In this document: piece by piece, positions 1 to 64,000 of the stretch
How positions within the stretch are numbered: the first letter of the stretch is position 1
Layout: each line of letters opens with the position of its first letter
Assembly (NCBI GenBank): GCA_951828585.1
Contig: OX639991.1
Span: 4,322,001 to 4,386,000, forward strand
Origin: Longimicrobiales bacterium
Lineage (GTDB): Bacteria > Gemmatimonadota > Gemmatimonadetes > Longimicrobiales > Gaopeijiaceae
Length of the DNA: 64,000 nucleotides
Direction: 5' to 3'
Translations under genes and position numbers: made by a program
Notes under the pieces: model-generated
What the model was told of the DNA's origin: nothing
The model's input: only the letters and a program-made list of their open reading frames with translations
The model's database searches: none

Positions 1-223
1 CGTGGGGTATCTGGCGGAGACGGGGGTGCCGATGTTGATTGCGCTTACCAAGGTGGACAAGCTGAAGGCGAGGGACCGGGAGAAGGGGGTTGCACGCCGG
101 GTGACGGAGCAGCTGGGTGTATCGGAGGACCAGGTCGTGGCGAGTTCGGCCCGTACCGGGGAGGGGTCGGAGGAACTGTTGGATGCCATCGCGGCGCTGC
201 TGGAAATGGAGGAAGGATCGTGA
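1..223 (+). CDS. engB: EngB/YsxC-type ribosome biogenesis GTPase, 3' end
   Basis: C-terminal 73 residues of a small Era-like GTPase; the 5' part lies outside the window. Two guanine-base recognition motifs are visible: TKVDK (G4, NKxD type) about 17 residues in, and SSARTGEG (G5, SAK type) about 30 residues later, followed by a short closing helix. This spacing is typical of EngB/YihA/YsxC, which acts in 50S subunit assembly. The stop codon overlaps the GTG start of the next gene by 4 bp (GTGA), so the two are probably cotranscribed. Other Era-like GTPases are possible, but the protein ends soon after G5, as EngB does. Confidence 0.8.
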   Translation, partial: VGYLAETGVPMLIALTKVDKLKARDREKGVARRVTEQLGVSEDQVVASSARTGEGSEELLDAIAALLEMEEGS

Positions 224-900
224 GTTGGATTGGTTGGTTGGAGAGTGGGATGGTGGGCTGTGGCGGCGTTCGTCGGGGGGTGGTGATGTTGGTTGGCCTG
301 GGAGTGGCGGGGTGGGCGGGATGCGCGCCCGCTGCAGCGCCCGGAATGGTGGGCGGGCCGGTCGCGGAGCCGCGCCGGGTGGAGCGGGTGGATCCGGCCC
401 GCTCGGGTTTGCTCACGCAGGAGCAGATCTCGGTGCGGCTGAGCGCCGGGTCGCTTCGGATCGAAGTCACGCCCCTGGCGGCTTGGGTGCTCGAGACCGC
501 GGCCCCCGACACGCGCGACCGGCTGGTCCGAATCGCCGAAGCGCACGCACCGGAGATGGCCCGCCGTACGGGGATCTCGCAGCCCGTGCTCTTCCTGGTG
601 TCGCTGTCGAGCCGGCAGCAGGGGACCGTGTTTCAGCCGGACGACCTGCACATGGTGTCGCGCGGATTGCGGGAGCGGCCGCTGGCGATTCGTGCGATCA
701 CCCCAGGGTGGGGGAGCGGGCGGCTCTCGCAGCAGGCCAGTGAGATCGCGGTGTACGCCTACGGAGACGGTCTGGACCTTACGCGGGAACTGACGGTGGC
801 CTACCAGGGGGTGGAGGATTCGTCATGGTCGAGGAAGGTGGTGGCGATCGAGGCCGAGCGGGGAAGGATCGGGCGTTCCCGGTCCGTGGATCAGAGCTGA
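220..900 (+). CDS. Putative exported lipoprotein, unknown function
   Basis: A 226-residue protein starting at a GTG that overlaps the upstream stop. A hydrophobic segment at about residues 20-33 ends in a lipobox-like WAGC, followed by an Ala/Gly/Pro-rich linker, so it is probably an outer-membrane or periplasmic lipoprotein. The mature part has alternating hydrophobic strands (for example near RIEVTPL and VLFLVSLSS) and looks like a single beta-rich domain. The long n-region means an internal start (GTG or ATG near residue 11-23) may be the true one. I do not recognise the family. It lies in a tight run with engB and the membrane protein downstream. Confidence 0.6.
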   Translation: MSWIGWLESGMVGCGGVRRGVVMLVGLGVAGWAGCAPAAAPGMVGGPVAEPRRVERVDPARSGLLTQEQISVRLSAGSLRIEVTPLAAWVLETAAPDTRDRLVRIAEAHAPEMARRTGISQPVLFLVSLSSRQQGTVFQPDDLHMVSRGLRERPLAIRAITPGWGSGRLSQQASEIAVYAYGDGLDLTRELTVAYQGVEDSSWSRKVVAIEAERGRIGRSRSVDQS

Positions 901-903
901 CCG

Positions 904-1356
904 GTGGGTAAGCTCCTGGGAGGGCTCACCCTGCTGGCCGTGGCCCTGTTCATGGTGGTCGGGTTTCTGCGCGCGGATGTGAATCCGGCCGCGCTGAGCA
1001 CGATGGTCGCGCTCTTGATCGGGGCCGGTCTGCCGGCGGTCGGGCGCGGCTGGTTGCTGGCGCGACACTTCGGGGTCGGACGCCGCATCGGCCGCAGGCG
1101 GGAGGAACTGCGCCGTGACACGCTCGAAGCCGAGATCCTCAAGATGGCGGAGAGGCACGGCGGTCGGATCACGGCTGTTGAAGTGGCAGGGGAGCTGGCC
1201 GTGCCGGCCACGACGGCGGAGGAGCTTGTCAACGAACTGATGAGGCGGGAATTGGCCGAGATCGAGATCACGGACTCGGGTCTGCTGGTGCATGCGTTTC
1301 ACGACTTGCAACACCTCTCCGAGAAGGAAACCGCGCGGGGGCTGCTCGATCCATGA
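904..1356 (+). CDS. Small membrane protein with C-terminal winged-helix-like domain
   Basis: 150 residues from a GTG start 4 bp after the previous stop. Two hydrophobic helices (about residues 5-22 and 30-48) are followed by an Arg-rich stretch (GRRIGRRREELRRD). A soluble segment of about 75 residues then reads like a winged helix (EILKMAERHGGRITAVEVAGELAV, then a second helix and a short beta hairpin near LAEIEITDSGLL). The arrangement suggests a membrane-anchored DNA- or protein-binding module. The specific family and role are not recognised. Its stop overlaps the next ATG (ATGA). Confidence 0.6.
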   Translation: MGKLLGGLTLLAVALFMVVGFLRADVNPAALSTMVALLIGAGLPAVGRGWLLARHFGVGRRIGRRREELRRDTLEAEILKMAERHGGRITAVEVAGELAVPATTAEELVNELMRRELAEIEITDSGLLVHAFHDLQHLSEKETARGLLDP

Positions 1357-1556
1357 GGAAGACCGCTCGTGGCGAGGAGACCGCTGGCCCCGTGACCGAG
1401 ACGCGCTGGCCGTGCCCCGTCTGCCTCGGGGTGAAGATGGAGCGCGCGGCCCCTGAAATACAACCGCATGGGGTACCAGCCCTGGCCTACGTTCCCGGGG
1501 TCGAAGGCACTAAGTGGTCGGCGGGCTGGACCTCGGGAGACCGCTTCACCATGTAG
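1353..1556 (+). pseudogene. Truncated zinc-ribbon (TFIIB-type zinc-binding) protein
   Basis: This starts with an ATGA overlap onto the previous gene and reads through WPCPVCLGVKMER, which resembles the first half of the small TFIIB-like zinc-binding proteins that normally continue to a second CxxC about 20 residues later. No second cysteine pair follows. The sequence instead turns into unrelated Pro/Gly-rich residues and stops after 67 codons. I infer that the 3' half was lost at about 1455, which would place the left edge of the accessory region here. It could also be a spurious short ORF, but the start overlap favours a real gene remnant. Confidence 0.45.
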
Positions 1557-1772
1557 GTCTTGCAAGCCTCGAAGAAACCGCGCAGCCAGGTCGCCTGCCC
1601 GCTCTTAGCATACGGCAACCTCTTCGGCGGCAACCGAATCGAACCCCCAACGAGAACACCCGCCCAGGTGGGCCTCCCGATTGCTCCGGGGTTGGCCCGC
1701 CGAAGCTTCACGCGCCCGGCAACCCGGCGCCTCCGAGCCGAAACCTGCCGCTCCAAGATCATCCCGGCAGAC
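1557..1772. other. Intergenic, no recognised feature
   Basis: Between the truncated zinc-ribbon gene and the stop of the large LRR protein I see no supported gene. An antisense reading of about 90 residues crosses it but has no recognisable motif. A short GGTTCGATTC match on the minus strand looked like a T-arm but its stem does not pair. Confidence 0.4.
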
Positions 1773-4700
1773 TCAGTTCGGTGTCCTGCGGGGCAGACCG
1801 CGGCTCACGAGGACCTCGGCTCCCCGGTCCTGTGCGGCTGCTTGGCCGGCCAGCGCGGCTGCCCGCCCGGCGGCAGCCTCGCCACGAAGAACCGAGCGGA
1901 TGCGGCCCGTCGCGCGGTCGATGACGATCGCCATCGGGTTGTTGGTCTCGCCGTTGAGTTCGGCCGTGCGCTCCGGCCCCGACAGCACGACGCGGTCGAG
2001 CGAGACGAGCCGCTCCTCCTCGAAGGGGATCATGAACAGGAAGCTCCCGCCGCCCAGCGACAGCTCGTCCATCTCGAACTCCAGGGAGAACTCCGTATTC
2101 CCGGCCGCGCCGAACCCCTCGATCCGGTACGGGCCTGGGCGTGACGGCATCTTCACCGGAGCGTCTAGCACGAACGCGGGATCGAGGCTCAGTTCGCCGT
2201 CCGGGCTGACGCTACCCCATAGGAGCAGACGCTTGGCCCGCCCGCCGCCGGCGAGCACCGCCGCGGCGGATTCGCCATCGATTCTGTACTCGAGCGCCTT
2301 GTTGAAGTGGTAATCGCTAATCCAGGCCGGGTCGCAGTAAGACATCAGGTCCGGGGTCGATGGGGGCACCAGGTCGCCGGACCGGAAGTCATAGCCCCAG
2401 ACCCCTATCGTGCCGTCCCGGTAGGGATAGTTCCCATCGACTTGAGCCGGGCGGCCGCACGGCGCGTGCCGCAGGCTCATGTTGTGGCCCAGTTCGTGGG
2501 CGAACACCGCCGAGTCCGGGATCCCCGCGCTGACGGGTGGCGCGGAGCCCGTTTGGACGTAGGCGATCCCGGCGATTCCACGCTCCCCCTCCCGGATCAC
2601 GGCACCGTAGTAGTATCCGCTGCCACCTTCCGTCTCCCGGAGCAGCGCGATGTCTTGCACGAGTTCCACCCAATCATCGGCGCTCGAAGCTGACGGTGGC
2701 CGGTCGATGGTGAACGGCTCGTGCACCGCCAGCGCGAGATCCGCCACCGGGAGAACCGCTCGCATGAACTCGATCGCCGGGTGCTCCGGCCCCATCCCCT
2801 CCGTCCAGTCCAGCACGCTGCTGTCCGCGCTCGCCGTCGCCAGCACCGGCACCACCGTCAGCTCCATGGTCGGCATCTCCCGCGCGTCCAGCGCCAGCCG
2901 ACCCTCCGCCGGCACCCTGAACACGCTGCCCTCGGTTCGCGGCACCACGCTGTCGGGATCGATCTCGACCACCATCTCGAGGCCCGGGCGAAGCACGCCG
3001 GCCGGGACCAGGGCGTGGAACGATTCGTCCGCCCGCCCGAGGTTCAACTCGCCAGGAATGCCCCGGGGCGATTCCAGGCGCATGCCGGCCGAGTGGATCT
3101 CCCGGCCGCCCTGGATGAACGAGACCCGCGCCCGCGGCTGGTGGTTGTTCGCTTGGTCGGCAACGGCGAAGACCCGCAGAAGCGCCGGACGGCCCGCGAT
3201 CAGCGGCACATCGCCCTCGGCGCTCTGCGCCCCCTGCGTGAGGTGCGCCACCGGCAGCGACACCACGGGCCCCGGCCTGCAGTTGCGTCCGGCGGCGTGC
3301 GCCGGAATCGAGGCCAGCCATTTCTCGAAGCTGCTCCTCGGCGGCGCGCACGCCCCGCTCTCGTTCCAGCGGAATTCCGAGAGGCTCAAGGCCGCCAGCG
3401 AGTTGGGGAGCCTGCCCTCGAAGCGGTTGTGGGCCAAACCCAGCCGCCGGAGGTCGAACAAGCCGCCCAACCACCCGGGCACCCAGCCCGCCAATACGTT
3501 GCGCGACAGGTCCAGCTCCTCGACATCCGCCAAGTCACCTAGCTCCCGCGGCAGGGTGCCGTCCAGGCGGTTGTCGGAGAGATCCAGCAGCCGCAGATCG
3601 AGCAACCCTCCGACTTCAGCGGGAAGCGCGCCCGCCAGACCGTTCGCCGAGAGGTCCAGGCCGGTCAGGGAGCCGCCTGAGGCCGTCACGCCGTGCCACG
3701 CCGACACCGGCTCGTCCGTCAGCCAGTTGGCGTTGTTGGTCCAGTTCGGTCCGTCCGTAGCCTCGTAGAGCGCCGTGAGGGCTTCGCGCGGAGCCAGGAC
3801 GCAAGTCACGTCAAAGTCAGTATGACTCGCAATGGTCGCCAGCCACGCCTGAAAATCGCGGTCCCAGGGGGCGCACAGGCCCGTGCCGTACCACGTGAAG
3901 TGAGTGAGCGGCAGCCCGATCAGCTCCCGCGGCAAGGCGCCGGCCAAGTCCCGGTTCCAGTTGATACTGAATATCTGGAGGTTGCGCAGCATGCCGAGTT
4001 CCGGCGGGATCACACCCTCCAATCGGTTGAGAGCCAGATCGAGTTTCTCAAGGACGGCGAGGTTGCCGAGTTCGGCCGGGATCGGCCCGCTCAGGCGGTT
4101 GCCGTAGAGGTGTAGGGACGTGAGGTGAGCCAGCTTGCCGAGTTCCGGCGGGATCGGGCCCTCCAATCGGTTGCTACCCAGCAAGAGAATCTCAAGGACG
4201 GCGAGGTTGCCGAATTCGGCCGGGATCGGCCCGCTCAGGCGGTTGCCGTAGAGGTGTAGGGACGTGAGGTGAGCCAGCTTGCCGAGTTCCGGCGGGATCG
4301 GGCCCTCTAGCGTATTGGAACCGAGGGTCAATCCCTGGAGCATGGGGAGGTTGCCGAGTTCGGCCGGGATCGGGCCGCTCAGGCGATTATGACCCATGTG
4401 CAGGGCAAGGAGGCGATTGAGCTTGCCAAGCTCCGGCGGAATGGGACCCTCCAGTGCGTTTGTGGACAGGCACAGAAACCGAAGAGCGGCGAGCCTTCCG
4501 AGCTCCGGCGGGATCGGGCCACTCAGGCGGTTCCAGTCGAGAAACAATACCTCGAGAGCAGTGAGGTTCCCCAGTTCGGAGGGTATGGGGCCCGTTAGAC
4601 TGCCCTGAAGTATGAGACCTGCCAGGTTGCGGAGGTTGCCGAGTGTGGGCGGAATGGGCCCCGTCAAGATGTTGTCACGGGTCGAAGGCCGCGCGTCTGC

Positions 4701-7130
4701 CGGGACGGACACCCGCAGGTCGACCTGGAGTTTGGTAGAACCTATGAACAACTCGCAATTGCGGGGTCCCGGTGATTGGAGCTCCAGCCAAGTCAGACGA
4801 TCGAGGGCCCCGAGCTCGGACGGCAGGATGCCGGCGAGGTCGTGGAGTTCCAATTCGGTCACCCGGCCATCCGAGTCGGTCCGCACGCCATGCCACGAAT
4901 CCAGGGGCTCGTTGGTGAGCCAGTTCTCGCTGTTAGCCCAGTTCGGGCCGCCCGTCGCGTGGTACAACACCGCCAGAATCTCGCGGTCCGTCAACGGGGC
5001 GCACCGCACGCCCGTGCCCTCGTGCGACGGCATGGCATCCAGCCACCCGCGGAACGCGTCGTCGTCCGGCACGCACAGCCCGGTGTCCGTGTAGTGCAAT
5101 ACCCGCAGGGGGAGCCGCGAGAGCGACGCCGGCAACGGGCCGGTGAGGAGAGCGTTGCCCCCGATCCGAAGCTCGGTCATTCTTGCCAGGTCAACGGACG
5201 GGAGCCGTCCCGTGAGGCCGTTGTGGCTCAGATCGAGGGCAGTCACCCTGCCGAGCGAATCCGCCGTGACACCGTGCCGTTCCCCCAGCCACGCGGTCTC
5301 CCTCCAGCCGTCGGAGTTGGTCCAATCCTCCCCGCTGGCGGCGGCGTAGAGCAGATCGAGCGAGACGAGGTCGACCTCGTTGCAAAGCGGAGGCCTGGTC
5401 CCTACCACGTTCTCGATCCCTTCCAGCCAGATGACGAAAGTAGCCGTGCCCGGAAAGCACAACCCGGAGTTCCAGCCGACCCGCAATTCGCGCAAGGCCG
5501 CCAGTTGCACGAAGCCGGGCGGGACCGGGCCGCTGAGGAGATTGCCTTCGAGCGCCAGAGTTTCGAGGCTGGACAGGCCCCCGAGCTCCGGCGGCATCTC
5601 TCCGGTCAGATTGTTGTAGCTCAGCTCCAGGGAGGCAACACGGCCCTCGCGGTTCGTGGCAACCCCGTACCAATCCCCGAGCGGAGCGTCCGTCAGCCAG
5701 TCCCCGCTGTTGGTCCAGCTTGGCCCGCCGGTCGCGTGGTAAAGCCGTACCAGAGCTTCTCGGTCGGCCTTCGCTGCGGAGACCCTGACCACCGCGCCGC
5801 CGAACACGCTCCCGGAGGCCACCGTGACTCTGGTTACTCCCACACCCGCCGCCACCACCAGCCCCGTCGTGTCCACCGTGGCGACCGATTCGTCGCCCGA
5901 CGACCAAGTGTACTCGGCCGCGGCGACCGCATTGTCGTTCGCGTCGAACGCCTCCGCCGAAAGCCGCAGCGTGTCGCCGATGACGAAGAGGGTCGCGGAG
6001 TCCGGAGTAACCCGTACCTCCGCCACCACCTGCTCGACGGCCACGGACGCCGTCCCCGTCACGCCGTGGGACTTGGCCGCGATCTCTACCGCACCGGCTC
6101 CAACCGCCGCCACCAGACCAGTGCCGTCCACCTTGGCAACACTTTCGTCACTGGACGACCACGTGAACTCGGCATCCGTAACCGGGTGGCCGTTCGCGTC
6201 CACTGCCAAGGCCGCGAGCCTGAGCGTGTCGCCCAGAGCCAGGAGCGTGTCCGCCGCGGGTGTGACCCGTACCTCGGCCACCTGCTGCTCAACCGTGATG
6301 GAGGCTGACGCCTGGACGCCGTCGGTTGCGGCAGCGATGACCGCGCTCCCGCTCCCCGCCGCCGTGACCAATCCAGTGCGGTCCACCGTGGCGACGGCCT
6401 CGTCACTGGAGTGCCACTGGAACTCGGCGTCCGCAACCGGGTGGCCGTTCGCGTCCACTGCCAAGGCCGCGAGCCTGAGCGTGTCGCCCAGAGCCAGGAG
6501 CGTGTCCGCCGCGGGTGTGACCCGTACCTCGGCCACCTGCTGCTCAACCGTGATGGAGGCTGGCGCCGTTGCGCTCCCGGCCGCCGCCGAGATCGTAGCG
6601 ATGCCGTTGTCGACCGCGGTTACCAGGCCGTTCTGGCTCACAGTCGCAACCGTTTCGTCGCTGGAGCGCCACGTGAACTCGGCGTCCGCGACCGGGTGGC
6701 CGTTCGCGTCCACCGCCTCCGCTGTCATGCGCAGCGTATCGCCGAGAGCCAGGAGCGTGTCCGCGGCCGGCGACACCCGTACCTCCGCCACCACCTGCTC
6801 GACGGCCACGGACGCGCTCGCCGCCGCAGTCCCGGACCTGGCCGTGACGCTCGTGCTCCCGTTCCCCACCGCCGTCACCAGCCCCTCCCCGTCCACCGCC
6901 ACAACCGTCTCGTCGCTGCTGGCCCATTGGATCGGTTCCCCCACCATAATCTCGCCGTATTGATCGTGAACCGTGGCAGTGAGCTTGACGTCTTCCCCAA
7001 GCGCCGAAAAAACTGCGGCGGACGGCGAAATCGTGATCGACGACGCGGTCGGTGGGGGCTCCGTCGGCGCGTCTGCACACGCGGCGGCCAGCGCCGCAAC
7101 CAACACGAAGAAACGGCCCGGGCGCGTCAT
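1773..7130 (-). CDS. Giant secreted lipoprotein: five Big_2 domains, four capped LRR blocks, metzincin-like protease domain
   Basis: 1785 residues from the ATG at 7128-7130, chosen because it opens a signal peptide ending in a lipobox (LAAAC at about residues 16-20); the frame extends 42 codons further upstream without a signal. Residues ~29-450 hold five Big_2/Ig-like repeats (each with a SSDE-x-VA-x-V core). Residues ~450-1300 hold four blocks of plant-like LRRs, each beginning with a cap of the form LYxATGGPxWTNxxxW. The C-terminal part has HELGHNMSLRH at about residue 1541 and a Met-turn LMSYC about 40 residues later, as in metzincin zinc proteases, but with Ser instead of the usual Gly in HExxHxxGxxH. 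Likely surface-anchored and acting on external protein. The upstream promoter region is an IS1380 fragment. Confidence 0.85.
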   Translation of the reverse strand: MTRPGRFFVLVAALAAACADAPTEPPPTASSITISPSAAVFSALGEDVKLTATVHDQYGEIMVGEPIQWASSDETVVAVDGEGLVTAVGNGSTSVTARSGTAAASASVAVEQVVAEVRVSPAADTLLALGDTLRMTAEAVDANGHPVADAEFTWRSSDETVATVSQNGLVTAVDNGIATISAAAGSATAPASITVEQQVAEVRVTPAADTLLALGDTLRLAALAVDANGHPVADAEFQWHSSDEAVATVDRTGLVTAAGSGSAVIAAATDGVQASASITVEQQVAEVRVTPAADTLLALGDTLRLAALAVDANGHPVTDAEFTWSSSDESVAKVDGTGLVAAVGAGAVEIAAKSHGVTGTASVAVEQVVAEVRVTPDSATLFVIGDTLRLSAEAFDANDNAVAAAEYTWSSGDESVATVDTTGLVVAAGVGVTRVTVASGSVFGGAVVRVSAAKADREALVRLYHATGGPSWTNSGDWLTDAPLGDWYGVATNREGRVASLELSYNNLTGEMPPELGGLSSLETLALEGNLLSGPVPPGFVQLAALRELRVGWNSGLCFPGTATFVIWLEGIENVVGTRPPLCNEVDLVSLDLLYAAASGEDWTNSDGWRETAWLGERHGVTADSLGRVTALDLSHNGLTGRLPSVDLARMTELRIGGNALLTGPLPASLSRLPLRVLHYTDTGLCVPDDDAFRGWLDAMPSHEGTGVRCAPLTDREILAVLYHATGGPNWANSENWLTNEPLDSWHGVRTDSDGRVTELELHDLAGILPSELGALDRLTWLELQSPGPRNCELFIGSTKLQVDLRVSVPADARPSTRDNILTGPIPPTLGNLRNLAGLILQGSLTGPIPSELGNLTALEVLFLDWNRLSGPIPPELGRLAALRFLCLSTNALEGPIPPELGKLNRLLALHMGHNRLSGPIPAELGNLPMLQGLTLGSNTLEGPIPPELGKLAHLTSLHLYGNRLSGPIPAEFGNLAVLEILLLGSNRLEGPIPPELGKLAHLTSLHLYGNRLSGPIPAELGNLAVLEKLDLALNRLEGVIPPELGMLRNLQIFSINWNRDLAGALPRELIGLPLTHFTWYGTGLCAPWDRDFQAWLATIASHTDFDVTCVLAPREALTALYEATDGPNWTNNANWLTDEPVSAWHGVTASGGSLTGLDLSANGLAGALPAEVGGLLDLRLLDLSDNRLDGTLPRELGDLADVEELDLSRNVLAGWVPGWLGGLFDLRRLGLAHNRFEGRLPNSLAALSLSEFRWNESGACAPPRSSFEKWLASIPAHAAGRNCRPGPVVSLPVAHLTQGAQSAEGDVPLIAGRPALLRVFAVADQANNHQPRARVSFIQGGREIHSAGMRLESPRGIPGELNLGRADESFHALVPAGVLRPGLEMVVEIDPDSVVPRTEGSVFRVPAEGRLALDAREMPTMELTVVPVLATASADSSVLDWTEGMGPEHPAIEFMRAVLPVADLALAVHEPFTIDRPPSASSADDWVELVQDIALLRETEGGSGYYYGAVIREGERGIAGIAYVQTGSAPPVSAGIPDSAVFAHELGHNMSLRHAPCGRPAQVDGNYPYRDGTIGVWGYDFRSGDLVPPSTPDLMSYCDPAWISDYHFNKALEYRIDGESAAAVLAGGGRAKRLLLWGSVSPDGELSLDPAFVLDAPVKMPSRPGPYRIEGFGAAGNTEFSLEFEMDELSLGGGSFLFMIPFEEERLVSLDRVVLSGPERTAELNGETNNPMAIVIDRATGRIRSVLRGEAAAGRAAALAGQAAAQDRGAEVLVSRGLPRRTPN
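4047..4307 (-). repeat. Near-exact 117-bp duplication inside LRR coding region
   Basis: Bases from 4047 to about 4163 recur from 4191 to about 4307 with one visible mismatch. The 144-bp offset equals two 24-residue LRRs, indicating recent in-frame expansion of the third LRR block. Confidence 0.8.
6181..6562 (-). repeat. Exact 127-bp duplication inside Big_2 domain coding region
   Basis: Bases 6181-6307 and 6436-6562 read as identical over 127 bp, 255 bp (85 codons) apart. This equals one Big_2 domain period, so the domain array appears to have grown by recent unequal recombination or slippage. Confidence 0.85.
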
Positions 7131-7256
7131 TAGGCCAACGTCCGGTTGCGCTTGGGAAAGCAAGCGTTCCTCAAGAGGCTCGGATCCGCGCGGACGCGTA
7201 GTGCGCAGGACCCGTGTGTAGTCTGCGTCCCTAACAAAACAAGTCTTCCCATCCAA

Positions 7257-7535
7257 CCCACCTTATTCACGAGCGGTCTGGAAGTGAGGTGACGTGAGGC
7301 GGCAAGTGCTTTAGATTCAATGTGTTACAGTAATCGCGAGCACCTACCAGCCATCACGTCGGGGGTGAAGATAGTGGATGCGCCGTTCAGCTTCAACTCA
7401 GGTCGATCAGGATCGGGTCCCGCCAGGACCGGATCACGGGGGATTCGGGGGCTCTGACGGGGCGCGAGCTGATGAGGCGCAGCAGGGTGGCGCGGTTTCT
7501 GGCGAACGGGCTGCCGGACAAGCGGGACGGGCGCC
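7257..7535 (+). mobile_element. IS1380-family left-end fragment
   Basis: About 280 bp closely matching the left end of the complete IS1380 element at 27590-29358, including the CCTTATTCACGA terminal repeat and the first part of the transposase reading frame. A 2-base insertion at the Phe-Asn codons (relative to the full copy) breaks the frame, and the fragment stops abruptly at GGGCGCC, where beta-propeller sequence begins. It is a dead remnant. Confidence 0.8.
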
Positions 7536-7795
7536 CAGCGCTACCCTCCACCTTCCCCACCTACAACACGCTCATGGTTTTCGGCGATCGCATCTGGGTC
7601 AAGCATTTCCGCCGACCTGGAGAACCGGAGCATCAGTGGCTCGCGTTCGACGCCGACGGCACCCAGGTCGCTACCATGTTCCTGCCGTCGCGTTTCGTCG
7701 CTCAGCAAATCGGCTCTGATTGGGTGCTGGTTCTCATAGCCGATGAGCTCGGGGTCGAGAGGCTGGTCGTCTACGCTCTGGTCGAAGACCCGTGA
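7472..7795 (+). pseudogene. 3' fragment of a beta-propeller gene fused to IS1380 sequence
   Basis: The last ~85 codons (from about 7545) resemble the C-terminal blade of the six-bladed propeller proteins further right: a D-R-I-W-V-K-x-F-R-P core, a W-L-A-F-D strand, then D-W-V-L-V-L-I-A-D-E-x-x-V-E, as in the end of the protein at 10864-12255. The first ~22 codons come from the IS1380 transposase frame. The propeller gene has therefore lost its whole 5' part. It stops 40 bp before the convergent chimeric ORF. It is probably not functional. Confidence 0.65.
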
Positions 7796-7835
7796 GCCTT
7801 CACCATCATCGGGGAAGAAGGCGCATGATGGCGTG

Positions 7836-9491
7836 CTAATCACCCGGCCTCAACCGCAGATCCAGCCTTCCAATGTGTTCCCCCGTGGGGATCACCATCG
7901 GGTACTGCCGCGTCCGCAATTCATTGGCGTCCAACTCGTCGAGACCCACACCCTCCATGGGGAACTCCACACCGCCCACGACCAGCGGCTCGGGGCGCGC
8001 CTCGTCCCGGCACATGTGGTCGACGATCCACGCCACCGACGGGGCCGAAAAGTGGACCTCGACCGGCGTCTCGGCGTCGGCGTCCACCTCCACCTCGACG
8101 GGTTCGGAAACGTAGCCGAACGCCTCCAGATAGGGATGGGTGAAGTTGACGGCATAGGTCCCCGGATCCAGCCAGTTCAGCTCGAATCCGCCTTCTCGGT
8201 CGGTAAGCGACCGGATCCCGGTTCGCTCGACAAAGACCCGGGCACCGGGCAGACCCGCCCGCAGGGTGTCGAGAACCGATCCGACTATCCGGCCCTGGAG
8301 GCCCGACGCGAGCATCGCGTATCCGCCTCTCCCGTGGATCCGGAGGTGCGCGGCCACCCGGCGGTACTTGTGGAAGATCTCGACGGTCTGGGCCGTGATC
8401 CGAACGTCGACCTCGCAGCGGCCCAGCGGGTGGGGGACGCTGTAGAGCGCGTGCTCGACCTGGATGTGGTAGTCGATGTTGACCCGCGCCTTGCGCCACT
8501 CCGCGTATTCGTAGCGCTCGTCCGGGAGCGGCTTGAGCGCCGGCCGGTCCAGATCCTCGAACCAGCTGCGCCGGCTGCCTTCGGTCTTGTCGAACGGCCG
8601 CTCGTTCAGCGCGGCCAGCAGCGGCGCGATGGCCTCGCGGAGTTCGCGGAGCGAGAAGAACGTATGGTTGCGCAGCGGCGCCATGACCCAGCGCTCGACG
8701 TGTTGGACTGCGGTTTCCGCCTTGGCCTTGTCCCTGGGTGCCCGGGGCCGCGCCGGCAGCACCGCGGTTCCGTAGTGGGTGGCCAGTTCCTGGTACGTCG
8801 GGTTCAGGTCCGGCTCGTAGCGGCTGGCCTTGTGGACCGCCGCCTTCTCGTTGTCCGGGATCACGAGTTCCGGTACGCCTCCCCAGAACTCGAACATCCG
8901 GACGTGCGACATCGTCCAGTCCGGCAGCGACCGGCTCCGGGTCACGTCCACGAAGGTGTGGTTCGACGCGCCGAGGACACCGACGAAGACCATGATGTCC
9001 CGCGCCTCGCCGGTCTCCCGGTCCACGACCTCGAACTTCGGGCCCGCGTAGTCCACGAACGCCTTCTCGCCCGCCCGGTACACCTGCCGCATGACCACGT
9101 CGATCCGTCCCCGCCACGCCCTGTAGCGCTCGCAGAACCAGCTGTACCCGTAGCCGTTCGCATGAACCGTCCGGTACTCCAGCCACAACAGCTGCAGCGT
9201 CACGCCCTTGTGGCGTTGAAGCTCCCGGTGGACGTCTTCCCAGTTCGGCTCGGGCCGGGGAACCCGCGACGGTGGCGGGGCCGGGAACAGCGCCGCTTCC
9301 AGCGCGGCGTCGTCCAGCCCCTCCGGCAACGGCCAGGAGAAGCCCCCGGCGCTTGCCCGCCGCACGTAATCGCTCACCGTGCTGTTGGCGATGCCGAGCG
9401 ACGTGGCGATCTCGCGGTGGCTGCGCCCGACCTCGTACTTCAGACGCAGCAGTTCTCGAATCTTCCGCATGGACAACCTCTTCTGTGACAT
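7836..9491 (-). pseudogene. Chimeric ORF: truncated IS21 IstA fused in frame to a carboxypeptidase-regulatory domain fragment
   Basis: 551 codons, open throughout. The first ~390 residues are nearly identical to the intact IstA at 45945-47504: an N-terminal HTH (REIATSLGIANSTVSDYVRR), the DDE core with FVDYAG and VPELVIPDNEKAAV, and the start of the C-terminal beta domain. Near base 8312 the sequence switches to an unrelated ~160-residue tail with a CarboxypepD_reg-type beta sandwich (PGARVFVERTGIRSLTDREG, then DPGTYAV). The tail is the 3' end of a secreted-protein gene like that at 24985-26400. istB is absent, so the element cannot move by itself. Expression of the fusion is unknown. Confidence 0.8.
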
Positions 9492-9681
9492 CCTCTTTCC
9501 TCCTCGTCTCAGGGGGACCTCTGGCGAGGATGGAAGAGGGTGTCGCTACAGCAGGTTCTCCAGCGCTCCTACTCGCTCACTCCAGGGTGATCGGCATGCT
9601 CCGGAATCCGTGATCGGCATGCCCTGGAATCGGTGATCGGCATGAAATGGAATCACTGATCGGCATGGGCCGGAATCAGCA
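8313..9681 (-). mobile_element. IS21-family remnant (right end retained, istB and left end lost)
   Basis: Homologous to the right ~1.4 kb of the complete IS21 element at 44727-47692. It keeps the outer end, with four copies of TGATCGGCAT spaced about 20-23 bp apart, finishing in GGAATCAGCA at 9681. Immediately beyond that end lies the interior of a parA gene, so the original insertion was in parA. The missing left end means no target duplication can be checked. Confidence 0.85.
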
Positions 9682-10281
9682 CTCGGCAAGACGACCCTGG
9701 CCACGGCAATGGCCGTCGCCCACCAACAGGAAGGCGGGCGGGCGGCCATCGCCGACCTGGACCCGCAAGGCTCTGCCGTCGCTTGGCATCACTTCCGGGA
9801 TGGTGAGCCGCCGCTGGTGGCGGCCGTTCACCCCCCGCGGCTCGGGCGGTCCCTCCAGACCTTCCGGAGCCGGGACGTGAGCCTCGCGCTCATCGACACC
9901 GCTCCACACGCTTCCGCTGGAGCGCTGGCGGCTTGTCGCCTGGCGGACCTGGTGCTCGTCCCCTGTCGGCCATCCACCCCCGACCTGGCCGCCATCGGCG
10001 CGAGTCTGGAAGTTGCCGCGCTCGCTCGGGCGGACGCCGCCGTCGTCCTCAACGCCGTGCCCCCGCGAGGATCCCTGGCCGTTGAGGCGGCTGATGCCAT
10101 CACGGGCATTGGCGCTCGCGTTGTCCCCGTCACCCTCGGGGCGCGGATCGCTCACGTCCACGCTTTTACCCTCGGGCGCTCCGCACAGGAATACGCGCCT
10201 CACGGAAAGGCGGCCGCCGAAGTCCAGACGCTCTACCGCTGGGCTTTTACACAGCTCCACAAGGGAGGAGAGAGAGAATGA
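9682..10281 (+). pseudogene. 5'-truncated ParA-family ATPase gene
   Basis: Nearly identical to the intact parA at 15531-16166 but missing the first ~13 codons, which carried the start and most of the deviant Walker A box; only GKTT of it remains. The loss coincides with the IS21 end at 9681. The longest in-frame start left is an ATG at 9709, after the P-loop, so any product would not bind ATP. The reading frame is otherwise open to its natural stop. Confidence 0.85.
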
Positions 10282-10302
10282 AGAAAGGCAAACTGGCCAT
10301 GA
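9684..10302 (+). repeat. ~620-bp direct duplicate of the parA region (second copy 15568-16186)
   Basis: The segment from the parA P-loop through its stop and the first nine codons of the downstream ribbon-helix-helix gene is repeated at 15568-16186. Roughly the middle 330 bp look identical; differences cluster near the 5' part and at about 10165-10250. Similarity ends after the ATGAAGAAAGGC start of the small gene. This is a recent duplication or gene conversion. Confidence 0.8.
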
Positions 10303-10863
10303 GTCTGTCACCCTGCGTGACGGGCACGGCCCGGCGATCCCGGACACCGAAGCCGGGTGATTGGGCCGGTCATCGGGCGATACCGACCGGGCGACCCAAG
10401 CGCTTCGCGAGCGGCCTCTCGCCTCATGGAAGGCGACCGTGACATGTGGGGTTGAGGGTGTGAGCGGGGTGGTGCACCGTGTCGGAGCGCGGGACGGAAG
10501 CCTCGGCGGGTGTTTTGGGGGTGGCAGGTGAAGAGACTACCGGGCTGAACAGGCCCTGATTGACTCCAGGACGCAGTGGTCCCCTGGGAACGTGGTGCTG
10601 GGAGGGTGATCGGGAGCGGCCGGGGAGCCTACCCCGGTAATCGAGCGTGGACCCCGTGCGAAGGCTGCGGCGGAGGGGTGCGCGGAGTCCCTGGCGACCC
10701 TCGTGACTGCCTCCAGGAACTGATCCCAGCCGCGGGCGGCCTCGGCCGCCATCTCTTTGACCGCCGCGTCGAGGTGTGTGCTGCGAAGCTGCCGCGTATA
10801 CGGTTTCGCGGGCCTGGGCTCAGAAGCGATGAGGACGACGCAGATTGCCGGTGCACCGAAACG
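10303..10863. other. Region without a supported gene
   Basis: About 560 bp between the truncated parA duplicate and the propeller operon. Short ORFs exist on both strands, including one on the minus strand with an Ala-rich helix (MAAEAARGWDQFLEAV), but none has a recognisable domain, good start or neighbour support. It may be debris from the rearrangement. Confidence 0.4.
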
Positions 10864-12255
10864 TCAGTGACCGGTTGCGCCGCCCCTGTGATCGCCAGCG
10901 GAGCAGCTGGCCCGTCCCACCATGTCGTAGTACGCTACGGACTCGACGTCCAACTCGTCCCGTTCGATCAGAAGCACATAGTCATCGCCAATGTCTAACA
11001 CCGCCGCTCCGGCAGGCACCGCCAACGCGCACGCCAATGCCCCGGACGAGTCGAACCCGAACCATGTGTTGGTGCGAACACCCGGCGGCCTGAAGTTCCG
11101 TACCCAGAGGCGCCGGTCGCTCCCGACGAGGAACCTCGAGTACAGACGCGCCGAATCGGGGTAGGGATATGCCTCGAGTGCCCGGCGAACGTCTCTAAGA
11201 TACCGACCATCCCTGTTCGGGTCCCTCGCCACCGACCCCTCGATCCGCGTCCGGATCATCTCGTCCGTGACCGGCAGGCGCTCCACGTTCCAACGCACGA
11301 TCGTCGCAAGCCGGCCTTCCGAGTCGATCAGTTCGATCTCCGCCCTGCTTCCTTCGCCAACCGCAGCAACCGGCCCCCACGGCACGGCCATGCCCATCGG
11401 CGCGAACGGCACCACAACATCCGTGGGGAACGGCCCGATCTCCGTGGGAAGAACAGTCTCAGCCCACTCGATCCCTGCAACCCTGCCAATCGCCCGTTCG
11501 CGGCTGCCATCCGCCCCGAACCTGTGAAACACCAGCGTGTCTCGCCACGACGAACGCCGGACCGGCCTGACACTCCGTTCATCGATCACCTCCTGCGACC
11601 CCAGTGCAAGGATCTCCTCCATCAGATACCCGCCCGCGAACCTGCCGAGTGCGCTCGATCCGAGCGCCAGTTCCCGAGTGTTTGCGGTCAGCGAGGAAAC
11701 CTGGGCCCCCGACGGACCGAACACCTTGAGCCGCTTCACGCTGTGCTCCCACGTTTCCACCCGCCCGTCGTCCAGAACGAACAGCCGCATGAGGTTGGCA
11801 CAGGCTCCCACCACGAACTCCCCGGGCCCCTCACCCTCGCGGCCCGTGCCCGTGATGTAGACGCCCGTGCTGTCGTACCATCGCAGAATCGGAGGCATAC
11901 AGTTGGCGACGACGATGCGTCCGTCCGCAAGTACTCGCGCCTGAGCGACACTGTGCAGGATATACGCGTCCTCGCCTGTTGCCACCCCGATCCGCACGCG
12001 GGGCCGGAGCGAGAGAACAAGCGTGCTGCCCGGAAGATCCGACACCACGACATTGACGCCGGCGCTGTCGTAGCGCTGCTGCTCCGCCGCCGCGGTAGCC
12101 CAAGCCCATGCGCCCGTGGCACCGGCGATCCAAACGCTGGCCAGAACTCGTAGCCACCATCGCCCCGGCGGCGAACCCTGCGGCGCCAGCAACGCGTTGG
12201 AGGTCTCAGTACCCCCGCAGTCCGGTGTGTTCCGGGGTCTGTACCGTCTCTGCAT
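10864..12255 (-). CDS. Exported six-bladed beta-propeller protein
   Basis: 463 residues. A hydrophobic segment at about 33-58 acts as a signal peptide or anchor; a start nearer that segment is possible. The rest is a chain of propeller blades with typical strands (ARVLADGRIVVAN, the G-R-E-G-E-G-P-G-E-F loop at ~138-147, VWVRNF-type ends). This glycine-rich loop marks the six-bladed propeller family common in Gemmatimonadota and Bacteroidota secreted proteins; ligands are generally unknown. It is the last gene of a three-gene minus-strand operon, 22 bp after the second propeller gene. Its C-terminal blade resembles the fragment at 7545-7795. Confidence 0.75.
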   Translation of the reverse strand: MQRRYRPRNTPDCGGTETSNALLAPQGSPPGRWWLRVLASVWIAGATGAWAWATAAAEQQRYDSAGVNVVVSDLPGSTLVLSLRPRVRIGVATGEDAYILHSVAQARVLADGRIVVANCMPPILRWYDSTGVYITGTGREGEGPGEFVVGACANLMRLFVLDDGRVETWEHSVKRLKVFGPSGAQVSSLTANTRELALGSSALGRFAGGYLMEEILALGSQEVIDERSVRPVRRSSWRDTLVFHRFGADGSRERAIGRVAGIEWAETVLPTEIGPFPTDVVVPFAPMGMAVPWGPVAAVGEGSRAEIELIDSEGRLATIVRWNVERLPVTDEMIRTRIEGSVARDPNRDGRYLRDVRRALEAYPYPDSARLYSRFLVGSDRRLWVRNFRPPGVRTNTWFGFDSSGALACALAVPAGAAVLDIGDDYVLLIERDELDVESVAYYDMVGRASCSAGDHRGGATGH

Positions 12256-12277
12256 TCCCTGTATTCTCTTGGTCCGG

Positions 12278-13405
12278 CTACCGGGACAAACCTACAGCAG
12301 CAACGATGGTGTGCGCGCTGCCGTCCGCATCGATCCAAGTCCGCCAAATACGGCCGGGGCCGACGAACCCGGACCAACTGCCCTCGAGCCGCGTGCTCGC
12401 GACCAAGGTCCCCCGAACCGGGTCGACCAGCTCCAGCACCGTGTCGTGGTAGCGACCGCCCGGACGGATCATTCTGTTGCCCATCGGATCCCGGAGCGTG
12501 TCAAGCGCTTCCTTCCATTCCGGCGCGGCGATCCCGAAGAGCATCCAAACACCCAAAGTGTCCGCGGCCAAACCCACTGTGAACGTCTCCGGCGCGCGGT
12601 CAAGCGATCTCACTCTCGATCGGTGCACCCAAGGATCGAACCACTCGCGTTCGCCCACAAGCTCCGCAACCCTGTGTCCATCGAAGGTCCAGCGCTCCAA
12701 ACGCCATTCGTTGATCGGGGCCGCCCAGAACGACGGGCCGCCCGTACTGGCAAGCCGCCGCAGCAATAACGACATGAGGTCCCTCCTGAACGCGGGTTCC
12801 TCAACTCCGAAAGACAACTTCCACTCTCCTTGGCCGTTGTAGACATGTAGAGGAAACCCGGCCGCGTCACGTGTGGCAATTGGCCCGGCCGCCACGAATC
12901 GCGACGAATCGAACGCCAAGTCCCAAATGAAGCGCCCCTCAAGGCGGTGTCGCTGGACGACTGTTCCGCTCGGAACCTGCAAGACCAGCCGCTCCCCACG
13001 ACCGGCGTCCATCACATGTAGTCGCCCTTGCAAGTCCATCGCGATCGCGCCGAAGCGGCCCCCGGATCCTTCCGGTCCGCCAGGAGAAACCGTCGCCGCG
13101 TGCGAGCCGTTAGCCCGGAAGACATGCAGCGCAGCATGGTCGCCATCGAACACGGCGTATGTGTGGCCGGTCTCGGGATCCCGCACCAAGCTCTCTACCA
13201 ACCGCCCCTGCAGATGGGCGGGCAGCCCCCCGAGCCACACGGTATCCGCAAGCACGATCCGGCACTCGGGACATTCGGGGTGACCACGAACAGTGGCAAC
13301 CTGCCCGAGCAAAACTTCGGGCAAAACGACCATCCCACTGATCGTCCCGACCGAACCCAACAGCCGGAGCCATGTCGAGACGCGTGGCTCGGGAAGGCGC
13401 ATCAT
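12278..13405 (-). CDS. Exported beta-propeller-like protein with CPEC motif
   Basis: 375 residues with an N-terminal hydrophobic signal segment (about 13-34). Just after the cleavage region comes GHPECPECRIVL, a CxxC pair that may bind metal or form a disulfide. The remainder shows blade-like beta repeats (YAVFDGDHAALHVF, GRLHVMDAG, GVWMLFG). The start overlaps the stop of the upstream Cys-rich gene by 4 bp, so the two are translationally coupled. The CPEC motif is missing from the next propeller in the operon. Exact ligand and role are unknown. Confidence 0.65.
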   Translation of the reverse strand: MMRLPEPRVSTWLRLLGSVGTISGMVVLPEVLLGQVATVRGHPECPECRIVLADTVWLGGLPAHLQGRLVESLVRDPETGHTYAVFDGDHAALHVFRANGSHAATVSPGGPEGSGGRFGAIAMDLQGRLHVMDAGRGERLVLQVPSGTVVQRHRLEGRFIWDLAFDSSRFVAAGPIATRDAAGFPLHVYNGQGEWKLSFGVEEPAFRRDLMSLLLRRLASTGGPSFWAAPINEWRLERWTFDGHRVAELVGEREWFDPWVHRSRVRSLDRAPETFTVGLAADTLGVWMLFGIAAPEWKEALDTLRDPMGNRMIRPGGRYHDTVLELVDPVRGTLVASTRLEGSWSGFVGPGRIWRTWIDADGSAHTIVAAVGLSR

Positions 13406-13993
13406 ACTACCTGTCCGACGTAAATCTCATACGAGGGAGGGACGGGCACATGAGCCACAAGCACTCCCTCGCATCCGAACACTTGGAGCGCCCGACGCTC
13501 ACTGTTCCACTCCACGTTCCCGTAGCCAGAGGCTAGAACCTCCGGATCCGGGCCGCTCCCATACCGGATCGCGTCCCACAACCCGGCAAGATCGTCAGCG
13601 GACGTTGCGAGCGGGCTGTCATCATCCTGGTGCTGCATTATGCAGGCGTCAGACCGATGGTTGTCCATGCATGTTCCGGGCAAACAATTGCTGTGCCAGT
13701 CCTTACCTTCGCCAAACGGACCATTCGGATTGATCGTGGCGATATGACCTAGGCCTCCAGTCCCCGGAATAAAGCAGGGACTGCAGATTCCGCATGGCAT
13801 CGAATTGTCGGCCCACGGCAGATCGGCGAGCCGAAGGCGACCTTCCGCGTCCAACCACGCCTCGAAGCTAACGGCCGCGATCCGAGGGTCTGAAGGGATG
13901 GTCCCGGGGGTCGGACTCTTTGGTGGCGGCTGCCAAAGCCAGACCCACGACGGGGAGGAGGGACAGGGACAGGATGCTTCTGCGGTTCGTCAT
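13402..13993 (-). pseudogene. Cys-rich exported protein, single-base frameshift after the signal peptide
   Basis: The reading frame opens at an ATG at 13991-13993, 6 nt after GGAG, and encodes a signal peptide (NRRSILSLSLLPVVGLALA). That frame stops after ~40 codons. One base over, the frame continues as a Pro-rich linker and a 150-residue domain with seven cysteines (PCGICSPC, NCLPGTC, DACIMQH, FGCEGV). The frame changes between about 13905 and 13935, by an indel or sequencing error. The last codons overlap the propeller gene downstream. I do not recognise the family. Small exported Cys-rich proteins directly upstream of propeller genes recur in this window (40349-42406). Confidence 0.55.
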
Positions 13994-14257
13994 CATGATC
14001 TCCAGTGAGAGAAACACGGTTTGCGGCCGGTTCCCGCGTGAGACCGACCATGTGATACGAATATGCGAACGGCGCGCCGATTCCGCAAACACACACTCTC
14101 TCTCTGTGGAAACCTCCAAGAGGACTTGTGGCCCGCGGTCCCGTGATGATAGGCGAGCCGGGGCGGGAGCAGAACTTCTTCCGCGAGGGGGCGAGGGTGG
14201 GCCGACCCTGGTGTTCCTGGCGCGTCCGCGCTCTCCGGGCGGCCCTTAGACGCAGCC

Positions 14258-14527
14258 ATGGGACATGGGGCTTCCCTTGAACCAGCCCGCAACGCCGACG
14301 ACACCGATACTGGCTCGCGATGTTCGTGGCCGGTTTCACCGGCTGGAGCGCAGCCCGTGCTCTCCTGGAGCATGTACCTCATCGGAGACGTCCAGGGGCT
14401 CGCCCTCGTCCTCGGCTGCGGCCAGCTCCTCCTCTTCCTCGTGGGCTGTCTCTGGATCATCGACCTCTTCCGCCTGTCCGGTTGGGTCGCCGATCACAAC
14501 ATCATCATCGGGCGGCGGCCGCTCTGA
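14258..14527 (+). pseudogene. TM2-like membrane protein, probably degenerate
   Basis: An 89-codon ORF whose C-terminal half has two transmembrane helices separated by a Gly/Cys turn and ending in W-I-I-D-L-F, a signature of TM2-domain proteins. The first half of a TM2 domain (YWLAMFVAGFTG) is present just upstream, but in another frame, so at least one frameshift separates the halves. It lies upstream of the iteron-like repeats. The assignment is tentative. Confidence 0.35.
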
Positions 14528-14571
14528 CACTGCGCGGCCGCAGACGGACACTCCCCCCTCGTCGACGAGGT

Positions 14572-14661
14572 GTCTATACGTCCGGGGGCTGCAGCTAGTT
14601 GTATAGACGGAGAGCGATCGCAGTTCGTATAGACGGCGACGCCGGCGCCGGGCGTCTATAC
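14572..14661. repeat. Iteron-like array: four copies of GTATAGACG
   Basis: Copies lie at 14572-14580 (inverted), 14601-14609, 14627-14635 and 14653-14661 (inverted), giving an arrow pattern in-out-out-in at 26-29 bp spacing. Short repeated sites with this regularity next to a ParA/RHH cassette are typical of plasmid replication iterons or partition sites. It is upstream of the whole partition module, with no gene between 14528 and 14923. Confidence 0.65.
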
Positions 14662-14819
14662 ACGCTCCGGAGACCGGAGGCCTCCGTCCGCTCGATCGGG
14701 GTTGCCCCCTCTCCTCCTGTGGGCGGGCTTGTTTACGCCGGAGCGGCGAGACGGCTCCACAGAGGGGAGAGAGAGAGAATCACCCCGGAACCCGAGAGGA
14801 CCACGGCCGGTCCGGCCTT

Positions 14820-14846
14820 GTGTCCTAAACTGCTAAACTGCTATTG
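14820..14846 (+). promoter_or_regulatory. Operator-like tandem octamers CTAAACTG, upstream copy
   Basis: CTAAACTG occurs twice in tandem (14825-14832, 14833-14840) followed by CTATTG, preceded by CCTTGTG-x-CC. The same ~30-bp arrangement sits against the parA start at 15510-15530. This is a probable binding site shared by the hypothetical gene at 14924 and parA. Confidence 0.55.
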
Positions 14847-14923
14847 TTTGAGCCAGGGCGTAGCTCACGCCCGCCCCGAACCCCACTTCACACCGTTTCC
14901 CCCTTCCCGAAGAGAGGCGGCCG

Positions 14924-15691
14924 ATGACCGAGCAACCCACCACATTTCCCACCGTCGTTCACGTCCACAACACCAACTACGCGACCGCGGCCGCAGCCGC
15001 GACGGCCCAGGCAGCCGCCGTTCCGCCCGCTCGCAAATCCATGATCGGCGGCCCCGGGCAACCCATCACCATCCACTACGAGCGGGCGGAACGAACCACT
15101 CCTCTTGAACCCCTCCCCCTCTCCTGGTGGGATCATCCTCGCGCCAGACTCCGGATCCTTCCACCCGGGGGGCACCAGGCCGCGCTCTCCTACCTGCACG
15201 ATCTCGCGGGTGCCCACCTCGCGGGCGTTCCCAACCGGCCCACCGCTCAAGACCTCGCGCTCATCTTCCGCTCGGCCGACCCGTCCCCGACCGACCGCGA
15301 CGTGCTTCGGCAACTCCTTGCGGCCCTTCCCGCCCCCCGCTTCAAGAGCCTCCGCACCCTCGGGGGCGTCTCACTCTATGAGATGGCGCGGGCCGTTCAC
15401 GTCACAGGATCCCGCCGCAACGCCTTCATCCGCTGGCTCCATCGGTTCGCCGTTCCGCCGAGACCCGGACGGCCACCCCGTTTGACCCCCCCCCTTGTGC
15501 CCCAACCTGCTAGACTGCTAAACTGCTACCATGCACGCTATCGCGTTGATCTCGCAGAAGGGCGGGTCCGGCAAGACGACCTTGGCCACGGCTTTGGCCG
15601 TCGCCCACCAACAGGAAGGCGGGCGGGCGGCCATTGCCGACCTGGACCCGCAAGGCTCTTCCGTCGCTTGGCATCACTTCCGGGAGGGTGA
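14924..15691 (+). CDS. Hypothetical protein upstream of parA
   Basis: 255 codons, with an ATG about 6 nt after AGAGAGG. The N-terminus has a Thr/Val/His stretch and a long Ala-rich helix (about 20-34). The middle (about 85-185) is helical and contains ALSYLHDLAGAHLAG and RSADPSPTDRDVLRQLLAAL. No known family. The reading frame continues 160 bp into parA, so the true C-terminus may be extended by a lost stop, or expression may be coupled to parA. A set of CTAAACTG repeats ~80 bp upstream matches those at the parA start, suggesting shared control. A role in plasmid maintenance is inferred only from position. Confidence 0.45.
   Translation: MTEQPTTFPTVVHVHNTNYATAAAAATAQAAAVPPARKSMIGGPGQPITIHYERAERTTPLEPLPLSWWDHPRARLRILPPGGHQAALSYLHDLAGAHLAGVPNRPTAQDLALIFRSADPSPTDRDVLRQLLAALPAPRFKSLRTLGGVSLYEMARAVHVTGSRRNAFIRWLHRFAVPPRPGRPPRLTPPLVPQPARLLNCYHARYRVDLAEGRVRQDDLGHGFGRRPPTGRRAGGHCRPGPARLFRRLASLPGG
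15500..15530 (+). promoter_or_regulatory. Operator-like tandem octamers CTAAACTG at the parA start
   Basis: CTAGACTG (15510-15517) and CTAAACTG (15518-15525) run directly into CTACC and the parA ATG at 15531, so the repeats occupy the place where a ribosome binding site would be. Partition operons are usually autoregulated by their centromere-binding or ParA protein, so this is a likely operator (inference). Confidence 0.55.
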
Positions 15692-16166
15692 CCCGCCGCT
15701 CGTGGCGGCCGTTCACCCTCCCCGCCTGGACCGGACGCTCCAGACCTTCCGGAGCCGGGACGTGAGCCTCGCGCTCATCGACACCGCTCCACACGCTTCC
15801 GCTGGAGCGCTGGCGGCTTGTCGCCTGGCGGACCTGGTGCTCGTCCCCTGTCGGCCATCCACCCCCGACCTGGCCGCCATCGGCGCGAGTCTGGAAGTTG
15901 CCGCGCTCGCTCGGGCGGACGCCGCCGTCGTCCTCAACGCCGTGCCCCCGCGAGGATCCCTGGCCGTTGAGGCGGCTGATGCCATCACGGGCATTGGCGC
16001 TCGCGTTGTCCCCGTCACCCTCGGGGCGCGGATCGCTCACGTCCACGCTCTTACCCTCGGGCGCTCCGCACAGGAATACGCGCCACGCGGGAAGGCCGCG
16101 ACCGAAGTCCAGACGCTCTACCGCTGGGCTATCACCCAGCTCCACAAGGGAGGAGAGAGAGAATGA
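15531..16166 (+). CDS. ParA-family partition ATPase
   Basis: 211 residues, the length of the short ParF/ParA type Ib partition ATPases of plasmids. The deviant Walker A box KGGSGKTT is at residues 10-17, a second conserved Asp lies in DLDPQGS (about 40), and a Walker B-like strand LALIDTAP (about 80) follows. Such proteins bind nucleoid DNA and, with a small centromere-binding partner, separate plasmid or ICE copies. The stop overlaps the start of the ribbon-helix-helix gene (ATGA), the standard partner position. Operator-like repeats abut its start. A truncated near-identical copy lies at 9682-10281. Confidence 0.9.
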   Translation: MHAIALISQKGGSGKTTLATALAVAHQQEGGRAAIADLDPQGSSVAWHHFREGDPPLVAAVHPPRLDRTLQTFRSRDVSLALIDTAPHASAGALAACRLADLVLVPCRPSTPDLAAIGASLEVAALARADAAVVLNAVPPRGSLAVEAADAITGIGARVVPVTLGARIAHVHALTLGRSAQEYAPRGKAATEVQTLYRWAITQLHKGGERE

Positions 16167-16366
16167 AGAAAGGCAAACTGGCCATGGTGCCCCCTCGTCC
16201 GGCTACGAAGGTCACTCCCGGCCGGATCGGTAAGAAGGGGATCCTCACCCAGCTCGACCAGGACACCGCTCGACGGCTCAAGATGCTGGCCGTAGAACGC
16301 GACACCACTCTCCAGGCGCTCGGCGAGGAGGCTTTCAACGAGCTCCTCCAGCGCTACGACCGATAA
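16163..16366 (+). CDS. Ribbon-helix-helix protein, probable partition partner of ParA
   Basis: 67 residues. A basic, flexible N-terminus (~25 residues) is followed by ILTQLDQDTARRLKMLAVER, a ribbon strand and helix, then a second helix ending in LLQRYD. This is the layout of small ParG/Omega-like centromere-binding proteins and of RHH antitoxins. The 4-bp overlap with parA and operon order favour the partition role. GGAGAGAGAGA before the start is a strong ribosome binding site. The first nine codons are also found beyond the duplicated parA fragment at ~10278. Confidence 0.75.
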   Translation: MKKGKLAMVPPRPATKVTPGRIGKKGILTQLDQDTARRLKMLAVERDTTLQALGEEAFNELLQRYDR

Positions 16367-16382
16367 CGGGAGGACCGAACCC

Positions 16383-16604
16383 ATGAGCCCACAGCAACGA
16401 ACCGCCGAGGAGCTCCTCCTCGACATGCGCCGCGAGGCCGAGGAACCCTGGCGCTACTACCACTACGGCCGGAAGCCCAGGAAGATCATGCTTCCGATTC
16501 GCGTCACTGCCCGGGAGCGCGACGCCATCCGGGCGGCCGCCAAATTCGAGAACAAGAAGGTGTCCGAGTTTATCCGGGCGGCCATTGCCGCCGGGGGAGC
16601 GTGA
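16383..16604 (+). CDS. Second ribbon-helix-helix-type small protein
   Basis: 73 residues starting 16 bp after the previous stop, with GGAGG upstream. The C-terminal half (KIMLPIRVTARERDAIRAAA, then a KKVSEFIRAAI helix) matches the ribbon-helix-helix fold of CopG/MobC-like DNA-binding proteins. Placement after ParA and the first RHH suggests a regulator or accessory mobilisation protein of the same element; MobC-like nicking accessory is an alternative. No toxin gene is adjacent. Confidence 0.65.
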   Translation: MSPQQRTAEELLLDMRREAEEPWRYYHYGRKPRKIMLPIRVTARERDAIRAAAKFENKKVSEFIRAAIAAGGA

Positions 16605-16638
16605 AGTCCCCTTCGCGAACCGGGCCAGCGCGGGCGTT

Positions 16639-17408
16639 TTACAACCCCACCCAAACCCAATGACCGGGTTTCACGAGCTCATCCCAGCAAATGTCCGTGC
16701 TACAGCAGCCGGTACAGGCGTAGTAGCCCCCTTGCTCGTTATCCGACGACACCCAGACGCAGGTCCACTGCCCTTCGTCGGGGGATTCGCAAACTTCCTC
16801 CGTTTCCGCCGGAACCCATATCCACGTTCCGCTCGAGCCCCCGGTGTTACCTCCGCCCCCGCCTCCGTTATCGTCGTCGTTCTCTTCGTCCTCCTTCTCC
16901 TTCTTCTTGTCGCGTTCCGCGCAGCTTTCGCTTTCTTGCTTTCGGCTTTTCCTTTCCCCGCATGGTGCGCGACCTCGTGCTGGATCTTCTGCCAGAGCAT
17001 GTCCTCCGGGAAGTAGTTCACGAACACCACGGCCCCCAGGCCCCTCCCCGAGTCGGCGTGCATATGCTGGGCGTCGTACTGCCCCTTTGCCTTTGCGGCC
17101 AACACCTTCACGTCCGGCTCGCTGGCCGCTGCGTCGTAATCGGTGGTTTTGGAGAAAATCTCTGTCGCGGCGGCCTTCACGTCTCGGCAAAGATCGGAGT
17201 CTTTCCAGTCCGCGACACGCACGGCGATGCGCCACTTCTTCACATCGGCATTCAGCATGAATTCCGGCTCCACCCAGTAGTGTTCCACGCACTCCCTGAT
17301 CGTCATGGTGCCGCAACTGCCGTCATCTTGAGCTATCGGGGCGGTGGCAGCCGCTATCAGGGCGGTTACCGCGACCAGCGCGAGAACCAACAGCGCGCCG
17401 CGTCTCAT
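16639..17408 (-). pseudogene. Exported zincin-like protein with Cys/Trp-rich tail, frameshifted
   Basis: The start at 17406-17408 opens a signal peptide (about residues 5-27). The mature part contains HEVAHH at residues 144-149, an HExxH zinc-protease motif, and several cysteines. Near 16950 the first frame degenerates into an Arg-rich read-through, while the next frame continues as a Lys/Glu-rich helix, an Asn/Gly linker and a Trp/Cys-rich C-terminal domain (VWVSSDNEQGGYYACTGCC). One base therefore seems to be gained or lost in the A-rich stretch around 16940-16970; slippage on the short A runs is also conceivable. Its start overlaps the stop of the upstream lipoprotein gene. Family not recognised. 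Confidence 0.5.
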
Positions 17409-17893
17409 CGGTTGCCGTCCTTGGGCGGTCGCCCGCCCCCGATTGTCGAAATCCGCCACTCCTCGTCCAGATGCGGAGGAATGGGCAGGCCGTACGGCTC
17501 GTATGTAATCCTGCCGTGAAACCGGGGCGGCAGGGTGTGTTCACGGTCTTTGTAGCGCATCGGAACGCTGGCCGGGAAGTGGCCTTCATAGATGCGCCCG
17601 TGTCCCCCTTCATTGGACCATCCCCACTTGGCACTATACACCACGTCGCCGATTAGGTGTAACGCGCAGCCGCCATTGCTAAGGGAGGGGAAGTTTTCGT
17701 ACATCTGTTGCCGTTCGGCCTCGGTGATCTCGTCGCCGATCTGGAGCGGCCAGCCTTCGGGGGCGTAGAACGCGGGATCGCCGGGGACGGTCGCCTCCGG
17801 CATGGCGACCCCCCCCGGAGTCTCCATAACGTCTTGGCAGCCCGCGAACGCGAGCAGGGCGACGGCGGCGGCGGTTGTGGTGGTGGTCTTCAT
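17405..17893 (-). CDS. Putative lipoprotein, unknown function
   Basis: 162 residues from the ATG at 17891-17893, chosen because AAGGAG lies about 10 nt upstream and the start opens a signal peptide ending in the lipobox AFAGC (about residues 14-18). The mature protein is polar with a central GWPLQIGDEITEAERQQMY helix and a His/Pro-rich end. The stop overlaps the start of the HExxH protein, so the pair probably works together outside the cytoplasm, possibly as a surface component of the mobile element. No family recognised. Confidence 0.6.
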   Translation of the reverse strand: MKTTTTTAAAVALLAFAGCQDVMETPGGVAMPEATVPGDPAFYAPEGWPLQIGDEITEAERQQMYENFPSLSNGGCALHLIGDVVYSAKWGWSNEGGHGRIYEGHFPASVPMRYKDREHTLPPRFHGRITYEPYGLPIPPHLDEEWRISTIGGGRPPKDGNR

Positions 17894-18094
17894 GGGGTCC
17901 TTTCTCCTTGTCCAGAGACGGCGGTTTCGGGGTGGGATCCCCAATGGATACCCCCGGCCTCCGGGTCAGGGTAACCAAGGCGGACACCATAGTATGCGGT
18001 TCCGCAATCGCGCAAGAGAGCACGGCGGCCTCTGCTGCCATCACCACATCCGAAATCCCCCCTTCCCGACGGTACCGGAGAGGCACTAATCCCC

Positions 18095-18244
18095 ATGTCC
18101 TGGCTCTGGTATCTGATACCCATCGGTGCGGCAGTGTGTGTAGGAGCAGGATTCGGAGCAGTGGCTTGGGGGATCATCACAATAGCCCAAGCCGAGCACG
18201 AAGATGGCCCTGGTTCCAACACAGAGGCGACGGATCGAGCGTAG
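18095..18244 (+). CDS. Small single-pass membrane protein
   Basis: A 49-codon ORF beginning MSWLWYLIPIGAAV. One hydrophobic helix spans about residues 3-31, followed by a polar, acidic tail. It is convergent with, and overlaps by 68 bp, the winged-helix gene on the other strand. Ribosome binding is weak (GGAG about 12 nt upstream). Small membrane proteins are common on conjugative elements, but the function is unknown. Confidence 0.35.
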   Translation: MSWLWYLIPIGAAVCVGAGFGAVAWGIITIAQAEHEDGPGSNTEATDRA

Positions 18245-18701
18245 GTCCTCCCATGAGGAGATGAAGCCCCCCGGGGCGGAGTTCGTTCCGCCCCAGGGTG
18301 GCGAACGTGACCCCGACGTACGCTCGAAGCGACGCCGGCGACATGACCGCGAGTTTGGTGATGTCCACCTTCGCCCGATATCCCTTCCGCAACCGATTCG
18401 GACGCCAAATCGTCAGACGTCCGGCCTCCAGCCATCCCTCGCGTTCGAGCTCCCGTCGCCAGTAAGGCAGCGACCGCTCGCAACATCCCAGGGACGCCGC
18501 GCATTCCGCGGCCGACAGCGCCAAAGCCTTACGGGGGCGGTGTAGACTGCTGAGGAGGGTGAAGAGCTTCAGCCCTCCGGCCGACAGATGCCGGAACGCC
18601 TCGATGGGAATCCACGCATACCGCGAGCCGCGGCGGGTGGCCGGCGTCTCGACAACGATCCCTTTCAGGAGACCCCCGGCCGACGCCCGTTTCGCGCTCA
18701 C
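18177..18701 (-). CDS. Winged-helix protein, possible replication initiator or replisome organiser
   Basis: 174 residues. The region 28-110 reads as a winged helix: IPIEAFRHLSAGGLKLFTLL, then LSAAECAASLGCCERSLPYW (recognition helices) and ELEREGWLEAGRLTIW (wing). The pattern of an element-gene helix followed by a two-helix HTH and wing resembles plasmid or phage replication initiation proteins and helix-turn-helix organisers. Placement in the partition/transfer module supports a replication or regulatory role. The last ~20 residues overlap a convergent small ORF. No origin is evident inside the gene. Confidence 0.5.
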   Translation of the reverse strand: MSAKRASAGGLLKGIVVETPATRRGSRYAWIPIEAFRHLSAGGLKLFTLLSSLHRPRKALALSAAECAASLGCCERSLPYWRRELEREGWLEAGRLTIWRPNRLRKGYRAKVDITKLAVMSPASLRAYVGVTFATLGRNELRPGGLHLLMGGPTLDPSPLCWNQGHLRARLGLL

Positions 18702-18828
18702 TCCCGCCGAGCCCCTTGATTCGACCTGCTTCCGGCTTTACGTTTTTCGTCCATGGGGAGTAGCCCTTTGAAAAGCCCCCTGTGGCAAACTCCGAAATGC
18801 ACGAGGGGGGCGAGTCCCCGGCTTTCGG

Positions 18829-18864
18829 GAGCCCGGTGCGAATCTTCCAGATCGCACCGGGCTC
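18829..18864. terminator. Perfect 13-bp hairpin
   Basis: GAGCCCGGTGCGA (18829-18841) pairs with TCGCACCGGGCTC (18852-18864) across a 10-nt loop, followed on the plus strand by TTT. It lies in the ~270-bp gap between the DUF6166-like gene and the winged-helix gene and may terminate minus- or plus-strand transcription. The U-tract is short. Confidence 0.45.
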
Positions 18865-18968
18865 TTTGCGTCCACCCCGGAAGTTTGCTTCCTCCGGAGC
18901 GCCGGTCAAACCCCTACTCCCTTGCGCCCGCCCCACCCGTCCCATACTCTCCGGATTCCCCGCGTCAC

Positions 18969-19507
18969 CTAACGATAATCTTCTTTATCGGTAGGTGGGC
19001 GGCCGTTACGGCGGCCGTCCGGGGCGAAGGCAGTCGGCGTCGCCCATGGCAACCGCGATCGATCATCGTAGCCAGCCCTCTTGGATGGTGGTTCCTCGCG
19101 GCCGGAGCTCGGAGGGGTGATGTGGACCAGTAGCACTCCGTCTCGATCAGCCTCGGCCGAGACGGAAAAGACCTGGTGGTCCTGCTTGCGGACGCCGGCG
19201 AGCCAGGTCTCCACGTGGTGAACGGGCAGGGTCCAGCGATCGCCACGGATCAACGCCAGGACACCGGAGCGGAACAGGGGTAGTAGCGCTCCGCTTCGTC
19301 TGTGTCGGTGACAGCCATGAGCATGGTGATGGCGAGCTGGGCCGGGCCGGTCCCGTGGGATCCCCATTCCGGCCCGGAAGGGGAATGGTTCCGGAGACAG
19401 AGAGAAGTCTCCCATAGCCGAGACTCCGGGGCGAGAAGCTCGCCGTCCAGGTGGACGCGCCCGCGTCCATCCTGGGCTCTCTCGCCCCGGAACGAGCGCC
19501 CGGTCAC
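18969..19507 (-). pseudogene. DUF6166-like protein, frameshifted in a CCCC run
   Basis: The first frame (19250-19507) carries FRGERAQDGRGRVHLDGE, then LCLRNHSPSGPEWGSHGTGP and AQLAITMLMAV, matching my recollection of the DUF6166 core (NHSPTGFEWGYGGSGPAQLALALL). It then hits a stop after YYP. The next frame continues naturally as LFRSGVLALIRGDRWTLP and HHVETWLAGV, which is the expected end of the domain, and runs to 18969. One C is missing from the run at about 19283. DUF6166 proteins are common in plasmid- and ICE-like regions; their function is unknown. The start overlaps the stop of the previous gene. Confidence 0.55.
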
Positions 19508-19764
19508 TTGTCGTCGCCTTCCTCGCGGCCGCGGGGGAGCTGGAGGAGGCGGGTGTGGGCCGCGTCGGCCACCTTGGCCAGCAGCAAGAGGTCATGGCCT
19601 CGGAAGCTGCTGGTGCTTCTCCAGTCGCCGTCCTCGGTCCGGTAGAGCCGGGAGAACGTGACACTGTGGTAAACGCCTCCTTCGCTCTCGTTCTCCCACA
19701 CGGCGGCCTTGATCGAGCCGATCCGGATTTCGTCCACCGGGGGGGAAGTGGTCGGGGAGCTCAT
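19504..19764 (-). CDS. Small conserved hypothetical protein of mobile elements
   Basis: 86 residues with IGSIKAAVWENES near residue 16, followed by VTFSRLYR and HDLLLLAKVADAAH. This pattern is familiar from small uncharacterised proteins encoded on plasmids and genomic islands, where it forms a compact alpha/beta domain. It is coupled by 4-bp overlaps to the genes before (19761) and after (19507). Function unknown. Confidence 0.65.
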   Translation of the reverse strand: MSSPTTSPPVDEIRIGSIKAAVWENESEGGVYHSVTFSRLYRTEDGDWRSTSSFRGHDLLLLAKVADAAHTRLLQLPRGREEGDDK

Positions 19765-19952
19765 GCGTCCTCCTCGGCGTCCAGGACGCCCACGTCCTCG
19801 CCGTCTACCAGGTGAGGGTCTTGGGGAAGCCCGAAGTCTCGGGCGAGCTCCTCGGGCGCGTGGAACGGCTCCCCGCTCGCCACGGCCGTGGTGAGCTCCT
19901 CCGGTGTCGAGGGCATAAGGACGCGAACCCCGTCAATCTGTCGAGTCTCCAT
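19761..19952 (-). CDS. Small acidic hypothetical protein
   Basis: 63 residues from the ATG at 19950-19952, preceded by AAAGGAGACGCAGG, a good ribosome binding site. Sequence begins METRQIDGVRVLMPSTPEEL and ends in an acidic Glu/Asp tail. No recognised domain. Its stop overlaps the start of the next small gene. Part of the run downstream of the VirB11-type ATPase. Confidence 0.5.
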   Translation of the reverse strand: METRQIDGVRVLMPSTPEELTTAVASGEPFHAPEELARDFGLPQDPHLVDGEDVGVLDAEEDA

Positions 19953-20059
19953 CCTGCGTCTCCTTTTCTCTCCCCCGCGATGGGGGAGTCGGTGTGTCGA
20001 AGCGCCTCGGCGGCCCTTGTGGCCGCTGGCGCCGCAACGATGAACGAAGGCGGGCCCGG

Positions 20060-21022
20060 TCATTCCCCGGGGGCCGCTTCATCGGTGTACGGTGTGGTTA
20101 CCCACGAGTTGTCCTCGGCTCGCCAGTCGTGAAGCGTCCGGACTTCCTCGACGGCCCGGCGTCCCGCGATCCGCGACGTGTGGACGACGAGAGCGATCCC
20201 GTCCACGACACTTCTGCAAAGGACTTCCCACGGGAGGCCTCCGGCTTGCATGGCACAGCTCGCCAGCCGGGAGAGAGCGGACACGGCGTTGTTCGCGTGG
20301 ATGGTGGTAAGGGATCCGCCGTGGCCCGTGTTGAGTGCCTGAAGCAAGTCGGCCGCCTCGGCGCCGCGCACCTCGCCGACGACGATGTGATCGGGCCGAT
20401 GCCGGAGCGAGTGCTTGACGAGATCCCGGATGGTCACGCTCCCCTCGCCCAGCTCCCGGGCCTCGAAGCGAACGCAGTTCTGATGAGTGATGGAGAGCTC
20501 CAGGGTGTCTTCAATGGCGACGATGCGGTCGTCCAGCGGGAGGAGCTCGATCAAGGCGTTGAGCAGTGTCGTCTTTCCGGATCCGGTGCCTCCGGAGACG
20601 AGGACGTTCTGGCGGCCGAGGAGCGTATCGCGGATGAGCTCGACCTGGCCCGGAGTGAGCGACCCAAGCTCCACCAGGTCCGCGGCGGTGAAGCGCCGCG
20701 ACCCGAAGCGCCGGATGGTGATGGCAGTGAAGGGAGTCGCGGGGGCAACGCAGATCGCGACCCGGCTCCCATCCTCCAGGCGGGCGTCGATGATCGGGAC
20801 CGCCTCCGGATCGAGCCCGAGTGGCCGGGCAATGTGGATGGCGGCGCGATGGAGCGCGGCGGCATCCAGGTCCGGAGCCTCGATGGCCGAGAGGCCAGCT
20901 CCGGCTCGCTCGACCCATACGTTGCCCGGGCCGTTGATCATGAGCTCCGAGACGTCCATGTCGTCGAGGATGGCCTCCAGCCCCGGGAGGAAGGGGGTGA
21001 TGTCGTGGAGGGATATGCTCAT
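20060..21022 (-). CDS. VirB11/TrbB/CpaF-type secretion ATPase
   Basis: 320 residues, the length of TrbB-type ATPases. N-terminal domain with ELMINGPGNVWVER; Walker A GGTGSGKTT at about residue 143-151; the Asp box (IVAIEDTLEL), Walker B-like IVVGEVRG and the His box (LTTIHANNA) follow in order. These hexameric ATPases energise type IV secretion or pilus assembly at the inner membrane. It starts 4 bp after the stop of the coupling-protein gene, so the two form an operon. No other T4SS channel genes (VirB4, B6, B8-B10) and no relaxase are visible in the window. Confidence 0.85.
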   Translation of the reverse strand: MSISLHDITPFLPGLEAILDDMDVSELMINGPGNVWVERAGAGLSAIEAPDLDAAALHRAAIHIARPLGLDPEAVPIIDARLEDGSRVAICVAPATPFTAITIRRFGSRRFTAADLVELGSLTPGQVELIRDTLLGRQNVLVSGGTGSGKTTLLNALIELLPLDDRIVAIEDTLELSITHQNCVRFEARELGEGSVTIRDLVKHSLRHRPDHIVVGEVRGAEAADLLQALNTGHGGSLTTIHANNAVSALSRLASCAMQAGGLPWEVLCRSVVDGIALVVHTSRIAGRRAVEEVRTLHDWRAEDNSWVTTPYTDEAAPGE

Positions 21023-21026
21023 GGCG

Positions 21027-23183
21027 TCAGAGTTGCCCCGAGGCCCTGGCTCGCCAGTACGGGAGATCGCGGGGCAGGTAGTAGGGTTTGAGATAGACCC
21101 TGGTAGCGTCGAGAGACTTCACGCCGTCGTAGGGGAGACAGATGGCCTGGCAGTTGTCGAGCCGGGTGAAGGCTCGGGGGTGGAAGAGGGGGTCTCGGGT
21201 CTCGCGGTAGCTCTTCGAGGCTCCAAGGCTGCCCCTGCCACCGCCCGGGCGGGCGGATGTCAGAGAGAGGCCAGCCTTGCCCTGTTCGGAGAAAGACCAG
21301 GAGGCGGAGAAACGGCGGATTTTGCCGCACATCTCCGACGCCAGCGCTGCGCTGGACGAGTCGGAGAGGGAGAGGAAGATGCGGGTCCGGAGCGTCTGGA
21401 TGAGAGTCCGCCAGGCGTCCTGTCCCCGGAGAACGGACCGAAGGGACGAAACGCTCTGCGTTGCCACGATGGGGATACAGCGACATTGGCGAGTGAGCGC
21501 GAAAGCCTTCTCGTCGCCGCTCGGGTCGTCCTCGCCAACGGTCGCGAAAGCCTGGTACTCGTCGCAGACGAAGACGGCGGGGCGGAAGTAACGGCCCGGA
21601 GCCCGCGCCATGGCGGCCGGACGTTTGAGCAATGCCTGGAGCCAGGCGTTCTTGAGCAATACACCGGCCGCCCGGGCCAGCGCTGGGGAAGCCCCGGCGG
21701 GCATGTTGAACGCCAGCACCTTCCCGTCCTCGATGAGCGTTTCGAGGGACGGCAACGCCTCCAGGACGGGGAGGCCTCCGGCCGTCGAGTAAGGTCCGGC
21801 GACGGGCTCGACGGTGGTGTTCCGGGGGTCGGGCGGGGGAGAGGGACAGAACACCCGGGCCACGTCCGGCAGGTCGAACATGGCGAGGAAGACGCTGATC
21901 CCCTCGACGATGGAAGTCCGGAGCTTGGTGTCGAGGGCGCTCCAGTCGTTCTTGTACCAGCGTTCGACGGCCAGGACCCTGTCCACCAGGTCTCGGGGAG
22001 CGACCCGGTCGCTCGGAGACTCGTGGTGCGTCTGGGGGATCGCGAGCCGGGTAAGCCGGTCCTGCACGTCGGCGTTCCAGGGCGTGAAGGCCCGGCCGCC
22101 GCGTTCCTTCCAGTCGAGGTCGGCGAGGTCGGCGGTGTGATCGGCCAGGTGTTGAGTGTCGATGGAGACAGCCGCGTCGGCCGGAGCGGCCTCCAGCCCG
22201 GCGTGTTGCCGGGCCTCGACGATGCGCTTCTTGAGGAGCTCCGGATCGATCGAACAGTGGTAGACATCCCGGAGGGTGACCCAGTGTCCCGGAAGGGCGC
22301 GGTGAAGCTCGATGATCCACCGGACGAGGTTGGTGGATGCCTGTTGCCAGAAGGGCTCCTTGCCAGTGCCGAAGAGCTGGTTGAGGAGCGCCGCAACGCT
22401 GTAGGCCAGTGAGTACGAATCCATGTCGGTCGCGAGCGGGTTCCATTGCCACCGGCCGCCCAGCCCGATCTCCAGATAGTCCTCGCCGCGGCCCGCATCC
22501 TGGAGCATCTTCCGGATCTGGTGACAGAAGTCGCCTTTGACTTCGAGGACGAGCCCCGCCGCCCGCTTGGCCGGATCCGCCGCTTGCCATCCGAAGAGCT
22601 GGCGAGCGAAGGGATTCATGCAAGCGGAAGTCTTGCCGGTCCCGATGGCTCCGAAGATCGCGATCCCGGTGTACAGGCCGCGCTCGTCGAGAACGAGCCA
22701 GGACGGCTTCTCAATCTCTCTCCCCTCTGTGGGATGGTGGAGCTCGCCGATCACCAACCGGGGCTCGGCCGGATCCTCCTCCGGCCACGGCGGGAGAAGC
22801 CCCCGGGAACGCCGGGCCCGGCCGGGCTCGGCGACCCACAAGCGCCAGGCTCCGGAAGCCCCGAGCACGGTCATTCCGGCCGCCAGCCCGGGCAACGCCA
22901 GGGACCACCAGAAGAGGACGGCGTAAGCGGCTGGATCCGTGGCGGCGACGAGATCCAGAATGACGTTCTCCCCCTCCTCCGGCCACGGCCGCCAGCGAGC
23001 GTGAGCGATGAGGGCTGCAACGCCGACACCGCCGGCGACGGTGCCGCGCCAGGTGAAGCGGGAAGCGAGCCAGCGGGCGCCCCGCGTGGCGTAGCGAATG
23101 AGGAGCGGTGCGAGGGTGGCGAGGAGGGAAAGCGCCGCGATCGACCAGGCGAGAGCGTGAAGCGTCGAGAATGAATCAGCCAT
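21027..23183 (-). CDS. VirD4/TraD-type coupling protein (T4CP)
   Basis: 718 residues from the ATG at 23181-23183 (a TTG four codons upstream is also open). Two hydrophobic segments (about 15-30 and 85-118) anchor it in the membrane. FGAIGTGKTSAC (Walker A at 181-186), VLEVKGDFCHQIRK and VFVCDEYQAF (Walker B, about 540) mark the FtsK/TraD ATPase; the DPSGDEKAFALTRQCRCIPI segment lies in the TraM-recognition region. T4CPs link a relaxase-DNA complex to the secretion channel. A diverged, frameshifted paralogue lies at 35250-37267. The upstream region holds a nested inverted repeat. Confidence 0.85.
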   Translation of the reverse strand: MADSFSTLHALAWSIAALSLLATLAPLLIRYATRGARWLASRFTWRGTVAGGVGVAALIAHARWRPWPEEGENVILDLVAATDPAAYAVLFWWSLALPGLAAGMTVLGASGAWRLWVAEPGRARRSRGLLPPWPEEDPAEPRLVIGELHHPTEGREIEKPSWLVLDERGLYTGIAIFGAIGTGKTSACMNPFARQLFGWQAADPAKRAAGLVLEVKGDFCHQIRKMLQDAGRGEDYLEIGLGGRWQWNPLATDMDSYSLAYSVAALLNQLFGTGKEPFWQQASTNLVRWIIELHRALPGHWVTLRDVYHCSIDPELLKKRIVEARQHAGLEAAPADAAVSIDTQHLADHTADLADLDWKERGGRAFTPWNADVQDRLTRLAIPQTHHESPSDRVAPRDLVDRVLAVERWYKNDWSALDTKLRTSIVEGISVFLAMFDLPDVARVFCPSPPPDPRNTTVEPVAGPYSTAGGLPVLEALPSLETLIEDGKVLAFNMPAGASPALARAAGVLLKNAWLQALLKRPAAMARAPGRYFRPAVFVCDEYQAFATVGEDDPSGDEKAFALTRQCRCIPIVATQSVSSLRSVLRGQDAWRTLIQTLRTRIFLSLSDSSSAALASEMCGKIRRFSASWSFSEQGKAGLSLTSARPGGGRGSLGASKSYRETRDPLFHPRAFTRLDNCQAICLPYDGVKSLDATRVYLKPYYLPRDLPYWRARASGQL

Positions 23184-23216
23184 CGGCGGCCACAACCCTT
23201 CCCGGAGGGATAAATC

Positions 23217-23313
23217 TGTAGGGAGCGACCGTCCTGGGCCGCAACACGCTCCGGAGCCGCGCGACGGGGTGTGGGACGGCCCAGCCCCCGATTAGGGGGG
23301 GTCGCTCCCTACA
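23217..23313. repeat. Nested inverted repeat upstream of the coupling-protein gene, possible oriT
   Basis: The outer arms TGTAGGGAGCGACC (23217-23230) and GGTCGCTCCCTACA (23300-23313) are perfectly complementary. Inner arms CTGGGCCG (23234-23241) and CGGCCCAG (23277-23284) also pair, and CCCCC-GATTA-GGGGG forms a third small hairpin. The structure sits 34 bp upstream of the T4CP start. Transfer origins, attenuators and small IS-like MITEs can all look like this; no relaxase gene is present to support oriT. Confidence 0.5.
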
Positions 23314-23541
23314 CAAAACACCGGCTCGATGCGTCCCGAAGGGGCGCAACGAGCATCCGCTATGTCCACGGGGGGGGGAGATATGAAGTGGTCCTACTTC
23401 GTTGGACAGTCCGAGGGCAAAGCTAAGGTGGACTCCGACTGGTTCTGAGAGCCCTCGGGAGCTTTCGCTTGGTTCTGTCTTGAAAGGGATGTTAGACGCT
23501 GAAGTCCTCTCCGGCAAGGAGAAGGACGGATGCCGGGATGA

Positions 23542-23582
23542 GCCCCGCTCGCCGGGAGGGGGACCCGACCGGCGAGCGGGGC
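23542..23582. terminator. 14-bp perfect GC-rich hairpin inside the IS3 element
   Basis: GCCCCGCTCGCCGG (23542-23555) pairs with CCGGCGAGCGGGGC (23569-23582) around a 13-nt loop, about 100 bp downstream of the orfB stop. There is no U-tract. It could block read-through into or out of the element. Confidence 0.45.
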
Positions 23583-23681
23583 TTGGACACCTGTGGCGCG
23601 CGGCGCGCAGGATGGGTGTATCACCCGCTCCCCGCGACTGTCTCGCGAGGGTGTCCGCCAGCCCCCGTGGTGATCCGCAGT

Positions 23682-24497
23682 TCACATCACCCTCGTGCCG
23701 TTGCGGTAGGTCTCGCCTGGCGTGCGCCCGGCCAGCGCCGAGTGCGGGCGTACCTCGTTGTAGAAGTCGATCCACGTCCCGATGAGCCGACCGGCTTCCG
23801 TGCCGTCGCGAAGCTCGTGCAGGTACACCGCCTCGTACTTCAGCGACCGCCACAGTCGTTCGATGAAGATGTTGTCGAGGAAACGGCCCCGGCCGTCCAT
23901 CGAGAACGCCACGCCCGCACCCAGCACCCGGTCGGCGAACGCCTCGCTGGTGAACTGCGAGCCCTGGTCCGTATTCAGGATCTCCGGAGTCGTATGGATG
24001 AGCGCGTCGTCCAGAGCCCCGATGCAGAACGAGGCGTCCATCGTGTTGGACAACCGCCAGGAGAGGACGTGCCGGGTGGCCCAGTCCATCACGGCCACAA
24101 GGTAGAAAAACCCTTGCGTCACAGGGATATAGGTGATGTCGGCGCACCACACGTGGTCCGCACGGAAGATCTCGAGGCCGCGCAGCAGGTAGGGAAAGAT
24201 CCGGTGCTCCGGGTTCGCCACGCTCGTGCGCGGCCGCCGGTAGGTCGCCTCCATCCCCATGAGCCGCATGAGCCGCCGGATCCGGTGCCGGCCAGCCGTG
24301 ACACCCTCGCGGCGGAGATGCCGCATCATCTGCCGGCTCCCGTAGAACGGATAGTCCATGTGGAGCTCGTCCATCCGTCGCATCAGGGCCAGGTTCTGCG
24401 CGCTCTCCCCCTTCGGCCGGTAGTAGAGCGACGACCGGCTCACGCCCAGCAGCACGCTCTGCCTCGACAGGCTCAGCGGTCCATCCGGCTCGATCAT
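23682..24497 (-). CDS. IS3-family transposase OrfB (DDE catalytic subunit)
   Basis: 271 residues. HTH_21-type region (FYGSRQMMRHLRREGV), then the rve integrase core: the first Asp in WCADITYIP, the second in NTDQGSQF, and Glu in DNIFIERLWRSLKYE, followed by the NEVRPHSALAGRTPGE end typical of IS3 OrfB. The frame extends upstream of the ATG to overlap orfA, and a T7 run (minus strand, at about 24540-24546) lies in the overlap, so the active OrfAB fusion is probably made by -1 frameshifting. Cuts and joins IS ends. Confidence 0.9.
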   Translation of the reverse strand: MIEPDGPLSLSRQSVLLGVSRSSLYYRPKGESAQNLALMRRMDELHMDYPFYGSRQMMRHLRREGVTAGRHRIRRLMRLMGMEATYRRPRTSVANPEHRIFPYLLRGLEIFRADHVWCADITYIPVTQGFFYLVAVMDWATRHVLSWRLSNTMDASFCIGALDDALIHTTPEILNTDQGSQFTSEAFADRVLGAGVAFSMDGRGRFLDNIFIERLWRSLKYEAVYLHELRDGTEAGRLIGTWIDFYNEVRPHSALAGRTPGETYRNGTRVM

Positions 24498-24517
24498 CCC
24501 GAAGCGCTCCGTCCGGC

Positions 24518-24805
24518 TCAGCGCTTCAACCCGCGCCGAAAAAAATCCCGCTCGACGGTGAGCTCTCCGATCTTGGCGTGCAGGTCGTGGACCTTTGCCT
24601 CATGCTCCTTGGCGAGCTTCCGGCTCCCGCCTTTGGCAAACACCTCCGGCACGGCGTCGAGCAGCTGCCGCTTCCAGGCGCTCACCTGGTTCGGATGAAG
24701 TTCATGCCGCGCGGCGATCGCCTGCACGCTGTCGCGCTCCTGAAGCGCCTCCAGCGCCACCCGGCCCTTGAACTCCGCTGTGAACCTCCGTCTCTTCCTG
24801 GCCAT
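24518..24805 (-). CDS. IS3-family OrfA (DNA-binding subunit)
   Basis: 95 residues with a basic start (MARKRRRFTAEFKGRVALEA), an HTH (VQAIAARHELHPNQVSAWKR) and a C-terminal coiled coil/leucine zipper (ELTVERDFFRR), as in HTH_Tnp_1 OrfA proteins. The slippery T7 lies in the Asp-Phe-Phe codons near the end, where a -1 shift would enter the OrfB frame. Recognises the terminal repeats. Confidence 0.9.
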   Translation of the reverse strand: MARKRRRFTAEFKGRVALEALQERDSVQAIAARHELHPNQVSAWKRQLLDAVPEVFAKGGSRKLAKEHEAKVHDLHAKIGELTVERDFFRRGLKR

Positions 24806-24913
24806 CTCGGTGCCTCCTGTTCAATCCTGGAATCCACCTTAACGACCTGTCCAAAAAACCGGGACCACCTCAATAGCCCGTGATCGCTCCCGCAACAAAC
24901 TCCCTCCGAAAAA

Positions 24914-24943
24914 CGCAACAAAGGGGTCGTTGACTTTGTTGCG
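24914..24943 (-). terminator. Rho-independent terminator of the carboxypeptidase-regulatory-domain gene
   Basis: On the minus strand CGCAACAAAG and CTTTGTTGCG form a perfect 10-bp stem with a 10-nt loop, directly followed by TTTTT. It lies ~40 bp after the stop of the gene at 24985-26400. Confidence 0.75.
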
Positions 24944-24984
24944 GTGCGAAAAGCCGTCCCAGCCGTCCCAGCGGCCGATGCCAG

Positions 24985-26400
24985 CTACGGTCCATAACCG
25001 TCTCCTGCAACACGGCTCGCAACACGGGTTGAGAAGGCGGCGATGGGGAGCGAGTGAGCCGGTCGCCGCTTCCGCATCAGGGCGCCATGGGCGCGTACGA
25101 CGGCCATGAAGCCACCCTCGGCTTCGAGGAGCTCCGGGTCCTTTGTCCGGAGCGCCGTGTCGAGTTGTTGCCAGCGCTCCTCGTCCTCTGGAGAGAAGAG
25201 ATCGAGTTGATGTCCGGAGCGAGGTTCCAGCCAGCGTCTTGCGCGGGAAGCTCCCGAGAGAGTCCGTGCCAGGACGGCATCGTTCTCATGAGCCCTGATG
25301 ACTTCGCCACCCTCGACCTCGATTCCCTCCAGGAATGCCACCGGCTTCCCGGTCAAGCGGCTGGTGCCCATGCGCGCCAGAGGCATCCGGATTCGCCAGG
25401 ACCTCACGATCCAGGTGCCGTTGGGCATGGCTTCGAACTCCACCGTGCCGCCGATACCGCTGGTGAGGATTGTCTCGGGCAGGTCCAGGTGTCTGTATGT
25501 GAAGTCCAGACGCTTCAGCCGAGCAGTCGCCGCATCGAGCCAGAGCGTGCCCCCGACGTCGGGCACGGGGCGCCACGACACGGGTTCGAAGGCGAGGCCG
25601 ATCAGTCCCGGAGCGTGATGGACGTTGGTTCTCAACCGGAAACAATGGGTGTCCAGAAAGGGCTCCGAGAGGAGCGCTTCCGCATCGGGGGCCCAGTAGA
25701 GCGATCTGTCGGGCTCGATGCTCGCGAATCCTTCCGCGACGAGCGAGTCGGCCGGACGCGACACGTAGGGCGCCAGCAGAAACGACCGGCTGAGGCTCCG
25801 CTTCTCGGACAACACCTTGCGCCCATCCCGGTCGAGCGTCCGCTCGATGTCCATCATCTCGTAGTAGTAGTAGCCACTCTCGTGGGTCCACTCCGACGCG
25901 GCGAGTGCCTTGCGCGCTTCTTCCCACACCCGGGCGACCGCCAGCCCGTCCGCGGGCCGGATCCTGCAACGGGGGTCGCCGGTCGCCTCGATGCCCGCCA
26001 GGGAAATGGCCTCCATCGATGCGACGATGTCGACCTGAACCACCTCTCGCGGCGGCACAACAAAGTCTTCGGACAATGTGGCCGCGTATCCGATCCGGTC
26101 GGCCCTCGGCCGATATCTGCCGGGTGACGGCGCCATGAGCTGGAACAGGCCGGTGCTGCGTGTCAGGGTGCGCCTGGTGTCGTTGCCGTCCCGGTCGACG
26201 AGGGTGACCATGGCGCCGCCGATGCCGGCTCCGCCGCGGGCATCCACCAACCGGCCGCGCACGCCCTGGGCGTGGGAGCTCGGCGGGCTGCTCCCCACCA
26301 GCACGAGTACTGAAGCCAGAGAGAATATGGCTGAGCCACCGGACACGCTCCTGTCACCCCCTTTGGAGTTCATACGGTCTTCTTGCGACCCCCTCGACAC
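24985..26400 (-). CDS. Secreted carboxypeptidase-regulatory-like domain protein
   Basis: 471 residues from a GTG preceded by AGGA; an ATG nine codons later is an alternative. A signal segment ends in SSHAQ (about 41-45). Residues ~46-130 form a CarboxypepD_reg beta sandwich (GVRGRLVDARGGAGIGGAMV, then SPGRYRPRADRIGY). The larger C-terminal part is beta-rich with a tyrosine run and no recognised catalytic motif. Proteins of this architecture are frequent in Gemmatimonadota and Bacteroidota envelopes. A related 3' fragment is fused to the truncated IstA at 7836-8312. A good terminator follows. Confidence 0.75.
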   Translation of the reverse strand: MSRGSQEDRMNSKGGDRSVSGGSAIFSLASVLVLVGSSPPSSHAQGVRGRLVDARGGAGIGGAMVTLVDRDGNDTRRTLTRSTGLFQLMAPSPGRYRPRADRIGYAATLSEDFVVPPREVVQVDIVASMEAISLAGIEATGDPRCRIRPADGLAVARVWEEARKALAASEWTHESGYYYYEMMDIERTLDRDGRKVLSEKRSLSRSFLLAPYVSRPADSLVAEGFASIEPDRSLYWAPDAEALLSEPFLDTHCFRLRTNVHHAPGLIGLAFEPVSWRPVPDVGGTLWLDAATARLKRLDFTYRHLDLPETILTSGIGGTVEFEAMPNGTWIVRSWRIRMPLARMGTSRLTGKPVAFLEGIEVEGGEVIRAHENDAVLARTLSGASRARRWLEPRSGHQLDLFSPEDEERWQQLDTALRTKDPELLEAEGGFMAVVRAHGALMRKRRPAHSLPIAAFSTRVASRVAGDGYGP

Positions 26401-26412
26401 CTTCTTCCTGCC

Positions 26413-26568
26413 CTAGTCTAGCGCTCCGATGGCCTCACCAAAAGCCGGTCGCAATTGGTCCAGCAAGTCAGCCGGATCGCAGAAGTCCAGCGATTCTCCC
26501 CAGGCCCGCTTGCACATACCATTGAGTAGCAACCAATAGGCCTTAATCCCGTGGTCGTTTGCGCTCAC
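26413..26568 (-). CDS. Small ORF downstream of the helicase-nuclease
   Basis: A 51-codon frame starting at GTG 26566-26568, 24 bp after the helicase stop and in the same frame, so it could also be an extension reached by read-through. It encodes a compact acidic helical peptide (AYWLLLNGMCKRAWGESLDF, then DPADLLDQLRPAF). No family recognised. If real, it was cotranscribed with the helicase gene. Confidence 0.35.
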   Translation of the reverse strand: MSANDHGIKAYWLLLNGMCKRAWGESLDFCDPADLLDQLRPAFGEAIGALD

Positions 26569-27589
26569 GCCCGTGACGCCGCCGACAACGCTTCACCCTG
26601 ATTCATCAGGGTCGCTGTCTCCTTCGGCTTCAAACAAGTTCTCCTGGTCCCGCTCGCGCTCTTGTTCGCGCCGGATTGCCTCGGCTTCCCTGCGGATCCT
26701 CTCAAGGAGATCCGTCCCCCCTTCCGCGACGTCCGCCTCTTCTCCGAGGGGTACTATGCCCATGCTCTGGAGCTTTGCCATCACGGGGGCCATCGCACTC
26801 TCCGGGTCGCGGAAGAAAACGCTTCCCCGAATACGAGCAAACCGCCAACCCAGTCTCTCCAAATCCGCCTGTCGCTGCATGTCCTCCGACAGCTTCTCCG
26901 GTGGGTGGTAACGCTCCCCGTCACACTCGACGGCCAGCCGGGCGTCCGATCCCACGACCACCAAGTCGATCCGGAGCGCTCCAACAGGCCACTGTGCACG
27001 AACACGGTATCCGGCGTCCTGCAGCCAGCGAAGGACCCTTCGCTCCAGTTCCGACTCCGTCCTCGCAGTCTGCTGCTCCATGGCGCGCATCAGGGCACCA
27101 GGGTCGCGAGCGTGCTGAATGAGCCGACGACGCAGATCGCCTTCCTTCAGGTGTGCGGCCGGGTCGAGAGAATGCACGACCCACAGTTGGTTGCGTGCCC
27201 GGCTAGCGGCCACGTTGTACCGCTTCCTGTATCGCTTGGCCGGACCGTCCCCAGTCATCCAATGGCGGCCTTCTTCCGGGGGTCCGTCCACCATCGACAG
27301 GAAGATCACATCCCGCTCGTCGCCCTGAAACTGGGCGGCTGTCCCGCAGAGTAGTCGATGCTTCGTGAATGCATCTGGGGCATGATCTCCTAGATACTCC
27401 CACAGCTTCTCACCGATCACGGTAGCCTGTTCGTGCCCCAGGAGGGTGATAACTCCGAAGCTCGTGGGTTCGTCCTTGTCATTCGTCAAGTAGGCAGGGT
27501 TACTAAGGCAAGCCGACATCAGAGACGCAATCGCCGCTGCTTCGGCGTCGTTCCTTTTGCCCACGCGTCTGCCTTGGACACGCTCTGAC

Positions 27590-29358
27590 CCCCCCTTATT
27601 CACGAATGGCCGGGAGGCGAGGCGACGTGAGGCGGCAAGTGCTTTAGATTCAGAGTGTTAGAAGGATCGCGAGCACCTGCCAGCCATCACGTCGGGGGTG
27701 AAGATAATGGATGCGCCGTTCAGCTTCAACAGGTCGATCAGGATTGGGTCCGGCCGGGACCGGATCACGGGGGATTCGGGGGCTCTGACGGGGCGCGAGC
27801 TGCTGCGGCGCAGCAGGGTGGCGCGGTTTCTGGCGGAGGGGCTGCCGGACAAGCGGGACGGGCGCCGGATCCGGCATTCTCAGAGGCGGCTGGCGCGGAC
27901 GCTTCTGCTGCTGGCGGGGCAGGGCCGCCGGGACCATGGCGACGCGACGGAGCTGCGCGACGATCCGGCGCTGCGGCTGGCCACCGGCGACCGGGCGGGC
28001 ACGGCTCCGCTGGGCGAGGGCGGGTGCCTGCCCTCGCAGCCGACGCTGTCGCGGCGGGTGGCGGCGTGGTCGGCGAAGGAGGGCGTCGAGGTGCTGCGCG
28101 AGGGGTTGCAGCGGCTGGCGGGGTGGCGGCTGAAGGCGATGGGCGGCCGGCGGCGTCCGAAGACGCTGGTGATCGACATTGACAGCCTGCCGGTCGAGGT
28201 CCACGGGGAACAACCGGGCAGCGCGTGGAACGGCTACTACCGGCGGCGCGTGTATCATCCGATCGTGGCGTCGGCGGGGGAGACGGGCGACATCCTGGAC
28301 CTGCGGCTGCGCGAAGGGCAGGTGCACACGGCGGACGGCGGGCTGGAGTTCGTGCTCGAGGTGCTGGAGCGGGCGAGCGGCATCTGTGCGGCAACGCCGC
28401 CGTGCGCTTCGACGCGGGATATCCCGGCGAGCCGCTGATGGCGGCGCTGGAGGAGCGGGGCACGCACTACGTGGCCCGGGTGCGCAACAACGCCGTGCTG
28501 AAGCGCCTGGCGCTGCCGGCCATGGACGCCGTGGTCTGGGATGCGCTGAACAACGGGGCGCCCGGCGGCGAGCCCCGCACCTGGGTTTGCGAGTCGTCCT
28601 ACCGGGCCGGGTCGTGGTCCCGTTCCCGCCGGGTCGTGCAGGTCGTCGTCGAGCGGCCGGGCGAACTCATCCCGCGCTGCTTCTGGCTGCTGACCTCGAT
28701 GCCGTCGGAGGAGATGTCCGGCGAGGACCTCCTGGCGCTGTACCGCAAGCGCGGCAAGGCGGAGGGCCACCTGGGCGAGCTGATGAGCGTCGTCTCCCCG
28801 GCCCTGTCGTCCACGTCGCGCCGCAAGAGCCACTACCGGGGCAAGAAGATCGCGAAGCGCGAGAAGGGTGTGGACCCCTTCGCGTGCAACCAGGTGCGCC
28901 TGCTGCTCGCCGGCTTCGGCTACCAGATCATGCACGTCCAGCGCGCCGTGCTGGAGCGCATGACCGGAACCGGCTGGAGCCTGCGGCGTCTCGCGGACCG
29001 CGTGCTCCGCACCCCGGCGCGCTTCACCGTATCGGGCCGCCGGATTACGATGACCATCGGAGGCGCGTCGGCGCACTGGCGCATGCTCGCCCGCGGGCTC
29101 GCGACCCTGCACGGGCCCTCCGGATAGCGCGGGCGCCGCCAGGCGCCGAACCCTTTCCCGGCCCCGGCGGCCGCAAGGACGCCGAGGTGTCTCCAAGCGC
29201 CGGAAACCGGCTCGGTTCGGTCGAACAAACTAACCTTTTCGGACTCGAAACGCCCGTTTTTTGGCCCCCGGAACCGCCCCCGACCCGCCATCGGGGTTGT
29301 GAGAGGCCTCTCAGCCCCCTACCTTGCCCTCGACTCGCGAATTCATGAATAAGGCAGG
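27590..29358 (+). mobile_element. Complete IS1380-family insertion sequence
   Basis: 1769 bp ending in CCCCCCTTATTCACGAAT (left) and, reverse-complemented, CCTGCCTTATTCATGAAT (right), flanked by the 5-bp direct repeat CTGAC at 27585-27589 and 29359-29363. The insertion interrupts the helicase-nuclease gene exactly in frame. A 280-bp fragment of a related copy lies at 7257-7535. Confidence 0.92.
27707..29127 (+). pseudogene. IS1380-family DDE transposase, frameshifted
   Basis: The start ATG at 27707 follows GGGGGTG. The frame carries the first catalytic Asp (VIDIDSLPVEVHG) and the GYYRRRVYHPIV block, then ends at 28438. The next frame resumes at about 28380 with HLCGNAAVRFDAGYPGEPL (second Asp) and YRKRGKAEGHLGELM (Glu), continuing to 29127. 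One base appears lost near 28375-28395. IS1380 elements normally encode one uninterrupted ORF, so either this copy is inactive or there is a base error. The basic C-terminus (RRKSHYRGKKIAKREK) is intact. Confidence 0.75.
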
Positions 29359-32300
29359 CTGACACGATGGCTGGATGAAGCCCGGTCGAGGACGGCTCCC
29401 TTAGCGGTCGGATCGTGTTGCTGTAGGACAGCGTGTTGCTGAACTGTATGATCTCCGGAGCACACCGGAAGTGTTCCTGTAGCCGCACGATACCGCCAAC
29501 GAACGATGTCTCCGCAAGGTCATAGATGGACGTCTGGCCATCGTACAGGTGACTGTTCGGAATCCGGTCAAGATGGGCGCCAATCAGACGGTCCACGTCA
29601 TCGACACGCATCCCGATGGCGTCAGGCGTGACCTGCTCGTTGTCCCCGACGATAATATGGCGTCGCCCGAGGTAGAGTGCGGCAAGCGCCGTCACATCGC
29701 TCTGGCTCGCCTCGTCAATGATCACGACATCGAACTTCGTACTCCGGGGATCGAACGATTCGTAGACCCGGCTCAGCGGCATGATCCACACCGGCACCGC
29801 GCTGCGTGCAGAATCAAGGAGCTCCCTTGCTCGCGCCTTCAGTTCAGGAGCCCTCTTGGTGTATCCCTTCCCCATCTTGTCCATGGTCTGGACAAAGCCG
29901 ACTAGCGCTTGTTGTTCCTTAAGACCGATGCGGTCGCACTGCGCGGCCCATGCGCCGTGATCGATGATTTCACCCGCCAGCCTCCGGGCTTTCCGCTGCC
30001 GATTACGCACCTCATCCAGAAGACCATTGATCGATTCTTCGGCCCGCCGGTCCAACTCCTGCTTCAATTGCCGCCACCGCCATGCCCTTCCGGGATCAGA
30101 CGCCGGCTCGTCCACGTCGTGCGGCGGCTTTCTGAGAGTGATCGCCGACGCCCACGCTGGTGCTGTGTCGGCCAGTTTGCTCAGGAGGGCTCGACGGCGA
30201 TCGAAGCTGTTCCGCAGGCCCGCAAGGCGCGCAAGCTCGAAATGGGCTCTCTCGTACGCTTCGGGATTCCACTCGGCCAGAGCTCTCTCCAAGGCGCGAG
30301 CCGCCTTGCTTTCCGGGAACCCGAGAAGATACGAACGGTGTTCACCCGCCGTGACCTCCAGTTCGGATCGCCGCGCCCGTGCGCGGCGACCTTCGATCAA
30401 TCCCTCAAGTGCGCTGCCCACTGCTTCCGTGACGCGATCCAGATCGCCGTGTGGTCCTCCGCGTGTCTGAAAGCAGTCCAGCAGCGCATCCCACCTGAAC
30501 CCGACATTCAAGAGCCCGGCGTGGAATGGTTTCCACAGCTGCTCTCGCCACTCAAGGCGTTTCTGGATTTCCGGCTCCCACGAATTGGCTGCCAATTCGG
30601 GGAGAGTGTCAGGGTTACCAATCGAAGGACCGCTGACACCCTTCATCACGCCGTTCCAGTGCGCGATGAATCTGGTCCTCTTCCGCTTAAGCCTGGCAGC
30701 ATCGAGGAGGGTGGCGAAATCCCCCAAGTCCCTTGGTTCACGCCCGTAGGTGCGGCAGGTCGGCGATCACCTTGTGCCAACGAGTCTTCGCAAGCTTGGT
30801 GATAAGGTTCAGCCTGCGTCCGCCCTGCAGATGCCCTACGATCTCCGCGAGGATGCGCTCGACATCTTCGGCGACCTCTCCCGGCGGCAGCCTTGCATCG
30901 CGCTCAGCGATTCTGCTCATCGTGTTGGCTGCGTCCTCGACCAGCCGGTTTGCGGTTCCAACAAGGTCTTCCCACATCCTGCGATGTCCATTGCCCATCC
31001 ATCCCGCAAACAGCACCTCGCGCAGCCACGGCTCTCCGTCGGCTAGCATGGACTTCACGCCGACAAGCTGCCGCAATAGCCTGCCGAGGCTGTTCACAGA
31101 TACATCGACCTCGGCGTGATTGTCCCAAAACTCGGCCCTGTGCCTACCAGCATTGTCCAGCGCTTCGGCCCTCTCCCGCGTGTATTCGCGCATATCGGTG
31201 GGGACGAGCAGGTCTGCCACGGACGGCTGGGCGCTCATCAATTCCCGCTCTTCGGTCGCAGGAACTATCCCGTTCAAGGTGTACAGCTCGCGGATCTCGG
31301 AGTTAGACAGGGAGCACAGGACACCAAGGTGAATCGGGCCAGGCAACCACCCATGCTCGTCCTCGCCGTCGCGCACCTGCTTCGCGGCGTCGGCCGGGCG
31401 AATGGCCTCGCCACCGATCACAAGCTCTTCTATCTCGCTGTATCGGGCGGCCCGCAGGCGTCCATTCAAGTCGTCGATCCGCTGCTGCAACTCGCCGTAG
31501 CGAGCGATCAGATTCCTGGCTTGCCGTCGCAGGTCCTCCGCGTTCGAGCCCGCTACGCGATCATTGATCCGCTGAACGGAACGCTTGAGTTGTTCCCTGC
31601 TCTCGGCGTCCCCTCCCAGAACGCTTAGGCACAGCGGTTGAAGCTGCTCGTCGACCTGCTTATGCAGAACGCGCAGGGCCTTGCTGGTATGGGCTGCGAC
31701 CAGAACGGTCTTGCCCTCTTGCAGGAAGTGGCCGATGAGGTTCGCGATCGTGTGGGTCTTTCCGGTTCCGGGCGGACCCTGCACCAGCACGGAATCCGAC
31801 TTCCGCAGGCGCTTGGCGATCTGCATCTGTTCTTGGTTAGCCGCTTTGCTGAAGAAAATGTCGGCAGGCGGATCCGGTCTAGGGCCTGAGCCACCCGCTA
31901 GGCTCCCGGTCGTTGCGGGTGGGTTCGAGTCGACCGCCGGATCGTCAACACCCCCCACTATCTGGACGAGGCCGCCGGGAATGTCGGGAGAATCGCTACC
32001 AAGGTCTTCGATTATGGACTCGATGATGGTAGCGAGCCCGGCGGTTCTCGGCCGGGCGAAGACCACGGGATCGCGCCAGATGGTGGCGTCTAGCTGCTTT
32101 TCCCCCTTCGTCTCGGTGAACTCTCCATCCACGAAGAGCCCCTGAACCAATCGCCTGAGGAACCCCGTGGTTCGCTGGCCACCGAGTGGGGTCACGCTCC
32201 CCGCTTCGAGCTCCTCGGCAAAACCGGCCATGGTCTTGCTGTCGAGACCGGGCACGAGCGAAAACAGGGGGCGATGAAGCTCGGCATGGTCACTCTCTGG

Positions 32301-33039
32301 CCAGAACTGGAACTCGGGTGCCGCCGGTTGGAATTGGACCCTGATTCTCTGCAGTAGTACCGGATGTTCGATATGCTGTTCTCCGCTTGCCCCTCCCGGA
32401 ATCGACAAGCGCAGGATGCCATCCGCCACCACCAATTCCGTGCGATCCCCCTCACGCCGCATGAGCGTCCATATGTCGTGGACTCTCTCGTACAAGCGAC
32501 GGGTCAATACGGCGGGCCGCTCCGCTTCCGCCCACATGTCGCGGCGAGCCTTCCACTTTTCCCAAAGAAAAAACCGCTCCTCATCGTCGGAAAACCGGAT
32601 GGTGGTCGTATCGCCAAGCAGTCCTGGACGGTTCTTCGAGGGAATGAACTGCGCGCCCTGCGTAGGGTCGTCCCATCCGGTGAGCAGCCAGTCAAGAAGG
32701 ACTCTTGGGGGCCGGGGACAAGGAGTCAGGTTTGGGCGCCCCACGCGAACGATTGGTTCCGGTTCGGCTATGCCCGCCCCTGCGTGATCGTCTTCAATGT
32801 CCAGCGAGTCGCCGTGGGACACGCGGACGAGCGGGTGGCGGGGCCACTCGTCGAGGAACTCAGGTTTCGGAGAGTAGCCACTCAGAGTGCGCGCAACCGG
32901 CTGCCTGATCTCGGCGAGTTCCCTGATGTACTCGAATACGCGCGTCAGTTGGCGATTGGCAGAAGGGATGTCACTCATGTGCGGTGACGCGGCGACAGGA
33001 AGTAATCGGTGGGACGAAAAAACGGAGGTGTCTCGCACT

Positions 33040-34009
33040 TTGGGCGCATCCTGGAAGCGGATCCCGAGTGCTCTCCAACACTACAGGAGACGCGCGCCAA
33101 CGGAGTGCCTGCCTGCGGGCAGTGATGAGGTTGCTAGTGCGGCGTATCGGGGCGAGGTCCAGCGCCGGTGTCCGACGTGCGCACCCGAGGGAGGTTGAGG
33201 GGGGTACGCCTCCATCACGGCGCTCAGCTTCGTGGTAGGTCGGATACGGTGACTTCAGGGCGGCCAGATGTCGCCGTGGACGATCAGGTTGTCGTGGAGG
33301 CTCGCCGTCTCGCTCAGCCCCTTCTCGCGCACCGGCAGAAGTCCGTGGAACGGCACGGCAACCTGGAGGTGGTTCTCGACGGATGACACTCCCCTTGAAG
33401 TGGAGCAGCGGCAACAAGTCCTCCTCTGGTGCGTTTCGAACATGTCAGCGGCCCGCCCGGTTGGACGACCACCCCTCAAACGTAGTATCGCCGCCACGGG
33501 CGCGCAGGCTGCGGCGGGCGGTTTCCGTCTCAGCGCACCTGACCTTCGAGGAGTGCTTCCAGAGCGGCGTTCGACAAGCCACTGGCAGCGGTATCCGACG
33601 GCCCGGACACCTTCTGACACGTCCTGAAACGTCCTGACACAATGGGACGTTTCCCACTGGTTGACTTCCCTGCGAACGATCCTTCACCGTTTGGGCATGG
33701 AAAGGCTGGAACACAGGTTCGACGTGCGGACGAGGGCGCTCCTCCACAGGGATGGAGCGCACGCGTCGAGCGGTCACTGGCGACGAGTGGCCGAACCCGG
33801 ATCCGGCAACCCGTTGCCCCGCCGAGACGTGGGAAATGGCCTATTTCCCACTCACTTGCGCGCCTTGCCGACACCGTGCTTGGGTTCACCCGCATGGAGA
33901 GCATGACGAAGCAGTTCGAGGTGTCGCCGAGGAGCGTCCCCCGGTGTCGCTGCGTTCCCGGTGGCGGCGGTTCTCCGAGCGGAGAAGACTCGGTAGAGGG
34001 GAACCGACG
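33040..34009. other. Divergent intergenic region
   Basis: About 970 bp between the divergent helicase-nuclease and the winged-helix gene at 34010, with no supported gene. Several short ORFs lack recognisable domains. It contains the repeat and palindrome cluster at 33619-33851, suggesting an operator or partition-like site. Confidence 0.5.
33619..33851. promoter_or_regulatory. Direct repeats and palindromes in the divergent region
   Basis: ACGTCCTGA is repeated at 33619-33627 and 33629-33637. AAACGTCC (33627-33634) pairs with GGACGTTT (33645-33652). TGGGA-CGTT-TCCCA spans 33643-33656, and a perfect 9-bp palindrome GTGGGAAAT-GGCCT-ATTTCCCAC spans 33829-33851. The shared TGGGA/TCCCA half-sites suggest one regulator binding both palindromes. 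Confidence 0.5.
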
Positions 34010-34945
34010 GTGATCGCCCACCTGAAGGGACGCGACCGGGCGCTTGAGCCCTTCGGCTTGAGGGGTGAACAGGCCAGGTGGATCGTGCTGGCGAGCCTGC
34101 ACGGCGGCGTGTTCACCCGCGCGCAGCTTTCGGACTGGCTCGGGGCCAGTCGCTTCAAGGTGCTCCGGCTCGTGCAGGCGTGGACGGAGCGAAGGCTGGT
34201 GACCGAGGAGACGGTCCGGGGCTTGAAGGTCTGCCGGGTTTGCGCGCGTGGCCTCTACCGGGCGCTCGGTGCCGAAGGTGTCCGGCACCGCAGGATCACC
34301 TCGACCGAGGTGGTCGTTCGCCGCCTGCTCTCGTTCGACTACGTCATCGAGCATCCGGACCTGCCCTGGCTCCCGACCGAAACGGAGAAGGTGGGCGAGT
34401 TCGAGGCGCTCGGCATCCACCGCTCCCTGATGCCCGTCCGGGTCTACCGGGGAGCGGCCGGGGGCACGCGGCGCTACTTCCCGCGCGGGATGCCCGTGGC
34501 GCTGGACTCCCGCCGCGCCGTGTTCGTCCACGCCGATCCCGGCTACGACACCTCGACCGCGCTCCACTCGTGGCGGGACCGGCACCGGAGGCTCTGGGAG
34601 GCGCTACGAGAGGATGGCTTGTCGGTCGAGGCCGTCGGGGTCGCAGGCGGCCAGAGGGAAGTCGTCCGAGCGCGGACGATCCTCGGGAACTGGACCAATG
34701 CGGACACGGCCCCACGTCCAGTACATCCGCCCGGGACCGTAGCCGCGGCCCGGCGCGAGGCCGCACGGGTCGAGAACGCCATCCGGGGCATGGATGACGG
34801 GACGGTCGAGGAACTGGGCGGTCTCAACGGCTGCCTTCGCCGCCTTTTCGAGATGCGGGATCTGCTCCGATCCCCGCGTCCCGAAGGCACCATCGACGCC
34901 CATTCGGTATGGCGTTCGAGCCGACTCTCCGGGGTCCGAACTTGA
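34010..34945 (+). CDS. Winged-helix hypothetical protein of an integrase module
   Basis: 311 residues from the GTG at 34010, preceded by GAGGGG at ~8 nt; the open frame extends further upstream without domain support. The first 80 residues form a winged helix (FGLRGEQARWIVLASLHGGV, then RAQLSDWLGASRFKVLRLVQ). A conserved-looking block LSFDYVIEHPDLPWLPTETE and RRYFPRGMPVALD follow. I recall similar uncharacterised proteins next to tyrosine recombinases in soil bacteria, but know no function. It heads a plus-strand run with the second T4CP and the integrase. A 30-residue remnant of a homologue is fused to integrase debris at 40097-40192. Confidence 0.6.
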   Translation: MIAHLKGRDRALEPFGLRGEQARWIVLASLHGGVFTRAQLSDWLGASRFKVLRLVQAWTERRLVTEETVRGLKVCRVCARGLYRALGAEGVRHRRITSTEVVVRRLLSFDYVIEHPDLPWLPTETEKVGEFEALGIHRSLMPVRVYRGAAGGTRRYFPRGMPVALDSRRAVFVHADPGYDTSTALHSWRDRHRRLWEALREDGLSVEAVGVAGGQREVVRARTILGNWTNADTAPRPVHPPGTVAAARREAARVENAIRGMDDGTVEELGGLNGCLRRLFEMRDLLRSPRPEGTIDAHSVWRSSRLSGVRT

Positions 34946-35249
34946 GCGCCGTTCGGCGGAGCCCGTTGCCGATCCGGAGGTGTGAAAACGACATCGGGGT
35001 GCTTGTGCACGGAAATGCCGCCCAAGTGTGCGGAACGCGGGTTCCGCAAGTCGCAGGACGGCTTGGGGTTGGGCCACGGCCCGCGGATCGCCGGTGCCGA
35101 TCCGGGTCTCCAGGCCGTGGACGGGAGCGACCCGGCCCTTTGGGATGCCTGGTGCGGCATCGGGGCGGTTCGGCATGTGCAGGCCCATGCCGCCCTCCCC
35201 GCCGGGTCGCTCCCGTACCAACGATCCCTCCGGGAAGGGGGCTTCGCCG

Positions 35250-37267
35250 ATGAGGAACTCGACGGTCGCCGTCATCGGTGCCGCCATCGGAACGGCGGGC
35301 GCGCACGCGCTCGAACTGCCGTTCCCCGGCCCCGGCGACAACCTCTACCTTGACCTGATCGCCCACAACGATCCGGGCATCCACGCCGCCATCCGCCTCT
35401 GGTACTACGCCGCGCCCGGCGTCGCGGTCATCCTCGCGGGCGCGCTCGTCCTCTCGGTCTGGCGGGTCTGGTTGCAACCCCTCTTCAGGTTCCGGCGCCG
35501 GAGCAAGCTGCCCAAGTGGCCCACCTCGCCGAACGACGACGCGCCCTCGCTGGTGATCGGCGAGACGCACCATCCGACCGTGCCGCGCGAGAGCGAGCGG
35601 CCCTCGTGGCTCGTCGTCCCCGAAAAGGGGCTCTACACCGGCCTGCTCGTCGCCGGGGCCGTCGGCACCGGCAAGACCACGGCCTGCATGTACCCGTTCG
35701 CCAAGCAGCTTCTCTCCTGGCGGGCGGACGATCCCCGCAAGCGCGCGGGCGCGCTCGTGTTCGAAGTCAAGGGAGACTTCTGCCATCAGGTGAGGACCAT
35801 CCTTGGCGAGGCCGGACGAGAGGAGGACTACCTCGAAATCGGGCTCGGCGGCTCGTGGCAGTGGAACCCGCTGGACGATCCGCTCCTCGACTCCTACTCG
35901 GCGGCCTACGGCGTCGCGTCGCTCATCAACCAGCTATTCGGCAAGAGTAGGGAACCGTTCTGGCAACAGGCGTACACGAACCTCGTGCGGTGGATCATCG
36001 AGGTGCATCGCCTCCTGCCGGGCGGCTGGGTCACGCTCCGGGACATCTACCGCTGCACCGTGGACGCGGAACTCCTCGGGCGGAGGATCGGCGAGGCGCG
36101 GGAACTCGCGGACCGGCTCCGTCCGCTCCGCGCCGTCATCTCCCGCGAGGATATGATCGCCCACCCGCAGGCGCTGGAGGAGTGGGCGTGGGAGCGCGTG
36201 CCCGGCACCGGCAACGTTGGGTGCTCGACCCGGAACTGGGATCGCGCCTCGACGAACTTGGCGTCGCCTACGCGACCGAAGAAGCCGGCGGAGGCGCGGG
36301 CCGGGAGATCGCCGAACAGGTCGAGGCCATCGAGCGGTGGTACTCCCATGACTGGATGGCGTTGGACGCCAAGCTCCGCACCTCAATCGTCGAGGGCATC
36401 AGCGTCTTCCTCTCGCTCTTCGACCTGCCGGAAGTCGCGGGCGTGTCTTGCCCGCCGCCACCCACCGAGACTCCGTCCGCCGGGAGCAACGAAACCAATG
36501 GCCACAGCCATCCCCTGCCGAGTTTGCGCCGGAAGCTGCCGCCGCTCGCGCAGCTGATCGACGAAGGCAAGGTCCTCGCCCTGAACATGCCCGCCGGAGC
36601 GAACCCCGCCCTTGCCCGCGCCATCGGCGTGCTGCTCAAGAACGCCTGGATGCAGGCGCTGCTCCGGCGTCCGGCCGAGGCCGCCCGCCGTCCCGACCGC
36701 TACATGCGGCCCGCGGTGTTCATCTGCGATGAGTACCAAGCGTTTGCCACGGTCGGGCAGGACGATCCGTCGGGCGACGAGAAGGCGTTCGCACTCACGC
36801 GCCAGTGCCGCTGCATCCCGATCGTCGCCACGCAGTCGATCTCCTCGCTCCGCTCCGTGCTGCCCTCGGGCGAGGCGTGGCGCACGCTCGTCCAGACGCT
36901 CCGCACCCGGATCTTCCTGTCGTTGTCCGACGAGGCGTCGGCCCGGATCGCGTCGGAGATGTGCGGCTCCGTCATGAAGACGCGGGCCTCCTACACGTTC
37001 ACCGAAACCACGGGCAGGCCCGAGTTCTCGCTGCTCTCCGGCCGCGCCGGAGGGGGACGGGGCACCATCGGCGCGAGCAAGTCGTTCCGCCAGCAGAGGG
37101 AGCCGGTGTTCACGCCGCGCGAGTTTGGGCTGCTCGCCAACTACCAAGCCATCTGCCTTCCGTACGACGGGGTCAAGTCGCTTTCGGCCCGGCGCGTCTA
37201 CCTGAAGCCGCACTACCTGCCGAGGGAGACGGGCTACTGGCGGCTCCGCGAGAAGGGGCGGATATGA
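35250..37267 (+). pseudogene. Second VirD4/TraD-type coupling protein, frameshifted
   Basis: Start ATG at 35250 with GGGAAGGGG about 9 nt upstream. The first frame has two transmembrane helices, AGAVGTGKTTACM (Walker A), VFEVKGDFCHQVR and QWNPLDDPLLDSYS. It loses coherence at ~36210, where the frame two bases over takes up WVLDPELGSRLDELG and runs to 37267 through VFICDEYQAFATVG (Walker B) and the same C-terminal blocks as the T4CP at 21027-23183. One base is missing or extra at about 36205-36220. It is clearly paralogous to, but well diverged from, the other T4CP, so the two came from separate elements. Confidence 0.8.
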
Positions 37268-37368
37268 AGCGCGCGGCACGAGCCGATCAAGCGACTGGCG
37301 GACAAGCCGCTTCCTCGCGAGCTTTCGGACAGGCGGATCGTGCAGTCCATCTTCGGAGGAATCGAACG

Positions 37369-38528
37369 ATGGCACGCACGAAACGAGGCCGGCGCAGTTA
37401 CAGCGCCGGAGAATGGGGCCGGAACCGGGTCCGGGTCTTTCCGGATCCGAAGACCGGCCTGCTTCAGATCGAGTGGCGGGAGAACGGGCGCAGGCTGAGC
37501 CGGTCGCTGAAACACCGCGATTGGACTCGCGCGAAACGGCAGGCGGATGAAGCCGCCGCAGGCTTTGCGATGTACGAGCCCAACGGCAAGGCCGAAGCCG
37601 AGCCCGAGCCGCTCACGCTGGGAAGGCTTTTTGAAATCTACGGTGAAGAGGTGACGCCCACCAAGGGCGAGAGGACCCGGCGGCGCGACAGGGTCGCGGC
37701 GAAAATGTTCCTCGACTTCTTCGGCAGGGACCGGAGGCCCGAAACGCTATCGCAGCGCGATTGGGACCGGTTCATCCAAGCACGGAGAGCGGGCAGGCCG
37801 GACGCTCGGGCCAGCCCGTCGGCAACCGAACCATCGCATGGGACCTGACGTTCCTGATGACGGTGCTCAACTGGGCCGCGAGGTCGCGGGACGAGGAGGG
37901 GAATCTCCTCCTCGACTCCAACCCGCTGAAGGGCCTCAAAAAGCCCAGGGAGAAGAACCCCAACCGGGTCGTTCTCACCGGGGACGAGTACCGGGCGATG
38001 CTCGGGGTCTCCCGGCAGGTCGGGTGGCGGTTCCACGTCGCGCTCGTGCTCGCGCACGAGACGGGGCACCGTATCGGTGCCATCCGCAAGCTCACGTGGC
38101 CGGACATCGACTTCGAGGGCAAGACCATCCGATGGCGCGCGGAGCACGAGAAAACGGGTTACGAACACATCACGCCCTTGACCTCCGAGGCGCTCGCCGC
38201 CTTGGAGGAGGCGCGGGGGATGGGCCGGGGGAAGAAGAACGGCCCGGTGCTGCCTTCGTCGAGGGATGCCACGAGATGCACGAACCGCGTTTCCGCCTTT
38301 CTGTGGTGGAAGAAGGCGCAGACCCTCGCGGGACTGGAGCCGAAGCCGGGCCGGGGTTGGCACTCGTTGCGGCGGAAGTTCGCGACGGACCTGATGGAGC
38401 TTCCGCTCAAGGTGCTGTGTGAGCTTGGTGGATGGAAGAGCCCGCAGACGGTGCTCCGCTGCTATCAGCAGGCCGACGCTGGACAGCTTCGGACGGCGTT
38501 GGAAAGCCGCCCGAGGGATCGCACCTGA
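37369..38528 (+). pseudogene. Tyrosine recombinase/integrase, frameshifted
   Basis: ATG at 37369 with CGGAGG 9 nt upstream. N-terminal basic AP2-like/SAM-like region (GRNRVRVFPDPKTGLLQIEW, then LTLGRLFEIYGEEV) in one frame to ~37800; the catalytic domain continues in another frame to 38528. It shows Arg in HETGHRIGAIRKLTW, HSLRRKFATDL (H-x-x-R) and the Tyr in GWKSPQTVLRCYQQAD. A one-base indel lies at 37795-37810. It would integrate and excise the element; attachment sites are not evident. It lies 100 bp after the T4CP gene and is convergent with AlpA. Confidence 0.8.
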
Positions 38529-38920
38529 GATCCCAATCGGAGGGAGTCATTCGGAGGGAATCGAGCCGCAGAATCCCGTAAACTCAGAAAACACAGGAAG
38601 ATGCGAATCTGCGTTAGTGTGCAGGGTAGGCTGGCTTGCTTGACCGACCAAGGCGCGGCCGACACGCTGTCTCGAGACCGCTTCGAGCACGCTGCCTCAT
38701 CGAACCGGCTCTCGGCGATGCGCTCGCGGACCCATTCGTCCACCTCGGCTTCGATCCAGCCCACGGCGCGCGCGCCCAGCGGGACAGGCCGGGGGAAACT
38801 CCCGTTGGCCAGCCGCACATAGATGGTGCTCCGCGACAGGCCGGTGCGCTCCAACACCTCCGGCAGCCGCAGGAACCGCGTCGGCGGTTTCGCCCTCTGT
38901 TCTCTCGGGTTCTCGGTCAT
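38465..38920 (-). CDS. AlpA-family excisionase/regulator
   Basis: ATG at 38918-38920 preceded by a very strong AGGAGGAGGA. Residues ~15-72 are a MerR-like HTH of the AlpA/Xis type: FLRLPEVLERTGLSRSTIYV, then SFPRPVPLGARAVGWIEAEV and DEWVRERI. AlpA proteins control integrase expression and excision of P4-like prophages and ICEs. The open frame runs on for ~75 residues without a recognisable domain and overlaps the end of the integrase gene by 64 bp. Typical AlpA proteins end near residue 75, so the tail may be an artefact of a lost stop. Confidence 0.75.
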   Translation of the reverse strand: MTENPREQRAKPPTRFLRLPEVLERTGLSRSTIYVRLANGSFPRPVPLGARAVGWIEAEVDEWVRERIAESRFDEAACSKRSRDSVSAAPWSVKQASLPCTLTQIRIFLCFLSLRDSAARFPPNDSLRLGSQVRSLGRLSNAVRSCPASAC

Positions 38921-39057
38921 GTTCCTCCTCCTCCTTGTTGCTCTTCGGCTGCTGGTCGGTCTCCTGTGTTGTCTGGCTTCGGGGGTGGATCGCGCTCACC
39001 GCGCAATGCCCCGTCCTGCTCCGGGATGAAGGCCAGAAACCGATCCGCCTTGCTCAT
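38917..39057 (-). CDS. Small ORF coupled to alpA
   Basis: 46 codons, ATG at 39055-39057, beginning MSKADRFLAFIPEQDG and ending in a Gly run whose codons (GGAGGAGGAGGAA) serve as the ribosome binding site of alpA. Its TGA overlaps the alpA ATG. Coupling suggests a real gene, but no family is recognised. Confidence 0.45.
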   Translation of the reverse strand: MSKADRFLAFIPEQDGALRGERDPPPKPDNTGDRPAAEEQQGGGGT

Positions 39058-39435
39058 CAACGGCCCGCGGCCTCACCCGATCTGACGCGTGCGGTTCGGG
39101 TCACCCAGCGCGTTCTTGCCGAACACCGTCGGGCTCAGGCGCGAGCGCCCGAGAGAGGCGCGAACCCGTGATACGAACTGCCCTACCAGAGTCTCCATGC
39201 CCGAACGCTGAAAGGCCGCTGGCAGGGGTGTCAACCTGTTGAGAATTGCCTACAGTCCCGGAACGTTCGGGGATGTTCCGTAGGCCCTCCGGCCCGTAGC
39301 ACACCGCCGCCAGCGGAGCGGCGAGACACCCCCCCCTCGGCGGCTGGGATGAGGTCGTGCCCAGTGGTGCAGGCATGTCCCAAGGAGGCCGGTTTGACTC
39401 GGTTTTCCCGCCGTGGCTGAGCGGTGACCGGCCGC
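39058..39435. other. Region without a supported gene
   Basis: About 380 bp between the alpA leader gene and the integrase remnant. ORFs on both strands lack recognisable motifs. Probably decayed sequence of the older element. Confidence 0.4.
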
Positions 39436-40192
39436 CTATCGCTGCATGGCGTACTCGCTCCACGCCTGGAGACCCTCGGTGGGACGCTCCAGCGGGTCGG
39501 AGCGCTGATAGGCCAGCACGACCTGGCTGCGCGGGACATGGGCCAAGCAAGGTCCTCCGCGACCTCGGCCGGGACCCCGGACTCGGCCATCCACGATCCG
39601 GGCGCGCGACCGGAACCCGTGAATCGTCGAAGCAACCCCGGCTCGCCGAAGCACGCGTCCCGGCGCAGTTCCTCGGCAGCACCCCGCCGGCCCTCGTCGG
39701 AATCACCAGCGACGAGTCCGGAGCCACGCCCGCGCCCGCTCAAGCACATCGAGCGCGCCCGTGCTCAAAAGACGGAGAACTCGCGCCCGGCCTTCATCCT
39801 CGACGCCGGGATCGTCCACCGGGCCACCTCCACGTCCATCTCGTCCCACCGTGCCCCGCGCGCCTCTCCGGCCCGTAGCGCCGTCAACGCGATTATCTCG
39901 ACGCACGCCGTCGCCGATGGGTCAATGTACTTCACCCCGCGGATCCGCCCGAAGCGCCGCCGCGACCTCCCGGTGCGGAAGCGCACGGAGATGGGTCGGC
40001 GCGTTGTCGTCCGTCCTCGGCAGCCGCCGCCACCGCCCGGTCCACCGGGTTGCCCGGCCGGAGATTGTTCCCAATGCACCAGCGGAACTGAGGAGATAAG
40101 GAGGCGAGCGCGATCCATTCGGCGCGGCGACCTGTCCAGCCCAAGAGCTCCAGCGCTTTCGAGCGTTCTCTCAAGTCGGCGGCCGCTTCCAT
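39436..40192 (-). pseudogene. Decayed P4-type tyrosine integrase joined to a winged-helix gene remnant
   Basis: Fragments in all three minus-strand frames line up as one P4-like integrase: core-binding segment RWCIGNNLRPGNPVDRAVA (~40090), PHREVAAAL-like and ALTALRAGEARGARWDEMDV (~39860), MDVEVARWTIPASRMKAGRE, then the STIHGFRS catalytic block (~39625), AEVAEDLAHVPRSQV and AYQRSDPLER with the C-terminal LQAWSEYAMQR. Several frameshifts make it nonfunctional. Bases 40097-40192 encode ALELLGWTGRRAEWIALASL, which matches the start of the winged-helix protein at 34010 rather than an integrase, indicating a deletion fusion. Confidence 0.65.
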
Positions 40193-40348
40193 CGCCGCCG
40201 GGGTGAACTGCCCCTGTCGTTGACTTGACGTGGGGGATGGCTGGCGCTACTGTTCCGACCATACCTTGTCTGTAGCGGCCCTTTCTTTCCGCCAATGGAT
40301 TGCTTCCGGGCCCAATCGAAAACCCCTTCCCACTACGGAGGACAGGTC

Positions 40349-40993
40349 ATGAACAAGGTGCTGTTTGGTTTCGTCGCACTCATGGGCACAGCCTTTGGGG
40401 CGGTGCCGCAATTCAAAGCTGATTCGCCCCCGGATGCGTCGCCAGGCGTTCCAGAGTGTGAGTTGGCGAAGCAATGGGTCGCGGATAACCTGGACGCCCT
40501 GCCGACAACGCTCGATGCTTTCAGCGAGCACTCCATCACCTTCCGCCGGACCATCTACAGCGCGCTCGATACCGATGTCCGGATATCGCTTTGGCGGGAG
40601 CACCTCGCTGGCGTGGCCCACGAGGTCGAGTCGCCCCATCAGCGTCTCTTCCTGAGTGAGGTATCGCGCGATCTCAATCGTTATGTGCAGAGCACCACGC
40701 CACGCTTTGAAATCGAGGCGCTGGGGGAGAAGGCGGTGGCGGTTCTCGGGAGAGACCTAACTCACCGGGCCCTGGCAGCACTCGGCCCGGACCCCGAGTC
40801 AACAGAGGTGGGGAGTTTGCCACCGGACCCGGACTGCTATTGTAGCACTGAGAGTGACTGGTGCAATGCTTGGCGTTTGCCTTGGCAGCCCAAGAGTCAT
40901 TGCGTTCTGGGTTCGTGCGAAGAGCTCGACGGCTGCGGCTTGTTCCTGCAATTCCGATGTGATGGCACTTGCCACAGGATTGTGGCTCAGTAG
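40349..40993 (+). CDS. Fulvocin C-like bacteriocin precursor
   Basis: 214 residues, ATG at 40349 with CGGAGG 7 nt upstream. Signal peptide at about 1-18. A helical middle region WVADNLDALPTTLDAFSEHS, then RRTIYSALDTDVRISLWREH, resembles the propeptide of fulvocin C-related bacteriocin proteins. The C-terminal ~52 residues carry eight cysteines (163, 165, 172, 185, 190, 196, 204, 208) in a CxCST-SDxC ... GCG ... C pattern like the mature peptide fulvocin C of Myxococcus fulvus, known to have four disulfides. Proteolytic release of the Cys-rich C-terminus is inferred. First gene of an operon with a propeller lipoprotein and an ABC transporter. Confidence 0.8.
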   Translation: MNKVLFGFVALMGTAFGAVPQFKADSPPDASPGVPECELAKQWVADNLDALPTTLDAFSEHSITFRRTIYSALDTDVRISLWREHLAGVAHEVESPHQRLFLSEVSRDLNRYVQSTTPRFEIEALGEKAVAVLGRDLTHRALAALGPDPESTEVGSLPPDPDCYCSTESDWCNAWRLPWQPKSHCVLGSCEELDGCGLFLQFRCDGTCHRIVAQ

Positions 40994-41395
40994 CCAACGC
41001 ACTGGTGGGGAACAGGGGCCAATGGTCGGTGGATGGGCTCTCCCGTCTGCCGACCAAGGTCGTTTTCCTGCCGGTTCAGGTAGTCACTTGGTCGTGCCGG
41101 AGGAGGAAACTCGCGGTGATTGTGAGGGGGAAGGAAGGCGGCGCGGCTGATGACGATCGGGGGGAACCGAATTGATCACCACCTTGGGCATTCCACATCG
41201 TGGAACAGGTGCCGGAGTAGGGCGCTTCGCAACTGACGACGGCGATTCCTGTGGGTCCGGGGATCCCAAAGGGGGCACGCGCTGGCCGGTGAGCAAGCAG
41301 GCACGGGTGGCATGGGGGCCAGACCAAGCCTTGCCGCTCCCGCCCAACCACGACGCGTGTGAACAGCTGCCCCAAGCGAGGAGAATGAACTTGAT
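40994..41395. other. Gap inside the bacteriocin operon
   Basis: About 400 bp between the precursor gene and the propeller gene. I see no supported ORF and no clear terminator, so cotranscription is possible but not shown. GAGGAG at about 41379-41384 is the probable ribosome binding site for the next gene. Confidence 0.4.
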
Positions 41396-42406
41396 ATGAG
41401 CATGATTCTGAGCGTAGTCGGTGTGACTCAATTGTGTGCCGGGTGTACCGTGGCGTTCGAACCCTCGGATACGCTCGGCGGGAGAGACGACCCGGCAGGT
41501 CCAGGAGTTGTCGCGGAAGTTCTGAAGACGGGCGATGGTGGATACCTCATGAGTTCCGATCTTCTCGGTGGCGTAGTGGTCGTCTACGACTCGGAGGGGC
41601 GCTTCCAGCGGGAGTTGACCCGTGAGGGTGACGGGCCGGGCGAGCTACGCGGGTTTCCGGAGTTCGCCATGGGTCCTGGAGGCATCCTGGTTCACGAACA
41701 GTTCGCGCCCTCGCTGCATTTGTACTCAAGCGACCTCGATTTCATCAGGACCTTCCGCGTTCCTGGGGTTCCCGGCTCGGTCCAGCCGGATCCGGTGACC
41801 GGGGGTTGGCTGGTCAGTTACATGGGAGCCGGCGACGGCTCCGAAGCGGGGATCCACCTTCTCGATCAGCGCGGGGAAGTGGTGCGGACAATGCCGGTCG
41901 GCGAGGAGTCTTCCAGTTTGAGCCTTATGGCAGGGGATGCGATCCGCGGCACGGACGGCAGGATCTGGATCGCCTCGATGCTGGGGGTGGTTGAGGTGTT
42001 CGACGAGAACCTCGAACTCCTGGGCTCCCTGGAACTGCAACTTCCCGGGCTCGCCGAGTGGAGCCCTGCCACCGGGCCCGCTGCTCCGCCAGCTATGGTA
42101 CTCGGCATGCGACCGGCGCCCGATGGATCGGGAGTCTGGGTCTTTGCGTTCGCGCCGGTCATCGACCCCGCAGAGAAACGGCGCTCACAGGGCCCCCGAC
42201 CACCGGTGGAGGAGGAGTTTGATACTTTCGTCTACTCACTTCGCCTTGACCCGAGCGGCCTGACACTGGTGGGAACGGATCAGCTGGACACCTTGGTGCG
42301 TCCGTTGGGTGACGGAGATCTTGCCTACGACCTGGTCGAAACGCCGGACGGAAACCGGAGGGTGCGGATAGGACGATTGCGCTTCGCAAGGACGGAAAGC
42401 CGATGA
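41396..42406 (+). CDS. Six-bladed beta-propeller lipoprotein of the bacteriocin operon
   Basis: 336 residues. The short hydrophobic N-terminus ends in LCAGC (lipobox Cys at 17). Blades are marked by GGVVVVYDSEGRFQRELTRE, the GDGPGELRGF loop typical of six-bladed propellers, GRIWIASMLGVVEVFD and GSGVWVFAF. The protein is probably outer-membrane anchored. Similar propellers accompany the Cys-rich protein at 13402-13993. In this operon it might bind the secreted peptide, confer immunity or assist maturation; none of these is shown. It starts ~400 bp after the precursor gene and is followed 34 bp later by the ABC ATPase. Confidence 0.75.
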   Translation: MSMILSVVGVTQLCAGCTVAFEPSDTLGGRDDPAGPGVVAEVLKTGDGGYLMSSDLLGGVVVVYDSEGRFQRELTREGDGPGELRGFPEFAMGPGGILVHEQFAPSLHLYSSDLDFIRTFRVPGVPGSVQPDPVTGGWLVSYMGAGDGSEAGIHLLDQRGEVVRTMPVGEESSSLSLMAGDAIRGTDGRIWIASMLGVVEVFDENLELLGSLELQLPGLAEWSPATGPAAPPAMVLGMRPAPDGSGVWVFAFAPVIDPAEKRRSQGPRPPVEEEFDTFVYSLRLDPSGLTLVGTDQLDTLVRPLGDGDLAYDLVETPDGNRRVRIGRLRFARTESR

Positions 42407-42440
42407 GCCGGGAAACGAGAAACAGCCGCCTCGCGCGCGC

Positions 42441-43154
42441 ATGAAGCACTCCCAACCGGCTCCGGTTCAGTTCCGCGACCTGTCGATCGGATACGGTCGG
42501 GACCAGCCGGTCATGACTGGACTCACCCTTGATGTTGTGCCCGGGGCCGTGCTCGCGATCATCGGCCCCAACGGATCAGGCAAGACTACTCTTTTTCGCA
42601 CCTTGCTGGGCATTCTGCCTCCCCTCAGTGGCGAGGTTTCGGTGTCCGGCCTGTCACCGACGGAGTATCGGCGCAGACACGGCATCGGTTACCTGGCTGA
42701 AGACACCGCCCTGCCCGACAAGTGGAGCTGTGAGGGGATCCTTACCCTGGCTGCGGCTGCCGCCGGGCCCGATGCGGATGTGCCCAACGCGGTGCGACTG
42801 GCAGGTGTCGACTACGCGACCGATATCTCCACCAACGCGCTCTCCAAGGGGATGAAGCGCCGCCTGGCACTGGCAGTGGCTCTCATGCGACCGACCAGAT
42901 TGCTCATCCTGGACGAACCCGAATCCGGACTTGATCCAGGCCAACGCCACCGGCTGCGTCGGCGCATCGATAGTATTCGCAGCAGCATGACGATCCTGGT
43001 GGCTAGTCACGATCTCGGTGAACTTGCGCTGATGAGCGACCATGTGCTGCTCATGGAGCACGGACGCGGCAGGCTCGTCGATCAGCCGGACGGGGGGTTC
43101 ACCCGCCATTTCCTCGAACAGGAATTCCTCCGGCTGGAAGGGGCGGTGTCATGA
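42441..43154 (+). CDS. ABC transporter ATP-binding protein (bacteriocin export or immunity)
   Basis: 237 residues with all ABC ATPase motifs: Walker A GPNGSGKTT at 42-50, Q-loop region YLAEDTALPD, a variant signature LSKGMKRRLALA, Walker B LLILDEPESGLD and the switch His in LVASHDLGEL. A short, DrrA-like stand-alone ATPase that pairs with the membrane subunit encoded next, whose start it overlaps by 4 bp (ATGA). The canonical LSGGQ is replaced by LSKGM. It lacks the peptidase C39 domain found in many bacteriocin exporters, so either another protease cleaves the leader or the pair provides self-protection. Confidence 0.9.
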   Translation: MKHSQPAPVQFRDLSIGYGRDQPVMTGLTLDVVPGAVLAIIGPNGSGKTTLFRTLLGILPPLSGEVSVSGLSPTEYRRRHGIGYLAEDTALPDKWSCEGILTLAAAAAGPDADVPNAVRLAGVDYATDISTNALSKGMKRRLALAVALMRPTRLLILDEPESGLDPGQRHRLRRRIDSIRSSMTILVASHDLGELALMSDHVLLMEHGRGRLVDQPDGGFTRHFLEQEFLRLEGAVS

Positions 43155-43939
43155 CCATCGTGCAAGCGACGCTCAAACACCTTCTCCGCCGCCGGTGGAA
43201 GCTCCCGCTGGCCGTATTCCTTTGCGGCGTAGTATTGGTGGGACTGCACCACGCTTTCGATGTGGACGGGATACGCGAGGTGTATTCCGAGGCGATTCGA
43301 CAAGATCCGGCTTCCAGGTCATCGGAGCAGGTTGAGGCGATCACCACGTGGGGGCGAATTGGGCCGATTCGCTCGACGCTCGACGCGGCCCTCCTCATAG
43401 GCCCTTTCCTGGTGGGATTGCTCATGCCAGGAGGCGTGGTCGCCAACGAGCGGCGCAGCGGTGCCATCATGCTCTGGGCCCAGCACCCGATGTCGCTGAC
43501 ACAGTTCTACATGCACCGCTATGTGGGTATCCAGATCGCGAACCTGGGCGGGCAGGCCCTGATCGGCGTTTCCTACCTCCTCTACCTGACATTGCCGCCG
43601 GATACCGCTACATCAATGGAGCGGTTGCCGGAATCCTGTCTCCACGGCCTGCTCGGCTGCGCGATCAGCTTCGCCGTTTCCGCCCTCGGTATCCGGCGGG
43701 CCTCCTTCCTGGTGTTTGCATACTACGTCGCATCGAGCATGACGAATTCCCCGAACCTGAGGGATGCATTGACGGCCGTGTCGGACGTGCTCCCCTTCCT
43801 GATCTTTCCAACAAGGATGATCAACGATTCCATGATGGGTTTCGGCGCCACCGGCCTCGTCCTGTATCACTTCCTCCTGTGGACAGCAGTGGCCTGGCTG
43901 GGGCTGCGTAAGCTCGAGCGAAGGCCGCTCAAGATTTAG
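43151..43939 (+). CDS. ABC-2-type transporter permease of the bacteriocin operon
   Basis: 262 residues with about six transmembrane helices (near 17-34, 75-97, 122-142, 155-178, 183-200 and 235-253). GGVVANERRSGAIMLWAQHP in the second loop is characteristic of ABC-2-type permeases and contacts the ATPase. The gene overlaps the ATPase gene by 4 bp. It ends 130 bp before the IS630 element; no clear terminator is seen. Together with the ATPase it forms a transporter for export of, or resistance to, the fulvocin-like peptide (inference from the operon). Confidence 0.8.
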   Translation: MTIVQATLKHLLRRRWKLPLAVFLCGVVLVGLHHAFDVDGIREVYSEAIRQDPASRSSEQVEAITTWGRIGPIRSTLDAALLIGPFLVGLLMPGGVVANERRSGAIMLWAQHPMSLTQFYMHRYVGIQIANLGGQALIGVSYLLYLTLPPDTATSMERLPESCLHGLLGCAISFAVSALGIRRASFLVFAYYVASSMTNSPNLRDALTAVSDVLPFLIFPTRMINDSMMGFGATGLVLYHFLLWTAVAWLGLRKLERRPLKI

Positions 43940-44165
43940 TTGGTTGGCCCGGCTATCACGGCGGCTTGGGGGCGGGGGTGACGTGAGGCGGAAAAGGTCG
44001 GCAGCCCCACCTCCAGCGGCTCCCACCCGATCCCTTCGTATTTCCCGCCTGTTGGTGCGACATTGTCGCTAGTGTGATGTATCATAAATTCTTGCGCAGT
44101 GAATGGTCCTGTGGTATCCTTCTCCCGTAGCCCTTCATGGAACCTCAATGGGAGAATGCGACGTC

Positions 44166-44726
44166 ATGGCGAATCACCACACGCGAGCGGTCCCGGAGAT
44201 CGACGACGGACAACGGGAAGAGCTGGAACGCTGGCTCCGGCGGTCCAAGACCGGACAGGCCCTGGCGCTGCGCGCCCGGATCGTACTGGCGTCGGCCGGG
44301 GGAGAGAGCGACGTGGGCGTGGCGGCCCGGCTGGGCACGACGCGCGAGACGGTGGGCAAGTGGCGCCGGCGGTTCATCGAGAAGGGATGCGACGGCCTTC
44401 TGGACGAACCGAGGCCGGGCGCCCCGCGCACGGTCAGCGACGCGGACGTTGAACGGGTGGTGACGATGACGCTCGAGACGATGCCGCGGGACGCCACGCA
44501 GTGGAGTACGCGCTCGATGGCGAAGGCGTGCGGCATGAGTTCCGCGACGGTGAACCGGATCTGGCGGGCCTTCGGCCTGCAGCCGCACCGCATGGAGACC
44601 TTCAAGCTTTCGACCGACCCGCTGTTCATCGAAAAGGTGCGCGACGTCGTGGGGCTCTACATGGCCCCGCCGGAGCGGGCGGTCGTGCTCTGCGTGGACG
44701 AGAAGTCGCAGATCCAGGCGCTCGAC
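44166..44726 (+). pseudogene. IS630 transposase, 5' part
   Basis: Begins MANHHTRAVPEIDDGQREEL (ATG 44166) and carries the HTH (VGVAARLGTTRETVGKWRRR), then the first catalytic Asp in LCVDEKSQIQALD, where the IS21 element is inserted at CTCGAC. The rest of the gene resumes at 47693. Joining the two restores CVDEKSQIQALDRTQPMLP, the usual IS630 sequence. Confidence 0.9.
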
Positions 44727-45174
44727 TCCGTATTCCGCCGATGCCGATCACCGATTCCGCCATGCCGATCACCGATTCCGGGGCATGCCGATCACCTTGG
44801 AGGAGAGCGGAGGTCCATAGGGGCGCTGGGGTCGGGTTACGGGTTTGAAGTTTAGGGGTTGGAGGGGGTAGTCGTCGAGTGTGAAGGGACCGTTGGCAGT
44901 GTGTTGCTGGGACGGCCGGCGGGCCGGTTTTTCCGGAGGGGTGTAGGTAGGGCGAAGGTCTTCGGACGGCCTCTACGGCGCTCTGGAGAGCGGTTTTGCG
45001 AGGGAACCGGGCCATTTGTCCCGGATTGGGGGGTGCGGACGGATCCGGGCCGGCCGCAACGGAACGCCCGGACGGCCGCACGGCCCGCTCAGAGCTGTCT
45101 TTCCGTCTTTTCACCCCCGATCGCAGGGAGAGACGCGCTTCCAGAGGCATGCTTGAGCCCGGTCTCTCGGCGGA

Positions 45175-45939
45175 TCAGGCGTCGCCGGGGACGGCGTCGG
45201 CTTCCTTCGTCGAGTCGTAGAGCCTTCTCATCGATCCGCCCTTGAGGGCGATGCGGTGCGCGTTGTTGAGCAGTCTGTCGAGGATGGCGTCGCCGAAGGT
45301 GGGATCGCCGACGACCTCGTGCCAGTGCTCGACGGGGACCTGGCTGGCCAGCAGCGTGCCGCGGCGGGCGTAGCGGTCGTCGAGGACCTCGAGGAGGTCG
45401 TGCCGTCCCTGTCCCGAGAGCGAAGCGAGCCCCCAGTCGTCGAGGACGAGGAGCCACGTCCGGGCGAGCCTCTGGATGACCTTGGGATACGACCCGTCGC
45501 CGCGGGCGAGGGTGAGTTCGTCAAGCAGGCGGGAGACGCGGTAGTAGCGCGTCGAGATTCCGGCGCGGCAGGCCTGGTGGCCCAGCGCGCACGCCAAGTA
45601 GGATTTTCCCGAGCCCGTGGCACCGCTGACGAGCACGGTTTGGCCGTCCCGGATCCACTGCCCGGAGGCGAGGCGGAGCACGAGGGATTTGTCCAGTCCG
45701 CGAGGGGCCTTGAAGTTGATGTCTTCGATGGTCGCGTCGAGGTGGAGCTTGGCGTGGCCTTTCAGTCGCTGGTAGCGGCGCTGCTTCCGTTCGGTCTTCT
45801 CGCGTTCGAGGAGCAGGGAGAGGCGGTCCTCGAAGGACAGTTCGGCGATGTCGGGCATGGCGGCCTGTTCCTGGAAGGCCTCGGCCATGCCGGAGAGCCG
45901 GAGTTCGTGAAGCAGGTCGAGGGTGGGTTGGCGAAGCAT
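45175..45939 (-). CDS. istB: IS21 transposition ATPase IstB
   Basis: 254 residues, ATG at 45937-45939. AAA+ ATPase related to DnaC: N-terminal LLHELRLSGMAEAFQEQAA, Walker A VSGATGSGKSYLA, Walker B WLLVLDDWGLASL and sensor-like HRIALKGGSMR at the end. IstB assembles on target DNA and activates IstA for strand transfer. It starts 5 bp after the istA stop. Confidence 0.93.
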   Translation of the reverse strand: MLRQPTLDLLHELRLSGMAEAFQEQAAMPDIAELSFEDRLSLLLEREKTERKQRRYQRLKGHAKLHLDATIEDINFKAPRGLDKSLVLRLASGQWIRDGQTVLVSGATGSGKSYLACALGHQACRAGISTRYYRVSRLLDELTLARGDGSYPKVIQRLARTWLLVLDDWGLASLSGQGRHDLLEVLDDRYARRGTLLASQVPVEHWHEVVGDPTFGDAILDRLLNNAHRIALKGGSMRRLYDSTKEADAVPGDA

Positions 45940-45944
45940 GATGG

Positions 45945-47504
45945 TCAGGACTCCTTTCCATTCTGGGGAGTGTAGTACCCGGGCCCGCGGATGTTGGCGT
46001 GGTGGCCGGGGAGGGAGAGCGTGTACTGCTGGTCGTCGGCCTGGTCGAGGCCGGTCGCGAGGATGGACTTGACGGACTTGTAGCTCAGCGTGCCGATGTC
46101 CAGCGCGTGGCGGCAGGCGGCCTCCAGGCGCTCGGCGCCGTAGGCCCGCAGCAGTGCCTTGAGCCCGAGGCAGCTGCGGTAGCCCTGTTCGGGGTGGGGC
46201 CGGCTGTCGAGGAGTTGTTCGACGAACGCGGCCGTGTGCGATCCGGTCCTCTGTCCCCAGGCGATCAGTCGGGACGGCGTCCAACCCGCATGGGCGCGGT
46301 GCGAGGCGGGCATGTGCGACGGTTCGGTCGCGTATCCGCCCTTCCTGTGGACCCGTAGGTGCGCGGCCACCCGGCGGTACTTGTGGAAGATCTCGACGGT
46401 CTGGGCCGTGAGCCGAACGTCGACCTCGCAGCGGCCCAGCGGGTGGGGGACGCTGTAGAGCGCGTGCTCGACCTGGATGTGGTAGTCGATGTTGACCCGC
46501 GCCTTGCGCCACTCCGCGTATTCGTAGCGCTCGGCCGGAAGCGGCTTGAGCGCCGGCCGGTCGAGATCCTCGAACCAGCTGCGGCGGCTCCCATCGGTCT
46601 TGTCGAACGGCCGCTCGTTCAGCGCGGCCAGCAGCGGCGCGATGGCGTCGCGGAGTTCGCCGAGCGAGAAGAACGTATGGTTGCGCAGCGGCGCCATGAC
46701 CCAGCGCTCGACGTGTTGGACTGCGGTTTCCGCCTTGGCTTTGTCCCGAGGTGCCCGGGGCCGCGCCGGCAGCACTGCGGTTCCGTAGTGGGTGGCCAGT
46801 TCCTGGTACGTCGGGTTCAAGTCCGGCTCGTAGCGGCTGGCCTTGTGGACCGCGGCCTTCTCGTTGTCCGGGATCACGAGTTCGGGCACCCCGCCCCAAA
46901 ATTCGAACATCCGGACATGCGACATCGTCCAGTCCGGCAGGGACCGGCTCCGGGTCACGTCCACGAAGGTGTAGTTCGACGCGCCGAGGACACCGACGAA
47001 GACCATGACGTCCCGCGCCTCGCCGGTCTTCCGGTCCACGACTTCGAACTTCGGGCCCGCGTAGTCCACGAACGCCTTTTCGCCCGCCCGGTACACCTGC
47101 CGCATGACCACGTCGATCCGTCCCCGCCACGCCCTGTAGCGCTCGCAGAACCAGCTGTACCCGTAGCCGTTCGGATGCGCCGCCCGGTACTCCAGCCACA
47201 ACAGCTGCAGCGTCACGCCCTTGTGGCGTTGAAGCTCCCGGTGAACCTGCTCCCAGTTCGGCTCCGGCCGGGGAACCCGCGACGGTGGCAGGGGCGGGAA
47301 CAGCGCCGCCTCAAGCGCGGCGTCGTCCAGCCCCTCCGGCAACGGCCAGGAGAAGCCCCCGGCGCTTGCCCGCCGCACGTAATCGCTCACCGTGCTGTTG
47401 GCGATGCCGAGCGATCTGGCGATCTCCCGGTGGCTGCGCCCGGCCTCGTACTTCAGACGCAGCACTTCTCGAATCTTCCGCATGGACAACCTCTTCTGTG
47501 ACAC
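45945..47504 (-). CDS. istA: IS21 transposase IstA
   Basis: 519 residues, ATG at 47502-47504. HTH near residues 20-45 (SHREIARSLGIANSTVSDYV), rve/DDE core with Asp in AFVDYAGPKF, Asp in LVIPDNEKAAV and Glu in KAKAETAVQHVERWV, then the C-terminal beta barrel (VEHALYSVPHPLG) and a helical tail that contacts IstB. Intact and adjacent to istB, so the element is potentially active. The copy at 7836-9491 keeps only the first ~390 residues. Confidence 0.93.
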   Translation of the reverse strand: MSQKRLSMRKIREVLRLKYEAGRSHREIARSLGIANSTVSDYVRRASAGGFSWPLPEGLDDAALEAALFPPLPPSRVPRPEPNWEQVHRELQRHKGVTLQLLWLEYRAAHPNGYGYSWFCERYRAWRGRIDVVMRQVYRAGEKAFVDYAGPKFEVVDRKTGEARDVMVFVGVLGASNYTFVDVTRSRSLPDWTMSHVRMFEFWGGVPELVIPDNEKAAVHKASRYEPDLNPTYQELATHYGTAVLPARPRAPRDKAKAETAVQHVERWVMAPLRNHTFFSLGELRDAIAPLLAALNERPFDKTDGSRRSWFEDLDRPALKPLPAERYEYAEWRKARVNIDYHIQVEHALYSVPHPLGRCEVDVRLTAQTVEIFHKYRRVAAHLRVHRKGGYATEPSHMPASHRAHAGWTPSRLIAWGQRTGSHTAAFVEQLLDSRPHPEQGYRSCLGLKALLRAYGAERLEAACRHALDIGTLSYKSVKSILATGLDQADDQQYTLSLPGHHANIRGPGYYTPQNGKES

Positions 47505-47692
47505 CCTCTTTCTCCTCGTCTCAAGGAACCTCTGGCGAGGATGGAAGAGGGTGTCGCTACAGCAGGTTCTCCAGCGCTCCTACTCGCTCACTCCAAGGTG
47601 ATCGGCATGCTCTGGAATCACTGATCGGCATACTCTGGAATCGGTGATCGGCATGAAATGGAATCACTGATCGGCATGGGCCGGAATCAGCA

Positions 47693-48226
47693 CTCGACCG
47701 CACCCAGCCGATGCTTCCGCTGCGTCCGGGGACGCCCGCCCGCCAGACCCACGACTACAAGCGCAACGGCACCACCTCGCTCTTCGCCGCCCTCGACATC
47801 GCCACCGGCGAGGTCATCGGAAAATGCTACCCGCGCCACCGGTCCGTCGAGTTCAGGAAGTTCCTCGCGGTCATCGAGAAGGCGGTGCCGAAGGAGATGG
47901 ATGTCCATCTGGTCCTCGACAACTACGGCACCCACAGGACCGCGATGATCCACAAGTGGCTTCTCAGACACCCCCGCTTCCACCTGCACTTCACCCCGAC
48001 CAGCGCGTCATGGCTCAACCAGATCGAACGCTGGTTCGCCGAAATCACGAACAAGCAGATCCGGCGCGGAAGCTACCGAAGCACCCACGAACTCGTGCAG
48101 GCCATCGAGGACTACCTGGCCGTCCACAACGAGGATCCGAAGCCCTTCGTCTGGACGAAGTCCGCGGACGACATCCTGGAATCCCTCAAGAGTTACTGCG
48201 AACGTATTACCGATACAGAACACTAG
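47693..48226 (+). pseudogene. IS630 transposase, 3' part
   Basis: Continues with THDYKRNGTTSLFAALDIAT, the second Asp in VHLVLDNYGTHRT and the Glu in SWLNQIERWFAEI, completing the DDE triad of IS630. The stop codon TAG uses the TA of the target site. Upstream part at 44166-44726; separated by the nested IS21. Confidence 0.9.
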
Positions 48227-48430
48227 ATACTGCGTGAACCGTGATTCCTTACATCGCCGCGGCGATGTCTTACAGGGAAGCCGAGCGGTCGCAGGACGCG
48301 ACGCGGTGGGGTGACCGTGTCGCCCCGTTCGATCGAGTACCAGACGTTCAATGTGTTCGAACAACTCCGCTTCGCCGGCTCCCAGATGCTCACCGGCAAC
48401 TCGGGCAACCAGCACGGTGCAAGCTTCCCG

Positions 48431-50242
48431 CTACGCCCCCTCCTCCAACCCGTACTTCCTGACCTTGCGATAGAGCGTCCGTTCACCGATGCCCAGGAGT
48501 TCGGCGGCCTGTCGGCGGTTCCAGTCCACCGAATCCAGCACGGTGCCGATCACGTCCCGTTCCATGTCCTCGAGGGTCATCCCGGGACGGTAGGCGACGG
48601 CGTCGCGGGGAGGGGGGTGTTCCATCGCTGGTACGGAGTCCGGATCCGCTTGCGGCTCGGGGCTCGGTTCGGAAGGGGCGTCGTCGTCCGGCGGCGGGTC
48701 CGATCCGGCTTCCATGCCGGGCTCCTCGTCCGGTCCCGGGTACGGATCCGGGCCCGTGGCCTCGTACGCGAAGTCCGTCTCCACGATCGCATCCCCCTCC
48801 TCTTCAACTTCCTCCAGCGCGACAGCTTCCTCGACACCCTCCGCATCCCCCACCCCCACCCCCCGCTCCACCACGATCTCCGCCCGGGGCCGCACGTCTT
48901 CCCCACCAGCCTCCACCGCACGCCCACCCAACCCCTCCCCCGCCCCGATCAGCACCCCGCCCCGCTCCTCCTCCGCCTGGAAGTCCTCGAACTCCCGCCT
49001 GAGGTCCTCGATGTCGACCTTCATGTCCATCATCGTGCGGAAGATGAACTCGAGCTGGGGACGGAGCGACTGCACGCCGTCGTCGCCGCGCTGCCGCCCG
49101 GGACGCGCCACCGGCACCATGGCGAGCGAGCCCTCGCCGGACCGCACGTCCTCGGGGATGTCCTCGGCGCGGATCTGCCGGCCGGGGGCGAGGACCACCA
49201 TGCTCTCGATCAGGTTGCGGAGTTCGCGCACGTTGCCGGGCCAGCGGTGCCGCATGAGAATCCGCATGGCCTTGTCGGAGATGCCGCGGAAGGGGCCGCG
49301 GTCGTGGCGCTTGCTCGCATCGCGGATGAAGCTGTCGACCAGGCGCGGGATGTCGTCGCGGCGGTGGCGAAGCGGGGGAAGCGCAATGGTGAGGACGTTG
49401 AGGCGGTAGTAGAGGTCCTTGCGGAAGTCGCCGGAGACGACCAGGTGCTCAAGGTGCTGGTTGGTCGCGGCGAGGGGCCGCACGTTCACCTTGATGAGCT
49501 TCTGTCCGCCTACCCGGTGGAACTCCTGCTGCTCCAGGACGCGCAGGAGCTTGGTCTGGGTCTGGGGGGGCATCTCGCCGATCTCGTCGAGGAAGATCGT
49601 GCCGCCGCTGGCCAGCTCGAAGAGGCCTTTGCGCGTGTCGATGGCACCGGTGAAGGCGCCCTTTTCGTGGCCGAAGAGCTCGCTTTCGAGAAGGGTCTCG
49701 GAGAGCGCGGCCACGTTGACGGGGATGAAGGCCTTGTGGCGGCGGCGCGAGAGGGCGTGGATGCCGCGGGCGACGAGTTCCTTGCCGGTGCCCGATTCGC
49801 CGGTGATGAGGACGGTGGCGTCGACCGGGGCGATCTGGACGATGCGCTCCATGACCTGGAGCATGGCGTCGGTCTCGCCGACGATCCCGGTGGCTGCGCG
49901 GAGGCGGGTGCGCTGGATGAGGCGGGTGCCGACGAGGACGATCTCTTCGGCGTCGGGGGGTGGGGGGAAGGTGGTGGTAACGGCTGGAGGGAGATTGCCC
50001 GCGGTGTCCGGGTCGACGACCGCGAAGACGGGGGCGCCGAGCTGGGCTGCCTGCTTCGTCTGGCGGTGCGCGGCCGGCGTGTCCGCGCCACCGGTGAACA
50101 CCAGCAGGGCGGGGTCGTCGACCGCGGTCACGATCTCGGACGAGGTGAAGAGCTCGACCCGGTAGCCCGCGTGGCGGAATCCGTCCCGGAGCTTGCCCGC
50201 GAGGGGCAGGTCGTGCGTGGTGACGAGGACGGTGTCGGCCAT
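48431..50242 (-). CDS. Sigma-54-dependent transcriptional regulator with pseudo-receiver
   Basis: 603 residues from the ATG at 50240-50242 (a TTG six codons upstream is also open). Residues 1-100 look like a receiver fold, but the phosphoacceptor strand reads LLVFTGGAD without the usual Asp, so control is probably not by phosphorylation. The AAA+ domain has GESGTGKE (Walker A), GAFTGA (sigma-54 contact), FLDEIGEM (Walker B) and FRKDLYYRLN (Arg finger). A ~130-residue acidic, Pro-rich linker precedes a Fis-type HTH (RRQAAELLGIGERTLYRKVR) at the C-terminus. It lies 81 bp downstream of gcvT, the last gene of the block. Confidence 0.9.
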   Translation of the reverse strand: MADTVLVTTHDLPLAGKLRDGFRHAGYRVELFTSSEIVTAVDDPALLVFTGGADTPAAHRQTKQAAQLGAPVFAVVDPDTAGNLPPAVTTTFPPPPDAEEIVLVGTRLIQRTRLRAATGIVGETDAMLQVMERIVQIAPVDATVLITGESGTGKELVARGIHALSRRRHKAFIPVNVAALSETLLESELFGHEKGAFTGAIDTRKGLFELASGGTIFLDEIGEMPPQTQTKLLRVLEQQEFHRVGGQKLIKVNVRPLAATNQHLEHLVVSGDFRKDLYYRLNVLTIALPPLRHRRDDIPRLVDSFIRDASKRHDRGPFRGISDKAMRILMRHRWPGNVRELRNLIESMVVLAPGRQIRAEDIPEDVRSGEGSLAMVPVARPGRQRGDDGVQSLRPQLEFIFRTMMDMKVDIEDLRREFEDFQAEEERGGVLIGAGEGLGGRAVEAGGEDVRPRAEIVVERGVGVGDAEGVEEAVALEEVEEEGDAIVETDFAYEATGPDPYPGPDEEPGMEAGSDPPPDDDAPSEPSPEPQADPDSVPAMEHPPPRDAVAYRPGMTLEDMERDVIGTVLDSVDWNRRQAAELLGIGERTLYRKVRKYGLEEGA

Positions 50243-50323
50243 GGGCGGGGTGGGGGTCAAGGGTTGCGTGCGGGCCCGCTGCGTCGCCTTGCCAATGCCG
50301 GGGGGATCTTGTTCACGGGCTGC

Positions 50324-51433
50324 CTATCTCCGGATCGAGCCTTCGGTGTAGAAGGGCGGGCGCTGGGTGACGCCGGCGATGACCCGGCCGCGGATGCGGA
50401 CGCCGACTTCGGTGCCGGGACGGGCCGCGGCAACGGGAAGGTATCCCATCGCGATGCCGCCGCCGAGGGAGGGGCTGGCGACTCCGGAGGTGACGGTGCC
50501 GACATCTTCGCCGTGGTGGACGAGGGGGTAGCCGGGGCGCGGGAATCCGCGCTGGGTGAGGCGGACGCCGGTAAGTCGGCGAGTGACGCCGCGTTCCTTT
50601 TCGGCGGCCAGCGCCGCCCGGCCGATGAAGTCGCCCGCGTCGAGCTTCACGATCCAGGCCAGGCCGGACTCCAGCGCGGTGTGGTCCTCGTCGAGGTCGT
50701 TGCCGTAGAGCGCGTAGCCCATCTCGAGGCGCAGGGAGTCGCGTGCGCCGAGGCCGGCGGGGATGAGGCCGTGGGGGGTACCCGCTTCGGTGACCGCGTT
50801 CCAGACGGCGGGGGCGGCGGGGGCGGGGAGGTAGAGCTCGAAGCCGTATTCGCCCGTGTAGCCGGTGCGGCTGATCACGGCGTCGGCGCCCGCCACGTTG
50901 CCCTCGGCGAAGCGGTAGTACCCGATCGCGCCGAGATCGGCGGGGGTCAGGGGGGTCAGGATCGTCTGGCTGGCCGGGCCCTGGAGGGCGATCAAGGCGA
51001 TGTCGTCGGAGTCGTCGGAAATCTCTACGTCGTATCCCGCGGCATGCTCCGTGACCCAGTCCCAGTCCTTGGCCCGGTTGCTGGCGTTGACGACCAGCAC
51101 GATGCGGTCCGCGAACCGGTAGATAAGCAGGTCGTCGAGGATGGTGCCGCGTTCGTTGCAGAGCGCCGAGTACTGCGCCTGTCCGACGGCCACGCGCGAC
51201 GCGTCGTTCACGGTCAGGTACTGGACGAGGTCCTCCGCCTGGGGGCCGCGCACGGTGAATTCGCCCATGTGCGAGACGTCGAAGAGGCCGGCGGCGGTGC
51301 GCACGGCCGCGTGTTCGGCGCGGATGCCGGTCGGGTACTGCACGGGCATGGCGTAGCCGGCGAAGGGCACCATCTTGCCGCCGAGTGCGGTGTGGGCATC
51401 GTGCAGCGGGGTTCTGGCGAGGGTCTTGTCCAT
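50324..51433 (-). CDS. gcvT: Glycine cleavage system T protein (aminomethyltransferase)
   Basis: 369 residues, the usual length. LHDAHTALGGKMVPFAGYAM at the start, DVSHMGEFTVRGPQAE, VNASNRAKDWDW, SRTGYTGEYGFELY (folate site) and the GCV_T C-terminal barrel domain are all in order. It transfers the methylene group from aminomethylated H-protein to tetrahydrofolate. Start chosen at ATG 51431-51433; an open frame runs far upstream without homology and overlaps argF. Other gcv genes are not in the window. Confidence 0.9.
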   Translation of the reverse strand: MDKTLARTPLHDAHTALGGKMVPFAGYAMPVQYPTGIRAEHAAVRTAAGLFDVSHMGEFTVRGPQAEDLVQYLTVNDASRVAVGQAQYSALCNERGTILDDLLIYRFADRIVLVVNASNRAKDWDWVTEHAAGYDVEISDDSDDIALIALQGPASQTILTPLTPADLGAIGYYRFAEGNVAGADAVISRTGYTGEYGFELYLPAPAAPAVWNAVTEAGTPHGLIPAGLGARDSLRLEMGYALYGNDLDEDHTALESGLAWIVKLDAGDFIGRAALAAEKERGVTRRLTGVRLTQRGFPRPGYPLVHHGEDVGTVTSGVASPSLGGGIAMGYLPVAAARPGTEVGVRIRGRVIAGVTQRPPFYTEGSIRR

Positions 51434-51513
51434 TTCTATGCAAAGGCCTTTCTGTCGGCGGTCCCTGGCCAGGGGGGCTCGAAGTAGGTAGAGGGGGTCG
51501 TCTCCACGGGCTG

Positions 51514-52422
51514 TCAGCCGATCAGGTCTAGGAGGATGGCCTTGATGACGTGCAGGCGGTTCTCCGCCTCGTCGAATACGCGCGAGCGGCGGCCGTCGAT
51601 CACGCCCGCGGTCACCTCTTCTCCGCGGTGGGCGGGAAGACAGTGGAGGAAGATGGCCGACGCGTCCGCACGCTGCATCACCGCTTCGTCGACCTGGTAG
51701 CCAGCGAAGGCCACCTCGCGGGCGCGTTGTTCCTCCTCCTGGCCCATCGAGGCCCACACGTCGGTGGTGACGATGTGGGCGCCCTCGGCGGCCTCGGCGG
51801 GAGAGCGGACGAGCTGGACGGCGGCGGCGGAGCGGGCGCGGTCCAGGATCACCGGATCGGGGCCGTACTCCGGGGGACAGGCCAGCCGCAGCGGGAACCC
51901 GAACCGGGCCGCGGCGTTCAGCCACGAGTTGGCCATGTTGTTGCCGTCGCCGATCCACGCTACCCGCAGCGCGGCCAGGCCTTCGCCGAACTCCTCGACC
52001 GCGGTGAAGAGGTCCGCCATGACCTGGCAGGGGTGCAACAGGTCGGTGAGGCCGTTGATGACCGGGACCGACGCCTCGCGCGCCAGTTCGACGACCTCGT
52101 CGTGGCCGAAGGTTCGGATGAGGATGCCGTCTACGTAGCGGCTCAGGACCTTCGCCGTGTCGGCCACGGTCTCGCCGCGCCCCATCTGCGACTCGCGGTC
52201 CGAGATCATTAGGGCGTGGCCGCCCAGCTGGGCCATCCCCACCTCGGTGCTCACCCGGGTGCGGGTCGAGCTCTTGCGGAAGATCATGGCCAGAGTGCGG
52301 CCCTCGAGGGGACGCCCGGCGAACTCGCCCGCCTTGAGGCGCCCGGTCAGCTCCAGGAGGTGCCGCAGGTAGGCGGTCTCTTGGGCGGCGAGGTCGAGGA
52401 AGTGTCGCGGCGAGGTTGCCAT
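51514..52422 (-). CDS. argF: Ornithine carbamoyltransferase
   Basis: 302 residues. Carbamoyl phosphate site SSTRTR (residues ~51-56), LLHPCQ (~128-133), ornithine loop WASMGQEEE and the catalytic HCLPAHRGEEV near residue 260. Makes citrulline from ornithine and carbamoyl phosphate. Other arginine genes are not adjacent; it sits 22 bp after hslU. Acetylornithine or succinylornithine carbamoyltransferase variants are possible in related bacteria, but the residues seen fit plain ArgF. Confidence 0.9.
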   Translation of the reverse strand: MATSPRHFLDLAAQETAYLRHLLELTGRLKAGEFAGRPLEGRTLAMIFRKSSTRTRVSTEVGMAQLGGHALMISDRESQMGRGETVADTAKVLSRYVDGILIRTFGHDEVVELAREASVPVINGLTDLLHPCQVMADLFTAVEEFGEGLAALRVAWIGDGNNMANSWLNAAARFGFPLRLACPPEYGPDPVILDRARSAAAVQLVRSPAEAAEGAHIVTTDVWASMGQEEEQRAREVAFAGYQVDEAVMQRADASAIFLHCLPAHRGEEVTAGVIDGRRSRVFDEAENRLHVIKAILLDLIG

Positions 52423-52444
52423 GGGTGCCAGCAGCCGGGTTCCG

Positions 52445-53992
52445 TCAGAGGATGTAGCGGCTGAGGTCGTCGTCGGAGGTGATCTTGTCCAGCCGCTCGC
52501 GCACGAACTCGGCCGTGACCACGACCGTCTCGCCCCGGCCCTCGTCAGGCAGGTCGAAGAGAAGGTCCTCGAGGAGCGTGGTCAGCACGGTGCGCAGTCG
52601 GCGGGCGCCGATGTTCTCCATGCGGTCGTTGAGGTCGGCCGCGATGCGGGCGATCTCCTCGATGCCATCATCGGTGAACTCCACTTCCGCGCCCTCGGTG
52701 TCGACCAGCGCCCGGTACTGCCGCACCAGGGCGTTACGCGGCTCGCGCAGAATCCGGACGAACTCCGGCGCGCCCAGGCTCTTGAGCTCCACGCGGATCG
52801 GGAAGCGGCCCTGCAGTTCGGGGATCAGGTCCGACGGCTTGGCGACGTGGAAGGCGCCCGCCGCGATGAAGAGGATGTGGTCGGTGCGGACAAAGCCGTA
52901 CTTGGTCTGCACATTGGATCCCTCCACGATCGGCAGCAGGTCGCGCTGCACCCCCTCTCGGCTCACATCCGGCCCCGCCCCGCCCCGCCGCCCCGCCACC
53001 TTGTCGATCTCGTCCAGGAAGATGATGCCGGTTTCTTCAGCCCGGTCGAGCGCCTCGTTGACCACCTCGTCCATGTCCACCAGGCGGTCCAGTTCCTCCT
53101 GGAAGAGGATGCGGCGCGCTTCGGCGACCGTCACCGTGCGGCGCTTGGAGCGCTTGGGAAGCATGTCCTGAAGCATTTCGGAGATGTTCATGTCCATCCC
53201 CTCCATGCCCCCCATCGGGAACATCATGCCACTCACGGGCATGCCCTGCTGGATGTCGATCTCCACGGTGCGTTCCTCGAGGTGGCCGTCAACGAGGAGT
53301 TTGCGAAGCTTGCTGCGGGTGCGCGCGCGCCGTTCGGCGAGCGAGGCGTCGCCGTTGGGGTCTCCAGGCTGAGGCGTGCTTCCCGGCGCGGCGGGTCCCG
53401 CGACGAAGACGTTCCCGGGCGATCCGGTCACGCCCGAGGGCTGGGGCGAGGCCTGGGTGCCACCCGAAGTCCGCGTCGCCGCGGGGGTGGCCGGCCCCGC
53501 TGAATCGGGGAGCAGCAGGTCCAGCAGTCGCTCCTCGACCCGCCGTTCAGCTTCGCCTTCGACCTCTTCCTCGCGGGCCGCGCGCACCATGGCCACCGCC
53601 GTGTCCACGAGGTCGCGGATCATCGACTCGACATCCCGTCCCACGTAGCCGACCTCGGTGAACTTGGAGGCCTCCACCTTGATGAAGGGAGACCCCGTCA
53701 AACGGGACAGCCGCCGCGCGATCTCGGTCTTCCCGACGCCGGTGGGGCCGATCATGATCAGGTTGTTGGGCAGGATTTCCTCGCGCAGCTCCTCGTCCAC
53801 CTGCTGCCGCCGCCAGCGGTTGCGCAGCGCGATCGCCACCGCCTTCTTCGCCTCGGACTGCCCGATGATGTACTTGTTGAGTTCGGCAACGACCTCGCGC
53901 GGGGTGAGCGGGTCGAGCCAGTGGGGAGCGTCGGGCGGGCGGCGGGTCTGGGACGGCGCGGCGGTGTCGGCGGGAAGGATCCCGGTACTCAT
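52445..53992 (-). CDS. hslU: HslU ATPase subunit of the HslVU protease, with enlarged I domain
   Basis: 515 residues, longer than the ~440-460 usual. AAA+ motifs: [10 protein letters not shown] (Walker A, ~80), [18 protein letters not shown] (Walker B) and the GARRL sensor 2 near the end; C-terminal DDLSRYIL is the tail that docks into HslV. Extra length comes from a Pro/Ser/Thr/Gly-rich linker inside the I domain (about 160-235), which normally gates substrate entry. ATG overlaps the hslV stop (ATGA). Confidence 0.95.
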
Positions 53993-54558
53993 GGCTGGGT
54001 GAGCTCCAGTAGGGTGATCTCGCGGTTCGTGTAGACGCAGATGTCGGCGGCGATCTCAAGGGCGCGGCGCGCGATGCCGGGGGCGTCCATATCCGAGCAC
54101 TCAATGAGCGCTTTGGCCGCCGCGAGGGCATACGCGCCACCCGACCCGATGGCCAGGACGGGCATGTCGGGTTCGATGACGTTGCCGTCGCCGCCCACGA
54201 GAAAGAGATGGTCGCGGTCGGCCACCGCGAGGAGCGCCTCGAGGCGGCGCAGGTAGCGGTCCGTGCGCCACTCCTTGGCCAGCTCGACGCAGGCGCGTGG
54301 CAGGTTGGACGGCCACCGCTCCAGCTTGCCCTCCAGCTTGGAGAAGAGGGTGAAGGCGTCGGCCACCGCGCCCGCGAAGCCCGCGAGGACCTTGCCGTCC
54401 TTGAGGAGGCGGACCTTGCGCGCCGCTCCCTTGACCACGGTGTCACCCATGGTGACCTGGCCGTCGCCGGCCATGGCGACACGGCCGTCCCGCGCCACGG
54501 CGATGACGGTGGTGGCATGGATGGGGGTGTTGGGGAGGAGGGGGGAGGTGGGGTGCAT
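53989..54558 (-). CDS. hslV: HslV peptidase subunit
   Basis: 189 residues. The N-terminal-nucleophile Thr follows a 15-residue leader ending [12 protein letters not shown], so the leader must be removed for activity. [20 protein letters not shown] and [10 protein letters not shown] are characteristic of HslV. A later start would shorten the leader, but no ATG or GTG lies between residues 2 and 16. Coupled to hslU by a 4-bp overlap; forms the dodecameric peptidase core. Confidence 0.95.
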
Positions 54559-54688
54559 GGGGTGGGTTTAAGGGACGAGTCGCGTGCGTGTTGCGTCGGC
54601 AGGGGGCCGAGTTTCGTTGAGCGGGGGGCCGGAAGTGGGTCCGGCGCGGGTCCAACCTTAAAACATAGGGAACTTGAGGGGTCGTCCG

Positions 54689-55594
54689 CTATGCCCGCGG
54701 ATGTGCCCCCTTGTAGACCCGCCGCAGCCGCTCCTTCGAGGTATGCGCGTAGATCTGCGTAGTCCCCAGCGACGCATGGCCCAGCAACTCCTTGACCGCC
54801 ATGAGGTCGGCGCCCGCGTCGAGCAGGTGCGTGGCGAAGGTGTGGCGCAGCGAATGCACGGAGACGTTGGCGCTCTCGGCGAAATCCCCGAGGACCGTTT
54901 GGACCAGGCGCTGGATGTGGCGGTTCGAAAGGCGGCGGCCATGACGGCCAACCAGAAGCGCCCGGGTCCCAGGCTCGGCCACCTCTTCCCGCCGCGGCAG
55001 GTATCGCCGGATCGCGTGCGCCGCCGCTCCGGTAACCGGCACGATGCGCTCCTTCCTCCCCTTCCCCAGAACGCGGATCTGGCCGCGATCGAGGTCGAGC
55101 GACCGCACATTTAGCGAGGCCAGCTCCGAGAGGCGCAGACCGCTGCCGTAGAGCAGTTCCAGGATGGCGAGGAGACGAGTCTCGGCGAGACCGTTTTCCC
55201 GTGCGGCGCGGTCCTCCGCCCAGCGAAAGAGCGCCGCAACTTCTTCGGTGCGAAGGTGGCCGGGAAGGGTGCGGTCAAGCTTGGGGCCGCGCACGAGACT
55301 TGCCGGATTGGAGGAAATGGTCCCCGCGCGGTGGAGGTGGCGGAAGAGCGCGCGAACGGCCGACAGCTTGCGCGCGACGGTCCGCGGCGCGAGCCCCCTG
55401 CGCCCCGCTTCGCCGAGGAAGGCGCGGATGACGCCCCGGTCGATGTCGGCCCAGCGGATGTCGTCGCGGCTCTGGTAGACGCGCGTGAATTCCTCCAGGT
55501 CGAGGAGATCGCGGCGGTAGGCGGCGACAGTATGGGGCGACAGGTTGCGCGTCCCCGCGAGGTGTTCGAGGAAGGCGGCGACCTCGGGGGTCAC
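54689..55594 (-). CDS. xerC: XerC-type tyrosine recombinase
   Basis: 301 residues from GTG 55592-55594, which overlaps the trmFO stop (GTGA) and gives the normal length; a longer frame exists upstream. Core-binding SAM-like domain (FLEHLAGTRNLSPHTVAAYR), then catalytic Arg in GSGLRLSELASL, Lys in GKGRKER, HSLRHTFATHLL (H-x-x-R), GHASLGTTQIYAH (His, Tyr nucleophile). Resolves chromosome dimers at dif. XerD rather than XerC cannot be excluded; position after topA-trmFO fits XerC. Confidence 0.88.
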   Translation of the reverse strand: MTPEVAAFLEHLAGTRNLSPHTVAAYRRDLLDLEEFTRVYQSRDDIRWADIDRGVIRAFLGEAGRRGLAPRTVARKLSAVRALFRHLHRAGTISSNPASLVRGPKLDRTLPGHLRTEEVAALFRWAEDRAARENGLAETRLLAILELLYGSGLRLSELASLNVRSLDLDRGQIRVLGKGRKERIVPVTGAAAHAIRRYLPRREEVAEPGTRALLVGRHGRRLSNRHIQRLVQTVLGDFAESANVSVHSLRHTFATHLLDAGADLMAVKELLGHASLGTTQIYAHTSKERLRRVYKGAHPRA

Positions 55595-56955
55595 GGGGTC
55601 GCCGCCGCGGCCGATGCGGACATGGAACCTGACCTCGGCGCGGAAACCGGCATGAGACCCTCCGCCTCGATCCACCGGCGGAACAACCTCTCGGCGCGCT
55701 CCGCCATCGCTTCCCGCCGCAACGCCTTCTTCCGAGGCGCGTCGGGCATTGGATCCACGAGTCCCCAGTTCGAGTTCATGGGCTGAAAGTCATTCGGATC
55801 GGCCTCGCGCAGATAGCGGTAGAGGGCGCCGAGCATGGTCTCGGTCGGGGGAAGGACGGGTTCCTCGCCGTTCAGCACGCGGTCCAGGTTGATCCCCGCG
55901 ACGATCCCGGAGGCGGCTGACTCGGTGTAGCCCTCCACGCCCGTGAGCTGTCCCGCGAAGATGACGTCGGGACGGCGGCGCGACGAGCCGTACGCGTTCA
56001 GTCGCCCGGGGAAGTTCAGGTAGGTGTTCCGGTGGATGGACCCCCAACGCAGGAACTCCGCGTCCTCCAGCCCTGGGATTATGGTGAAGACCCGCCGCTG
56101 CTCGCCGGTCCTGAGACGGGTCTGGAATCCCACCATGTTCCACATCTGCCCGGCCCGGTCCTCGCGCCTGAGCTGCACGACCGCATGCGGCCGCCTCCCG
56201 GTGCGGGGATCTTGCAGGCCGACGGGCTTCATGGGGCCGTAGCGAAGCGTGTCGTGTCCCCGCGCGGCCATGACCTCGATCGGTAGGCAGCCCTCGAAGT
56301 ACGGGACGTTTTCCCAGTCGTGTCCTTCGTACACATCCGCTTTCCGGAGCGCGTCGATGAATGCGTCGTACTGCGTCTCGGTGAGTGGGCAGTTCAGGTA
56401 GTCGGCATCCTGCTGGTAACGGCCGGCAGGGAAGGCGACGCCTCGGTCCACCGAGTCGGCGTGCACGATGGGGGCGATCGCGTCGTAGAAGGCCAGTCCC
56501 CCGTCCCCCAGTTCGGCGGCGATGCTCTCGGCCAGCGCATCGGAGGTCAGGGGACCGGAGGCCAATACCGTCGGACCCTCGGGAATGGATCGAACCTCCT
56601 CGCGCACCAGCTCGATGCCCGGATCCTCGTCAACCCGCCGCGTGAGAGCGCGCGAGAAAAGGTGGCGGTCAACGGCCAGCGCGGCGCCCGCCGGGACCCT
56701 GCTCTCTTCGGCCGCCGCCAGCAGCGCCGATCCGAGATGCTTCATCTCGCGCTTGAGCTGGCCATGCGCGGTGGTCGGCCGCTCATTCTTGAAGGAGTTG
56801 GTGCAGACGAGCTCGCCGAGGCCGGCGGTCTGATGGGCCGGGGTAGTCTTCACCGGCCGCATCTCCACGAGTCGCACGCGTCTGCCGAGCTTCGCCAGCG
56901 CCAGGGCCGCTTCACACCCGGCGAGGCCTCCCCCGACGACGGTTACGAGGCTCAC
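55591..56955 (-). CDS. trmFO: TrmFO, tRNA (uracil-54) C5-methyltransferase, folate and FAD dependent
   Basis: 454 residues from GTG 56953-56955, 11 bp after the topA stop. FAD-binding start VTVVGGGLAGCEAALALAK, VCTNSFKNE, LASGPLTSDALAESIA, FYDAIAPIVHADS and GQLTGVEGYTESAASGIVAG are typical. Methylates U54 in the T-loop of tRNA with methylene-THF. The gene is coupled to topA upstream and xerC downstream, a common arrangement. Confidence 0.93.
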   Translation of the reverse strand: MSLVTVVGGGLAGCEAALALAKLGRRVRLVEMRPVKTTPAHQTAGLGELVCTNSFKNERPTTAHGQLKREMKHLGSALLAAAEESRVPAGAALAVDRHLFSRALTRRVDEDPGIELVREEVRSIPEGPTVLASGPLTSDALAESIAAELGDGGLAFYDAIAPIVHADSVDRGVAFPAGRYQQDADYLNCPLTETQYDAFIDALRKADVYEGHDWENVPYFEGCLPIEVMAARGHDTLRYGPMKPVGLQDPRTGRRPHAVVQLRREDRAGQMWNMVGFQTRLRTGEQRRVFTIIPGLEDAEFLRWGSIHRNTYLNFPGRLNAYGSSRRRPDVIFAGQLTGVEGYTESAASGIVAGINLDRVLNGEEPVLPPTETMLGALYRYLREADPNDFQPMNSNWGLVDPMPDAPRKKALRREAMAERAERLFRRWIEAEGLMPVSAPRSGSMSASAAAATP

Positions 56956-56966
56956 CGGGTCCCGTC

Positions 56967-59666
56967 TCACCCCTTCCGCCGGGCGACGCGGCGACGGCCC
57001 CGGGGCGGACGGGTCTTCTTCCGCTCGGCCGCCCTCGCCATGAGTTCCAACGCCTCTTGAACGGTGACCGCCATCGGGTCGCGTCCCTTCGGAATGCTCG
57101 CGTTGACCTCGCCATCGGTCACGTACGGCCCGTAGCGTCCCTTGAGCAGCCGGATCTCGGTCCCGCTGCCGGGGTGGGTTCCGACCACCTTGAGCGCCTG
57201 GGGCCCTCGCCGGGGTCTTCTTGGTTGGGCCAACAGTGCCAGCGCTTCGTCGAGCGTGACTGTAAACATGTCGTCCGGGGACTGCAGGCTCCGGTACTCG
57301 CGGCCTCGCGCCACGTACGGTCCGTACCTGCCCAGCCCCGCCCTGACCTCCTCGCCGCTGCCGGGATCCTCGCCCAGCGTGCGGGGCAGCGAGAGAAGCT
57401 TCAGCGCGTAGTCCAGCGTGACCTCCGACGCGTCCATGCCCTTCGGCAGCCCCGCCCAGCGCGGTTTGTCGCGTCCCTTGCGAGCCTCCCCCAATTGCAC
57501 GTAGGGGCCATACTGGCCGATCCGGACGAACACCGGCAGATCCGTACCCGGATCGGTCCCGATGGGCTCGCCGGTCCGGGAGCGCGCTTCGATCAGTTCG
57601 CACGCACGCTCCACGGTCAGCTCGTCGATCAGGAGCTCTTCGGGAATGGTGGCCGACTGGCGCTCGTCACCCTCGCCCCGCTCCGCGAAGACCGAGTTCC
57701 TGCCGATCCGCACCCGGATGTCCCTGCCCGTCTCCGGGTCGGTGCCGAGCGCCACGGCCGGGAAATCGATGTCCGGCAGGGCGTCCTCGATCTCGCGGTC
57801 CAGACCGGGCTGGTGGTCTTCGCCGTTGTAGAAGGCGTCGAGGAAGCGCCGGGACTCGACTTCGCCCGTGGCGATGTCGTCCAGAGCGTCCTCCATGCGG
57901 GCCGTGAAGCCGAGGTCGATGTACTTCCCGAAGTGGTCGCGCAGCAGGCGCGTGACCGCCAACCCGACGTACGTGGGCACCAATGCGCCCTCGCGTTTCC
58001 GCACGTAATCGCGATCCTGGATGCGTGAGATGGTGGGGGTATAGGTGGAAGGGCGGCCGATCCCCTCCTCTTCCAGCTTCCTGACCAGAGAGGCTTCCGT
58101 GTAGCGGGGGGGCGGCTTGGTCTCGCGGCGTTCGGGTTCGACGGAGCGGAGGAGGGTGGGGGGACTGGGGGTATCGGTGTTCTTGTGGCCCCCGGGACCC
58201 CGCGCGTCGGGCGGGGACGGTGGGTCGGCGAGGTTCGCGGATCCCTCGGCGTGGATCTCATCGCCGGCGGCCAGCGAAGGCAGCAGCTGATCCTTCCTCG
58301 TGTCGCCGTACACCTTCAGAAAGCCCGGGAAGCGGAGGACCGATCCCGACGCCCGGAAGGTGTGGTCCGCGTCGCCGATCCGCGCGACCAGGTCGACCGT
58401 GGTTCGGTCCACGCGCGCGTCGGCCATCTGCGAGGCGACGGTGCGTTTCCAGATGAGGCGGTAGAGGGCCAGTTCCTGTTTGTCCAGCAACCGGGCGACA
58501 CTGTCGGGCGTGCGCGCGATTCTGGTGGGGCGGATCGCTTCGTGCGCCTCCTGCGCCAGCTTGGACTTCGTGCGATAGCGTCTCGGACCCTGATAATAGT
58601 CGTCTCCAAACGACTTCCTGATGTAGCCGCCCGCCTCGCCCAGCGCCTTCTCCGAAAGCGTCAACGAGTCGGTTCGCATGTAGGTGATCAGCCCTTCGCG
58701 GTCCCCGCCGCCCAGGTTGATCCCTTCGTAGAGGCGTTGCGCGACCCTCATGGTCTGCCGCGGCGTCATGCGAAGGCGCCGGCTGGCCGCCTGCTGCAGC
58801 GTCGAGGTGGTGAAGGGTGGGGCCGGGCGCTGCCGGGTGGACTTGCGGTCGACCGTGTCGACCATCCACGGCACCGCGCCCATGGCTCCCGACGCGATCG
58901 CCTCAGCGGCCTCGCCGTCGAGCGCGATCGCCCGCGAAGACGCGAGCGGCCTTCCGGTGACGGAGTCGAAGTCCTTGCTGGTCGCCACCCTGCGCCCGCC
59001 GATCCGGATGAGCACCGCCGCGAACTCCAGCTCGCCCGCCACCAGCAGCGCTCGCGCGCGCCAGTACTCGGACACCCGGAAGCGCAGGCGCTCCTCTTCG
59101 CGGTCCACGACCAGCCGCAGCGCGACGCTCTGCACCCGCCCCGCGCTCAGCTTGGTGCGCACCTTCTTCCATAGGACGGGGGACAGGCTGTAGCCGTAGA
59201 GGCGGTCCAGAACGCGACGCGCCTCCTGCGCCTGCACGAGTCGCCGGTTCACCTGGCGGGGATTGGCGAGCGCCTCGCGGATGGCGGACCGGGTGATCTC
59301 GTGGAAGGCGATTCGCCGCACGGGCACCGACGGCTTCAGCACCTCAACCAGGTGCCAGCTGATCGACTCGCCCTCACGGTCTTCATCGGTCGCGAGGAGG
59401 ATTTCGTCGGCACCCCGCAGGAGCTTGTTCAGCTCGCGCACATGCCGCCGGCTCTCTTCGGGGACGATGTAAACGGGCCTGAAGCCGTCCGCGGTATCCA
59501 CGGCCAGCCGGCCCCAAGGCTTGTCCCGCACGGCCGCCGGAATCTCGCGGGCGGACCGGGGTAGGTCGCGTATGTGGCCGTACGAGGCCGCGACCCGGTA
59601 CTCCGGGCCGAGGAACCTCTCGATGGTCTTGGCCTTCGCGGGCGACTCGACGATCACCAGCTTCAC
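56967..59666 (-). CDS. topA: DNA topoisomerase I
   Basis: 899 residues. Toprim domain at the start (MKLVIVESPAKAKTIERFLG, then LATDEDREGESISWHL), domain with the active-site Tyr in EGLITYMRTDSL, and RKLEEEGIGRPSTYTPTISR. The C-terminus has no Cys4 zinc fingers but at least three Topo_C repeats containing GRYGPYV or GQYGPYV, and a Lys/Arg tail (ERKKTRPPRGRRRVARRK). Relaxes negative supercoils. Overlaps the aroK stop by 4 bp. Confidence 0.95.
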   Translation of the reverse strand: MKLVIVESPAKAKTIERFLGPEYRVAASYGHIRDLPRSAREIPAAVRDKPWGRLAVDTADGFRPVYIVPEESRRHVRELNKLLRGADEILLATDEDREGESISWHLVEVLKPSVPVRRIAFHEITRSAIREALANPRQVNRRLVQAQEARRVLDRLYGYSLSPVLWKKVRTKLSAGRVQSVALRLVVDREEERLRFRVSEYWRARALLVAGELEFAAVLIRIGGRRVATSKDFDSVTGRPLASSRAIALDGEAAEAIASGAMGAVPWMVDTVDRKSTRQRPAPPFTTSTLQQAASRRLRMTPRQTMRVAQRLYEGINLGGGDREGLITYMRTDSLTLSEKALGEAGGYIRKSFGDDYYQGPRRYRTKSKLAQEAHEAIRPTRIARTPDSVARLLDKQELALYRLIWKRTVASQMADARVDRTTVDLVARIGDADHTFRASGSVLRFPGFLKVYGDTRKDQLLPSLAAGDEIHAEGSANLADPPSPPDARGPGGHKNTDTPSPPTLLRSVEPERRETKPPPRYTEASLVRKLEEEGIGRPSTYTPTISRIQDRDYVRKREGALVPTYVGLAVTRLLRDHFGKYIDLGFTARMEDALDDIATGEVESRRFLDAFYNGEDHQPGLDREIEDALPDIDFPAVALGTDPETGRDIRVRIGRNSVFAERGEGDERQSATIPEELLIDELTVERACELIEARSRTGEPIGTDPGTDLPVFVRIGQYGPYVQLGEARKGRDKPRWAGLPKGMDASEVTLDYALKLLSLPRTLGEDPGSGEEVRAGLGRYGPYVARGREYRSLQSPDDMFTVTLDEALALLAQPRRPRRGPQALKVVGTHPGSGTEIRLLKGRYGPYVTDGEVNASIPKGRDPMAVTVQEALELMARAAERKKTRPPRGRRRVARRKG

Positions 59667-60250
59667 TCGGATTCCTCCCTGTGAGATTCCGTCACGCTCG
59701 GGTGTTGCAGAATCTCCCGGGCCACCTCTTCGGGAGACCTGCCCTCCGTTTCGATTGTAATGGTACTGGAGCTGTAATGCGCAATCCGGCGACGCAGGAG
59801 AGCGACTGCGGCCGCATGCGGATCAGGGCCCTCCAGGAGCGGTCGGGGGGTGGCCGATCCGCGAATTCGCGCCAAAGCCACTGCGGGTGTGACCCGCAAC
59901 CACACCGAGAGACTGTCGTGCTTCAGCGAGGCCATGTGGCCGGGCTGTGCGGCCCAGCCTCCTCCCACGGCGAGGACCAGTCGTTCGCGCCGGAGCAGCT
60001 CCCGCGCGGCCTTCGACTCCAGTCTGCGGAAGCGCTCGATGCCGTCGCGGCGAATGATCTCACCGGCGTGACGGCCCTCCCGGCCCGCGATTTCGTCGTC
60101 GAGGTCCACGAAGTCCCAGTCCAGGGCGCTGGCGAGGATGGGTCCAACAGTGGACTTGCCCGCGCCCATGAACCCGACGAGGACGATCCGGGCCGCACCG
60201 GACCCGGCCCGGGGCGCGACCTCGGGCATGGTGCTTTCCGCCACGGTCAT
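59663..60250 (-). CDS. aroK: Shikimate kinase
   Basis: 195 residues from ATG 60248-60250. Walker A GFMGAGKST (~26-34), DLDDEIAGREGR (shikimate Asp), FRRLESKAARELL and AVGGG (Walker B/shikimate binding); Arg-containing lid near RPLLEG. The first 20 residues are an extra leader, and an ATG at residue 8 is possible. Phosphorylates shikimate at O3; overlaps aroC upstream and topA downstream by 4 bp each. Confidence 0.92.
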   Translation of the reverse strand: MTVAESTMPEVAPRAGSGAARIVLVGFMGAGKSTVGPILASALDWDFVDLDDEIAGREGRHAGEIIRRDGIERFRRLESKAARELLRRERLVLAVGGGWAAQPGHMASLKHDSLSVWLRVTPAVALARIRGSATPRPLLEGPDPHAAAVALLRRRIAHYSSSTITIETEGRSPEEVAREILQHPSVTESHREESE

Positions 60251-61479
60251 TGGACCTCCGGCCCCCGTGGGCGAAAGCCGCGCTGGTTCAGGTGCTCCAG
60301 GTAGGAGTCCAGATTGCGGCGCAGTTCGGTGAGGGAATCGCCGCCGAACTTCTCGAGCAGGGCGTCGGCGGCGACCAGCGCGACCATCGCCTCCGCGACG
60401 ACCGCGGCGGCGGGCACGGCGCACACGTCGCTGCGCTCCACGGTGGCGTGCTTCGTCGTGCCGTCCCTCAGGTCCACGCTCGGCAGCCGCTTCTTCAACA
60501 GCGTCGAAATCGGCTTCATGGCCCCGCGTATTACCAAATCGCCCCCTGTGGTAATACCGCCCTCCAGGCCGCCCGCGCGGTTTCGGGCCCGGGCGAAGCC
60601 CCCCGAGCGCCGTTTGGCCTCGTCGCGCATGATGGCGTCGTGCACCCGGGATCCGGGGCGGGCGGCGTTGATGAACGCGGGACCGATCTCGACCCCCTTG
60701 ATCGCGTGCACCGACATGACCGCCTGGGCCAGCCGCCCGTCCAGCTTGCGGTCCCACGAGACGTAGCTGCCGAGCCCCACCGGCAGACCGCGCACCACCA
60801 CCTCGAAGCAGCCGCCCAGCGTGTCCCCCGCCTCCCGGGTCTCGTCGATGGCCGCGATCATGGCGCCCTCGGCCTCCGGGTCGAGCGTGCGCAGGGGTGA
60901 CGGATCGGAGGCCACGTTGAGGTCGTCGGGCAGCTCGTCGGGGGGGCGCGCCTCCACGTCGCCGATGCGCGTGACGTGGCTGCCGATGGTGGCGCCGACC
61001 TCTCTGAGCAGGGTGCGGGCCACGGCGCCGCACGCGACCCGGGCCGCGGTCTCGCGTGCGGAGGCGCGCTCCAGGATGTCGCGTGCGTCACGGCGGTCGT
61101 ACTTGAGCACTCCGGCCAGATCGGCGTGGCCGGGCCGGGGGAGGTAGACCGGGCGCAGCGCCTTGGGGTTCCCCTCCGGGTCGGGCGGCTCGTGCGCCAT
61201 CGCGGTAGTCCAGTTCTTCCAGTCGCGGTTCCAGATCACCATGGAGACGGGCGAACCCAGGGTCTCGCCGAGCCGCAGACCCGAGATGATCTCGGCGCGG
61301 TCGGACTCGATGCGCATGCGCCGACCCCGGCCGTATCCTCCCATGCGGCGGCGCAGATCTGGGTCGATATCGACGGCCGGGTCGAGAGGCATCCCCGCGG
61401 GGACCCCTTCCAGCACGGCGACGAGGCCGCGGCCGTGGGATTCTCCCGCGGTGTGGAAGGACAGGTGATGGAGTGGCAT
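60247..61479 (-). CDS. aroC: Chorismate synthase
   Basis: 410 residues from the ATG at 61477-61479, giving the standard N-terminus FHTAGESHGRGLVAVLEGVP; the open frame continues upstream without homology. GRGRRMRIESDRAEIISGLR, RPGHADLAGVLKYDRRDARD and RARNRAGGLEGGIT are the FMN and EPSP signature regions. Converts EPSP to chorismate. Operon with aroK. Confidence 0.95.
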   Translation of the reverse strand: MPLHHLSFHTAGESHGRGLVAVLEGVPAGMPLDPAVDIDPDLRRRMGGYGRGRRMRIESDRAEIISGLRLGETLGSPVSMVIWNRDWKNWTTAMAHEPPDPEGNPKALRPVYLPRPGHADLAGVLKYDRRDARDILERASARETAARVACGAVARTLLREVGATIGSHVTRIGDVEARPPDELPDDLNVASDPSPLRTLDPEAEGAMIAAIDETREAGDTLGGCFEVVVRGLPVGLGSYVSWDRKLDGRLAQAVMSVHAIKGVEIGPAFINAARPGSRVHDAIMRDEAKRRSGGFARARNRAGGLEGGITTGGDLVIRGAMKPISTLLKKRLPSVDLRDGTTKHATVERSDVCAVPAAAVVAEAMVALVAADALLEKFGGDSLTELRRNLDSYLEHLNQRGFRPRGPEVQ

Positions 61480-61653
61480 GATGGCGGCGGGCGTGGGGTG
61501 GGGCTGGGGGGCGGGGTTCGGCTCGCGGACCTTGTCCATAGATAGCGAAGGCCCCGGTTGCGGGGAAGCGGCTACCGAAGCGGAGCCGGCAGAGGCCGTA
61601 TTCCCCCGGCCTCGATAGTCCGGTCGCCGGCCCGCCCCGGCGCCCCCCACCGT

Positions 61654-63204
61654 TCAGGGCAACTCCGCGCGCACGATGGTGGGCGTGACCATAATCAGCA
61701 GGTCCCGCTGCACCGAGGATTCCCGGCGCGTCAGAAAGAGCCGCCCGACCAGCGGCAGGTGCATGAGCAGGGGGATCCCCGACCGCACCTCCGCCTTCTC
61801 GGTGACGGTCAGGCCGCCGATCACCACCGTTTCGCCATCCCTCACCAGCACACGGGACTCCGCCTTCTGTCTGCGGAAGATCACGCCCACGTCCGAGGGA
61901 GCCAGGTCCGCCGAGGAACGCTCGGCCGAAAGCTCCAGCAGGACCTCGTCCGTGTCGGTGATCCTGGGCGTGACTTCGAGGATCACCCCCGTCTCCTTAT
62001 AATCCACGGTCGCGACCGGCAGCGTGCTGCGGCTGTCCCCGCCCTGGCCTCCCTGAAGTTGTGCACCGGCGTCGATTACGCGAACCGGGGTTTCCTCGCC
62101 CACGACGATCCGCGCCATCCGGTTGTCCATGACGCGGACCGAGGGCTGCGCCTCCACGTCCGCAAGCTGCACAGATTCCAGCGCATCGATGAACGCGACC
62201 AGGGTGCTGCGTCCCAATACCAGCGACGTCAGGAGAGAGAGGGTTGGGTTCACCACCCGGTTGGTGGCGTTGCCCAGCGCGGCGATGGAGTTGCCCCCGA
62301 GGGAAACGACGTTGGTCCCGCGCGGCACCTGCTCGTCGGGCAGGGTGATGGAGCCGTCTCCATCTAGATCGACGACGCCCGGAGTGAGCAGGTTGAGCTG
62401 ATTCCCACCCGTGTCCTTGAGATCGTAGGTGATCCCGAATCCCTTCAGCCGGGAGCGGTTGACGAAGATGATCTTCGCCAGGATGTCCACCTGGGGGACC
62501 TGTACGTCCAGCTCCGCGACCAGGTCCTCCACCGCGTCCTGCACCCTTGGGATGTCGGTCACCACCAGCGTGTTCGTCCCGATCCCCGCCGACACTCGTC
62601 CGCGCTCGCTGAGGAGGGCCGCAATCAGTTCGGTGAGTTCCGCCGCGTCGACGTAGTTGACGCGATAGGCGCGGGCAACCAGCGGCTGGACCGACTCCCG
62701 GTCGAAGAGGCTGTGCACATCGTCGACGCGGATGATGCCGTCCTCCTGTTCGTGGGCCACGAGGCCGTACGCGGTGAGCACGGCCCGCAGCGCCACGTCC
62801 CAGGGCTGTTCGCGGATCTCGGCCGAGACGAGGACGTCCACACTGGTCCCCGCAACGATGGAGCGCCCCGCGAAGTCCGCGAAGGCGAAGAGGACGTCCC
62901 GAATGGGAGTGTCGCTGAAGGAGACGGTGATGGGGCGGCCGATCTCTTGCTCGGGGACAGGAGGGGGAGTTTCCTGGGCAACCACCTGGCCCGGCGACAT
63001 CGCGATGAGGATCGAGATCAGGATCGGAGCGATCCATAGCAGTCCGTGGCCACCGAATGTATACTGTGGTTGACAAAGTGTAATGTTGTCTTTACATCGT
63101 GAACCGGTGAAGCGAAGCGCCCAGCCCAGATGCATCGCCGATCGAATGCCGGGGGCATTTTTTCCACGGGCTGCTAGCCTTGTCAGGTTGGCGCGGAACA
63201 TCAT
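61654..63204 (-). CDS. pilQ: Type IV pilus secretin PilQ
   Basis: 516 residues. The start at 63202-63204 overlaps the pilP stop; it gives an unusually long (~50 residue) basic leader before the signal helix ILISILIAM. The mature part has an STN-like domain (FSDTPIRDVLFAFADFAGRS), N-domains (GTNTLVVTDIPRVQDAVEDL), and the secretin core (VATVDYKETGVILEVTPRI, then LVRDGETVVIGGL and PLVGRLF). Forms the outer-membrane pilus channel. Shorter than many PilQ proteins, as it lacks N-terminal AMIN domains. Confidence 0.88.
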   Translation of the reverse strand: MMFRANLTRLAARGKNAPGIRSAMHLGWALRFTGSRCKDNITLCQPQYTFGGHGLLWIAPILISILIAMSPGQVVAQETPPPVPEQEIGRPITVSFSDTPIRDVLFAFADFAGRSIVAGTSVDVLVSAEIREQPWDVALRAVLTAYGLVAHEQEDGIIRVDDVHSLFDRESVQPLVARAYRVNYVDAAELTELIAALLSERGRVSAGIGTNTLVVTDIPRVQDAVEDLVAELDVQVPQVDILAKIIFVNRSRLKGFGITYDLKDTGGNQLNLLTPGVVDLDGDGSITLPDEQVPRGTNVVSLGGNSIAALGNATNRVVNPTLSLLTSLVLGRSTLVAFIDALESVQLADVEAQPSVRVMDNRMARIVVGEETPVRVIDAGAQLQGGQGGDSRSTLPVATVDYKETGVILEVTPRITDTDEVLLELSAERSSADLAPSDVGVIFRRQKAESRVLVRDGETVVIGGLTVTEKAEVRSGIPLLMHLPLVGRLFLTRRESSVQRDLLIMVTPTIVRAELP

Positions 63205-63725
63205 GAACCCCTCCCCTTCTCCGCCCGTGGCATGGCAAGCACCCTCGTCGCCGTTCCCCCGGGTTCCTCCAGCTCAACGACGACATGGTCCACCTCAATG
63301 GCCACGATCCGCATGCCGGCAAGCAGTTCGCCGGTCCGGAGTCGCGAAGCCGGAACCGCAATCGGTCCTGCGCCGGCACCCGCCGTCCCGTCCACTCCGC
63401 CAGGGACACGGATGACCGCCACACGGAACATGGGGTCCGGGTGATGGATGATTCCCAGAAGCACGACCTCTTCGACGCCCGGAGCGTGCGGGGACCGGAC
63501 ATCCGAGGGAAGAAACGGGTTTCTTCGCCCGCGTGTCGGATAGGCGTACGCTTCCCGCTCGAGGATCAGCGCTCCTTCGACCAATCGGGTCGGCCCCTCC
63601 TGCAATTCCACTGTTGGCGGGTCCGTTCCGTCATCGGGTCGGCCCTGGCCCGAGCCGGCCACGGAACCGCCGAGAGTGAGAATCGTGGCGAGGGCTGCCT
63701 GCATTGTCCTTCTTCTTGTCTTCAT
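63201..63725 (-). CDS. pilP: PilP-like pilus assembly protein
   Basis: 174 residues with a signal peptide (about 7-26) and the GRRNPFLP motif typical of PilP followed by the beta-sandwich domain (VEEVVLLGIIHHPDPMFRVA, then VEVDHVVVELEE-like strands). It links the inner-membrane PilN/PilO complex to PilQ. Stop overlaps pilQ; start overlaps pilO (4 bp each). The sequence is diverged, so the assignment leans on gene order. Confidence 0.78.
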   Translation of the reverse strand: MKTRRRTMQAALATILTLGGSVAGSGQGRPDDGTDPPTVELQEGPTRLVEGALILEREAYAYPTRGRRNPFLPSDVRSPHAPGVEEVVLLGIIHHPDPMFRVAVIRVPGGVDGTAGAGAGPIAVPASRLRTGELLAGMRIVAIEVDHVVVELEEPGGTATRVLAMPRAEKGRGS

Positions 63726-64000
63726 GACTGCGGATCTCCAGTCTCTGCGGATGATTCGGCTGGTTCGGCCGGCGCGGGCGTAGTGGCGACGTAGGTACGG
63801 ATCCGGAAGCTGGCCAGGATCGAACCGGCCTCCACGGGGCCGTCCCCGGTTGGGGGATCGACAGGGGTCATGACCAGATCGCCGGGGGAGACAATCCGTT
63901 CCAGCGACGCGATGGCCGCCAGGAATGACCCGACCGCGTGATATCCGCCCTGAACCGTTACCTGATAGCTCAGGCGGTCGTAGTAGTCGCCGGGTTCGAC
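63722..64000 (-). CDS. pilO: PilO-like pilus assembly protein, 3' end
   Basis: The last 92 codons; the 5' part lies beyond the window. Reads DRLSYQVTVQGGYHAVGSFL followed by AAIASLERIVSPGDL, the conserved C-terminal pattern of PilO (beta strand, GGYH, helix, RIV). Ends in an Ala/Pro/Glu-rich tail. Coupled to pilP. Confidence 0.85.
   Translation of the reverse strand, partial: VEPGDYYDRLSYQVTVQGGYHAVGSFLAAIASLERIVSPGDLVMTPVDPPTGDGPVEAGSILASFRIRTYVATTPAPAEPAESSAETGDPQS

Follow-up and report, generated by a model that had tools for sequence, protein, structure and literature searches.

Here we describe a family of exported Cys-rich proteins in Gemmatimonadota whose genes stand beside beta-propeller genes. 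A propeller on the same strand lies directly upstream or downstream of 54/54 family genes, including 11/11 in the genome that contains the window (the whole stretch of DNA analysed, 64,000 nucleotides). This adjacency in every copy examined suggests that the products of the two genes act together outside the cell. The Cys-rich protein and its propeller almost certainly form a functional unit, and a physical complex between them is likely. Our preferred reading, to which we give a probability of roughly 0.4, is that of a dedicated exported pair in which an N-terminal CxxC motif of the propeller would handle a spare Cys of its partner; the thiol link itself is the part that we infer.

The features of the window locus and a nearby propeller fragment are as follows.

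13868 to 13996, minus strand: signal-peptide piece (MMTNRRSILSLSLLPVVGLALAAATK...), out of frame with the Cys-rich piece and ending at a stop
13402 to 13890, minus strand: Cys-rich domain piece of the new family with seven Cys, a continuous frame with its stop at 13402
13402 to 13405, minus strand: ATGA overlap of 4 bases, joining the Cys-rich stop and the start of the CPEC propeller
12278 to 13405, minus strand: partner propeller of 375 amino acids, with its two Cys both in the N-terminal CPEC
13262 to 13273, minus strand: the CPEC motif, residues 45–48, where the first predicted strand (48–57) begins with C48
10864 to 12255, minus strand: second propeller, of the common type without an N-terminal CxxC (propeller profile E 1.9e-56)
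7334 to 7795, plus strand, opposite to the locus: propeller fragment (propeller profile E 7.7e-15)

On the minus strand of 10864–13996 the order is thus signal-peptide piece, seven-Cys piece in another frame, CPEC propeller and second propeller. The analysis bore out the seven Cys claimed in the earlier note, as well as the CPEC motif in one propeller and the third propeller fragment near 7.5 kb. The claim that an exported Cys-rich gene is coupled to the propellers stood in part: the stop and start overlap in ATGA and the second propeller begins 22 bases after the CPEC propeller ends, but no single open frame encodes the "exported" protein. The signal-peptide frame opens with ATG at 13996 or 13993 and stops at 13868–13870, and ahead of a TTG at 13852–13854 the seven-Cys frame offers neither ATG nor GTG. 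With signal peptide and cysteine domain split over different frames, the exported protein could not be made from this copy unless the sequence is wrong. Since the homologues elsewhere are intact and carry signal peptides, the window copy looks broken or affected by a sequence error. Two further family copies are broken, one having lost its frame before the last Cys (L071) and one being split in two (L072).

The partner propeller gave no match to the propeller profile built from its own genome and was identified by its motif and fold. Its AlphaFold2 model (mean pLDDT 58.7) aligns with six-bladed NHL propellers at Z 16–17, the example being Brat (5ex7; Z 17.4, rmsd 3.8 over 258 residues). At this moderate model quality the predicted structure corresponds to a six-bladed beta-propeller fold, the number of blades being that of the NHL matches. 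Against DUF5128 (PF17170, cut-off 22.9 bits) the protein has no match, and the second propeller falls below the cut-off at 12.5 bits. Although it contains a CxxC, no thioredoxin-type or DsbB-type domain was matched in it by Pfam or NCBIfam.

The Cys-rich gene belongs to an undescribed exported family without a Pfam match. A protein search of 298 genomes of the phylum gave matches in 12 genomes, weak except for the window itself. The family profile then returned 53 match rows in 26/298 genomes and 13/119 genera, with 10 members in the own genome (11 with an improved profile) and members in 10/18 genomes of the own genus. One further candidate, L012 (G297), was left aside; the family profile did not detect it in the 298-genome scan. 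At the matched loci the proteins are intact and approximately 150–230 residues long; their N-terminus is hydrophobic, their middle is rich in Cys and His, and towards the C-terminus they carry R-x3-Q-x3-C. Across 39 aligned members there is no variation at C41, C80 and C88, and conservation reaches 90% or more at C38, H52, H70, H84, R132, Q136 and C140; there is no near-invariant Trp. The three near-invariant His fit metal binding as well as they fit disulfides.

Pfam gave no match in 13/13 family members scanned, NCBIfam gave only scattered weak matches over family members, and neither scan matched the Cys-rich family to a toxin family. Window positions 13402–13854 had no match at E ≤ 1 in NCBIfam, including the fulvocin C-related family NF033852. 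A PDB search with the family profile returned nothing significant (best E 0.46), and the AlphaFold2 model of the Cys-rich protein, built from four sequences, has a pLDDT of 39.5. The named members, 8_bin.26, SS_bin_81 and Candidatus Palauibacter poriticola, are all Gemmatimonadota. A strict DNA motif search of genome contigs, estimated to reach about 6/40 members, found 30 stretches, of which three are family and all three are Gemmatimonadota; the 27 genomes behind the remaining stretches hold 0 family members. The family was found in 0/198 sampled Bacteroidota genomes, in 0/297 genomes of the Acidobacteria (the phylum of G313) and on none of the plasmids searched, but in many genomes of the phylum, Bacteroidota and Acidobacteria profile scans the scoring covered just some of the candidates from the first look, so that absences from these scans are not proof.

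The 54 genes come from the own genome, 25 other genomes of the phylum and one named metagenome contig, and comprise 46 genes (47 ORFs, a split gene being counted once), six more, L183 and L215. Every row of the family scan was fetched, and neighbouring propellers were detected with a profile built from own-genome propellers. Whether homologues usually lie away from propellers was a test set by the earlier note, and it came out the opposite way. That propellers are simply abundant enough to adjoin any gene is an explanation with a tangible basis, the own 4.47 Mb genome having 125 DUF5128 matches, and it is contradicted by the counts to a degree that makes it extremely improbable. In that genome 8/10 family genes have a DUF5128 match within 1 kb downstream, while random placement never exceeded 3/10 in 20,000 trials. 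The pairing is still present in five other genomes with just 6, 8, 7, 10 and 13 DUF5128 matches, at a chance of 0.2–0.5% per gene. L215, the eleventh own-genome member, which the improved profile alone found, was a useful blind test of the pairing: a CxxC propeller follows it directly, with no DUF5128 match listed there beforehand.

The repeated pairing proposed from the single stretch is therefore above chance, and is stronger and more specific than first noted. The propellers may, as the earlier note put forward, recognise or process their Cys-rich neighbours. As to the census of Gemmatimonadota and Bacteroidota genomes that had been put forward, the pairing goes beyond chance in the former, and the latter yielded no family member in the genomes sampled. 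The two genes are inherited jointly: the distance matrix of the Cys-rich proteins correlates with that of their propellers (r 0.745, against 0.215 at most in 5,000 permutations), with r 0.27 among distant pairs. Other shared neighbours are scarce; with genes called by a codon-based gene finder retrained for high-GC DNA, the next commonest gene cluster occurs at six loci. Among the 38 pairs that entered the distance comparison, the Cys-rich gene comes first in 24 and the propeller in 14.

Most partner propellers share a feature that is rare in other propellers of the genome. Where blade 1 begins, immediately ahead of the first strand, they have C-x2-C, sometimes C-x1 to C-x4 (for example CAECVITLDTLVTIGG). 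Two motif Cys are present in 39/50 distinct partners (32/42, 6/6 and L215, not L183), compared with 12/98 own-genome DUF5128 propellers surveyed and 8/94 of the non-partners among them. The surveyed propellers represent 60 of 79 own-genome clusters, drawn at random, and the motif classes and the counts of 39/50 and 8/94 were assigned by inspection of the sequences; 'CC' flags at L098, L106 and L133 were dropped on inspection as signal-peptide or upstream Cys. Fisher tests of partners against non-partners gave 1.9e-17 for all loci and 1.7e-9 for the own genome (10/10 vs 8/94), values to be taken as indicative because the comparison set consists of DUF5128 matches only and the partners are interrelated. 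From the motif on, 28/42 partners contain exactly two Cys.

The two-Cys motif is missing from 11/50 partners, some of which have one Cys and some none. At least three of them (L078, L084 and L091) have no N-terminal motif Cys beside a small protein that still has an odd Cys count, so the spare Cys cannot depend on a CxxC everywhere. Eight own-genome CxxC propellers have no directly adjoining family gene, one of them lying about 745 bases from a family gene. On inspection, one non-partner CxxC propeller has a transposase-like gene upstream.

The small protein itself has an odd number of cysteines. Counted after the hydrophobic stretch in 47 ORFs, there are seven Cys in 32, five in eight and nine in three, giving an odd number in 43/47, and five further members have 7, 7, 7, 7 and 9 (odd in 5/5); these counts are not independent, given the homology among members, and the incomplete frames L155–L157 were left out. 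The remaining four ORFs have 6, 2, 3 and 8 Cys: one is a broken copy, two are the halves of the split gene, and for one the start could not be placed. The third and fourth Cys (C3 and C4) are together present in 29/40 members and together absent in 10/40, with one row misaligned. As read from the alignment, this co-loss has the pattern of a disulfide that would be gained or lost as a unit, with one Cys always left over. The left-over Cys is near-invariant and C-terminal.

Taken together, these features are consistent with the following model. Both proteins would cross the inner membrane by means of signal peptides. The small protein would fold around two to four disulfides, or around a metal-bound Cys/His core, and keep one extra near-invariant Cys in its C-terminal strand (R-x3-Q-x3-C), while the partner propeller usually has no Cys besides the CxxC at the start of blade 1. 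The two would meet outside the cytoplasm, where the CxxC may exchange a disulfide with the spare Cys or hold it, the propeller serving one small protein alone as its thiol partner, whether as holder, foldase or receptor. Such an exchange is plausible, since the small protein has a Cys left over and the propeller usually has none outside the motif. Counting against this model are the 11/50 partners without the motif, the r of 0.27 among distant pairs, the extra Cys that fulvocin-type proteins carry even where no CxxC propeller is near, the three near-invariant His, which suit metal binding equally well, and the lack of a match to any thioredoxin-type domain.

The fulvocin-like operon, to which the locus had been likened, is also in the window and has the following genes.

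40295 to 40993, plus strand: fulvocin C-related Cys-rich exported protein (NF033852, E 1.1e-21, 78.3 bits, cut-off 35)
41396 to 42406, plus strand: propeller with an N-terminal CAGC (propeller profile E 1.7e-19)
42441 to 43154, plus strand: ABC transporter ATPase (NCBIfam)
43151 to 43939, plus strand: following gene, possibly the permease of the ABC transporter, with no NCBIfam match

Fulvocin C-related proteins resemble the new family in being small, exported and Cys-rich, in having an odd number of Cys on inspection of the translations, and, in the own genus, in adjoining CxxC propellers (CAGC, CVGC, CGGC). They differ from it in that the extra Cys is N-terminal rather than C-terminal, and there is no sequence match between the two. 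The parallel holds for 4/10 fulvocin-related genes in the phylum sample (the one in the window, two at L154 and one at L194), all in the own genus; the other 6/10, own-genus L193 and five elsewhere, have no CxxC propeller. A general pairing of fulvocin-related proteins with CxxC propellers was therefore ruled out. Most fulvocin-related proteins have the extra N-terminal Cys even where no CxxC propeller is nearby. That CxxC-only propellers exchanging disulfides with one-spare-Cys proteins of two unrelated families would make up a new class of extracytoplasmic thiol partnership, the fulvocin-related branch being confined to one genus, is a further step that we regard as rather doubtful.

Fulvocin C acts on other cells. 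In one of the two main rival readings, the Cys-rich protein could likewise be a secreted antagonist and the propeller an immunity protein or receptor, which would protect the producer or dock the protein. The numerous and highly divergent copies within a genome (the own genome has 11), the patchy presence in the own genus, the broken copies in the window, at L071 and at L072, and the parallel with fulvocin-related genes beside an ABC transporter are all in keeping with such a role. On the other hand, gene order varies between the 24 pairs with the Cys-rich gene first and the 14 with the propeller first, no transporter or processing gene recurs beside the pair and no toxin family was matched, and on balance we consider an antagonist unlikely. 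The other main rival is a metal site or hand-over: outside the cytoplasm, zinc or copper would be bound or passed on by the conserved Cys and His residues of the small protein together with the propeller's CxxC. This also seems unlikely, even though near-invariant C38, C41, H52, H70, C80, H84, C88 and C140 resemble ligands and CxxC occurs in both partners. The paired loss of C3 and C4 and the odd total in every intact copy counted are typical of disulfides. In addition, the CxxC is absent from several partners, and no metal-related neighbour recurs.

The CxxC could instead be no more than a structural disulfide fixing the N-terminus of the propeller in place, with ordinary surface contacts holding the pair together. 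Its position at the start of the first strand is a plausible site for such a clamp, and partners without CxxC exist. This would, however, leave the motif bias between partners and other propellers of the same general fold (39/50 vs 8/94) unexplained, and we judge it improbable. The pairing provides a testable two-protein system with named residues, the propeller's CxxC and the C-terminal Cys in the small protein. Gemmatimonadota genomes can hold more than 100 propeller genes of unknown purpose, and a motif-defined subset of these is now tied to a concrete partner.

Among known systems, the six-bladed DUF5128 (PF17170) propellers are of the same fold class as the partners, many of which match PF17170; the window propellers are below its cut-off, and an N-terminal CxxC is rare among the DUF5128 matches surveyed. 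Methylamine and quinohemoprotein amine dehydrogenases likewise combine a small exported subunit rich in Cys with a second subunit that is a beta-propeller, and a conserved Trp of the small subunit forms a protein-derived cofactor. The new pair differs in having no near-invariant Trp and no recurrent accessory genes, and an amine-dehydrogenase-like subunit was ruled out by the lack of a conserved Trp in the 39 aligned members. The NVEALA peptides of Bacteroidota (PF14055, matched in 1/60 genomes) are also small exported Cys-containing proteins, with a CTRC-motif protein adjoining at one locus seen. On inspection this neighbour is not a propeller, and no sequence relation was shown: the 13 family members scanned had no Pfam match at E ≤ 0.01, PF14055 included. 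In the literature listings searched, we found no paper on a Cys-rich/propeller pairing. A precedent for CxxC and propeller joined in an extracytoplasmic thiol system is DsbI, an oxidoreductase that is DsbB-like and has a beta-propeller in the periplasm; its CxxC is in the DsbB-type membrane domain (PMC4460558), whereas the partner propellers have theirs at their own first strand, with no membrane domain matched. A dedicated oxidoreductase pair for one substrate is cited in the same paper (PMC4460558). If the thiol link is true, the propellers described here would be an unexpected addition to the dedicated disulfide systems already known.

The genome from which the window comes carries an unusual expansion of six-bladed DUF5128 (PF17170) propellers, with 125 matches in its 4.47 Mb. 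CxxC is absent from most of the 98 of these propellers that were surveyed. Many of the 98 appear, by our reading, to be lipoprotein-like.

The fulvocin-related gene of the window (a match to NF033852) is followed consecutively by a propeller with a CAGC motif, an ABC ATPase and one further gene (40295-43939). At a second locus of the same genome, L154, two further fulvocin-related genes lie one on each side of a single CVGC propeller. At L099, a short Cys-rich exported ORF (GCQTCW...CIFC) is immediately upstream of a propeller that carries a single motif Cys (G000:C1:356748), and this ORF is possibly a decayed member of the Cys-rich family. In a Bacteroidales genome (L212, 738-2258), an NVEALA peptide adjoins a lipoprotein-like protein that carries CTRC, and this may represent a second case of a Cys peptide beside a CxxC protein.

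Around the Cys-rich/propeller operon, and further along the window, the following features were located.

1773-7256, exported protein of very large size that contains repeated domains and leucine-rich-like repeats
7836-9491, IS21 transposase
9586-9700, tandem repeat with a 23-base unit (core GTGATCGGCATG), adjoining the truncated ParA copy
9684-10281, ParA-family copy, one side of the operon
15569-16166, ParA-family copy, other side of the operon
45945-47504, second IS21 transposase

The operon sits between the two ParA-family copies, which are 95% identical across 300 nt; the copy at 9684-10281 is without the N-terminal Walker A part. The two IS21 transposases share 94% identity across 398 residues, and the one at 7836-9491 continues in frame into a carboxypeptidase-regulatory-like domain. 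We also read a HELGH motif close to the C-terminus of the large exported protein.

At 26593-30727, two ORFs have large anti-phage proteins, ProA and Hhe, as their common matches and correspond to adjacent parts of them. Between them stand plus-strand ORFs (27707-29127) similar to a gene that recurs at other loci and that we read as a transposase. This is probably a defence gene that has been interrupted.

Follow-up and report, generated by a model that had tools for sequence, protein, structure and literature searches.

Introduction

Fulvocin C is a bacteriocin of Myxococcus fulvus (Hirsch 1977; Tsai and Hirsch 1981, both as cited in PMC8708641), and the fulvocins belong to the small number of ribosomal peptides from myxobacteria that have been characterised in part (PMC8708641). 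Fulvocin homologues are annotated by name only, and a literature search found activity data among family members for fulvocin C alone. In the sequence used here for all comparisons, which I take to be that of fulvocin C, the gaps between successive cysteines are 1,6,5,5,6,6,1. Members of the NCBIfam family NF033852, found on Streptomyces plasmids and elsewhere, have a leader and a core spread across the whole model, as does the precursor described below; unlike the present cluster, the annotated Streptomyces members lack an NHL-type propeller or ABC partner. Other peptide systems offer further comparisons. Double-glycine bacteriocins differ from this cluster in being exported by an ABC transporter with a peptidase C39 domain, and enzyme-modified RiPPs (lanthipeptide, rSAM) in having a modification enzyme encoded beside the precursor. 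LanFEG-like self-protection pairs resemble its transporter in combining a separate small ATPase with a membrane subunit, but they occur with lanthipeptide genes. The cluster represents a variant of the fulvocin C-related family that is uncommon and lineage-specific; the original prediction had described it correctly in part.

The locus and its surroundings

The window is the whole 64,000-nucleotide stretch of DNA that was analysed, taken from a complete host genome of 4.47 Mb that belongs to an uncultured-type member of the Gemmatimonadota. Four intact, co-directional ORFs lie on its forward strand where the original prediction had placed them: a fulvocin C-related prepropeptide of 214 residues (ORF1, 40349..40993), an NHL-like beta-propeller and putative lipoprotein of 336 residues (ORF2, 41396..42406), an ABC transporter ATPase of 237 residues (ORF3, 42441..43154) and a putative ABC permease of 262 residues (ORF4, 43151..43939), whose gene overlaps that of the ATPase by 4 bp. 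Their intactness does set them apart from their surroundings, as had been claimed, for mobile-element and broken genes are plentiful around them. The four genes had also been called an operon. The claim is weakened by a gap of 402 bp between precursor and propeller genes and by the terminator-like hairpin within it (41023..41056, forward strand), so that the four genes may not share a single transcript. The hairpin has a 15-pair stem and a T-rich tail and is suggestive only, three terminator-like sites having been found in the region against 2.9 expected by chance. The gap has no second copy elsewhere in the genome.

Upstream, positions 36221-38920 hold the remnants of an integrative element, namely a fragment of a TraG/TraD-type coupling protein, a tyrosine integrase and an AlpA-type regulator. 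On the other side, an IS21-type element (44741-47688; istA/istB-like genes at 45178-47504) with repeated end motifs of ~23 bp appears to be inserted into an IS630-type transposase gene, the halves of which lie at 44148-44852 and 47711-48223.

A fulvocin C-related precursor

ORF1 starts at an ATG with GGAGG upstream and matches NF033852 ("bacteriocin fulvocin C-related") over the whole model (E 8.4e-22; 78.6 bits against a curated cut-off of 35); Pfam has no model for it. The fulvocin C sequence used here matches this model too, at its C-terminal end (positions 108-148, E 1.1e-6); the match speaks for the identity of that sequence as well as for homology, and the family assignment made originally is upheld. 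As to the proposed layout of a signal peptide followed by a helical propeptide, residues 1-18 (40349..40402, forward strand) form a hydrophobic N-terminus, conserved among relatives and read by eye as a putative Sec signal peptide, and an AlphaFold2 model built with five sequences predicts helices at residues 36-145 (40454..40783, forward strand) with a pLDDT mostly of 70-90, in a region that also contains conserved columns. The signal region and the core have no resolved structure in this model. A Foldseek search of the leader fold against the PDB gave no match, and a sequence search of the PDB gave nothing for precursor or permease; a TrpR-like match from these sequence searches (E 0.09) was dismissed as chance.

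The putative mature peptide (residues 161-214; 40829..40990, forward strand) is delimited by its cysteine pattern and by comparison with fulvocin C, its start, or cleavage point, being placed by the N-terminus of the fulvocin C sequence used here. Its eight cysteines fall at residues 163-208, within the last 52 residues of the precursor. Like fulvocin C, the core is an eight-cysteine peptide that begins CxC-x6-C, and a CSTxSDxC motif is nearly common to the two. The original prediction held that the cysteines follow the fulvocin C spacing, which is true of their number, their order and the first two gaps of the series 1,6,12,4,5,7,3; the later gaps differ (12,4,5,7,3 against 5,5,6,6,1 in fulvocin C). 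With the cysteines held fixed, the alignment of the ORF1 core to the fulvocin C sequence scores better than shuffled sequences (p about 0.005), as do the cores of several relatives (p 0.0005-0.003).

A constant propeller neighbour within the genus

The AlphaFold2 model of ORF2 contains 23 strands (pLDDT 73.6), and its best Foldseek matches are NHL domains (E 2.3e-9, TM 0.45-0.59). The protein had been described as a six-bladed propeller lipoprotein. An NHL-like propeller fold is indeed predicted, similar to that of PF17170/NHL-type six-bladed propellers, but the match to the six-bladed model PF17170 (13.6 bits) falls below the gathering cut-off of 22.9, and ORF2 represents a distinct subfamily of the genus. 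The evidence for a lipoprotein consists of an LCAGC motif near the N-terminus, which is conserved as LCxGC in relatives and has no basic residue before it.

Propellers as such are common in this organism. The PF17170-type model has 149 matches in the host genome, from which I estimate that roughly one gene in six would have some propeller within 2 kb; thus a propeller nearby is weak evidence and only the specific subfamily carries weight. The ORF2 subfamily (at least 50% identity) has four copies in the genome, two of them beside precursors, and with four copies, a reach of 1 kb and 4.47 Mb of sequence I put chance adjacency at ~0.3% per locus. Both base rates are drawn from search tallies.

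Intact precursors are present in 4/23 genomes of the genus, in which the relatives are Gemmatimonadota MAGs. All five intact loci, namely the window, L010, L011 (genome G020), L014 (G015) and L015 (G021), touch a propeller of the ORF2 subfamily. L010 belongs to the host genome itself, where two further family members flank another propeller of this subfamily. Three remnant loci lie beside such a propeller as well: in G003 about the first 20 precursor codons are followed by unrelated sequence with stops near the contig end, in G103, from another family, the precursor is cut after ~29 codons and adjoins an IS3-type transposase fragment, and contig 37 of G015 keeps a 25-residue piece. The sequences thus show patchy presence with decay by insertion and truncation. 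Three of the five intact loci and two of the remnant ones have the ABC pair or its ATPase; none was seen in L010 or in L015, the latter being cut by a contig end.

These data bear on a competing explanation, in which a precursor gene of the fulvocin family stands on its own and merely shares its mobile island with an independent module of propeller and ABC genes, specific to the lineage. Integrase, coupling-protein, AlpA and IS genes surround the cluster, the host has its 149 propeller-model matches, and Streptomyces family members are solitary. Gene order also varies, from precursor-propeller-ABC in the window to ABC-propeller-precursor in L014 and precursor-ATPase-propeller-precursor in L011, the ATPase of which has a disrupted frame. 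Moreover, propeller-ABC pairs occur without a precursor in G005, G001 and G021 (contig 129). Against independence, every precursor locus of the genus, intact or decayed, touches the one propeller subfamily for which chance adjacency is so low, and precursor and propeller genes are just ~30-50 bp apart in L015 and L010. I therefore consider an independent module somewhat unlikely and favour a true precursor-propeller association. Most ORF2-subfamily propellers and several propeller-ABC pairs nevertheless have no precursor and must therefore serve functions independent of it.

When 23 subfamily propellers were placed in a tree, those without ABC genes or precursor clustered together (3 changes against 8.0 in shuffles, 0/500 as low), and the propeller-ABC-precursor module is largely one propeller clade, with exceptions. 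Some members of the sister clade adjoin quinohemoprotein amine dehydrogenase genes; these precursor-less propellers of the same subfamily are found in L045, L046, L048, L049, L050 and L055, and for L046 and L048 the gamma subunit (NF037958) and the radical SAM maturase (TIGR03906) were confirmed. A separate observation concerns the ABC-propeller module, which is 97.5% identical over 2.8 kb between L044 (3700-6750; G003, same genus) and L052 (450-3300; G103, another family of the class), indicating recent transfer or mis-binning.

Leader and core evolution

Leaders within the genus share 45-65% amino acid identity and cores 25-49%, with the exception of the precursor pair in G020 (L011). These two precursors flank the propeller and are identical at 541/544 nucleotides over a stretch that starts ~95 bp upstream and takes in the whole leader, including 146/149 leader codons. 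Their cores have 24 identical residues, of which 14/24 are encoded by identical codons; comparing the window with G020 gives the same rate (72/123). Since the leaders are near-identical and the cores have diverged as between species, leader and core appear to recombine separately. By these codon counts the core divergence is of long standing, and homogenisation or exchange of the leader is recent. A recent duplicate whose core then changed fast under selection was rejected as an explanation, because core synonymous sites have diverged as between species. The pattern is the one that gene conversion or core replacement produces, but a MAG artefact might give it too: the contig is 5.5 kb long with about 12x coverage, so an assembly chimera is possible.

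It is conceivable, though on balance unlikely, that the pattern reflects a leader-core exchange system, in which recombination would keep a conserved leader for export and folding uniform, and in which cores rich in cysteine would be swapped or diversified next to a propeller dedicated to them, much as in polymorphic toxins. Such a strategy, if true, has not been described for fulvocin-type peptides.

The transporter and a proposed function

ORF3 is a canonical ABC ATPase (PF00005, E 1.8e-24), with Walker A/B motifs and H-loop read in the sequence. Among the many ABC families that it resembles is TIGR03740 (score 107, cut-off 310). ORF4 has no Pfam or NCBIfam match, and comparison with ABC-2 type exporters likewise gave no family match; it is called a putative permease because it has several hydrophobic segments and is paired with the ATPase, which it also adjoins in propeller-ABC relatives. 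Pfam and NCBIfam profile searches found no peptidase C39 domain in either protein, and a scan of genes from 28 to 52 kb recognised no modification enzyme, the neighbours there being mobile-element genes. The originally claimed absence of both is thus borne out, and the transporter itself is an ATPase with a hydrophobic partner.

The cluster may well make and tolerate a secreted antibacterial peptide of the bacteriocin type; this is the most likely of the functions considered, and I hold it with moderate confidence. A bacteriocin activity is ascribed to the product because of the name of its family and its homology to fulvocin C. The best overall reading, about evenly balanced between right and wrong, is of a secreted antagonistic peptide, rich in disulfides, whose leader is conserved and whose core can be exchanged, together with a propeller partner and an ABC pump for self-protection. 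The 214-residue precursor would be exported by Sec, judging from its N-terminus, and the folded helical leader would stay with the core until the eight core cysteines had been joined by disulfides in the periplasm; that neither a C39 domain nor a modification enzyme is present agrees with a peptide that carries disulfides only. A protease would then free a fulvocin C-like peptide of ~50 residues. The ATPase-permease pair may clear this peptide from the producer membrane, self-protection being suggested because the pair has no C39 peptidase and is not needed to export a Sec substrate. In the weakest step, the propeller might bind precursor or target as a chaperone, receptor or immunity protein, its anchorage probably being outside the inner membrane. 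The elements of this reading that the genomes themselves bear out, at the level of sequence, are membership of the family, association with one propeller subfamily in the genus, patchy presence with decay, and separate evolution of leader and core.

Could the product instead act as a signal, bind metal or belong to the cell surface, and the propeller serve as its receptor or scaffold? The function of NF033852 rests on its name. Disulfide-rich secreted peptides serve many roles and propellers commonly bind ligands, both of which would suit such a product. A core more variable than its leader and a patchy presence speak against it, as does the match to the same NF033852 model of fulvocin C, itself a bacteriocin as cited in PMC8708641. 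I regard a non-antibacterial role as quite improbable and retain the antagonistic peptide as the working model. The cluster is compact, and its constant propeller, its candidate pump for self-protection and the signs that leader and core evolve separately offer a concrete way to test both the function of the family and how a producer survives.

Distribution outside the genus

NF033852-type matches were found in 13/395 genomes of the phylum, some of them weak or frameshifted. Most of the other Gemmatimonadota members have neither an ORF2-type propeller nor the ABC pair: G091 has no propeller, G106 and G290 have none as far as their contigs reach, and G139 and G265 have other propellers nearby that the base rate could explain. 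Annotated members on Streptomyces plasmids likewise have neither partner. Viral contigs yielded no relative. In a scan of genome contigs with the genus alignment, whose patterns are biased towards the genus and which therefore bears on its relatives and not on Bacteroidota or Myxococcota, the matches listed comprised three loci, all known already. The predicted co-occurrence of precursor, propeller and ABC pair consequently holds in part: the propeller link is found at 5/5 intact loci of the genus and at three remnant loci but is mostly absent beyond the genus. Similarity to fulvocin C, the other half of the prediction, holds, whereas the partners are missing around most homologues outside the genus, which indicates a lineage-specific arrangement and not a general fulvocin operon. 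A literature search found no paper that pairs fulvocin-type genes with propellers, and the claim to novelty, which is modest, concerns the partner genes and leader-core recombination.

Two distant loci have neighbours of other kinds. In G315 (L064, 4950-6780) a fulvocin-like gene and one for a glutamine cyclotransferase (PF05096, 1.4e-97) are divergently oriented, and on a Streptomyces anulatus plasmid (L068, 7620-12383) the fulvocin-like gene is convergent with one that encodes a WD40-repeat protein, a propeller of a different type.
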